Virus record (IMG/VR): IMGVR_UViG_3300044467_000121
Coordinates: 1-33,935 of that record
Reading direction: 5' to 3' (one strand)
Source: a virus
Length of the DNA stretch: 33,935 nucleotides
Shown: positions 1 through 33,935 of the stretch, one piece after another
Numbering within the stretch: the stretch's first letter is position 1
Layout of the letters: every line of letters starts with the position of its first letter
Notes under the pieces: generated by a model
The model's database searches: none
What the model was told of the DNA's origin: nothing
The model's input: only the letters and a program-made list of their open reading frames with translations
Made by a program: the position numbers and the translations under genes

Positions 1-142
1 GCACCTCTTACGCGCGGCAGGGTTTTCGGCGTTTTGGTCGCCCGTTTGGGCCCCGTCACGATGCCCGTCAGCCCGCGCAGGAGCCACGCTGAGGGGCTCC
101 CTCCCTTGCCGCGCCCCCCCGAACCGAGTACCGTTCCGAGGC
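1..142. other. Left-end stretch without a recognised gene
   Basis: I see no convincing gene here. There is a small inverted repeat, GGAGCC at 80-85 and GGCTCC at 95-100, with a 9-base loop. It has no T-run after it, so it is at best a weak hairpin behind an upstream gene. The stretch may be the end of an intergenic region before the terminase block. A packaging site (cos or pac) would be expected near here, but I cannot recognise one. Confidence 0.3.
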
Positions 143-628
143 GTGAGCGTGGCCGTGAGTGCAGAACCGTCCAGCGCGTCCCGCGCTCCCGTGAGTGCAG
201 GCCGAGCGACGCCGACGGGCTGCGAGTCGGTCGAGGGCGAGTGGGGCGGCGTCTGCCCCGCGTGCGGCGAGCGCCTCCCCGAGCGTCCCGGCCCGCTGCG
301 GTCCTGGATGGCCGCGAGACCGCCGCGCGAGGGCGTTCGCTGGGACGGCGCCCCGATCGAGCCGAAGGAGAAGCCGTCGATCGGTCAACGCGCGCGCTGG
401 ACCCCCCCGGGCACCGGCCGCGGTCGCGCGCCGCGCCTGTTCATGGACGACGTCGCCGCGGTCCTGCGGAGCAACGGCGGCAACGTGAACGCGGCCGGCG
501 TCGCGCTCCTCGCCGCGCGGCAGAGCGTCCTCGCGTTCCTCAGGCGAAACGAGGTCGACATCCCGCCCGACGTGGCGGAGCTGCTCGCCGCGCGCCGGCG
601 GCCGCGCCGCGCGGGGATCGCCGCGTGA
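143..628 (+). CDS. Small Fis-like helix-turn-helix protein with a CPACG motif
   Basis: The 161-residue product has a low-complexity N-terminus, a CPACG knuckle near residue 40 and a C-terminal segment around residues 100-145. That segment fits the Fis-type helix-turn-helix pattern: GGNVNAAG, then hydrophobic spacing, then FLRR. The family binds DNA, so it may be an early or late regulator or a packaging accessory, but the role is inferred. The GTG start at 143 is the longest choice; nearby GTG codons at 149 and 155 are equally possible because no strong ribosome binding site is seen. Its stop overlaps the next start as GTGA, which supports its reality. Confidence 0.6.
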   Translation: MSVAVSAEPSSASRAPVSAGRATPTGCESVEGEWGGVCPACGERLPERPGPLRSWMAARPPREGVRWDGAPIEPKEKPSIGQRARWTPPGTGRGRAPRLFMDDVAAVLRSNGGNVNAAGVALLAARQSVLAFLRRNEVDIPPDVAELLAARRRPRRAGIAA

Positions 629-831
629 CGGGCGAGGTGCTCGGCCGCCGCCTCTCGGCGCGCGACCGGACCTACCTGAAGGCGTACGGCAAGCTGATCC
701 TCTGCGAGCGCCGGCGTCCCGAGGAGGAGCGCGAGCTGCGCCGGCGGCGCCTGGCCGACGGGTCCTACCCCGTGCCGCGCCAGATGGACGACTCCCTGAC
801 GCGGCCGCTGCACGATCCGCGGGTCGCCTGA
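625..831 (+). CDS. Small basic protein of unknown function
   Basis: A 68-residue ORF starts at GTG 625 inside the stop of the preceding gene and ends at a TGA that overlaps the next ATG. This end-to-end coupling is the main support for it. The product is rich in Arg and Glu (for example RRRPEEERELRRRR) and probably mostly helical. I recognise no domain. It sits in the group of small genes before the terminase, so a packaging or regulatory role is possible but unproven. Confidence 0.5.
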   Translation: MTGEVLGRRLSARDRTYLKAYGKLILCERRRPEEERELRRRRLADGSYPVPRQMDDSLTRPLHDPRVA

Positions 832-1172
832 TGCCGGCCGCCCCCCGCCGGCGATGCGCCCATCCGGGCTGTCGAGAGCGGCAGGTCGCGAAGCGCTGCC
901 CGAAGCACGAGCTCGTCTCGCCGCGCAACCACGGCGGCGTCTCGCGTCACGCCCGCGGCCTCGGCGCCGTCCACGATCGCAACCGCCGCGCGATCCGCCT
1001 CGCCGGCCGACCGTGCGAGCTGCGTCTGCCCGGCTGCACCGGGATCGCGACGAGCCCCGAGCACCGGCTCCCGCGTTCGCGGGGCGGCACGAACGACCCC
1101 GCGAACGTCGGCGCGGCCTGTCTCCGCTGTCAGAACGTCCAGGGCGGGCGTCTGTCGGGGTTCGGCCGGTGA
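831..1172 (+). CDS. HNH endonuclease
   Basis: The 113-residue product has a typical HNH arrangement: C62 and C69, then EH at 77-78, a GG-x-x-DP-x-NV run at 85-93, and C97-x-x-C100. The two CXnC pairs hold a structural zinc, and H78 and N92 fall at catalytic HNH positions. An additional Cys/His cluster lies at residues 9-26. Small HNH nucleases encoded beside the terminase are common in HK97-type phages, where they are needed for cleavage of DNA during packaging. The location, less than 200 bases before the small terminase gene, fits. The ATG start overlaps the preceding TGA by one base. Confidence 0.8.
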   Translation: MPAAPRRRCAHPGCRERQVAKRCPKHELVSPRNHGGVSRHARGLGAVHDRNRRAIRLAGRPCELRLPGCTGIATSPEHRLPRSRGGTNDPANVGAACLRCQNVQGGRLSGFGR

Positions 1173-1333
1173 CCGACGAGACGTTCAGCGCCGCGGCGAG
1201 TCGAGACCGGGTCGTCACCACCACGGCGCGGCTGATCGCCGCGGGCTTCACGCCGCGCAGCGTCCGCCGCGCCGTCAGGGCCGGCGACGTCGGCCTCCTT
1301 CGGCGACCGCCCGTCGGCCGGACCGGTGGGTAG
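1169..1333 (+). CDS. Small protein of unknown function, possibly DNA-binding
   Basis: A 54-residue ORF starts at GTG 1169, overlapping the HNH stop, and ends 8 bases inside the small terminase gene. The middle of the product (TTARLIAAGFTPRSVRRAVRAGDV) resembles a short helix-turn-helix, as in small excisionase-like or transcriptional proteins, but it is too short to be sure. The tight coupling to both neighbours is the best evidence for expression. No function is assigned. Confidence 0.45.
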   Translation: MTDETFSAAASRDRVVTTTARLIAAGFTPRSVRRAVRAGDVGLLRRPPVGRTGG

Positions 1334-1790
1334 CCGTGGGCCAGTCCGCACGCCGACGAAGATCCGCCAGCTGCACGGCGAGGACCGACCGTCGCAGGTC
1401 AACCACCACGAGCCTCAGCCGGGCGGCGTCCCGCGAATGCCGACCCACATGGGGGTCGAGAGTCGGAAGGTCTGGCGCCGGATCATCCGCGACTACGGCC
1501 ACACGGGCGTCCTCACCGCCGCTGACGCGGACATCCTCCGCTCGTATTGCGACGCCGTCGCGCGCTACGAGAAGGCCTCGAGGATCCTGGACGAGTCGAG
1601 CCCGCTCATCAAGGGCCGACACGGTGACCTGGTGAAGAACCCGCTGCATCAGATCGTCCGCGACAACGCCGTCCTCGTCCGGTCGCTCGCCCGCGAGCTC
1701 GGCCTGACCCCCTCGTCGCGGACCGGCCTGACCGGGAACGAGGCGCCGACCGGTGACCCGCTCGAAGCGTTCCTGGGGGGCGCGTCGTGA
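1326..1790 (+). CDS. terS: Terminase small subunit (P27 family)
   Basis: The 154-residue product has the size and layout of P27-type small terminases (Terminase_4). The N-terminus is basic and Pro-rich (GSRGPVRTPTKIRQLHGE). A helical core follows, with the family-typical W-x-x-I, LTAAD and KNP-x-HQI-type segments (VWRRIIRDYG, GVLTAADADILRSYC, VKNPLHQIVRDN). It ends in an LGLTPSSR tail. The small subunit recognises phage DNA and loads the large subunit for packaging into the prohead. The stop overlaps the GTG of the large subunit, the usual coupled terS-terL order. Confidence 0.88.
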   Translation: MGSRGPVRTPTKIRQLHGEDRPSQVNHHEPQPGGVPRMPTHMGVESRKVWRRIIRDYGHTGVLTAADADILRSYCDAVARYEKASRILDESSPLIKGRHGDLVKNPLHQIVRDNAVLVRSLARELGLTPSSRTGLTGNEAPTGDPLEAFLGGAS

Positions 1791-3784
1791 CCGTCGCGCC
1801 GGCGGAGCGCCGGTCCCCGGGCGAGGTCGAGCGCGACGCGAACCGGCTCGCCGCCGACATCGTCAACGTCTGGGCGCGCGCCGCCGTCAACGGCGACGTC
1901 GTAGTCAACCGGTACGTCCGGCTCGCCTGCGCGCGCCACCTCCTCGACCTCGAGGAGGGGCCGAAGCGTGGCCTGCGGTGGGACGCGGTCAAGGCTGGCC
2001 GGGCGATCCGGTTCTTCGGCTACCTGCGCCTCGCCGAGGGCGACTTCGAGGGCAAGCCGTTCGACCTGGAGCCGTGGCAGGCGTTCATCGTCGGGTCCTG
2101 CTTCGGGTGGTACACGCACGACGCCGACGGCGTCTGGGTGCGGCGGTTCCGGAACGCGTACGTCGAGGCGGCGAAGGGATCGGGCAAGTCCCCGATGGCC
2201 GCCGGGATCGGCCTCTACGGCATGGTCGCGGACGACGAGGCCGCTGCGGAGGTGTACTCGGCGGCCGCCAGCCGCGACCAGGCGATGATCCTCTGGACCG
2301 ACGCGAAGCGGATGGTGGAAAAGTCGCCGGCGCTCCGGTCGCGGATCGAGATCGGCGCCCGGTCCCTCTCGATGCAGAGCCGGAGCTCGTCGTTCAAGCC
2401 GGTGAGCTCGGAGGCCAAGAACCTCCACGGCAAGCGGCCGCACGTCACGCTCGTCGACGAGGAGCATGCCCACCCGGACAGCGAGACGATCGACGCGATG
2501 CGCGCCGGCACGAAGGGCCGACGGAACGCCCTCATCTTCCGGATCACCAACAGCGGCTTCGACCGCCACTCGGTCTGCTGGCACGACCACGACTACTCGA
2601 TCAAGGTGCTCGAGGGCGCCCTGGTCGACGACGCGTGGTTCGCGTTCGTGTGCGGGCTCGACATGTGCGACCAGCACCGCCCGGGCGGGATGCCGGTCGA
2701 CGAGTGCGAGGGCTGCGACCAGTGGACCGACGAGTCCGTGTGGCCGAAGGCGAACCCCAACCTCGGAGTCTCGCTGCCGATCCGGTACCTGCGCGAGATG
2801 GTCACCGAGGCCCTCGGCAAGCCGAGCCAGGTCAGCGTCGTCAAGAGGCTGTGCTTCTGCATCTGGACCGAGGGCTCGGGGAAGTGGCTCGACGTCGCCC
2901 GGTTCGTGAGGGGGCTTGCCGGCTGGCCGCTCGCCGAGGCGAAGCCGGATCCGCTGCCTGCGGACCGCCGCGGCCACGGCGGCGCCGACCTCTCGTCGAC
3001 GACCGACCTCACCGCGTTCGCGTTCAAGTCGAACCGGCAGGACTGCCCGGTCCACCGCCGGCGGAGCGGCCCGACGCAGGCGATGAAGGAGGCCCAGGTC
3101 GCACAGATCGACCGCCGGCGCGCCGCGATCGCCGCGCTCATGGACGCGGGCGCCTCGATGGAGGATCTCCAGAGCGCGATCGAGGAGATGCAGCTCACGG
3201 TCGCGATGGAGGCGATCGACGGGCCCGCGATCGACGAGCAGCGCCGCTGCTACGACCTCCGCGTGTACTTCTGGCTGCCCGAGGACAACATGGACCGGCG
3301 CGTCTCGCGCGACAAGGTGCCGTACGACGTCTGGGCCCGCGACGGGTGGATCACGCTCACGCCGGGCGCCCGCGTCGACCAGGAGGTCGTGGCCGGCTTC
3401 ATCGCCTCGATGGGCGCCCAGCTCTACGGCGTCGGGATCGACCGCTGGAACGCCGCGTGGATGACCCCGAAGCTCCAGGCGGAGGGGATCGAGGTCGTCG
3501 AGGTGGGCCAGGGCTTCGCGTCCCTCACCGCTCCGGCGAAGCAGGTCGAGGCCGACATCGCCGCGGGGTTCGTCCACCACGACGGCAACCCCGTCCTCTC
3601 GTGGATGGTCGCGAACGCGTCCGCGGCGCAGGACGCGGCCGGCAACATCAAGCCGGACAAGGACAAGAGCAACGAGCGGATCGACGGCGTGGCCGCCTGG
3701 GTCGACGCGGTCTACGCCGAGTACGACGTCGGCGAGCCCGATCCGGAGCCCGTTCCGTTCGTCATCGTGGGTCGGGTCCGATGA
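1787..3784 (+). CDS. terL: Terminase large subunit (HK97-type ATPase/nuclease)
   Basis: The 665-residue motor protein cuts and pumps DNA into the head. A Walker A motif lies at 129-135 (AKGSGKS) and a Walker B motif at 220-226 (VTLVDEE) with its catalytic acid. A motif-III-like ITNSG lies at 253-257. The C-terminal RNase H-like nuclease has acidic residues at D401 (GGADLSSTTDLT), D552 (GIDRWNAAW) and D633 (ERIDGVAAW). Between ATPase and nuclease there is a Cys4 cluster (C289, C294, C307, C310) that may bind zinc. A roughly 65-residue helical insert (about 420-485) splits the first part of the nuclease. The protein is somewhat longer than typical HK97-type large terminases. The gene is coupled to both neighbours. 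Confidence 0.95.
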   Translation: MTVAPAERRSPGEVERDANRLAADIVNVWARAAVNGDVVVNRYVRLACARHLLDLEEGPKRGLRWDAVKAGRAIRFFGYLRLAEGDFEGKPFDLEPWQAFIVGSCFGWYTHDADGVWVRRFRNAYVEAAKGSGKSPMAAGIGLYGMVADDEAAAEVYSAAASRDQAMILWTDAKRMVEKSPALRSRIEIGARSLSMQSRSSSFKPVSSEAKNLHGKRPHVTLVDEEHAHPDSETIDAMRAGTKGRRNALIFRITNSGFDRHSVCWHDHDYSIKVLEGALVDDAWFAFVCGLDMCDQHRPGGMPVDECEGCDQWTDESVWPKANPNLGVSLPIRYLREMVTEALGKPSQVSVVKRLCFCIWTEGSGKWLDVARFVRGLAGWPLAEAKPDPLPADRRGHGGADLSSTTDLTAFAFKSNRQDCPVHRRRSGPTQAMKEAQVAQIDRRRAAIAALMDAGASMEDLQSAIEEMQLTVAMEAIDGPAIDEQRRCYDLRVYFWLPEDNMDRRVSRDKVPYDVWARDGWITLTPGARVDQEVVAGFIASMGAQLYGVGIDRWNAAWMTPKLQAEGIEVVEVGQGFASLTAPAKQVEADIAAGFVHHDGNPVLSWMVANASAAQDAAGNIKPDKDKSNERIDGVAAWVDAVYAEYDVGEPDPEPVPFVIVGRVR

Positions 3785-4062
3785 CGCTGGTCCCCGTCGA
3801 GCCCGAGACGATCCGCGCTCGCCCCGCCCGAGCTCGCCGCCGCGCGGTCGCGCCGCCCGTCCATGTCCCGTACTGGCGACGCGCGCTGCGCTGGCTCGTC
3901 GTTCCCCGCCGCGCCTACACCGCGCTCGTCGTGGCGAGCTCGAGCGTGCTCGTGGCCGGGATCGCCCTCATCTACCCGCCCCTCGCCCTGATCGTCGCCG
4001 GCCTCGCCGGCGGCTTCCTCGGGCTCATCGGCCTCGGCATCACCGTCAGGGGTACGAAATGA
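3781..4062 (+). CDS. Small two-helix membrane protein
   Basis: The 93-residue product starts at ATG 3781, overlapping the terminase stop (ATGA), and ends overlapping the portal start. The basic N-terminal half (RARPARARRRAV, then WRRALRW) is followed by two hydrophobic segments, about residues 46-63 and 66-88, separated by a YPP turn. It is therefore probably a membrane protein with its basic end in the cytoplasm. Its place between terminase and portal is unusual. It could be a holin-like protein or an accessory factor, but no family is recognised. Confidence 0.65.
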   Translation: MTLVPVEPETIRARPARARRRAVAPPVHVPYWRRALRWLVVPRRAYTALVVASSSVLVAGIALIYPPLALIVAGLAGGFLGLIGLGITVRGTK

Positions 4063-5855
4063 CGCTCAACGCTCTCGAGGTCGTCGCCCGAGCGGTGGCG
4101 CGGCCGGTCATCCGCGCCGCGATGCCAGCGAGCCCCCTCTCGACCGATGAGTGGATCGAGATGATGTCGCTCGACCACGTCCCGTACCTGTCGACCACGC
4201 TGAAGGTGGACCAGGAGAACATCGACGGGTCGTTCCTTTCGCTCGTGCAGGGCGCGTACCGCTCGAACGGCGTCGTCTTCGCCTGCCTGGCGACCCGGTT
4301 CCTGCTCTTCAGCGAGGCGCGGTTCGCGTTCCAGCAGATGCGCGGCAGCCGCCCGGGCAACCTGTTCGGGACGCCGGCGCTGTCCGTGCTCGAAACGCCG
4401 GAGCCCGGCCGCACGACGGGCGACATGCTCGCCCGGATGATCCTCGACAACGACCTCGCGGGCATCTGGTTCGGCCTCCTCCGGGCCGGCACGATCAAGC
4501 GGCTCCGTCCCGACTGGACCGCGACCGTGTTCGGATCGAAGCGGAAGGACGCGACGCCCCAGGATCCCGACTCGGTCCTCGCCGGCTTCTCCTACATGCC
4601 CGGCGGCCCGACCGGCCAGGCGTCGCTGATGTCGTTCCTGCCGGAGGAGGTCGCGCACTACAGCACCGTGCCCGACGGGATCCGGAACTACGTCGGGATG
4701 CCGTGGCTGACGCCGGTCCTGCGGGAGCTGATGGCGGACAGCGCGGGAACGATCCACAAGCTCGCGTACTACAGGAACGCGGCGACGCCGAACCTGACCG
4801 TCACGATGCCGGCCGGGATGGCGAAGGAGAAGGCGGAGGAGTGGATCGAACTCTTCGAGCAGGAGCACCGCGGCGCGTTCAACGCGTTCAAGACGATCTA
4901 CTTCGGCGGCGGGGCGAGCGCGGACGCCATCGGGGCGAACCTCGGGGAGCTCGACTTCCGCAAGATCCAGGCGGGCGGCGAGAGCCGGATCATCGCGGCG
5001 GCCGGCCTGAACGGGGCGCTGTTCGGTCTCGGCGACATCCAGGGGAGCGCGCTGAACGCCGGCAACATGGCCGCGATCGTCCGGTGGATCGCCGACAGCA
5101 CGATGCGGCCGGCCTGGCGCAACGCCGCGGGCTCCCTCCAGTGGGTCATCGGGACCCCGGCGTCGAGCTCGCGCCTGTGGTACGACGATCGGGACGTCCC
5201 GTTCCTGCGCGACGACGTCCGCGACTCGGCCCGCGCGACGCAGCTGCACGGCTCGACGGTCGGCGGCCTCATCAACAACGGCTTCCTGCCCGACGACGCG
5301 GTCGACGCCGTCATGGCGAACGACCTCCGGCGCCTGATCGGGAAGCACACCGGCCTCGTGTCGGTCCAGCTCCAGCCGCCCGGCCGGCTCGAGCTGCCGG
5401 CGGACGGCGCGGCCGAGGGCACCGCCGCGCAGTCGTTCACCGGCACGACCTCGCGTCTCCGCGAGATGCTTGCCGCGGGCTGGCGCCCCGCGACCGCGCT
5501 CGATGAGGCGATCGTTGCCAGCGCTCTCTCCTCGTCGTCCTCGGACTTGCGCTCGGCGATCGACGGCGTCCGGACGGCGATCGCGGGCCCCGCGCTCGTC
5601 CGCTCGCGGGGCGCGTTCTGGCCGACGTCAGGCCCGTTCGTCGCGCTCGGGGACGTACCGAAGGGCGTCGAGCTCCCGGGCGACCACCAGCTCGTCGCCG
5701 AGTTCCCCTCCATGTTCGAGCCGATCGCCACCGCCCGGATCGGACCCGGCGGCGTCCGCTGCCCGAACCCGGCGTGCGGCAAGCGCGTCGCGCAGAAGCT
5801 CGGGCCCGGCTCCCGACTGACCTGCCGGCACTGCAAGACGGAGGTCGTCGCCTGA
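4059..5855 (+). CDS. Portal protein (HK97-type) with C-terminal zinc ribbon
   Basis: The 598-residue product matches the HK97-type portal family. Characteristic parts include the early clamp region, the MPWLTPVLREL segment, a helical stretch with TIHKLAYYRNAATPNL, and the FRKIQAGGESRIIAAAGLN region before the crown. The portal is a dodecamer at one head vertex through which DNA passes and on which the connector assembles. The last about 35 residues form an additional zinc ribbon: C568-x4-C573, 15 residues, then C589-x2-C592. A Ser/Ala-rich linker lies between the portal fold and the ribbon. A ribbon of this kind is not part of the usual family. The start overlaps the preceding stop. Confidence 0.92.
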   Translation: MTLNALEVVARAVARPVIRAAMPASPLSTDEWIEMMSLDHVPYLSTTLKVDQENIDGSFLSLVQGAYRSNGVVFACLATRFLLFSEARFAFQQMRGSRPGNLFGTPALSVLETPEPGRTTGDMLARMILDNDLAGIWFGLLRAGTIKRLRPDWTATVFGSKRKDATPQDPDSVLAGFSYMPGGPTGQASLMSFLPEEVAHYSTVPDGIRNYVGMPWLTPVLRELMADSAGTIHKLAYYRNAATPNLTVTMPAGMAKEKAEEWIELFEQEHRGAFNAFKTIYFGGGASADAIGANLGELDFRKIQAGGESRIIAAAGLNGALFGLGDIQGSALNAGNMAAIVRWIADSTMRPAWRNAAGSLQWVIGTPASSSRLWYDDRDVPFLRDDVRDSARATQLHGSTVGGLINNGFLPDDAVDAVMANDLRRLIGKHTGLVSVQLQPPGRLELPADGAAEGTAAQSFTGTTSRLREMLAAGWRPATALDEAIVASALSSSSSDLRSAIDGVRTAIAGPALVRSRGAFWPTSGPFVALGDVPKGVELPGDHQLVAEFPSMFEPIATARIGPGGVRCPNPACGKRVAQKLGPGSRLTCRHCKTEVVA

Positions 5856-5927
5856 GACCCGACGCGGGGGGTCATCCGAGGGTAGTCGTCCCGGGGCGCA
5901 GTCCCGGGGGAAAGGGGAAGGTAGACA
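5856..5927 (+). other. Intergenic gap with two small hairpins and a good ribosome binding site
   Basis: The 72-base gap after the portal gene holds two possible hairpins. GACCC 5856-5860 pairs with GGGTC 5869-5873, and CCCGGG 5890-5895 pairs with CCCGGG 5903-5908 over a 7-base loop. No T-run follows. A purine-rich ribosome binding site (GGGGAAGG) lies about 8 bases before the ATG at 5928. This is one of the few real gaps in the late region and marks the start of the inserted block. Confidence 0.4.
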
Positions 5928-6353
5928 ATGGCAGCTGGGACCTGGACGTTCCCGAACGGGAGCCGCACGAAGCTCCTCGACGGGACGTTCGACATCGACA
6001 GCGACACCTGGAAGATGGCGCTGCTCCTGTCGACGTCGAACATCGGCGCGGCGTCGACGACGCACGCGGGCGTGACCAACGAGCACGCGAACGCGAACGG
6101 CTACACGACCGGCGGGATCGCGGTCGTCCTCACCCTGTCGGGGACCACGACGGTCACCGTCGACATCCAGACGGACCCCGTCTGGATGTCGACGGGCGGC
6201 AGCATCGCGGCGCGCTTCGGGGAGATCTACGAGGTCGCGGGCAACGTGCTCGTGTATGCCCTCCTCGACTCCACCCCGGCCGACGTGGCGGCGACCGACG
6301 GCAACACGCTCACCGTCGCGGCCAACGCCAGCGGCGTGTTCACGCTCGCCTGA
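5928..6353 (+). CDS. Probable virion surface or fibre protein (small beta protein)
   Basis: The 141-residue product is rich in Thr, Ala and Gly with alternating hydrophobic residues, the pattern of a beta-sandwich. The start (TWTFPNGSRTKLLDGTFDIDSDTWKM) resembles small structural proteins seen in many tailed phages, which often open with a short segment about a thing set out over a defined length of the virion. I cannot name a domain. The strong ribosome binding site and the position after the portal point to a virion component made in quantity, such as a decoration or fibre protein. Confidence 0.6.
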   Translation: MAAGTWTFPNGSRTKLLDGTFDIDSDTWKMALLLSTSNIGAASTTHAGVTNEHANANGYTTGGIAVVLTLSGTTTVTVDIQTDPVWMSTGGSIAARFGEIYEVAGNVLVYALLDSTPADVAATDGNTLTVAANASGVFTLA

Positions 6354-6368
6354 GCAGGAGGACCAGCC

Positions 6369-6746
6369 ATGCAGACAAACAACCTCGCCTTCGTCATCGC
6401 CCAGGCCGAGGACGAGCGCCAGTCCGGGCCGATCGCGGACGCCGTTCGCCAGTCGATCGAGGTCGGGGTGGTGGTCCCGAGCATCCTTCGGTCACGGCTC
6501 GAGGCGAACGGCCTCCATCTCGTCCAGGACACCGCGGCGCTGGCCGACTACGGCTTCGCGTCGCTGAAGGCGCTCAAGCGAGTCCTGGTCACCGACCACG
6601 ACGGCGCGCTGGTCGCGATGGGCGCCGCCGGCGACCACGACGAGGCCCTACTCCACGCGATGCTCGGATGGTTTCGCGAGAACGCGGTCGGCGACGACCC
6701 TGTCCCGGCGGGATTGGGAACGGCGCCGAACTCGCCGAGCGCGTAG
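6369..6746 (+). CDS. Protein of unknown function
   Basis: The 125-residue product has an acidic, mostly helical profile and no recognised motif. The AGGAGGA ribosome binding site at about 6356-6362 and the immediately following GTG start of the next gene support its expression. The neighbours are likely virion surface proteins, so a structural or assembly role is plausible but unproven. Confidence 0.6.
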   Translation: MQTNNLAFVIAQAEDERQSGPIADAVRQSIEVGVVVPSILRSRLEANGLHLVQDTAALADYGFASLKALKRVLVTDHDGALVAMGAAGDHDEALLHAMLGWFRENAVGDDPVPAGLGTAPNSPSA

Positions 6747-8747
6747 GTGGCGCTCGGCCTCACGAACAGGGGGAGCGGCAACCACAACACGGGGGCCGCC
6801 TCCTTCCCGCTCTCACCCGGCGGCAACTTCGCCGCCGGGTCGTGGGCTGTCCTGTGCGTGGCGGCCGACAACTCGGCATCGGGCGGTTCGACCAACAACT
6901 TCACTACGGTCACCGACAGCATCGGCAACACGTGGACGAAGCGCCGCTCGCCGGTCTTCGACAACGGCGCCGCGAGTGCCGGTGTGCAGGGCGCGATCTG
7001 GACCACCGCCCAGGACGTGGGCCCGCTCCAGACCGGGACCGTCATCACGGTCAGCTTCGGCGCGACGACGACCGCCAAGACGTGGACGCTGACGGAGGTC
7101 ACGAAGGCTGCCGGCGATGTGATCCAGTACGTCACCGGTGGCGACAAGGCGGCCGGAGCCACCGGCACGGGCCTGACCTCCGGGGCGACCGGGACGATCG
7201 CGGTCGGAGACGCCGTCGTCGCGGCGTTCTTCATCGAGGCGGGCACGACCCAGAGCCTGAGCGCGGCGGACACGGACTCGACGAACGGCTCGTGGTCGAC
7301 GAACCAGTACAACGAGATCGGCTCGACGACCTCGGGGTCGGTCATCGTGTCGCAGGGCAAGGTCCAGACGACCACCCCGAGCACGCAGACCTACGACGTC
7401 ACGCTCGGAATCTCATCCGACTATCACGGCTCGTGGATCGTCCTGCACGCGATGACGCCGGTCACGGTGACTCCCGACGTCGCGTCCCTGGTCACGGCGG
7501 CGTTCGCTCCGACGATCCGACTCGACAAGATCGCGACCCCGCCGACGCTGGGCCTGACGGCCACGAGCTTCGCGCCGGCCGTGGCGGCGCCACGGCTCGT
7601 CGCACCGGGCGTTGCTTCGCTAGCGGCGACTCTCTTCGCCCCGGCCGTGGCCACCCCCCGCCTGGCGACGCCGGCGCCCCTCTCCCTGGCGACCTCCGCA
7701 TTCGCCCCGACGATCGAGGCGAGCGCCAACGCGCGGGTCACGCCCGGCGTCGCCGTCCTGGCGCTCACGTCGCTCGCGCCGATCGTGTCCGCCCCTCGCC
7801 TGGTCACGCCAGATACTCTGAGCCTGGTCATGGCCGCCCTCGCCGCGGCGGTCAGCGCGACCGCGAACGTGCGCCCGGTCCCGGGCAGCGCGGCGATCGT
7901 GACGGCGGGCTTCGCCCCGACCGTCCTCAGCCCGCAGCTGGTCACCCCGGGCGTGCTCGGGCTCGTCACGGCCGGCTTCGCGCCGCTCGTCGTCGCGCCC
8001 CGCCTCGTGAGCCCGGGTGTCCACGCGATCGCGACCGCGACGTTCGCCCCCCTGGTCGCGACGCCTCGGCTGGCGGTTCCGGCGCACGTCGCGCTCGAGA
8101 CCACGGCGTTCGCTCCGACGGTCTCGGCGAGCGATCACCAGGTCGCCACGCCGACCGTCGCCCCCCTGGCGCTGGCGGCGTTCGTTCCGACGGTCTCCGC
8201 GCCGCGGACCGTCACCCCGGGGACGAGGGTCCTCGCGGCCGCCGCGTTCGCTCCGACCGTGTCGGTCTCGGACGCGACGGCGATCGTGCCGTCGCCGGCA
8301 GCCCTGAGCCTGACGTCGCTCGAGCCGACCGTGTTCACGCCTCGCCTCGCGACCCCCGATCGCGTGGCCCTCGCGATGACCGCTTTCGCACCGGGCGTGG
8401 TCGCGACCGACCACCAGCGAGCCACCCCGGCGCCGGCCTCGCTCGCGTTCTCCGCGTTCGCCCCCGACGTGTCCGCCGGCGGCGGGATCACGCCAGGACC
8501 GGGCACGCTCAACCTGACCGCCTTCGCACCCGGCGTCGTCGCTACCGACAACCGCGTCGCGCGCCCGGCGTCGGCGGCCCTCGCCCTGACCGCCTTTCCG
8601 CCGATCGTCGAGACGTACGCGGACTGGCCGTTCGGCGCCATCGGGACCGTCACGACGCGCCGGCACGTCGGGACCGTGAGCGGGCCGTCGGCCTTCGGTG
8701 CGTCGGTCCATCAAGCGACCTATCGAGGCGAGGTGAGCCGTGAGTAA
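6747..8747 (+). CDS. Large repeat protein: beta domain plus about 17 Pro/Ala-rich repeats
   Basis: The 666-residue product starts at a GTG directly after the preceding TAG. Residues 1-240 are Gly/Ser/Thr-rich with a beta-sandwich profile, as in phage surface or lectin-like domains. Residues 241-628 are about 17 tandem repeats of 22-23 residues. The shared core reads roughly TPG-x-x-x-L-x-x-x-x-FAP-x-V followed by APRLV or SASDHQ-type ends. A short unique tail of about 38 residues follows. No signal peptide is seen. The repeats would form a long, stiff or beta-spiral stalk, so a head fibre or surface display protein is likely. The sugar-gene cassette close by suggests the Thr/Pro-rich repeats could be glycosylated. 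Confidence 0.75.
   Translation: MALGLTNRGSGNHNTGAASFPLSPGGNFAAGSWAVLCVAADNSASGGSTNNFTTVTDSIGNTWTKRRSPVFDNGAASAGVQGAIWTTAQDVGPLQTGTVITVSFGATTTAKTWTLTEVTKAAGDVIQYVTGGDKAAGATGTGLTSGATGTIAVGDAVVAAFFIEAGTTQSLSAADTDSTNGSWSTNQYNEIGSTTSGSVIVSQGKVQTTTPSTQTYDVTLGISSDYHGSWIVLHAMTPVTVTPDVASLVTAAFAPTIRLDKIATPPTLGLTATSFAPAVAAPRLVAPGVASLAATLFAPAVATPRLATPAPLSLATSAFAPTIEASANARVTPGVAVLALTSLAPIVSAPRLVTPDTLSLVMAALAAAVSATANVRPVPGSAAIVTAGFAPTVLSPQLVTPGVLGLVTAGFAPLVVAPRLVSPGVHAIATATFAPLVATPRLAVPAHVALETTAFAPTVSASDHQVATPTVAPLALAAFVPTVSAPRTVTPGTRVLAAAAFAPTVSVSDATAIVPSPAALSLTSLEPTVFTPRLATPDRVALAMTAFAPGVVATDHQRATPAPASLAFSAFAPDVSAGGGITPGPGTLNLTAFAPGVVATDNRVARPASAALALTAFPPIVETYADWPFGAIGTVTTRRHVGTVSGPSAFGASVHQATYRGEVSRE
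7467..8630 (+). repeat. About 17 tandem 66-69 base coding repeats
   Basis: These encode the 22-23 residue units of the long repeat protein. The amino acid core FAP(T/A/G/L)V recurs at regular spacing, while the DNA copies have diverged at many positions. The repeats are therefore old and maintained by selection at protein level rather than recently duplicated. Shorter (22) and longer (23) units are mixed, the longer ones often ending in a Ser/Asp/His-type turn. Confidence 0.8.
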
Positions 8748-9108
8748 CCTGACCATCATCCGGGGCGACGACGCCACCTTCGACGTCGACATCACCGCCG
8801 ACGGCGCGGAGCTCCCCATCGAGGACGCGCTCGCCGTGACGTTCACCGCGAAGCGGAGCGCCGTCGACGACGACGTCGACGCGCTGATCCGGAAGGACCT
8901 CGATTACGGGATCACGATCGACGGCAACGCCGCCCACGTGGCGATCGAGGCCGCGGACACGCGTGACCTCGCCGCCCCGATGGCGCTGCTCTGGGACCTG
9001 GAGGTGGTCGACGCCGACGGGCTGACCCACACGGTGGCGGTCGGCTACCTGCGCATCGAGGCCGACGTGACCCGCGAGTCCGGGTTCGTCGCCGGGTCCG
9101 GTTCGTGA
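8740..9108 (+). CDS. Probable beta-sandwich virion protein, BppU-N-like
   Basis: The 122-residue product opens with LTIIRGDDATFDVDIT and continues with alternating beta strands, TAKRS, LIRKDLDYGI and a LLWDLEVVDADG strand. This pattern resembles the N-terminal domain of phage baseplate upper proteins and related small structural proteins that anchor fibres. The resemblance is by eye only. The GTG start overlaps the repeat-protein stop by 8 bases, so the two are likely translated together and may form one surface structure. Confidence 0.6.
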   Translation: MSNLTIIRGDDATFDVDITADGAELPIEDALAVTFTAKRSAVDDDVDALIRKDLDYGITIDGNAAHVAIEAADTRDLAAPMALLWDLEVVDADGLTHTVAVGYLRIEADVTRESGFVAGSGS

Positions 9109-9425
9109 GCGAGCTCAGCGGCGACGACCTGCCGCGCGACGACGAATGGATCGACGTCGGCGGCGGCGTCCGGATCACGGCTCCGGAGCCGATGACGCAC
9201 GAGGGCAAGGAGTACCTGGGCTCGTGGTGGTCCCACACCCGGCCCGGCGACGGCCGGCAGGACGGATGGGCGCGGATGCTGTTCGGCGGCCCCTTCCACG
9301 TCCTCGTCTCGACTGACCCGCTGACGATCGAGCCGTCGATCCTCTGCGGGAGCATCGGGAGGCCCGACGTCGGCTGCGGGCGCCACGGGTACATCCGCGA
9401 CGGTCGGTGGATCGACGCCGGATGA
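9105..9425 (+). CDS. DUF6527-like small protein
   Basis: The 106-residue product ends in the segment LTIEPSI, then CG-x-HGYI and RDGRWIDAG. This pattern resembles small phage and bacterial DUF6527-type proteins: a beta segment with TIxPSI, a Cys/His-containing CGxHxxI, then W near the end. The role of such proteins is unknown. Additional Cys residues (about 81 and 91) could join a metal site. Both ends overlap neighbouring genes. The family call is a visual match only. Confidence 0.55.
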   Translation: MSELSGDDLPRDDEWIDVGGGVRITAPEPMTHEGKEYLGSWWSHTRPGDGRQDGWARMLFGGPFHVLVSTDPLTIEPSILCGSIGRPDVGCGRHGYIRDGRWIDAG

Positions 9426-9961
9426 CGCCGATCCGCTGCTTCATGGTCGAGCTCGTCAACCCGCACTCGAAGACGGAGATGGTCCGGTCGTACTGCTCGA
9501 TCGCGGACTGCGAGCGCGCCCATGAGTCCGACGAGCGCGGGTCGCGGCGCCACGTCGAGGCGGAAGCGTGGACGTCCGAGGTCTGGGACGTCCTGCGGGT
9601 CGACAGCGGCGATGTGATCGCGACCGACGCCTGGTCGCTCTCGATGTGTCGCATCCCCGGCGCGATGTTCTGGTCGAGCATCGGCGATCGCCAGGCCGAC
9701 GAGCACCTCGCCGGCTCCAGGCTCTTCGCGTCCGGGCCTCAGCTCCAGGTGATCCTGCCGGACAACAACCCGTGGAACATCGACGCTCGGGCGAACAACT
9801 GCGGCAAGCCCGCCGACTTCGAGCATCGCTGTTGGATCCGCCACGGCGACCCTCCGGCGATCACCGTCGACAAGGGCGGCCTGACCTGTACGGCGGGCGC
9901 CGGGTCGATCGACAGCGGGACGTGGCACGGGTTCCTGCGCGCCGGAGAGCTCGTCGCGTGA
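9422..9961 (+). CDS. Protein of unknown function next to the glycan cassette
   Basis: The 179-residue product starts at ATG 9422 overlapping the preceding stop (ATGA). It has many Trp, Cys and His residues. The C-terminal part (NNPWNIDARANNCGKPADFEHRCW, then a TCTAGAGSIDSG strand) looks like a compact beta domain. No catalytic motif is recognised. It is the last gene before the glycosyltransferases and is coupled to the first of them. It could be a small virion protein or an accessory to glycan transfer, but nothing in the sequence decides this. Confidence 0.6.
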   Translation: MTPIRCFMVELVNPHSKTEMVRSYCSIADCERAHESDERGSRRHVEAEAWTSEVWDVLRVDSGDVIATDAWSLSMCRIPGAMFWSSIGDRQADEHLAGSRLFASGPQLQVILPDNNPWNIDARANNCGKPADFEHRCWIRHGDPPAITVDKGGLTCTAGAGSIDSGTWHGFLRAGELVA

Positions 9962-10656
9962 GCATCGTCGTCGTGATGCCGTCACGCGGCAGGCCGGAAC
10001 GTGCTGCCGAGGCCGTCCAGGCCATCCTGGACACCGCGGTCCTCTCCGACACGCGCGTCTGGCTCGCGGTCGATGCCGACGATCCCGCCCTGCTCCGCTA
10101 CGACGCGTTGGCGGTCGGCCGGGTCACGGAGGTGATCCTCGCGCCCGACGAGACCGGCGACCTGACGCGGGCGACGAACGCGGTGTCCATGCGGCTCGCG
10201 GCGGACGACCCGACGGCGGTGATCGGCAACCTCGGGGACGACCACGTGTGCCGCACCGTAGGCTGGGACCGGTCGGTCGCCGACGCGCTCGCGCGGCCCG
10301 GGATCGCCTACGGCGACGACCTGATCCACGGCGCGAACCTGCCGACCGCCCCGTTCATCTCGGCCCAGATCGTGCGCGCCCTCGGCTGGTACGCGATGCC
10401 GGCCTGTCGCCACCTGTTCATCGACACCGTCTGGCGGGACATCGGCATCGAGACCGGCACGCTCCGCTACCTCCCGTCCGTGGTCATCGAGCACCTGCAT
10501 CCGCTCGTCGACAAGGCGGAGTGGGACGAGGGCTACCGCCTGGCGAACTCGGAAGAGACGACCAGCCACGACCGGGCGGCCTACGAACGGTGGCGTGAGA
10601 CGGCGATGGCCGCCGACGTCGACCGCGTCCAGCGAGCGCTCCGGGGGGCGGCATGA
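9958..10656 (+). CDS. GT-A type glycosyltransferase-like protein
   Basis: The 232-residue product opens with IVVVMPSRGRPERAAEAV, the nucleotide-sugar binding start of GT-A (family 2-like) glycosyltransferases. An acidic metal-binding triad, GDDH with D94-D95-H96, follows at the usual distance. The later FIDTVWRDIG and VVIEHLHP segments fit acceptor-side elements of phage enzymes of this type. It should transfer a sugar from a nucleotide donor to a virion or host acceptor in the cytoplasm. It is coupled by GTGA to the gene before and ATGA to the gene after. Confidence 0.75.
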   Translation: MSIVVVMPSRGRPERAAEAVQAILDTAVLSDTRVWLAVDADDPALLRYDALAVGRVTEVILAPDETGDLTRATNAVSMRLAADDPTAVIGNLGDDHVCRTVGWDRSVADALARPGIAYGDDLIHGANLPTAPFISAQIVRALGWYAMPACRHLFIDTVWRDIGIETGTLRYLPSVVIEHLHPLVDKAEWDEGYRLANSEETTSHDRAAYERWRETAMAADVDRVQRALRGAA

Positions 10657-11282
10657 TCGACGCCGTCGAGCTCCGCGGCGTTCGGCTCCGCCTGCACCCC
10701 GAGGGCGAGGGCGTGTCCGACGGGATCCGGCGCTCGGGCGACTTCTACGAGGCGGCCATCCTCGACTACGTCCGTAACCGCCACCTGGGCCAGCGGGTCA
10801 TCGTCGACGCCGGCGCGAACGTCGGGAACCACACGGCCTACTTCGCCCGCTTCCTGGCCCACGATCGGATCCACGCCTTCGAGCCGATCGCGGCGAACTA
10901 CGCGCTGCTCTGCGAGAACGTCGCGGCCTTCGCGACCGTCACGACGCACCAGGTCGCGCTGTCGGACGGCCCGCGGGTCCTCCGGATGGAGCCGAACCCG
11001 GCCAACATGGGCGCCTGTCTCGTGACCGACGAGGGCTCGCTCGAGGTCGACGCCGTCGCCCTCGACAGCCTCGGCCTCTCGAACGTCACGCTGGTCAAGG
11101 TGGACGTCGAGAACCACGAGGCGACCCTCCTCCTGGGCGCGGCGGAGACGATCGCCCGCGACCACCCCCTGATCCTGATCGAGGACTGGACCTACGGCGG
11201 CATCGCCGAGATGTTGCCCGGCTACGAGATGGAGATGGCATGGCCCGACGCGTTCACCTACCTGTACCGGTGGGCGTCGTGA
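10653..11282 (+). CDS. FkbM-family SAM-dependent methyltransferase
   Basis: The 209-residue product has the SAM-binding loop VDAGANVGNH at 51-60, an acidic strand end at E77 (HAFEPIAANY), and the LDSLGL, LVKVDVENHEATLLLGA block that marks FkbM-type methyltransferases. Enzymes of this family O-methylate sugars and other small hydroxylated groups. In this setting the likely substrate is a glycan or activated sugar from the adjacent cassette. It lies in an unbroken overlapping run of genes. Confidence 0.85.
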   Translation: MIDAVELRGVRLRLHPEGEGVSDGIRRSGDFYEAAILDYVRNRHLGQRVIVDAGANVGNHTAYFARFLAHDRIHAFEPIAANYALLCENVAAFATVTTHQVALSDGPRVLRMEPNPANMGACLVTDEGSLEVDAVALDSLGLSNVTLVKVDVENHEATLLLGAAETIARDHPLILIEDWTYGGIAEMLPGYEMEMAWPDAFTYLYRWAS

Positions 11283-12244
11283 GAGGCCTGACCGGGAACG
11301 TCCTCGTGACCGGCGGATCCGGCTCGCTCGGCGGAGCCATCCTCGCCCGTGCGTTCGCCGAGTGCTGGGATGCCTCGTTCGTCGTCTACTCCCGGGACGA
11401 GGTGAAGCAGGCGGCGATGCGCGACCGCTTCCCCGCGGTCCGCTTCGTCCTCGGCGACGTGCGCGACAGCGACTCGCTCGAGACGGCCATGCGCGGGGTC
11501 GACGTGGTGGTCCACGCCGCGGCCTACAAGCGAGTGCCCGAGGCCGAGCGCGAGACGATGGCCTGCGTCCAGGCCAACGTGGTCGGCTCGATGAACGTCG
11601 TGCGCGAGGCGCTCCGTGCCGCGGTCCCGCGGGTCATCGGGATCTCGACCGACAAGGCCTGCGCGCCGATCAACGCGTATGGCCAGAGCAAGGCGCTCAT
11701 GGAGCGGCTCTACCAGGCGGCCGTCCGCCCGACGGGACCCGCCTTCACGCTCGTGCGATACGGGAACGTGATCGCGAGCACCGGATCGGTCGTCCCCGCG
11801 CTCCTGGCCCAGGCCGCCGCCGGCGGTCCGATCACGCTCACCGATCCGGCGATGACCCGTTTCTGGATCACCCTCGACGACGCGGTCGACCTCATCCTCG
11901 TCGGCCTCGAGCTCGAGTCGGGCTCGATCCTCATCCCGAAGTCGCGCTCGTCGACGATGGCGGTCATGGCCGAGGCGGTCGCCCCGGGCGTCGCGCAGGT
12001 CAACGTCGGCTTCCGGGCGGGCGAGAAGCGACACGAGCAGCTGCTGAACGCCCACGAGGCTCCGTACGCCCGCGACGTCGGGCGACACTACGTCCTCGGC
12101 CCCCTGACCGGCGACCGCCACGGCGAGCTTGCCGAGGGCTTCGAGTACCGCTCCGACACGGCGGCGAAGATCGACGTCGGGGAACTGCGCGCCATCATCG
12201 CGCACATGGCCAGCGGCGAGACCGTCCGGGCGATCACGCCGTGA
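11279..12244 (+). CDS. pseB: PseB/FlaA1-like UDP-GlcNAc 4,6-dehydratase
   Basis: The 321-residue short-chain dehydrogenase/reductase has the NAD(P) loop TGGSGSLGG at 11-19, HAAAYKRVP near 79-87, STDKACAPINAYGQSK at 123-138 (catalytic D125-K126 and Y134), RYGNVIASTGSVVP at 160-173 and MTRFWITLDDAVDLIL at 192-207. These are the hallmarks of FlaA1/PseB, which turns UDP-GlcNAc into the 4-keto-6-deoxy sugar, first step of pseudaminic acid and related deoxy-amino sugars. The GTG at 11279, overlapping the preceding stop, is preferred over a GTG at 11240 that would overlap by more than 40 bases. None of the later pathway genes is seen here. Confidence 0.85.
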   Translation: MRGLTGNVLVTGGSGSLGGAILARAFAECWDASFVVYSRDEVKQAAMRDRFPAVRFVLGDVRDSDSLETAMRGVDVVVHAAAYKRVPEAERETMACVQANVVGSMNVVREALRAAVPRVIGISTDKACAPINAYGQSKALMERLYQAAVRPTGPAFTLVRYGNVIASTGSVVPALLAQAAAGGPITLTDPAMTRFWITLDDAVDLILVGLELESGSILIPKSRSSTMAVMAEAVAPGVAQVNVGFRAGEKRHEQLLNAHEAPYARDVGRHYVLGPLTGDRHGELAEGFEYRSDTAAKIDVGELRAIIAHMASGETVRAITP

Positions 12245-14208
12245 TCCCCCGCATCCTGCATCACGTCTGGATCGGCCCGCGTCCGGTTCCCGAGGAATGG
12301 GCGGCGGCATGGCGGACCATGCACCCCGGCTGGGAGCACCGCATCTGGCGCGAGGATGATATCGACACCCTCGACGTGCCGCGCCGGGATGTTTATGACG
12401 CCTACATGCGCGACGGCATCTGGCACGGTGCCGCGGACCTCGCCCGGATCGCCATCCTCGACGCTGTGGGCGGTGTCTACGTGGACATCGACAGCCGCCC
12501 GCTGCGGACGCTCGAGGGCGCCCCGTTCATGGCCGAGGGGTTTTTCGCCGCCTATGAGCCTCCGAACCCGCACCTTCCTGGCCGTGTCGCCAACGGCACC
12601 ATCGGCTCCGAGCCCGGGCACCCGGTCATCAAGACGTACCGGCGACTCGTCGAGGAGCTCCAGACGTTCGAGGAGCCATGGGCGACCTGCGGGGGCACGA
12701 CGCTGACCGAGGCGATGGCGCTGCACGACCAACGTCCGCTCCCGGCCCGGACGTTCTACCCGAAGAGCTGGAGCGGGAAGCCCGTCCACGGCAGCGAGAC
12801 CTCGTATGCCGAGCACTTCTGGGCGACGACCAACTACGGATACCCCCTCCGCACCGTGGTCCTCGTCCCCCGACGAGCGGGCGACCCCACTCGCGACGCC
12901 AACTGGGAGTGGTGCCGGCGCATCTGGACGCAGCAGGGCTGGCCCATCTTCGAGGGGCACCACGACGAGCCCGGTCTGTTCAATGCCTCGAAGGCGCGCA
13001 ACGCGGCGGCGGAGGCCGCGGGTGACTGGGATGTCGCCATCTTCGCGGACGCCGATACGGTGCCCTGGGACTGGCGCCAGGTGAAGGCTGGTGTGGACCT
13101 CGCGCTCCGGACCGGCAAGTTCATCCGGCCGTTCACGACCTACCACATGCTCGACGAGGCGGGGTCCGCATCGTTCATGGCGACCGGGGTGATCCCCCGG
13201 CACGGCATCCGACGCCTGCGCGAATCGGCCTACGGTGGCATCCACATCGTGCCGCGACGCCTGTGGGACGCCTCCGGCGGTTACGACGAGCGGTTCCTCG
13301 GCTGGGGCTCGGAGGACGCAGCATTCCAGTTCGCCTGCACCGTGCTGGGCGGCTACAAGGCGCTCCGCGGCGACGTGTACCACCTGTGGCACCCCATGCA
13401 GCCGCGTGATCCGTCGACGCCGCAGTTCGGGGCCAACATCGCGTTGGGTGCCCGATACCGCGCCATCCACCGCCCGGACCGGATGCGCGCGCTGATCGCG
13501 GAGCACACGGGCAAGGCTCCGGTTCGGAGCAGGCCGTCGGTCGGCGCCGTCGTGATCACCAACGGGCGACGCGAGTGCATCGCCCGGACCATCCCCTCGC
13601 TCGAGGAGAAGGTCGGACCGTTCACCGAGCGCGTGATCTGCGACGACTCGGGAGACCCGGAGTACGCGGCCTGGCTCGGCGAGTCGTTCCCCGACTGGAG
13701 CATCAGGGCGCACGACCATCTCGGTCACGGCCCCGCCGTCCGCTTCGCGATGGGCGCGGCCGCGGACATGGACGCTGACTGGGTCTTCTGGTGCGAGGAC
13801 GACCTCGAGTTCCAGCGGCGCGTCGACCTGGCCGCGATCGTCGACGTGATGGAGGAGGAGGGCGACGACCTGAAGCAGATGGTCATCAAGCGCCAGGCCT
13901 GGTTCCCCAAGGAGATCGAGGCCGGCGGGATGATCGAGCGCTTCGACCCGTCCCTCTTCGTGGAGCGCTCGAACGACGGCTCCAGATGGATCGAACACCG
14001 CCAGTTCTTCAGCCTCAACCCGCATCTCGTCAGCCGGGGGCTCCTCGCGGTGCTCCGGCAGAAGTGGCCTGACGTGCCGAACTCCGAGCACCACTTCAGC
14101 CGGCAGCTGTTCAGGGATCGCCGCGTCAGGTGCGGCATCTGGGGCGGGAAGGCGGATCCGCCGCTGGTCCTGCACATCGGCGAGCAGCGGGTCGGGACGG
14201 GATATTGA
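12241..14208 (+). CDS. Three-domain glycosyltransferase
   Basis: The 655-residue product is a fusion of three glycosyltransferase-like modules. Residues 1-200 resemble the Gly_transf_sug group: IPRILHHVWIGP start, AADLARIAIL, and the DXD motif D82-I-D84 in a GGVYVDIDSRP context. Residues about 204-430 resemble GT2/GT7-type enzymes, with D270-A-D272 and a GGYDERFLGWGSEDAAF block near 346-362 typical of galactosyltransferase C-terminal regions. Residues 434-655 start VGAVVITNGRRE and carry an acidic EDD at 519-521. It starts at GTG 12241 over the pseB stop. The fusion could assemble a short oligosaccharide in order. Confidence 0.85.
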   Translation: MIPRILHHVWIGPRPVPEEWAAAWRTMHPGWEHRIWREDDIDTLDVPRRDVYDAYMRDGIWHGAADLARIAILDAVGGVYVDIDSRPLRTLEGAPFMAEGFFAAYEPPNPHLPGRVANGTIGSEPGHPVIKTYRRLVEELQTFEEPWATCGGTTLTEAMALHDQRPLPARTFYPKSWSGKPVHGSETSYAEHFWATTNYGYPLRTVVLVPRRAGDPTRDANWEWCRRIWTQQGWPIFEGHHDEPGLFNASKARNAAAEAAGDWDVAIFADADTVPWDWRQVKAGVDLALRTGKFIRPFTTYHMLDEAGSASFMATGVIPRHGIRRLRESAYGGIHIVPRRLWDASGGYDERFLGWGSEDAAFQFACTVLGGYKALRGDVYHLWHPMQPRDPSTPQFGANIALGARYRAIHRPDRMRALIAEHTGKAPVRSRPSVGAVVITNGRRECIARTIPSLEEKVGPFTERVICDDSGDPEYAAWLGESFPDWSIRAHDHLGHGPAVRFAMGAAADMDADWVFWCEDDLEFQRRVDLAAIVDVMEEEGDDLKQMVIKRQAWFPKEIEAGGMIERFDPSLFVERSNDGSRWIEHRQFFSLNPHLVSRGLLAVLRQKWPDVPNSEHHFSRQLFRDRRVRCGIWGGKADPPLVLHIGEQRVGTGY

Positions 14209-15194
14209 CGCTGACGATCGACGTCTTCGCCTCGAAGTCGTGGTACGTCCCCCACCTCGCGCCCGTCTGGGCGGCCCTCGGCCCCGACGCCGGCACCTTC
14301 CACGTCGCGCCGCCCGCCTGGACCGACGGGGCCGCGCGGATCCGCGGCGCCACGACGGCGCCGCTCGCCGGCGGCGACGTCCCGATCCTGACGATCGGGT
14401 ACCCCGACATGGCGACCGCGAGGAAGGCGGGCCGGACGCGGCTCGCGCTCGGGCAGCACGGCATCGGGCAGTCCTACCTGGGCGCCCTCGCGCCTGACCA
14501 GGAGCCGCACCCGGGCTACCCGGGCGGCGACCGGCAGGACGAGGTCGGGCTGTTCCTGGTCCCGAACGAGACCGCGGCGCGCGTGACTCGCGAGGCGTAC
14601 CCCGCTGCCACCGTCGCGGTCGTCGGCTGCCCGAAGCTCGACGCGCTGCCCGCGCGCCGGCCGGACGGCGGCTCCCCGGTCGTCGCGATCAGTACGCACT
14701 GGGACGCGCGGGTGTCGCCCGAGAGTCAGTCCGCCTGGCGCCACTACCGCGCGACCCTCCTCCGGCTCGGCGCCACGCACCGGGTCATCGGTCACGGTCA
14801 CCCGCGCGAGCTGAGGCGGATCGCGCCGCTCTACCGGGCAGCCGGCATCGAGGTCGTGCCGTCGTTCGACGCGGTGATCGAGCGGGCGTCGGTCTACGTG
14901 TGTGACAACAGCTCGTCGATGTACGAGGCGGCCGCCGCGGGTCTCGCGGTCGTGGTCCTCAACGCGCCGACGTACCGCCGCGAGGTCGAGCACGGGCTCC
15001 GGTTCTGGGCGGCCGCCGGCGTGGGCATCAACGTGGACAGGGCGGCGGAGCTCGAGGCGGCGATCGCCCGGGCGCTGGAGCTCCGTCCTGACGACGTGGC
15101 GGCGCGCGAGCGGACGCTCGACGTCGTGTACCAGCCCCGCCACGGCGCCGCCGAGCTGGCGGCCGCGGCGCTGCGCGCCTGGGCGGATACATAG
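14205..15194 (+). CDS. TagF-like (CDP-glycerol glycerophosphotransferase-like) GT-B transferase
   Basis: The 329-residue product starts at TTG 14205, overlapping the preceding stop, and has two Rossmann-like halves. The C-terminal half contains VYVCDNSSSMYEAAAAGLAVVVLNAP, a signature seen in CDP-glycerol:polyglycerophosphate transferases and related GT-B enzymes; GLRFWAAAGVGI follows. Such enzymes transfer glycerol phosphate or a sugar from a nucleotide carrier. Phage members are often listed without a function. As the last gene of the cassette it may add the terminal or linking unit. A TAG at 15192-15194 ends the operon-like run. Confidence 0.7.
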   Translation: MTLTIDVFASKSWYVPHLAPVWAALGPDAGTFHVAPPAWTDGAARIRGATTAPLAGGDVPILTIGYPDMATARKAGRTRLALGQHGIGQSYLGALAPDQEPHPGYPGGDRQDEVGLFLVPNETAARVTREAYPAATVAVVGCPKLDALPARRPDGGSPVVAISTHWDARVSPESQSAWRHYRATLLRLGATHRVIGHGHPRELRRIAPLYRAAGIEVVPSFDAVIERASVYVCDNSSSMYEAAAAGLAVVVLNAPTYRREVEHGLRFWAAAGVGINVDRAAELEAAIARALELRPDDVAARERTLDVVYQPRHGAAELAAAALRAWADT

Positions 15195-15347
15195 GAAAGA
15201 CACAGGTATGACCCTTGTCAGTTTGACAAGTGCGTCTATCGTGACCCGCGAATAGAACTCCGTCGGCCGTGTCCCCGTGACCAGCCCGACATCGGCAGTG
15301 ACCTCCTACGCGCGGATCGTGTCCAGGGCGCGGATGGAGGTCCATCT
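15195..15347 (+). promoter_or_regulatory. Gap before the protease gene: palindrome, possible promoter, SD-sequestering helix
   Basis: A perfect inverted repeat, CTTGTCA 15214-15220 and TGACAAG 15224-15230, has a 3-base loop. A possible promoter overlaps it: TTGTCA 15215-15220, 16 bases, TATCGT 15237-15242. This would let the palindrome act as an operator, but that is inference. Further on, GACCTCC 15300-15306 is perfectly complementary to the ribosome binding site GGAGGTC 15336-15342 of the GTG start at 15348. The site could be hidden in a stem. This is one of the longest gaps in the late region and fits a new transcription unit for the head genes. Confidence 0.45.
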
Positions 15348-16523
15348 GTGCCCGAGATCATCGAAGCCGAGGCCGACGCCCTCGTCGACGCCGAGCTCGC
15401 CGCGGCCGGCGAAGGGCCGTTCGACCCGATCCTCCCCGACTCGCCGCCCCGATACCCGCACGTCTTCAAGACGCTGATGGAGCGCCCCTGGGCGATCCAG
15501 GCCGAGATGCTCTCGATGATGGTGGACATCGTCCGCTTCCGGGTGCAGGGCGGCCGGATGTCGAAGGACGAGATCAGCGCGGTCCTCGAGGCCGCGGCCG
15601 CGGACAACCCGGAACGGCGCAGCGACGGCTCGTTCGACGTCGGCTCCGTCCGGGTGATCCCGGTGTACGGCGTCATCAGCCAGCGCATGGGCCTGATGTC
15701 GATGGTCTCGGGCGGGACCAGCCTCGACGTCCTGCGCGGCCAGGTGCGCGGCGCCCTCGCGGACCAGGGCATCAGCGCGGTCGTGCTCCAGTTCGACTCG
15801 CCGGGCGGCAGCGTCGACGGCCTCACGGAGTTCGCGGCCGAGCTGCGCGGCCTGCGCGACGGCCCGAAGCCGATAGTCGGGATCGCCGACTCCCTCGCCG
15901 CGTCGGCCGCCTATTGGCTCCTGTGCCAGTGCACCGAGGCGATCGTGACGCCGTCCGGATCCGTCGGCTCTGTCGGCGTGTTCGCGGCCCACGAGGACCA
16001 GAGCGCGGCCGAGGAGATGGCGGGCATCAAGACGACGCTCGTCGCGGCCGGCCCGTTCAAGACCGAGGGGAACCCGCACGAGCCGCTGAGCGACGACGCG
16101 AGGACGACGATCCAGGGCTACGTCGACGCGTACTACGGGATGTTCACGAAGGACGTGGCGGCCGGCCGCGGGACCACGGCCGCGCTCGTCGTCGCGAACT
16201 ACGGCGGCGGCCGCGAGGTCCTCGCCCAGGACGCGCTGAAGGCCGGGATGGTCGATCGCGTCGACACCCTCGAGAACACGGTCCGGAGGCTCCTGCCTCG
16301 CCAGGGCCGTTCGTCCAGGTCGGCCGAGGCCGCACCCGTCGAGGTCGGGGACGTCGCTCCCGACATGCCCGCGATCGCCGCCACGGCGGTCGAGACCCTG
16401 CCGATCGCCGCCTCGGCGGTCGCCACTCGCACCGAGAGCCGGGCGGCTCCGCGCCGACGTGCGCTTTCCGCCGAACAGCGGGACGCGTTCTGGGGCGGCT
16501 TCAGCACCACGAAAGGGAACTGA
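15348..16523 (+). CDS. S49-family capsid maturation protease
   Basis: The 391-residue product is an SppA/S49-type protease. VIPVYGVISQRM lies near 103-113, FDSPGGSVDG at 149-158, and the nucleophile S186 in a DSLAASAAYW context. GSVGSVGVFAAH lies near 204-215, and the general-base lysine K238 is in a GPFKTEGNP motif. In phages such enzymes cut the scaffold part of the capsid protein inside the prohead. The about 90-residue N-terminus is acidic and helical; the Ala/Arg-rich C-terminal 75 residues could be a scaffold-like tail. The GTG start is set by GGAGGT at 15336-15341. It is followed directly by the major capsid gene, as expected. Confidence 0.9.
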   Translation: MPEIIEAEADALVDAELAAAGEGPFDPILPDSPPRYPHVFKTLMERPWAIQAEMLSMMVDIVRFRVQGGRMSKDEISAVLEAAAADNPERRSDGSFDVGSVRVIPVYGVISQRMGLMSMVSGGTSLDVLRGQVRGALADQGISAVVLQFDSPGGSVDGLTEFAAELRGLRDGPKPIVGIADSLAASAAYWLLCQCTEAIVTPSGSVGSVGVFAAHEDQSAAEEMAGIKTTLVAAGPFKTEGNPHEPLSDDARTTIQGYVDAYYGMFTKDVAAGRGTTAALVVANYGGGREVLAQDALKAGMVDRVDTLENTVRRLLPRQGRSSRSAEAAPVEVGDVAPDMPAIAATAVETLPIAASAVATRTESRAAPRRRALSAEQRDAFWGGFSTTKGN

Positions 16524-16526
16524 CGG

Positions 16527-18005
16527 ATGGAATTCAAGGACCTCGACGCCCTGCGCTCGATCGAAGAGCTGGAGGCGTACGGCGAAGAGCTGAGGGAGCG
16601 CGCCCTCGCGATGGACGCGGAGCAGGCCGGCCTCCCCTTCAGCGATGAGCAGCGCGACGAGTTCGCGAAGATCGCGTCCACCCGCAAGGAGATCACCGCG
16701 CGCGTCACGGAGCTGACGGCGCGACGGAACTACATCGACGAGCTGGCGACCGACGACGCGCACGTCGAGCGCGGCGGCGAGGACCTCGTCCGGCCGCTGC
16801 TCGCCGCCGCGGCGACAGCGCGCCGGCTCGTGCCGGACAACGTGTTCGCCATCGACGAGTACCGCTCGCGGACGCGCACGGACGGCGAGTACGTCCAGGC
16901 GCTCAACGACGGCGCCCGCAAGATCGCCGACTCGGCGCAGTACGCGCCGACGGTCGACCCGAAGGCGGCCCAGGCCGCCGTCCACAAGATCCTCGAGGAG
17001 GCCGAGACCGAGGATCGCAAGGTCATCGCCCGCCGGATCATCGCGACCGGATCGCCCGCCTACCGGGCCGCGTTCAACGCGTTCCTCCGCAAGCTCAACC
17101 CGAACGCGCTCAGCCGCCTCGAGCTCGAGGCGCTGACCCTGGGATCGGACCCGGACGGCGGCTACATGATCCCCTTCGCCCTCGACCCGACGATCATCCT
17201 GATCTCGGACGGGGCGATCAACCCGCTGCGCACGATCGCGCGGGTCGAGCGGATCACCGGCAAGAAGTGGCAAGGGGTCAAGTCGACCGGGATCATCGTG
17301 ACCCGGCACCCCGAGAACTTCGAGTCGACCGACGACAGCCCCGACCTGACGCAGCCCGAGCTCGAGACCTCGCGCGTCCAGGCGTGGATCCCGTTCAGCC
17401 GCGAGCTCGAGGCATCGGTCAACGTGCCCGCCGCCGTCGCGCCGCTCCTGGCCGACGCGAAGGACATGGAAGAGGCCGATGAGTTCATCAACGGCGACGG
17501 CGTCACCGCGGGCGGCGTCACGAACCCGTCCGGCCTGATCGCGACCCTCGCGGCCGGGTCCTTCGTCCCGACGGTCGGCGCCGCCTCGTTCGGCCCGGAG
17601 GACGTCTACGCCATCAAGAACCAGACCCCGCCGCGCTGGCGCGCCCGCGGTCGGTACCTCGGCGAGGGCTCGATCTACGACCTGGTCCGCCAGTTCGACA
17701 CCAGCGGCGGGTCGAACATGTGGGTCCAGCTCGCCGACGCGAACCCGGGCCGGCTGATCGGCTACCCGGGCGAGGAGATCAGCACGATGGACGGCGACCT
17801 GTCGACCGGCTCGCACCCGCTGATCTTCGGGGACTTCAAGCAGTTCCTGATCGTCGACCGGCTGGGCATGGCGGTCGACGTCATCCCCCACGTCTTCGGG
17901 GCGAACGGCCGGCCCACCGGGCAGCGCGGCGTCTTCGCCCTCTGGGCGAACGGCTGCGGGATCCTCGCCGACGAGGCGTTCCGCTGCCTCGAGGTCCCGA
18001 GCTGA
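16527..18005 (+). CDS. Major capsid protein (HK97 fold)
   Basis: The 492-residue product matches the HK97 major capsid family: the GSDPDGGYMIP segment (about 207-217) that opens the mature fold, the LRTIARVERITG strand, ISRELE-type helix (IPFSRELEASV), ADEFINGDG, and the C-terminal GDFKQFLIVDRLGMAVDVIPH strands. The N-terminal about 75 residues are charged and coiled-coil, a delta domain that acts as scaffold and is presumably removed by the S49 protease. The region before the mature fold is about 205 residues, roughly 80-100 longer than in HK97 gp5. A purine-rich site lies before ATG 16527. Confidence 0.93.
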   Translation: MEFKDLDALRSIEELEAYGEELRERALAMDAEQAGLPFSDEQRDEFAKIASTRKEITARVTELTARRNYIDELATDDAHVERGGEDLVRPLLAAAATARRLVPDNVFAIDEYRSRTRTDGEYVQALNDGARKIADSAQYAPTVDPKAAQAAVHKILEEAETEDRKVIARRIIATGSPAYRAAFNAFLRKLNPNALSRLELEALTLGSDPDGGYMIPFALDPTIILISDGAINPLRTIARVERITGKKWQGVKSTGIIVTRHPENFESTDDSPDLTQPELETSRVQAWIPFSRELEASVNVPAAVAPLLADAKDMEEADEFINGDGVTAGGVTNPSGLIATLAAGSFVPTVGAASFGPEDVYAIKNQTPPRWRARGRYLGEGSIYDLVRQFDTSGGSNMWVQLADANPGRLIGYPGEEISTMDGDLSTGSHPLIFGDFKQFLIVDRLGMAVDVIPHVFGANGRPTGQRGVFALWANGCGILADEAFRCLEVPS

Positions 18006-18023
18006 TCTAGCGCGCAACGGGCG

Positions 18024-18091
18024 GCGCCCTCGCGGAGTCGTTGACTCCTCCTCGACCGAGCGAGGGCGCTCTCCACCCCCGAGGAGGAGTC
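18024..18091 (+). promoter_or_regulatory. Nested hairpin / possible pseudoknot that can hide a ribosome binding site
   Basis: Outer stem: GCGCCCTCGC 18024-18033 with GCGAGGGCGC 18060-18069, 10 perfect pairs. Inner hairpin: GGAGTC 18034-18039 with GACTCC 18043-18048. The strand 18043-18053 (GACTCCTCCTC) is also a perfect 11-base complement of the ribosome binding site GAGGAGGAGTC at 18081-18091. The inner hairpin and the site-hiding helix exclude each other. The outer stem plus the hiding helix would make an H-type pseudoknot with loops of 9, 6 and 11 bases. No T-run follows, so a plain intrinsic terminator is less likely than translational control or an mRNA end-stabilising element. Confidence 0.6.
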
Positions 18092-18096
18092 ACGAC

Positions 18097-18723
18097 ATGG
18101 CCGACATCGACAGCGATCGCGCCACGGTAGCGGCGAGGGTCCCGTTCGTCACCGCGATCGACGGCCCGCCGCACGGGATCAAGGAGGGTGCGGTCTACGC
18201 GGCCGACCATCCGGTCGTGCTGGGCAACCCGACGCGCTTCGGGCCGGTCAACGTCCGCGAGCGCCCGGGCACCGCGGCCTCCGCCGCGGTCCGCCAGGCG
18301 GCCGAGCGACCGAGGTCCGTCGACGCGCCCGAGCCCCCGACCGCCGAGGAGCGGATCGTCGATCTCGTCCGCGCGCAGCGCGCCGAGCTCGACGCGCTCG
18401 CGACGGCGGCCGGCGTCGAGAACCCCGAGGCCCTCGCGAACAAGCGCGAGGTGGCCGAGGCGATCATCGCGGCCGTGGCCCGACCGGAGGACAAGGGCGA
18501 CGAGCCGATCGTCGGCGGCCTGGAGGGCGGCGCGGGACGAGCGTCCGACGAGTCGTCCGGTCCGAGCACGCTCGAGGACGCGACCGATGAGCAGCTCGCC
18601 ACGATCGCCGGCCACTACGACGTCGAGGTCGTGCCGGATGACCGGGACGCCACCATCGCGGCCATCAAGGCGAGGGCGGGCTACCGGACCGCCGGGAGCG
18701 AGGAGGAGCCCGTCTCGACGTGA
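18097..18723 (+). CDS. Head-tail region protein with HeH/LEM-like helices
   Basis: The 208-residue product follows the capsid gene. Its N-terminus (VTAIDGPPHGIKEGAVYAADHPVV) resembles short beta domains of small head proteins. Two later segments have a helix-extension-helix look: about 80-125, and TDEQLATIAGHYDVEVVPDDRDATIAAI near 165-195. Such segments are common in small phage proteins encoded just after the capsid gene. Function is not established; a head-tail joining, decoration or assembly role is likely. Translation may be controlled by the RNA structure just upstream, whose target is its strong GAGGAGGAG site. Confidence 0.6.
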   Translation: MADIDSDRATVAARVPFVTAIDGPPHGIKEGAVYAADHPVVLGNPTRFGPVNVRERPGTAASAAVRQAAERPRSVDAPEPPTAEERIVDLVRAQRAELDALATAAGVENPEALANKREVAEAIIAAVARPEDKGDEPIVGGLEGGAGRASDESSGPSTLEDATDEQLATIAGHYDVEVVPDDRDATIAAIKARAGYRTAGSEEEPVST

Positions 18724-19211
18724 CCACCGAGGAGCTCCGGGCGTTCGTCGAGACCGACCTCCCAGAGGCGGCCCTGACGATCCTGCTCGGCGAGGCGACC
18801 GAGCTGGTCGAGGAACGCTTCGGCCCGTTCGGTCCGCTGACGGAGACGCGACACCCGAGCGGTCCGCTGCTTGGGCTGTCGCGGCGCGCCGTCGAGGTCC
18901 TGTCGGTGACGGAGGGCGACGTCGCGGTGGATGCCGCGGACTACGCCCTCCGGCCGTCCGGGCGGATCGTCGAGCGCGTCGTGGGCCGGTGGCGCGGGAA
19001 GGTGGTCGTCCGGTACCAGCCGTTCTCCGACGCGGCCCGGCGATCGGCGACGACCGCGGACCTCGTCCGGCTCCACATCGAGTTCCACCCGGGCCTGACC
19101 GCGGCGCGCTTCGGCAGCTGGTCGGAGTCGTACGCGACGGACGCGACCTACGCCGCGAGACGGGACGCGATCCTGGCGGCGCTCGAAGAGGACGAGGGGA
19201 TCCTCCATTGA
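18720..19211 (+). CDS. Head-tail adaptor (gp6-like connector)
   Basis: The 163-residue product has the profile of HK97 gp6-type adaptors: an N-terminal helix pair (LPEAALTILLGEATELVEERFGPFG), a central beta segment (VLSVTEGDVAVDAADYALRPSG) and W-rich strands before a terminal helix. Adaptors bind the portal ring and widen it for the stopper and tail. The assignment rests on position and general pattern. The GTG start overlaps the preceding stop and the stop overlaps the TTG of the next gene. Confidence 0.65.
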   Translation: MTTEELRAFVETDLPEAALTILLGEATELVEERFGPFGPLTETRHPSGPLLGLSRRAVEVLSVTEGDVAVDAADYALRPSGRIVERVVGRWRGKVVVRYQPFSDAARRSATTADLVRLHIEFHPGLTAARFGSWSESYATDATYAARRDAILAALEEDEGILH

Positions 19212-19603
19212 GCGCCCGGGCACTCATGACGCAGCGCGCCCAGGTCGAGCGGAACGCGGCGACCGGCCGCGACCGGAACAACCAGCCGGTCGCGGCCGAC
19301 TGGCAGCCGCACGTCGCGGTGCTGGTCCCGGGCGAGACGTCCGGTCGGATGCCGTGCTTCCTCTGGCCCGAGCGGGAGCGCATGGTCGAGGGCGGCGTCA
19401 ACGCGCGCGTCGCGAACGTGATGATCGGCGTACCCCAGGACGCCGACGTGTCACCGGCCGACAGGATCAACGGGATCTACGACCGGCTGGGCGCCGTCCT
19501 CGACCCCCACGTCTACCGGATCCTCGGCGACGAGCGGATGGGCCGGTCGCACCGCGAGCTGACGCTCGAGGCCGTGACCGGCGCCGCGGGAGCGGCGGGA
19601 TGA
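19208..19603 (+). CDS. Probable head-closure (stopper) protein
   Basis: The 131-residue product from TTG 19208 (or 125 residues from ATG 19226) is a small beta-rich protein with MTQRAQVERNA, PCFLWPERERMVEGG and VYRILGDERMGRSHRELTLEAV segments. The general pattern matches head-tail connector proteins of the SPP1 gp16 type, which close the portal channel. The order adaptor, stopper, neck, tail terminator is the usual one, and this gene occupies the second place. The TTG overlaps the previous TGA and gives coupling, but the ATG is an ordinary alternative. Confidence 0.6.
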   Translation: MSARALMTQRAQVERNAATGRDRNNQPVAADWQPHVAVLVPGETSGRMPCFLWPERERMVEGGVNARVANVMIGVPQDADVSPADRINGIYDRLGAVLDPHVYRILGDERMGRSHRELTLEAVTGAAGAAG

Positions 19604-19908
19604 CGCTCATCTGGCGCGGCAAGGAGGTCGCCGCGAAGGTCAAGCGGGCCGCCGAGGAGGCCACGGTCGAGACGGTCGACGTCGCCGTCGTCGAGACGCA
19701 GGCGAACACCCCGGTCCTGACCGGCCGCGCCCGCGACAGCGTCGCCCGCGACAACGAGGGGCTGAGCGTCACGTGGGGCTACCACGTCCCGTACGGCATC
19801 TGGATCGAGATCGGCGCGCGGGGCAGGACGGGCGTCCACGCGATGCGTCGCGGCGCCGACCGAGCGTACGCCGGCCTGGTCGGCCGGATCCGCCGGAGGC
19901 TCGCGTAG
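19600..19908 (+). CDS. HK97 gp10-like neck / minor tail protein
   Basis: The 102-residue product has the hallmark of the HK97 gp10 family: a helical N-terminus, then QANTPVLTGRARDSV and WGYHVPYGIWIEIGARGR, then a terminal basic helix (MRRGADRAYAGLVGRIRRRL). Proteins of this family join the head-tail interface or the tail end. The ATG overlaps the preceding stop and the TAG overlaps the next GTG. Confidence 0.8.
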   Translation: MTLIWRGKEVAAKVKRAAEEATVETVDVAVVETQANTPVLTGRARDSVARDNEGLSVTWGYHVPYGIWIEIGARGRTGVHAMRRGADRAYAGLVGRIRRRLA

Positions 19909-20312
19909 TGCCGACCGTCGACCCGATCAGCGCGACGAAGGACGTCCTGGTCGACTGGCTCGATCCCGTCCCCGGGTTCGCCCACGAGCTGCCCGACGAC
20001 CAGGACGACGCGATGCCGCGCAAGTGCTTCGTGGTCACGGGCGCCGGCGGCCCGGCCGCGGGCGGCTTCCTGCCGATCGGGAAGCAGCGGGTCGACGTCA
20101 AGTCCTACGGGGCGACCCACGCGGAGGCGATGGACGTCGCGGTCGCGGCGCACCTCGTCCTGAAGAACCTCCGCCGGACCGTCGTCGGCGCCGTCCTGGT
20201 CCACGGGTTCGAGACGAGCTCGGGCTACACGACGCTCCGCGAGCCGGACACACGCTGGCCGCTCGTGCTCCGGACCTATCTCGGGATGTTCGACGAGCGG
20301 GAGGTGGCCTGA
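19908..20312 (+). CDS. Probable tail terminator / tail completion protein
   Basis: The 134-residue product starts at GTG 19908 overlapping the previous TAG. It has the alpha/beta layout of small tail-terminator proteins: an N-terminal helix, then VTGAGG and strand pairs, a helix with THAEAMDVAVAAHLVLKNL, and strands with RWPLVLRTYLGMFD. These proteins cap the tail tube and join it to the head connector. Assignment is mainly from position, directly after the gp10-like gene and before the major tail gene, plus this fold pattern. Confidence 0.65.
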   Translation: MPTVDPISATKDVLVDWLDPVPGFAHELPDDQDDAMPRKCFVVTGAGGPAAGGFLPIGKQRVDVKSYGATHAEAMDVAVAAHLVLKNLRRTVVGAVLVHGFETSSGYTTLREPDTRWPLVLRTYLGMFDEREVA

Positions 20313-20542
20313 TGGCCGAGATGCAGCGCCCGACGGCCGAGCTCGATCGAGGCGACGTCCGGCGGCTCGCCGGCCGGCGCGACGTCGAGGGCGTCGCGCG
20401 AAGCCTGAGGCTCGCCGTCGGGGAGCCGGAACCGGAGCGCGCCGAGGCGCTCGACCCATCCATCCCACGCAGCGAGGCGGAGACCACGACGTCTGCCGCG
20501 ACAGAAGAGCCGCAGGCGGCAGAAGGAGACTCCGATGCCTGA
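20312..20542 (+). CDS. Small acidic protein of unknown function
   Basis: The 76-residue product begins at ATG 20312 overlapping the preceding TGA and ends 8 bases inside the major tail gene. The first half is charged with LDRGDVRRLAGRRDVEGVARSLRL; the second half is Glu/Ala/Thr-rich and probably disordered. No family is recognised. It could be a small tail accessory. Its reality rests on coupling at both ends and the lack of any alternative gene here. Confidence 0.5.
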   Translation: MAEMQRPTAELDRGDVRRLAGRRDVEGVARSLRLAVGEPEPERAEALDPSIPRSEAETTTSAATEEPQAAEGDSDA

Positions 20543-21131
20543 ACCGTTCGAGATCATGGCCGTCCCGTTCGACGTGTACCTCGCGCCGGCCGGGACGGCG
20601 AAGCCCGACATCGGCGCGGACCTCACGGGGATCCCCGCGTGGGTCCTCCTCGGCCTGCGCGGCGCCGGCGAGTACGACGAGGCGGGGATCACCGTCACCC
20701 ACGAGCAGACGATCGAGATGTACCGCGGGCTCCGCGGGACCGGCCCGGTCAAGTCGTTCCGGACGTCGGAGGGACTCACCCTCGGCTTCACGCTCAACGA
20801 CCTGACGGTCGAGAGCTACGCGAAGGTCGTGAACGACGCGGCCGTCGACAGCAGCTCGGGCAACAGCAATCTCGTCCAGCTCCATCAGGGGCCGCAGGTC
20901 GCGACGTTCGCGCTCCTGGCCATCTCGCCCGACGGCCCCTACGGCGACGGCGCGCCCTGCCAGTACTGGCTCCCGAAGGTGAGCCAGTCGGGCTCCCCCG
21001 CGGTCGTCCACCGGAAGGGCACCCCGGCCGGCCTCGCGCTCACCTTCACCGCGATGGAGGACCTCGACGCGGCGTCGGACGACGAGCGGTTCGGCGTGTT
21101 CGAGGCGGCCGACGCGCCGCTCGGCAGCTGA
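20535..21131 (+). CDS. Major tail protein (tail tube)
   Basis: The 198-residue product is beta-rich and begins FEIMAVPFDVYLAPAGTAKP, typical of siphophage tail-tube proteins. The IEMYRGLRGTGPVKSFRTSEGLTLGFTLNDLT segment and the C-terminal AGLALTFTAMEDL strand fit the same group. Hexamers of this protein stack around the tape measure to form the tube. A strong ribosome binding site (AGAAGGAG about 20522-20529) fits high expression. Its position between the tail terminator and the tail chaperones is standard. Confidence 0.82.
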   Translation: MPEPFEIMAVPFDVYLAPAGTAKPDIGADLTGIPAWVLLGLRGAGEYDEAGITVTHEQTIEMYRGLRGTGPVKSFRTSEGLTLGFTLNDLTVESYAKVVNDAAVDSSSGNSNLVQLHQGPQVATFALLAISPDGPYGDGAPCQYWLPKVSQSGSPAVVHRKGTPAGLALTFTAMEDLDAASDDERFGVFEAADAPLGS

Positions 21132-21143
21132 TCCGGGTCCGCG

Positions 21144-21374
21144 ATGAGCGGAGCGGCACAGGCGCCTAGCGCCACAGCCCTCCTCGAAGAGGCAGCGCGG
21201 CTCGACGCCGAGGCGCGCCACCACAAGCGAGCGGAGGCGTTCCACCGTCGCCAGGCGCAGGTCGCGCGACGGTCGCTCGCGGAGATCGAGGCGACCTGCC
21301 GGCGCCTCGGGATCCGGTTCGTCATCCACCACGGCCACAGTCCCAAGGCACAGCCCCAGGAGGCACAGCCATGA
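21144..21374 (+). CDS. Small helical protein between major tail and chaperone genes
   Basis: The 76-residue product is mostly helical, rich in Ala, Arg and Glu (LLEEAARLDAEARHHKRAEAFHRRQAQ), with a short strand IRFVIHHGH near the end. No domain is recognised. It overlaps the chaperone start by 4 bases (ATGA), so it is likely expressed with it. Its ribosome binding site is weak. Confidence 0.5.
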   Translation: MSGAAQAPSATALLEEAARLDAEARHHKRAEAFHRRQAQVARRSLAEIEATCRRLGIRFVIHHGHSPKAQPQEAQP

Positions 21375-21817
21375 CTGCACCAGCGGAGGCGGCCGCGAAG
21401 CCGCTCCTCGACCTCAGCACGCTCGACCCGCTCGAGCGCCCGTTCATCCTCATCGACGGCGAGCGCTACGACCTCATGGTCCCCGGCGACTTCGGCCTGA
21501 TCGCGCTGAACAAGCTCGACCAGATGTCGGCGAAGGTCACGGAGATGCAGGCCCGTCAGAAGGGCGAGGTGCTCTCCGACGAGGACGCGGCCGAGCTGAC
21601 GGCCGTCCTCGGCACCGTCGTCGGACAGATCCTCCGGGCGCCGGCCGAGGTGATCGAGAAGCTCAGCGACATCCAGCGCCTCGCGGTGCTCGGGTCTTTT
21701 ATGCCGGCTTCGTCCGAAGCGGCACCGGCGAAGCCAAGGAACCCGCGGGCCCGCCGCCGGACTGGGGAGAGCTCCTCCCGCGCCTCGCGCGCTTCTACGG
21801 CCCCGGCGACTGGCTGA
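21371..21817 (+). CDS. Tail assembly chaperone, short form (gpG-like)
   Basis: The 148-residue product has the PLLDLSTLDPLERPFILIDGERYDLMVPGDF start common to tail chaperones, with a helical middle and a basic disordered end. Chaperones coat the tape measure protein during tail assembly and are absent from the virion. The last about 38 residues in this frame look like ordinary read-out after a frameshift site and are Arg/Ser-rich. AGGAGG lies at 21358-21363 before the ATG. The downstream frame continues the protein after a -1 shift. Confidence 0.8.
   Translation: MTAPAEAAAKPLLDLSTLDPLERPFILIDGERYDLMVPGDFGLIALNKLDQMSAKVTEMQARQKGEVLSDEDAAELTAVLGTVVGQILRAPAEVIEKLSDIQRLAVLGSFMPASSEAAPAKPRNPRARRRTGESSSRASRASTAPATG
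21691..21703 (+). promoter_or_regulatory. Candidate -1 programmed frameshift site
   Basis: In the chaperone frame the codons are GGG (21692), TCT (21695), TTT (21698) and ATG (21701). Slipping back one base after TTT gives GTC TTT TAT and then AGFVRSG, joining the chaperone to the next ORF. Only the Phe codon re-pairs perfectly (TTT to TTT over a TTTT run), so the site is a non-standard slippery sequence compared with the X-XXY-YYZ type. The chaperone G and GT products are nearly always made in this way. Confidence 0.6.
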
Positions 21818-22077
21818 CCATGCCGATCCCGCTGCTCCAGGCGCACCTCGTCATGCTGCCCCGGATCGACGCGGAGGAGGCGATCGCGGAGGCCGAGCGG
21901 ATCGCGGTGGGCTCCGGCTCGATGAAGCCGGGCTCGCGCACCGAGGTCATCGCGGCGTGGCGCCGCGTCGCGGAGGTCGACGTCGTGCGACGGCCGCGTG
22001 ACCGCGAGGCGCACCGTGCCGCCCTGGCGGCCGCGCACATCGGGATCCGGGTCGTGAAGCGGGGCGCCACGACGTGA
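21700..22077 (+). CDS. Tail assembly chaperone T part (GT form after -1 frameshift)
   Basis: This is the downstream frame of the tail chaperone. From TAT at 21700 it reads YAGFVRSGTGEAKEPAGPPP, then DWGELLPRLARFYGPGDW, LTMPIPLLQAHLVMLPRIDAEEAIAEAERIA, and ends as a basic helix. The ARFYG-x-x-DWL and LLxAxxxMLPRxxAEEA pattern is what I would expect of the T half of such chaperones. After the shift at about 21700 the fused GT protein is about 235 residues. An ATG at 21820 gives an 85-residue open frame, but no ribosome binding site supports independent start. The T part binds tail tube subunits. Confidence 0.72.
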   Translation, partial: YAGFVRSGTGEAKEPAGPPPDWGELLPRLARFYGPGDWLTMPIPLLQAHLVMLPRIDAEEAIAEAERIAVGSGSMKPGSRTEVIAAWRRVAEVDVVRRPRDREAHRAALAAAHIGIRVVKRGATT

Positions 22078-25000
22078 GCGAGGACCTCGGCGAGGCACGA
22101 CTCCGGCTCACCACGGACGAGACGGGGCTGGACAAGGGGCTCGACCAGTCCGAGGCGAAGACGCGCTCGTTCCTCGATCGCGTCAAGGCGACGACCGGCG
22201 CGGTCTACAAGACGGTCGCGGTGGGCGCCGCCACCGCGCTCGCCGCCATGACGGCCCAGGGCGTCAAGCTCAACCAGGTCCTCAACGACCTCCAGGCGGA
22301 GACGGGCGCGACCGGCGACGAGTGGGCGGCGATGGAGGCGGTCGTCCGGCGCGAGAACGGCCGGACGACGGAGTCGATCGAGGACATCTCCGCCGCGACG
22401 AAGGCGATGCGGGAGGACCTCAACCTCTCCGGCGCGGACATGGAGAAGTACGCCGACCGGTTCTTCGACGCCGCCCTGGTCACGAAGAAGAGCGGCGAGC
22501 AGATCGTCCAGACGACCGACGACATCGCCGACGGGTACGGGGTCAACGTCGACCGGGCTCTCGGCTCGATCGACCAGATCATCGCGAGCCAGCAGAAGTG
22601 GGGCGGCTCGCTCCAGGAGCGGATCGACATCCTGCCCACCCTGGCGAAGGGGCTGAAGGGGCTCAACGGCACGATCGACGACGGGATCGCGCTGCTCAAC
22701 CTCGCGTCGGCCTCCGGCCTGTCATACGCGAACGTCCAGCAGGCGATCAACTCGGCCGTCGCGAGGTTCGCGGTGCCGCCCACGCTGGCGGAGATCATCG
22801 GGCTCCAGGACGTCCACAAGTCGGCGGTGGAGCGCGCCAAGGACGAGGTCCTGAAGCTCGAGGCCGCGCTGGCCGAGTTCGTGGTGCCGGACCGCCTGCG
22901 CGAGATCGTCAAGACGCTGGACGCGATCGAGGACCCGACCCAGCGCGCCGCGATCGCCGAGAGGATCTACAACGAAGAGGTCGCCAAGTTCAACGCCGAC
23001 CCGATCGCCCGGTACCTCGACATCCTTGGCGCGATCCCCGACGCGCAGGCCCGGACGACCCGGGCGATCGAGCTCTTCGGCCCGAAGGCCGGCCCGATCT
23101 GGGCGCAGCTGGCCGGCGCGGTCCACGACGCGGGTGGCTCCCTCGAGGACTTCAACGTCACGCAGGAGGCGGCCGGCGACAAGGCGACCGAGGTCGCGCG
23201 GCAGATCGACGCCGGGCCGATCCGGAGCCTCAAGCTCCTCGGGGAGAAGATCGGGGCGATGTTCGCGGACGCGGGCTCGAGCCCGTTCATCACCGGGTTC
23301 GCCGCCCTCGGAACGATCCTGGCCGGCTTCGCCCCGAACCTGTCGGGGAAGCTCGCCGGCGGGCTCGGGCGGGGCATCGCCGGCGGCTTCCGACTCGCCG
23401 CGAAGCTCCCGTTCGTGGCGGCCGCGGTCGCGTTCGCCGCCGACCAGGCCGCGACCGTCTACCTGAAGGTCCTGATGGCCGGCGACTTCGTCTCCGGCGC
23501 GCTGCGAGGCGCGTGGGCCCGGGTCGCCGGATCCGCCGCGGTCACGGCCATCGTGACGCGGGCCGGCTCTGCCGCGGCGACCGCCTACCTCGCGACCCTG
23601 ATCGCCGGCGACGCGATCGGGGTCGCCCTCCAGGGCGCGTGGGCGGCGTCCGGCGGCCGCATGCTCGCCGCCGCCGGGGTCAGCGGTACCGCGGCCGGCG
23701 CCGCGTTCGCCGCCGCCGCGGCCCTCGCGATCGTCGGCCTGGTCGCCGTCGTGACGGTCAAGCTGGTCTTCGACTACGTCGACCTCCAGAAGCAGAACGT
23801 CGAGCTGCTCAACCGGGTCGGCGAGGGCGCGGCGTCCGCGTCCGTCGAGGGGCTCAAGGCGTTCCGCGACCAGCTCGCGGCGGCGCTCGAGAAGGAGCAC
23901 GGCAACTTCGACCCGATCGAGGACTTCTTCGGCCTGAGCCAGCAGAACAACCTGCAGCGCCAGCTCGACGCGATCGACTCGATGATCGCCGCCGGTCTCG
24001 GGACGCCGCAGACCCAGGCCGCGGTGGAGGCCGCCGGCACGCAGACCGGCGAGAAGTACGGCGACGCGGTGGTCGAGGCGGCGAACAGGTCGGTCGTCGA
24101 GCAGTCCATGGCGGTGGTCAACGGCTTCTCAGCGTGGATGGAGACCACGGGCAAGGACTGGGTTCGGATCGCCAAGGAGCTGTCGACCGCCACCGCCGCC
24201 GCGACCGCTCAGGGGCTCCTCTCGAAGCGGGACGCCGTCAACGACGCCTGGCAGGCGCTCGTCTCGGGGATGCAGGGCGCGATCACGCCGGCCAAGGAGC
24301 GCGGCCAGCTCCTCGGGCAGCTCGCGTCGAAGGCGCTGCGCGACGGCCTCGCGTCGGGCGACCCGGCCGTCGCGGCGCAGGCGACGGCCACGAAGATGGC
24401 CATCGAGGACCGGCTGTCCGAGCTGAACAAGACCCTCCCGCCGATCGGGAAGGACGCGATGGCCGCCCTGACGAAGGGCTGGGCGGCCGAGGGACGCGCC
24501 ACGGCCAACCGCGCCGCCGGCGCCGTCGCCCAGGGGATCCTCGAGAAGCGCGACGCCGTCGACCAGGCCTGGACCACCCTCCTCGACATGATCAAGAACA
24601 GCCAGAGCAAGACGGGGCAGATCGCCCGCCTCACCGGCCAGCTCGCGTCGAAGGAGCTCGCCAAGGGGCTCAAGGATCGCGACCCCGCGGTCCGCGCCCA
24701 GGCGGCCTACACGAAGCAGCTCATCCTCGACCAGCTGGCCGAGCTCGCGCCGAGGGCGGGCACGCTCTCGAAGAAGGCGTGGGCGAACCTCAGCCGGGCG
24801 ATGAAGAGCGCCGACCCGGACATCCGCGCGGCCGCGACGGCGATCTACGCCGCGGCCAAGAAGCCGATCGAGAAGCTGCCGGGCGCCGCGAAGGCGGCCG
24901 GCGCCGCGGCCGGCAGGAACCTGAAGGTCGGGCTCGGCATCCACAAGACGGACGTCGCCGACGAGGCCGCCGCCATCGCGCGCAAGGTCACGACGCCGCT

Positions 25001-25565
25001 CTCGGCGCTGCCGGGCAAGGCGACGACGTACGGCGAAAGGGTCGGCGCCGGCATCGTCAGCGGCCTGACGAGCGCGAAGCTCAAGATCGAGGGGATCATC
25101 GGCACGATCGCCAGGATCATCTCCGACTTCCTGCGGACCCACTCGCCCGCGAAGCGCGGGCCACTGTCGGAGGGCGGCGGGCCGGAGGCGTGGGGCCAGC
25201 AGTTCGCGACGCTCCTCGCGCGCGGCATGGGGTCGGGCGTCGCGACGATGACCGAGATGAGCCGCGCCCTCGCCGACGCCGCGATGCCCGACCTGCGGCT
25301 GCCGCGCCTGACCGACGGGCTCGCCCTCGCGGGCGCCGGCGCTCTCGGGCCAGGGCCGACCTTCGGCGGACGGATGGCGAATGCGGAGAGGCGGCAACCC
25401 GGCGAGCGCTCCGCGCCGCTCATCGGGACGCTGAACGTGTACCCCGGCAACGACGTCTCGCCGGCGCGAGCCCGTCAGTTCGGGCAGTCCGTTCTCGACG
25501 AGGTCGCTCGGGGCTTCCAGGAGCAGGACGCCAGGATCGGGTCCGGGCGCAGGGTGCGGTCATGA
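22074..25565 (+). CDS. Tape measure protein
   Basis: The 1163-residue product sets tail length and is extruded into the host. The N-terminal helical part (LRLTTDETGLDKGLDQSEAKTRSF, then AATKAMREDLNLSGADMEKYADRFFDAALVTKKSG) matches the phage minor tail / tape measure region. Hydrophobic Ala/Gly-rich stretches lie around 400-480 and 538-566. From about residue 712 a 107-residue unit is repeated, starting AQG(L/I)L(S/E)KRDAV. The C-terminus has HSPAKRGPLSEGGGPEAWGQQFATLLARGM, typical of siphophage tape measures. At about 0.15 nm per residue the tail would be near 170 nm. It starts at GTG 22074 over the T-part stop. Confidence 0.95.
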   Translation: MSEDLGEARLRLTTDETGLDKGLDQSEAKTRSFLDRVKATTGAVYKTVAVGAATALAAMTAQGVKLNQVLNDLQAETGATGDEWAAMEAVVRRENGRTTESIEDISAATKAMREDLNLSGADMEKYADRFFDAALVTKKSGEQIVQTTDDIADGYGVNVDRALGSIDQIIASQQKWGGSLQERIDILPTLAKGLKGLNGTIDDGIALLNLASASGLSYANVQQAINSAVARFAVPPTLAEIIGLQDVHKSAVERAKDEVLKLEAALAEFVVPDRLREIVKTLDAIEDPTQRAAIAERIYNEEVAKFNADPIARYLDILGAIPDAQARTTRAIELFGPKAGPIWAQLAGAVHDAGGSLEDFNVTQEAAGDKATEVARQIDAGPIRSLKLLGEKIGAMFADAGSSPFITGFAALGTILAGFAPNLSGKLAGGLGRGIAGGFRLAAKLPFVAAAVAFAADQAATVYLKVLMAGDFVSGALRGAWARVAGSAAVTAIVTRAGSAAATAYLATLIAGDAIGVALQGAWAASGGRMLAAAGVSGTAAGAAFAAAAALAIVGLVAVVTVKLVFDYVDLQKQNVELLNRVGEGAASASVEGLKAFRDQLAAALEKEHGNFDPIEDFFGLSQQNNLQRQLDAIDSMIAAGLGTPQTQAAVEAAGTQTGEKYGDAVVEAANRSVVEQSMAVVNGFSAWMETTGKDWVRIAKELSTATAAATAQGLLSKRDAVNDAWQALVSGMQGAITPAKERGQLLGQLASKALRDGLASGDPAVAAQATATKMAIEDRLSELNKTLPPIGKDAMAALTKGWAAEGRATANRAAGAVAQGILEKRDAVDQAWTTLLDMIKNSQSKTGQIARLTGQLASKELAKGLKDRDPAVRAQAAYTKQLILDQLAELAPRAGTLSKKAWANLSRAMKSADPDIRAAATAIYAAAKKPIEKLPGAAKAAGAAAGRNLKVGLGIHKTDVADEAAAIARKVTTPLSALPGKATTYGERVGAGIVSGLTSAKLKIEGIIGTIARIISDFLRTHSPAKRGPLSEGGGPEAWGQQFATLLARGMGSGVATMTEMSRALADAAMPDLRLPRLTDGLALAGAGALGPGPTFGGRMANAERRQPGERSAPLIGTLNVYPGNDVSPARARQFGQSVLDEVARGFQEQDARIGSGRRVRS
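24207..24950 (+). repeat. Tape measure internal repeat, two copies plus a partial third
   Basis: Copies start at about 24207 and 24528, a period of 321 bases (107 residues). Each has KRDAV, LxGQLASK, DPAV(A/R)AQA and a leucine-rich helix. A partial third copy (SKKAWANLSRAMKSADPDIRAAA) follows and ends near 24870. DPAV-type motifs recur like HEAT repeats. Confidence 0.6.
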
Positions 25566-25939
25566 CGGACGGCTTCCTCTCGCTCGGCGAGCTCGAGGAC
25601 ATCCTCGACAGCGCGCTGTCAGGGTTCGTCCACCCGCCGCGGAAGCAGGTCGTCCCGCTCCTGGGGGACGGCTCGAGCTCGAGCGGCAACAGCGTCCTCC
25701 AGGAGAGCGCGAAGGGGTATCGCGAGGCCTCGCTCTCGTTCACCGTGTTTACCGGCGCGGACATGCTCATCGTTCGCGGCTACGCCGAGACGAGCGAGAC
25801 GGTCGACCTCGTCGACTACGACGGCAACACCCGCTACGTCCGCCTCCTCGACTTCACGGCGACCCTCGCGCACGGCGACGTCTGGCGGGTCGGGGTCGTC
25901 CTCCAGGAGCTCGCCGAGCCCGTGCCGCCGGGTTCCTGA
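25562..25939 (+). CDS. Probable distal tail protein, short
   Basis: The 125-residue product starts at ATG 25562 over the tape measure stop and ends over the next ATG. It has a helical start (FLSLGELEDILDSALSGFVHPPR) and then strands (SLSFTVFTGADMLIVRGYAETSETVDLVDYDG). The order tape measure, distal tail protein, hub is standard in siphophages, and this gene sits in the distal tail place. It is much shorter than many distal tail proteins, so it may be only the ring-forming core. Confidence 0.6.
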   Translation: MTDGFLSLGELEDILDSALSGFVHPPRKQVVPLLGDGSSSSGNSVLQESAKGYREASLSFTVFTGADMLIVRGYAETSETVDLVDYDGNTRYVRLLDFTATLAHGDVWRVGVVLQELAEPVPPGS

Positions 25940-28569
25940 TGCAGACGATCACCCCCGCCCTCGAGGCGATCCTCAAGAGCAAGTTCCAGGCGGCCGCGTC
26001 CGGGTTCCGCTCCCGGGTCGAGATCGACGACCCGTCTCCACCGGCGGGCGCATCCGGCATCGTCCAGAAGAAGCAGGGGTCGGTCCACCACGGCGGCGTC
26101 GGGTTCATCGAATCGTTCGACGGCGCACCGACCGAAGGCAACACGCTCGTGGGGGTCCTCTACAGCGAGGACCGCGAAACCGGGAACGCCATCGTCACGT
26201 CGGGCTGGGCCGCCGTCATCGAGCGGGGCCAGGCCGGCCAGTACGTCGGCATCTGGAGCAAGGTGGCCGGCGCGGCCGAGGGCACCGACGTCGAAGTCGG
26301 CACCGCGGCGAACGGGAGCCGGACGCTGCACCTGCTCGAGGTCAACTCCCTGGTCGACGTCTTCGGAGCCGAGAGCGTCGCGAGCTTCCCCAGTAGCGGC
26401 GTGGGAACGATCACCGGCCCGGAGCTGACGCCGACCGACACGCCGGGCACGATGATCGCGGCGTTCTACGGGCAGAACCAGGCGTACGTCCCAGATCCCA
26501 CGTTCACCGCGGTTTCGCCGCTCGCCGAGGACTTCCACGGTCCGGTGAGCGCCCGCGGCTACTTCCTGACCGGCCACCTGAGCACGGACGCCGGAGCCTA
26601 CACGCCAGAGGTGGACGCGACCGAGCTGACCGGCAACTTCGGGACGATCGCCGTCGCGGTCATCCTGTCCGGCGTGACCGTGCCGGGGCTGCCGGACACG
26701 AACGTCCAGCCGCCGGCGTCGAGGATCTCGATCGACAAGAGCCTGCGGATGGTCGCCGACCAGGCCGTCGTGGAGTTCCCGAACGAGGACCTGGCCCTCG
26801 GCTGGGGGCCGAGCAGCGTGTTCCGGACGAACCAGCGGATGCGGATCTTCCAGTGGTACGGCGACGTGGCGAACGCGGTCAAGACGTTCACCGGCGTCAT
26901 CGACGCGATCAAGGACGGGCGCACCCTGCTGACGACGACGGTGACCTGCCGCGACATGATGGCGATCCTGATCGACCAGACGTTCTCGGCGTCAGCGCCG
27001 CAGGGCGCCGACGAGGTCGGGGCGGTTCGGACGCCCGCCAACGGCGTGTACCTGTCGATGGAGGTCAGCGCCATCGTGGCCGACATGCTCGACCGAGCGG
27101 GCTGGCCGGCCGCCGACCGTGCAATCACCGCGACGTCGTACGTGCTCGACGAGTTCATCGTCCAGGACGGCGCCTCGTGGGCCGACACGATCATCGGTGA
27201 CGAGCAGCTCACGGGGCTCGTCGGGTACTCGGCGTGGGCCGACGAGCTGGGCGTCTTCCACTTCGCCCCGACCGCGGTCAGCCAGAACCTGACCGACCCG
27301 CTGCCCGCCGCGTACACGTTCCGCGCCGACGAGGACATCGTCTCGCTCGACTACGAGACGGACCAGTACGACCTCCGCACGCGGGTCAAGGTCCGCGGGC
27401 CGTTGACGACGACGACCCTCCAGGACACCTGGCGGGAACTGTGGCGGACGACCAAGATCACGAAGCCCGTCGGCCTCTGGTACGACCCCACGGATTCCGC
27501 CAACCTTCGAGTGATCAGCCGCTCCACGAAGCGCCTGTACAAGCTCCGCCAGAGCGACCGCGTCGTGCTGTCGTCGGTGTATCTCGGCTCGGTCATCCCG
27601 TACCCGCTCGGACTGTCCGGCGACCCGGCCGACTCGACGGTCTACTGGGTGCTGAACGCACCGTGGATCTACACCGGCTCGACGTCGGGCAACTCCGTGA
27701 AGAAGGTCCGCAAGTCCGACAACGTGGTCCTCGCGACGTACGGGATCCCGAACGGTCGCTGGTCGGCACTGAAGGTCAGCTCCAGCTACCTGTGGCTGAC
27801 GAACCTCGACACCGACCGGTTCTACAAGCGGAGCAAGACCGACGGCTCGGCGATCGACGACTATCAGCACACGTATAACGCGGTCACGCAGGCCAATCCA
27901 TCAGGGATCATGGTCGACGGGACGACGCTGTACCTGTTCTGGGCGAACGGTGGGACGACCGCCCGGTTCCTGCTCTGTGACGAGTCCGTCCCGGGGACGG
28001 TGACCGGAGTGGTCAAGACGGTCGGGACGACGCTCCACGGCGGGGAGATGGACACGACGACCCAGACCGAGTGCTACGGGGACGCGGACGACCTGAACCT
28101 CGTCGCCAAGTTCACGCTGCTCGAGGTGGTTGACCAGACCGACGAGGTGTCGAGCGAGGTCGTCGACGTCGACCTCGAGGACGAGCTCGGTGCCTACGCC
28201 CACTCGTTGTCGAGGGTCCACGACGCGCACAGCGGTGACGCCGCGCATGCCTACGAGGTGCGCCGGATGACGCTCGATCTGCGGGTGATCACCAGCCTGA
28301 ACCAGGCGATCGAGACGGCCCAACGCCAGCTCGACATCCTTGCCCAGCGACGGCGGGCCATGGACACCGGCATCGTCGGCAACCCGGCCCTGCAGAAGAC
28401 CGACCTCGTCGCCGTGGTCGACCCGGTGACGTCGATCTCGACGGAGTTCGTGATCGACACGTACCGCTCGCAGATGGACGGCGACGGCACGTACCTCGGG
28501 ACGCTGGCCCTGCTCCCGGTGGCTGACGTGACGGACACGCCGACCGACGACGGGGACGCGACCGAATGA
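25939..28569 (+). CDS. Tail hub / tail-associated protein with inserted domains
   Basis: The 876-residue product has a hub-like framework: residues 1-45 (VEIDDPSP), 248-505 (SRISIDKSLRMVADQAVVEFPNEDL, VVNAVKTFTGVIDAI, TCRDMMAILID, then RADEDIVSLDYETD) and 700-876 (LDLRVITSLNQAIETAQRQLDIL, ALQKTDLVAV). Two insertions break it. Residues about 47-245 are a beta-sandwich-like region. Residues about 508-690 have repeats such as RLYKLRQSDRVVLSSVY, KKVRKSDNVVLATYG and RFYKRSKTDGSAI that look like beta-propeller blades. Inserted surface domains suggest a role in receptor binding. It is coupled to both neighbours. Confidence 0.8.
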   Translation: MQTITPALEAILKSKFQAAASGFRSRVEIDDPSPPAGASGIVQKKQGSVHHGGVGFIESFDGAPTEGNTLVGVLYSEDRETGNAIVTSGWAAVIERGQAGQYVGIWSKVAGAAEGTDVEVGTAANGSRTLHLLEVNSLVDVFGAESVASFPSSGVGTITGPELTPTDTPGTMIAAFYGQNQAYVPDPTFTAVSPLAEDFHGPVSARGYFLTGHLSTDAGAYTPEVDATELTGNFGTIAVAVILSGVTVPGLPDTNVQPPASRISIDKSLRMVADQAVVEFPNEDLALGWGPSSVFRTNQRMRIFQWYGDVANAVKTFTGVIDAIKDGRTLLTTTVTCRDMMAILIDQTFSASAPQGADEVGAVRTPANGVYLSMEVSAIVADMLDRAGWPAADRAITATSYVLDEFIVQDGASWADTIIGDEQLTGLVGYSAWADELGVFHFAPTAVSQNLTDPLPAAYTFRADEDIVSLDYETDQYDLRTRVKVRGPLTTTTLQDTWRELWRTTKITKPVGLWYDPTDSANLRVISRSTKRLYKLRQSDRVVLSSVYLGSVIPYPLGLSGDPADSTVYWVLNAPWIYTGSTSGNSVKKVRKSDNVVLATYGIPNGRWSALKVSSSYLWLTNLDTDRFYKRSKTDGSAIDDYQHTYNAVTQANPSGIMVDGTTLYLFWANGGTTARFLLCDESVPGTVTGVVKTVGTTLHGGEMDTTTQTECYGDADDLNLVAKFTLLEVVDQTDEVSSEVVDVDLEDELGAYAHSLSRVHDAHSGDAAHAYEVRRMTLDLRVITSLNQAIETAQRQLDILAQRRRAMDTGIVGNPALQKTDLVAVVDPVTSISTEFVIDTYRSQMDGDGTYLGTLALLPVADVTDTPTDDGDATE

Positions 28570-29237
28570 GCGTCCGCGAGTACGCGATCCTGTACGTCGG
28601 CGGCAAGTCGTCGAACCAAGTCGGCGGCGCCCGCGGCGGTAACGCGATCCCGGGCGGTGGGCCCGGCACGCTGCTCGTGTCGGTCGCGGGCGGACCGCCG
28701 GGGATGGATGGAGACGAGGGCGAGCCAGGGCCTCCAGGACCGCCGGGCCCGAGCAGCCCGGGCACGCCCGGGGCCGCCGGCGAGCCCGGGTCGATCGGGC
28801 CCCCGGGCTTCGACGGCGAGGACGGCGAGGACGGGTTTCCCGGACCGCCCGGCACGGCGGGCGCGGACGCGACGGGGACCGACTTCACCGTGAGCTTCCT
28901 GATCGACGGCGGCGGCGTCGCGCTCGCGGCCGGGCTCAAGGGCTGGTACCAGGTGCCGGTCGCCGGCACGATCGTAGCCGCGCGGCTCGTCGCCGATACC
29001 ACAGGCTCGGCGGTCGTCGACCTCTGGAAGGAGGTCTACGGGAGCCTCCCGGCGACCGTCGCCGACACCATCACCGCCGCGGCGAAGCCGACCCTCGCCT
29101 CGGCGCAGAAGTACCAGGACACGACGCTGACCGGCTGGACGACGGCGGTCGCGGCGGGCGACTGGATCTACGTCAACCTCGACTCGATCTCGGGCATCGT
29201 CGTGCTCGCGGTCGCGCTCACGATCAGGAGGGCCTAG
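28566..29237 (+). CDS. Collagen-like tail fibre protein
   Basis: The 223-residue product starts at ATG 28566 over the hub stop. Residues about 35-100 contain Gly-x-y triplets (GPPGPPGPSSP, GEPGSIGPPGFDGEDGEDGFPGPPG), interrupted once, so a collagen-type triple helix is likely. The C-terminal about 115 residues form a beta domain with GLKGWYQVPVAGTIVAARL and WIYVNLDSISG. Collagen-like stalks with a terminal beta domain are common in phage fibres; they trimerise and carry receptor-binding ends. Position after the hub supports this. Confidence 0.8.
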   Translation: MSVREYAILYVGGKSSNQVGGARGGNAIPGGGPGTLLVSVAGGPPGMDGDEGEPGPPGPPGPSSPGTPGAAGEPGSIGPPGFDGEDGEDGFPGPPGTAGADATGTDFTVSFLIDGGGVALAAGLKGWYQVPVAGTIVAARLVADTTGSAVVDLWKEVYGSLPATVADTITAAAKPTLASAQKYQDTTLTGWTTAVAAGDWIYVNLDSISGIVVLAVALTIRRA

Positions 29238-30257
29238 ATGGCGCTGCGGTTCTGTGACTCCTTCGACCATTACGTGACGGCTGACCTTGCATCCAAGTGG
29301 ACAGGGGGCTCGGTCACGATCAGTGCCGGTAATGGCCGGGTTGGCGCCTGCCTCCGGCGCACGGGCGGTCAGGCTGAGACGATCACGATCGACGCGCAGG
29401 CGACATGGTTCGTCGGTCAGGCGTTCAAGTTCTCGGCGCTGCCCGGCAGTGGCACGCGCTCGGTCATCGTCGACTTCGCCGACACCGGCACGAGCCACGT
29501 GACCTTCTGTCTGAACAGTGCTGGCAACATCGAGGCGCGCCGCGGGGGCGTGAACGGGACGTTGCTGGGGACCGGCACCTTTGGCCTCGGCACGGGCGTC
29601 TGGTACTACATCGAGGCCAAGGTCACGATCAACGACAGCACGGGCGTCGCGGTCCTCAAGATCAATGGCGTTACCGATCTGAACCTGTCCGGTCAGGACA
29701 CGCGGTTCGGCACCAACGCGACGGCCAACCAGATCACGATCGGCGGGCAGTTCGGCGCCCCGCCCGGGAACTACGACAGCGATGACCTCTACATCTGCGA
29801 CGCGACCGGAAGCGTCAACAACGACTTCCTCGGGGACGTGCGGGTCGAGGCGCTGTTGCCGAGCGGGAACGGCAACAGTAGCCAGCTGGTCGGCAGTGAT
29901 GCCGACTCGACCGACAACTACCTGCTCGTCGACGAGGCGGCGCCCAACGGCGACACCGACTACGTCGAGAGCTCGACGCCGGGCGACAAGGACACCTACG
30001 CCTACGGCAACCTCGCCGTGACCGCGGGCACGGTCTACGGGATCCATCTCTTGCCGTACGCAAAGAAGACCGACGCCGGGTCGCGCAGCATCGTCTCGGT
30101 GTCGCGGCTGTCGGCGACCGAGGAGGACGGACCAGTCAAGTCGCTCAGCGGCAGCTACCAGTTCCTGCCCGACATCCGCGAGACGAAACCGGGTGGTGGC
30201 GCGTGGTCGGTGTCAGACGTGAACAGCGCCGAGTTCGGCGTGAAGGTGAACGCCTGA
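29238..30257 (+). CDS. Lectin-like (concanavalin-type) tail protein
   Basis: The 339-residue product starts at ATG 29238 after AGGAGGG (29226-29232). It is beta-rich: FCDSFDHY, WTGGSVTISAGNG, a jelly-roll core with ARRGGVNGTLLGTGTFGLGTGVWYYIEAKVTI and VLKINGVTDLNLSGQ, and DDLYICDATG. The second part has DYVESSTPGDKDTYAYGNL. This pattern matches LamG/concanavalin-like domains of phage minor tail proteins that bind surface glycans. It directly follows a fibre gene, so it is probably a receptor-binding or tip protein. Confidence 0.75.
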   Translation: MALRFCDSFDHYVTADLASKWTGGSVTISAGNGRVGACLRRTGGQAETITIDAQATWFVGQAFKFSALPGSGTRSVIVDFADTGTSHVTFCLNSAGNIEARRGGVNGTLLGTGTFGLGTGVWYYIEAKVTINDSTGVAVLKINGVTDLNLSGQDTRFGTNATANQITIGGQFGAPPGNYDSDDLYICDATGSVNNDFLGDVRVEALLPSGNGNSSQLVGSDADSTDNYLLVDEAAPNGDTDYVESSTPGDKDTYAYGNLAVTAGTVYGIHLLPYAKKTDAGSRSIVSVSRLSATEEDGPVKSLSGSYQFLPDIRETKPGGGAWSVSDVNSAEFGVKVNA

Positions 30258-30258
30258 C

Positions 30259-30510
30259 ATGGCGAACGACCGCATCAGCCAAATCCCCGTCGAGGCCGTC
30301 GTCCTTCCGGACACACAGAAGGCACGACTCTCGCACGAACCCGTCGAGGCCGTCATCCTGCCGACGAGCCAGAAGGCGCGTCTCAGCCAGGGGCCGGTCG
30401 AGGCCGTGGTCCTGCCCAGCACGCAGAAGGCGCGACTGAGCCAGCTCGTCGTCGAGGTCATCTACCCGATCGTCCCCAGACCGCGCACCCACATCGTCAC
30501 CGCAGGCTAG
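30259..30510 (+). CDS. Small repeat protein with three 18-residue units
   Basis: The 83-residue product has three near-perfect copies of an 18-residue unit (PVEAV(V/I)LP-x-(T/S)QKARLS-x-x) at residues about 10-63, and a partial fourth (VVEVIYP) before the end. Each unit looks like a beta strand, turn and amphipathic segment. Small proteins of this type are found beside phage tail fibre genes, though their role is unknown. GAAGGTG lies about 9 bases before the ATG. Confidence 0.65.
   Translation: MANDRISQIPVEAVVLPDTQKARLSHEPVEAVILPTSQKARLSQGPVEAVVLPSTQKARLSQLVVEVIYPIVPRPRTHIVTAG
30287..30460 (+). repeat. 54-base tandem coding repeat, three copies plus a partial
   Basis: The copies share GTCGAGGCCGT and CGAAGGC-type blocks such as CAGAAGGC(A/G)CG at 54-base spacing, with GTCGAGGCCGT starting near 30289, 30343 and 30397. 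DNA similarity is high, suggesting recent duplication. Confidence 0.65.
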
Positions 30511-30520
30511 GAGCAGAGAG

Positions 30521-30859
30521 ATGCCAGGAACCATCAAGCGCACGTTCGGGCCAGTCGCCCTGACGGACACGCCGACGACGAACGTGTACAACCAGGGATC
30601 CGCGCTGATCTACGACGTCATCACCCATATCCACGTCGTGAACAAGACCAGCGGGGCCGTGACGTTCTCGCTGTGGCTCGGCGCGAGTGGAGGCAACGCG
30701 GCCGGGACCGAGCTGTTCATCGAGAAGTCGGTCGGCGCCCACGACGTGTACGACTGGTACGGTCGACTCAAGATGACCTCGACCGAGTTCCTCGTCGGCG
30801 GTGCCAGCGCGGCCGCGTCGCTCGCGATCACCGGCGAGGGCGAGCAGCACGTGGTCTAG
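30521..30859 (+). CDS. Small beta-rich tail-region protein
   Basis: The 112-residue product (TIKRTFGPVALTDTPTTNVYNQ, then VVNKTSGAVTFSLWLGAS, ELFIEKSVGAHDVYDWYGRLKMTSTEF) is a beta-sandwich-type protein similar in look to small fibre-associated proteins. AGGAG lies about 9 bases before the ATG. It is the last plus-strand late gene and is followed by a candidate terminator. Confidence 0.65.
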   Translation: MPGTIKRTFGPVALTDTPTTNVYNQGSALIYDVITHIHVVNKTSGAVTFSLWLGASGGNAAGTELFIEKSVGAHDVYDWYGRLKMTSTEFLVGGASAAASLAITGEGEQHVV

Positions 30860-30863
30860 GCGC

Positions 30864-30902
30864 GGCGCCGCTATTTCGCGCGGAATGAGCGTAGCTGGCG
30901 CC
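30864..30902. terminator. Candidate bidirectional terminator between converging genes
   Basis: GGCGCCGCTA 30864-30873 pairs with TAGC 30892-30895 and GGCGCC 30897-30902, a 10-pair stem with one bulged T at 30896. The loop is 18 bases. It lies between the stop of the last plus-strand late gene and the stop of the minus-strand membrane protein gene, where a terminator for both directions would be expected. No clear T-run is present, so it is a candidate only. Confidence 0.45.
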
Positions 30903-30925
30903 CGATCGACGGCGACGAACTTCGA

Positions 30926-32035
30926 CTACGGTCGGAACGGAGCCAATCTCTGCTCGATCGTGAGCGAGCGATCGTAGTTGAGGAACGCGTGGTAGATCGC
31001 GACGCCTCTGGGGAGCGCCAGGACGTTGAGCGCCAGGGCGAGCGCGAACACCGTGGCCCAGACGGACCGAGGGACACCCCGAACACCGGTCAGGGTCAGG
31101 AGGACGAAGGGCAGCGCCACGTAGATGTAGCGGGGCGCCTCGGCCTGCTCCGGTCCGAAGTGGGCTCGGCCGAACGCGAGGATCAGGGCCATCGAAGCGA
31201 GGCCGACGAGCCCGGCGACCACGAACCGCGACGGCGTCGCGCGCTGCGCGACGAGCCCGGCGACGACCAATCCGAGGATGACCACTCCGGCCGCTGGCCC
31301 GAAGCCGGCGGCCCCTCCGACGACCGATCCGATGAGGCGGACGGCGTAGTCGAGGAACGGCCCGACCGGCGGGACCGGGACCGACTCGCGACCGACCATG
31401 ACGAACCAGACGGCGTAGCTCGCGACAGGCAGGATGAGCCATCGACGCCTCGCGATCAGGACGGCGGCGGGTGCCAGGTAGAAGAGGCCGTTGCCGCTGG
31501 TCCACAGTGCCAGCGTCAGGAGGACGGCACAGACCGCCGGTCGGTCGGCCATGACCAACGCCCACGCGCCGAGGGCGGCCGCTCCGACGAACCCGATCTG
31601 GAACGCCCACAGGAGGTTGTCGAACCCGGAGCCGAGGAAGAGCATCAGTACCGCGGCGGCCAGCGCCGCCTCGATCGAGACGGCCCGCCGCATGAGGGCA
31701 TAGACGCCTGCGGCCATGGCGACGTGGCAGGCCATCAGGACCGCGAGGAACGGCAGGTACGAGGTCGTGCCGACCAGTTCGACGAGGCCGCGGTAGACGA
31801 GGACGTGCAGGAACGCGAGGTGCTCGTTGTGGGGCTGGAGCATCGACTCGATCGTCAGGCGTCGGTCGACGATGTAGGCCCACTCGTCGCCGTGGAACGA
31901 TAGGCCAGCGGCCAGGCCGAGAATGAGCGTGACGGCGAGTCCCGCCGCTGCGATGAACAGGAAGACCGGACTGATCGCGAGCCGCCCTGCCCCGACGGAC
32001 GGGGCGGCTTTCGTCCGTTCAGTGGCTGCCGCCAT
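30926..32035 (-). CDS. Polytopic membrane protein, GT-C glycosyltransferase-like
   Basis: The 369-residue product from ATG 32035 has about 9-11 hydrophobic helices. A first helix (VFLFIAAAGLAVTLILGLAAG) is followed by a non-membrane loop with FHGDEWAYI (D50-E51) and PHNEHL, typical of GT-C sugar transferases that use lipid-linked donors. A longer GTG start at 32074 would overlap the lipoprotein gene by 34 bases, so the ATG is preferred; a GTG at 32038 is also possible. The gene reads opposite to the late genes and follows the lipoprotein gene by 5 bases. It may modify the host surface in a lysogen; the exact reaction is not visible. Confidence 0.7.
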   Translation of the reverse strand: MAAATERTKAAPSVGAGRLAISPVFLFIAAAGLAVTLILGLAAGLSFHGDEWAYIVDRRLTIESMLQPHNEHLAFLHVLVYRGLVELVGTTSYLPFLAVLMACHVAMAAGVYALMRRAVSIEAALAAAVLMLFLGSGFDNLLWAFQIGFVGAAALGAWALVMADRPAVCAVLLTLALWTSGNGLFYLAPAAVLIARRRWLILPVASYAVWFVMVGRESVPVPPVGPFLDYAVRLIGSVVGGAAGFGPAAGVVILGLVVAGLVAQRATPSRFVVAGLVGLASMALILAFGRAHFGPEQAEAPRYIYVALPFVLLTLTGVRGVPRSVWATVFALALALNVLALPRGVAIYHAFLNYDRSLTIEQRLAPFRP

Positions 32036-32040
32036 CACCG

Positions 32041-32424
32041 CTATGACCCGCCGAGCGTGAAGCCGACGATCCACGCGCGGGCCGCCAGCTCGTCGCGGCT
32101 GTACGTCAGCTCGCCGCGGCGGCCGACGCTGACCGCGTAGAACGGCGCGTCCGGTACCTCGACGCTGAAGGTGAAGCGGCAGATGCCGAAGATGGTGGAC
32201 GCGGAATCGTCCAGCCTCGACGTCGCGAGCGTCTTGCCGTCGCCGTCCTTGACCAGGACCCCGGTCCCGACCGCGATATCCGCGTAGCCGCCGGAGCCCT
32301 CACAGTCGGGTCCGGTGATGACGCTGCTGTCGTGGAGTTCGAAGCTCCCGGTGATTGTGTGCGTGGTCGCACAGCCGACCATGAGCACCGCGATAAGCGC
32401 CAGTGCAGCGGCCCGCGCCATCAT
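32041..32424 (-). CDS. Small lipoprotein
   Basis: The 127-residue product begins MMARAAALALIAVLMVGC, a short signal peptide ending in a lipobox (LMVGC) with lipidated C18. The mature part (TTHTITGSFELHD, CEGSGGYADIAVGTGVLVKDGDGK) is a small beta-rich domain like those of secreted bacterial lipoproteins of unknown function. Prophage-encoded lipoproteins can block superinfection, so that is one possibility. It lies between the repressor and the membrane protein gene, all on the minus strand. It should be anchored on the outer face of the cytoplasmic membrane. Confidence 0.75.
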   Translation of the reverse strand: MMARAAALALIAVLMVGCATTHTITGSFELHDSSVITGPDCEGSGGYADIAVGTGVLVKDGDGKTLATSRLDDSASTIFGICRFTFSVEVPDAPFYAVSVGRRGELTYSRDELAARAWIVGFTLGGS

Positions 32425-32590
32425 CGCACCACCCCGGCTCCGCGCGGGGTCAGAATCCCGGTGCGCCCGGTCAACGGCAGGCGCCCACTGGACCTCACCG
32501 CACCGTACACTCGCCCTCCGAGCGCGCCCATATGCCCCCAGGATCGAGAGAGGGTCATGTCCGAGCGCGCGAGCGATCTCAGCGAGGCCA
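32425..32590 (-). other. Gap between lipoprotein and repressor genes
   Basis: I see no gene or clear promoter in these 166 bases. A GGTCAA at about 32469-32474 (minus-strand TTGACC) and a TACGGT-like box on the minus strand near 32507-32502 exist, but their spacing does not form a convincing promoter. The lipoprotein may be read from the repressor promoter. Confidence 0.3.
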
Positions 32591-33094
32591 TCATCGACCA
32601 GTACCGGCGGGAGACGGCGGCCCGTTGGACACTTCTGACGCTCCGGCTTCTCGGATGCTGGCCACCACCGATAGCCCGCGCTCGATCCCTTCCAGCCTTC
32701 CCTCCTGCCCGGCCCGCGCTAGTCGCATCTCCTTCACGAGCCCGTTGATCGCGGCGGCCTGAGCCGTCAGCGCGGCGGTCTGAGCCGTCAGCGCGGCGAT
32801 CAGCGTCTCGCTCTCCGTCGGTGCGGGCGCGGGCGGGGTCAGGTTCGGCCCCGGCTGTCCGCGTGCCGCCCAGAACGCCATGAACTTCGCGAGCGTGTCG
32901 CGGTTCGGCGTCGCCCGGCCGTTCTCATAGGCCGAGTAGTTCGGCCGTTGCGGCGCCCAGCGCGTCTCCTCCAGGATGCGCTCAAGGAAGTAGCCCACCG
33001 TCCACGGTCGATCGTCCCCGTCGCCCATCGTCTGGCGCAGACGCGTCTCGCGAAGCCAGCGGGCGATCGGCTTGTCGGGAGAGGCGGCGCTCAT
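32591..33094 (-). CDS. XRE-type repressor with coiled-coil tail
   Basis: The 167-residue product has an XRE-like helix-turn-helix: FLERILEETRWAPQRPNYSAYENGRATPNRDTLAKFMAFW at about 34-73, with the recognition segment around SAYENGRATP. A Pro-rich linker (PPAPAPTESE) and heptads (LTAQTAALTAQAAAINGLVKEM, about 99-120) follow, giving a likely coiled-coil dimer, then a helix to residue 147 and a disordered tail. It lacks a LexA-type protease domain. It starts at ATG 33094 directly behind its own promoter, with no ribosome binding site, as in leaderless mRNAs. It probably represses lytic genes. Confidence 0.8.
   Translation of the reverse strand: MSAASPDKPIARWLRETRLRQTMGDGDDRPWTVGYFLERILEETRWAPQRPNYSAYENGRATPNRDTLAKFMAFWAARGQPGPNLTPPAPAPTESETLIAALTAQTAALTAQAAAINGLVKEMRLARAGQEGRLEGIERGLSVVASIREAGASEVSNGPPSPAGTGR
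32760..32801 (-). repeat. 21-base tandem repeat encoding coiled-coil heptads
   Basis: TGAGCCGTCAGCGCGGCGGTC at 32760-32780 is repeated at 32781-32801 with one mismatch. On the minus strand it encodes two identical heptads in the repressor coiled coil. Confidence 0.7.
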
Positions 33095-33103
33095 GGCCGC
33101 GCA

Positions 33104-33132
33104 ACCATACTACCCCGGGGCTACACGGTCAA
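33104..33132 (-). promoter_or_regulatory. Repressor promoter (minus strand)
   Basis: TTGACC (33132-33127, minus) and TATGGT (33109-33104, minus) are spaced by 17 bases. The ATG of the repressor lies 9 bases after the -10 box, so transcription would start at or a few bases before the start codon. Confidence 0.65.
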
Positions 33133-33214
33133 TACATCCTAGCTACATCGCATACGTCGCGGCTACGGTCGCGCTGGGGCGCAATATGTAGCCGCTCGGT
33201 ATTGACGAGGTAGC
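33120..33214. promoter_or_regulatory. Five GCTAC operator-like boxes in the switch region
   Basis: GCTAC occurs at 33120-33124, 33142-33146 and 33162-33166, and its complement GTAGC at 33188-33192 and 33210-33214. Centres are 22, 20, 26 and 22 bases apart, about two helical turns each. The outer two lie between the -35 and -10 of the two opposing promoters. These are probable operator half-sites for the repressor and the Cro-like protein. Confidence 0.55.
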
Positions 33215-33231
33215 GGTGACGGTGCTAACGT
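33202..33231 (+). promoter_or_regulatory. Cro-like gene promoter (plus strand)
   Basis: TTGACG 33202-33207 and TAACGT 33226-33231 are spaced by 18 bases. The ATG at 33240 begins 8 bases after the -10 box, so the mRNA would be leaderless or nearly so. No ribosome binding site is present. Confidence 0.6.
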
Positions 33232-33239
33232 GCACCGCC

Positions 33240-33482
33240 ATGACGGCCGACGACGCCACCCTCTCCCCGACCACCGCCGACCTCCCCTCCCCGACCCCCG
33301 GCCCTGACCTGGCCGCCCGCCGCAAGGAGATGGGCGTCGCCCAGGCGGCGCTGGCGACGCGTCTCGGGATCCACCGCGTCACCCTGAGCGGCTGGGAGGG
33401 CGAGGCGAAGGTCGACCCCATCCGCGCCGCGCGGTACGAGCGCGCGCTGCGCGAGCTCGTCGCCGAGGCCGTCGCCCCGTGA
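33240..33482 (+). CDS. Cro-like XRE regulator
   Basis: The 80-residue product from ATG 33240 has a disordered Thr/Pro-rich N-terminus of about 30 residues, then an XRE-type helix-turn-helix: LAARRKEMGVAQAALATRLGIHRVTLSGWEGEAK (about 32-65). It faces the larger repressor across a 145-base shared control region, the classical arrangement of a lysis-lysogeny switch, so it is probably the Cro-type lytic regulator. GTG at 33216 gives a longer form but would lie before the expected transcription start. Its stop overlaps the next start (GTGA). Confidence 0.75.
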   Translation: MTADDATLSPTTADLPSPTPGPDLAARRKEMGVAQAALATRLGIHRVTLSGWEGEAKVDPIRAARYERALRELVAEAVAP

Positions 33483-33634
33483 TCCGATCGCGACGGCGCC
33501 GGTTCGTCCCGATGGCGGGTCCGCACGTCGACCCCCACACGAGGCCGATGACCCCCGGCGAGACGATCCTGACCGTCATCGTCGCGGTCGAGGCCGCGGT
33601 CTGCCTCGTGGCCGCGCTGGTCGTGTTGCGATGA
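33479..33634 (+). CDS. Small single-helix membrane protein
   Basis: The 51-residue product starts at GTG 33479 over the Cro-like stop and ends over the next ATG. A basic N-terminus (RSRRRRF) is followed by a membrane helix (ILTVIVAVEAAVCLVAALVVL, about 30-50). Its role is unknown. It is the second gene of the early transcript. Confidence 0.5.
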   Translation: MIRSRRRRFVPMAGPHVDPHTRPMTPGETILTVIVAVEAAVCLVAALVVLR

Positions 33635-33935
33635 CGATCGCGACCGCGCCAGGCCGCGTCTGCTCGACCGCCGGGTGTCGGCGGGAGTGCGCGTCGGACT
33701 GGGCGGTCTGCCCGACGTGCACCGACCGGCTTCTCCGCGAGATCGGACGGCCCCGCGAGCCGCTGACGCCTGACCTTGCCGTCGGTCCGGGGGCCGGCGC
33801 GAGCAGGGACGAGCGCCAGCGGCTCGTGGAGGCGCCTGACCCTCGCGTCGGTCCCTCGGTGCCGGCCGGTACCCGGCACGCGGCCGACGTCGACGACGAA
33901 GGCGCCGTCGGCCGCAATCACCGGGCCGGGCGGGC
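33631..33935 (+). CDS. Cys-rich, zinc-ribbon-like protein (partial at window end)
   Basis: The frame starts at ATG 33631, overlapping the previous stop, and stays open to the window edge (at least 101 residues). The N-terminal part has C11, C16, C20, C27 and C30 (ending CPTC), a zinc-ribbon-like arrangement. The rest is charged and probably disordered. No family is recognised, and the end is cut off. Confidence 0.45.
   Translation, partial: MTIATAPGRVCSTAGCRRECASDWAVCPTCTDRLLREIGRPREPLTPDLAVGPGAGASRDERQRLVEAPDPRVGPSVPAGTRHAADVDDEGAVGRNHRAGR

What the first reader, a model, noticed from the sequence alone, without database searches (positions are those of the whole stretch)
5856..15347. A 9.4 kb block of surface and sugar genes lies between portal and protease
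In HK97-type phages the portal, protease and capsid genes are normally adjacent. Here eleven genes intervene: likely surface proteins (5928-9961), then two or more glycosyltransferases, an FkbM methyltransferase and a PseB-like dehydratase (9958-15194). All but the ends overlap tightly. Some actinobacterial phages are known to glycosylate their virions. The placement inside the head operon suggests that a head or surface protein, such as the repeat protein, is modified with a methylated deoxy-amino sugar glycan made partly by phage enzymes. That would be a dedicated virion glycan system.
Basis: partly seen in the sequence, partly recalled or inferred. Interest (0 to 1): 0.85.

Follow-up and report, generated by a model that had tools for sequence, protein, structure and literature searches.

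The report
Sugar-coating gene cassette in phage head operon
This soil phage carries, between two of its head-building genes, a transferable set of sugar-making and sugar-attaching genes; unrelated phages carry the same set in the same place, so it probably decorates the virus particle itself.

Summary
Eleven genes (5928-15194) separate portal (4059-5855) from the S49 protease (15348) and HK97-type capsid gene (16527). The last five encode a glycosyltransferase (GTa), an FkbM methyltransferase, a PseB/FlaA1-like dehydratase, a three-domain glycosyltransferase fusion (GTtri) and a GT-B/CDP-glycerol-transferase-like enzyme (GTB). The core FkbM-PseB-GTtri-GTB set recurs in three IMG/VR phages (one without FkbM), also between portal and capsid. 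Cassette proteins are 45-79% identical, while terminase, portal and capsid of the window, of L004, and of the L005/L058 pair show no significant BLASTP similarity to each other. The cassette is therefore a horizontally moving module that keeps its place beside the capsid gene. A search with GTB alone gave 73 non-redundant loci; in all 58 with recognisable markers it lies in the packaging-head-tail segment, across four unrelated capsid lineages. GTB has no PHROG family, and its only strong matches in bacterial genomes were two phage regions. One GTtri domain is homologous to Che8 gp109, from the glycosyltransferase cluster of a phage with proven virion glycosylation. Cytoplasmic glycosylation of virion protein(s) is the best reading. 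The acceptor and sugar are unknown: no aminotransferase is present, and the repeat protein is not conserved with the cassette.

The parts
4059..5855 (+). portal protein; left boundary of the block
   Evidence: PF04860 E=1e-12; 33 viral relatives
5928..6353 (+). phrog_644 protein, probable virion/tail-type protein
   Evidence: phrog_644 9e-23; 60-65% identical to mycobacteriophage proteins, one annotated minor tail protein
6369..6746 (+). 125-aa protein of unknown function
   Evidence: no Pfam or PHROG match
6747..8747 (+). 666-aa protein: T/S-rich N-terminal part, then about 16 repeats of 22-24 aa (..TP....L...AFAPTV..); possible surface protein
   Evidence: repeat spacing and composition; no homologue in phages
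8740..9108 (+). phrog_1084 protein, function unknown
   Evidence: 1e-10; homologues near glycan cassettes in L062, L067, L087, L099, L129
9105..9425 (+). DUF6527-like small protein
   Evidence: PF20137 E=7e-4, below cut-off
9407..9961 (+). 184-aa protein, unknown
   Evidence: no match
9958..10656 (+). GTa, glycosyltransferase
   Evidence: phrog_14945 glycosyltransferase 3e-40; 36-40% identical to Streptomyces phage glycosyltransferases
10653..11282 (+). FkbM-family methyltransferase
   Evidence: PF05050 1e-10, TIGR01444 2e-22; 72/67% identical to L004/L005
11270..12244 (+). PseB/FlaA1-like UDP-HexNAc 4,6-dehydratase (a start at 11240 is also open)
   Evidence: PF02719 1e-72; 2gn4 7e-60 with STDKA..PINAYG..K aligned; 79/74/63% identical to L004/L005/L058
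12241..14208 (+). GTtri, fusion of three GT domains (GT32-like 1-205, Glyco_transf_7C-like 206-428, GT2-like 429-655)
   Evidence: Pfam, PHROGs; D82/D84, D270/D272 and E519-D520-D521 invariant in four sequences; domain 2 homologous to Che8 gp109
14205..15194 (+). GTB, GT-B-fold transferase with weak similarity to CDP-glycerol glycerophosphotransferases
   Evidence: AlphaFold pLDDT 84; Foldseek to UDP-GlcNAc 2-epimerases, SdgB, MurG, TagF; Glyphos_transf in 7 of 10 members
15348..16523 (+). S49 prohead protease; right boundary
   Evidence: PF01343 2e-28
16527..18005 (+). HK97-type major capsid protein
   Evidence: PF05065 2e-30

Best explanation
9958-15194 is a mobile glycan-assembly cassette carried in the late head operon. 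The PseB-like enzyme would convert a UDP-HexNAc to a 4-keto-6-deoxy sugar nucleotide. GTa, the three domains of GTtri and GTB would build a short glycan in the cytoplasm, and FkbM would O-methylate it. The acceptor is most likely a virion protein made from the same operon (capsid, tail tube or an accessory surface protein), so the particle leaves the cell already decorated. Shown here: gene identities, conserved cassette, transfer between unrelated head modules, constant place beside the capsid gene, phage-specific enzyme family. Inferred: the chemistry, the acceptor and the benefit (receptor binding, shielding or stability).
For: (1) The core cassette recurs between portal and capsid gene in L004, L005 and L058, with GTB 45-48%, FkbM 67-72%, PseB 63-79% and GTtri 55-62% identity to the window by BLASTP. 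TerL, portal and capsid of the window, of L004 and of L005/L058 are not significantly similar by BLASTP. (2) Searching with GTB alone gave 73 non-redundant loci. All 58 with recognised markers place GTB in the packaging-head-tail segment (15 portal<GTB<capsid, 29 capsid<GTB, 14 partial views), in four mutually unrelated capsid clusters. (3) Of 73 loci, 57 have another glycosyltransferase and 27 a methyltransferase within 5 kb. (4) GTB is phage-specific: it was found in only two records of the 84,980-species genome collection, both in phage regions, and in a sample of 396 genomes only those two gave strong matches. Cassette PseBs form one clade (100/99), while the best cellular homologues found are at most 48% identical. 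(5) No cassette enzyme has an obvious membrane segment. (6) GTtri domain 2 is homologous to Che8 gp109 (phmmer 5e-14, hhalign 99%); Che8 virions carry glycans that depend on the neighbouring phage gene gp110 (Freeman 2023 as described in PMC12363180).
Against: No direct evidence of a glycan or of an acceptor. Because the capsid proteins next to the cassette are unrelated, no single conserved virion protein can be the acceptor unless recognition is loose; a conserved host glycan would explain that equally well. No aminotransferase was found. The key enzymes of Che8 (gp110) and the Myrna transferase gp234 are not detectably homologous to this cassette. The window is a fragment, so genes elsewhere in the genome are unseen.
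Confidence: 0.66

Rival explanations
1. The cassette modifies a host cell-surface glycan (wall teichoic-like polymer or capsule) late in infection or in lysogens, to block superinfection or change the receptor.
For: GTB relatives weakly match CDP-glycerol glycerophosphotransferases, which make teichoic acids, and its fold matches TagF among others. PseB-like enzymes usually serve surface polysaccharides. The acceptor problem with unrelated capsid proteins would vanish.
Against: No membrane protein, flippase, polymerase or initiating phosphoglycosyltransferase is in the cassette. GTB is almost never found outside phages. Its fixed place in the late head genes is odd for a lysogenic-conversion gene. 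A tyrosine integrase was found in only 2 of 10 GTB-bearing records, all possible fragments.
Confidence: 0.17
2. The portal-capsid interval is simply a tolerated insertion hotspot, and these are moron genes with unrelated functions.
For: Relatives carry other accessory genes there (p644-like in L032 and L040; collagen-like in L068 and L069), and the order and side of the protease vary.
Against: The same functional set recurs in unrelated head modules, and GTB is always in the packaging-head-tail segment when this can be judged. A general hotspot would hold many other gene classes.
Confidence: 0.1
3. The transferases glycosylate phage DNA (hypermodified bases) rather than protein.
For: Phage glycosyltransferases are known for DNA glucosylation; GTa also matches phrog_2675, labelled DNA methyltransferase.
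Against: No base hydroxymethylase or hypermodification gene was recognised in the window. A sugar-nucleotide dehydratase, an FkbM methyltransferase and a multi-domain transferase are not expected for base glucosylation.
Confidence: 0.05

Closest known systems
Virion glycosylation in mycobacteriophages Che8, Corndog and Myrna (Freeman et al. 2023, cited in PMC12363180)
   Same: Phage-encoded glycosyltransferases in actinobacterial phages; middle domain of GTtri is homologous to Che8 gp109
   Different: Genes lie at the genome end in Che8 or before minor tail genes in Myrna, not between portal and capsid; no PseB-like enzyme or GTB match there; gp110 and Myrna gp234 are not detectably homologous to the cassette
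PseB/FlaA1 and CapE inverting UDP-GlcNAc 4,6-dehydratases
   Same: Same family, catalytic TDK/Y/K motif kept
   Different: Below the PseB equivalog cut-off; forms a phage clade; no PseC partner found
CDP-glycerol:poly(glycerophosphate) glycerophosphotransferases (TagF type) and related GT-B enzymes
   Same: Fold, and weak profile match in 7 of 10 members
   Different: Short, soluble, phage-specific, sits in the head operon; donor unknown
Chlorovirus PBCV-1 capsid glycosylation machinery (general knowledge)
   Same: Virus-encoded multi-domain transferase plus methyltransferase and sugar-nucleotide enzymes that glycosylate capsid protein in the cytoplasm
   Different: Eukaryotic virus; only an analogy in how it would work
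Glycosyltransferase-methyltransferase clusters beside terminase in phages GX15bay and prophiGD91-2
   Same: GX15bay galactosyltransferase matches GTtri domain 3 at 37% identity; clusters next to packaging genes
   Different: Upstream of terminase rather than inside portal-capsid; separate genes rather than a fusion

Membership tests
Phage virion glycosylation system (Che8/Corndog/Myrna kind) | Glycan covalently attached to capsid or tail protein | not testable with these tools
   needs mass spectrometry
Phage virion glycosylation system (Che8/Corndog/Myrna kind) | Glycosyltransferase homologous to Che8 gp110 or Myrna gp234 | tested here: not met
   no significant match; only gp109, the neighbour of gp110, matches GTtri domain 2; Corndog record not found
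Phage virion glycosylation system (Che8/Corndog/Myrna kind) | Phage-encoded transferases in or beside the structural gene cluster | tested here: met
PseB/FlaA1 inverting UDP-GlcNAc 4,6-dehydratase | SDR fold with TDK...Y...K catalytic motif | tested here: met
   STDKACAPINAYGQSK aligned to FlaA1; motif kept in cassette relatives
PseB/FlaA1 inverting UDP-GlcNAc 4,6-dehydratase | Score above the PseB equivalog cut-off (TIGR03589) | tested here: not met
   265.8 against 407.75 bits
PseB/FlaA1 inverting UDP-GlcNAc 4,6-dehydratase | Partner aminotransferase (PseC type) in the pathway | tested here: inconclusive
   no PF01041 match in the window, L004, L005 or L058 records, but these may be fragments and the host could supply it
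FkbM-family methyltransferase | Profile match above curated cut-off | tested here: met
   PF05050 42.3 against 22.7 bits; TIGR01444 80.2 against 37.7 bits
CDP-glycerol glycerophosphotransferase (Glyphos_transf) | Profile match of the window protein | tested here: not met
   no PF04464 match to the window protein itself; 7 of 10 family members match, best 7.5e-8
CDP-glycerol glycerophosphotransferase (Glyphos_transf) | GT-B fold | tested here: met
   AlphaFold/Foldseek, shared with many other GT-B enzymes
Lysogenic seroconversion (gtrABC-type) cluster | Membrane flippase and membrane glucosyltransferase | tested here: not met
   no membrane segment in cassette enzymes; no such family matches

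The most novel reading that the evidence does not exclude
GTB marks a widespread, previously uncatalogued class of glycan island that moves between phages with unrelated capsids yet always settles beside the head genes. The most complete form, seen here, makes its own 6-deoxy-HexNAc donor and coats the virion with a methylated, possibly phosphoglycerol-containing glycan.
Probability: 0.4. Interest if true: 0.8.

Novelty: new variant of a known kind. Interest (0 to 1): 0.62.

Why it matters
Virion glycosylation has been shown in a few mycobacteriophages and linked there to antibody binding. If these islands do the same, glycan-coated virions would be common among soil phages rather than a curiosity, and GTB would be a sequence marker for finding them. 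The cassette would also give a compact set of soluble enzymes for building a glycan in bacterial cytoplasm. It makes testable why such enzymes stay next to the capsid gene while moving between unrelated phages.

Tried and rejected
Repeat protein 6747-8747 as the general acceptor: rejected as a general rule because it has no relatives and is absent from L004, L005 and L058. Statistical link between surface-type genes and the cassette in the portal-capsid interval: 5 of 15 against 2 of 27, p=0.08, not significant. Genome-collection scan with GTtri: no relatives. Structure model of GTtri: low confidence in domain 1 and in half of domain 3, usable for domain 2; the better-predicted part resembles tandem GT-A domains of chondroitin polymerase. 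Direct homology to Myrna gp234 or Che8 gp110: none found. The Corndog record and the Freeman 2023 paper were not available. TRF found no DNA-level repeat in 6747-8747 beyond a 15-b duplicate, so the protein repeats are diverged. Paper searches for collagen-like plus glycosyltransferase phage loci, phage-encoded capsid glycosylation and actinophage glycan clusters found no report of a portal-adjacent glycan cassette in the open-licence library.
Full report
Anatomy. The window is a 33.9-kb IMG/VR virus record, about 71% G+C. It carries HNH, TerS, TerL, a small membrane protein, portal, the block in question, S49 protease, capsid, head-tail and tail genes, all on the plus strand. Between portal (end 5855) and protease (start 15348) there are eleven genes. 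From 8740 to 15194 every gene overlaps the next by 4-19 bases, so the accessory genes 8740-9961 and the sugar genes are probably one translationally coupled unit (inference from the sequence).

The enzymes. 9958-10656 (GTa) matches a phage glycosyltransferase family (3e-40). 10653-11282 is FkbM. 11270-12244 is a PseB/FlaA1-like dehydratase with the catalytic motif kept, but it scores below the PseB equivalog cut-off. 12241-14208 joins three transferase domains, each with its acidic motif invariant in four sequences; a model of the better-predicted part resembles tandem GT-A enzymes. 14205-15194 (GTB) has a GT-B fold. Its relatives match CDP-glycerol glycerophosphotransferases weakly, and no PHROG family covers it. 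None of these enzymes has an obvious membrane segment.

The cassette is mobile and keeps its place. A search with the PseB-like protein found L004 and L005, and a search with GTtri added L058. In all three the set GTB-(FkbM)-PseB-GTtri lies between portal and capsid gene; where a protease was recognised (L005, L058) the cassette follows it, whereas in the window it precedes it. By BLASTP the cassette proteins share 45-48% (GTB), 67-72% (FkbM), 63-79% (PseB) and 55-62% (GTtri) identity with the window. The terminase, portal and capsid proteins of the window, of L004, and of the L005/L058 pair have no significant BLASTP match with each other, although L005 and L058 resemble one another and the S49 proteases of the window, L005 and L058 are related. 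The cassette PseBs form one clade with 100/99 support. In 396 sampled genomes of the phylum the best cellular homologues are at most 48% identical. So the set circulates among phages.

An unbiased look with GTB alone. A ten-member GTB profile found 104 viral stretches, of which 80 were fetched. With earlier loci this gives 84 loci, or 73 at 90% identity. For 58 of them packaging, head or tail genes could be recognised. In every one GTB is in the packaging-head-tail segment: 15 between portal and capsid, 29 after capsid and before the tape-measure gene where that is in view, and 14 with only part of the segment in view. Four capsid clusters without BLASTP similarity are involved, and the portal-capsid placement occurs in all four. 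These loci are not independent events, so no p-value is given; 15 loci had no recognisable marker and are silent. Portal relatives of the window without the cassette have a portal-capsid gap of median 1.2 kb holding little but the protease. In the 84,980-species genome collection GTB was found in two records only, a Solirubrobacteraceae MAG and a Coriobacteriia MAG, both within phage structural genes.

Link to proven virion glycosylation. Che8 carries three glycosyltransferases, gp108-110, at its genome end. GTtri domain 2 is homologous to gp109 (phmmer 5e-14, hhalign 99%). According to PMC12363180, Che8 virions are glycosylated and gp110 is essential for it. gp110 itself and Myrna gp234 are not detectably related to this cassette. 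Hence it probably works like the mycobacteriophage systems, but membership is not shown.

What is modified. The repeat protein 6747-8747 is unique in the searches made, and cassette-bearing phages L004, L005 and L058 lack it, so it cannot be the general acceptor. Some related islands have collagen-like proteins in the same place: L069 right after portal, L060 right after portal (1161 aa with GTQGTT-type repeats) and L068 before the capsid gene. Others have phrog_644/phrog_1084 neighbours. That is suggestive of surface acceptors, but the contrast with cassette-free loci is not significant (p=0.08). Capsid or tail-tube proteins remain the simplest acceptors.

What sugar. A PseB-type product is a 4-keto-6-deoxy-HexNAc (family knowledge). 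Turning it into a stable sugar needs an aminotransferase or a reductase. No DegT-type aminotransferase was found in the window, L004, L005 or L058. The host could supply it, or genes outside these fragments. GTB may add a sugar or a phosphate-linked group; its donor is open.

Verdict. Observation confirmed. I rate it a new variant of a known kind: phage-encoded virion glycosylation, here as a transferable head-operon island with its own sugar-nucleotide enzyme and a phage-specific transferase family.

Noticed in passing
L060:3187-6672: 1161-aa collagen-like protein rich in G-T-Q/G-T-T triplets directly after portal and before a glycosyltransferase island; threonine-rich collagen repeats could be O-glycosylated, as in BclA (general knowledge).
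   Followed up: partly
L005:7494-8030 (minus strand): HNH-endonuclease-like gene inserted on the opposite strand inside the glycan cassette, between PseB and GTtri.
   Followed up: no
window:5928-6353: phrog_644 protein is 60-65% identical to proteins of many mycobacteriophages, one annotated minor tail protein; here it sits directly after portal.
   Followed up: partly
window:28566-29237: Collagen-like protein in the tail-gene region.
   Followed up: no
window:9105-9425: Small DUF6527-like protein with cysteines, coupled to the glycan genes; role unknown.
   Followed up: no
window:30926-32424 (minus strand): Long minus-strand ORFs beyond the tail genes without PHROG match; may be real genes or spurious high-GC ORFs.
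   Followed up: partly
L045:6167-8989 and L049:6139-9075: Portal relatives with a different sugar-type set (transferases, epimerase-like, methyltransferase) soon after the capsid gene, without GTB.
   Followed up: partly
L093 (record G008), 21042-21548: DegT-type aminotransferase matches on the opposite strand in a GTB-bearing phage record; the only one of ten records checked.
   Followed up: no
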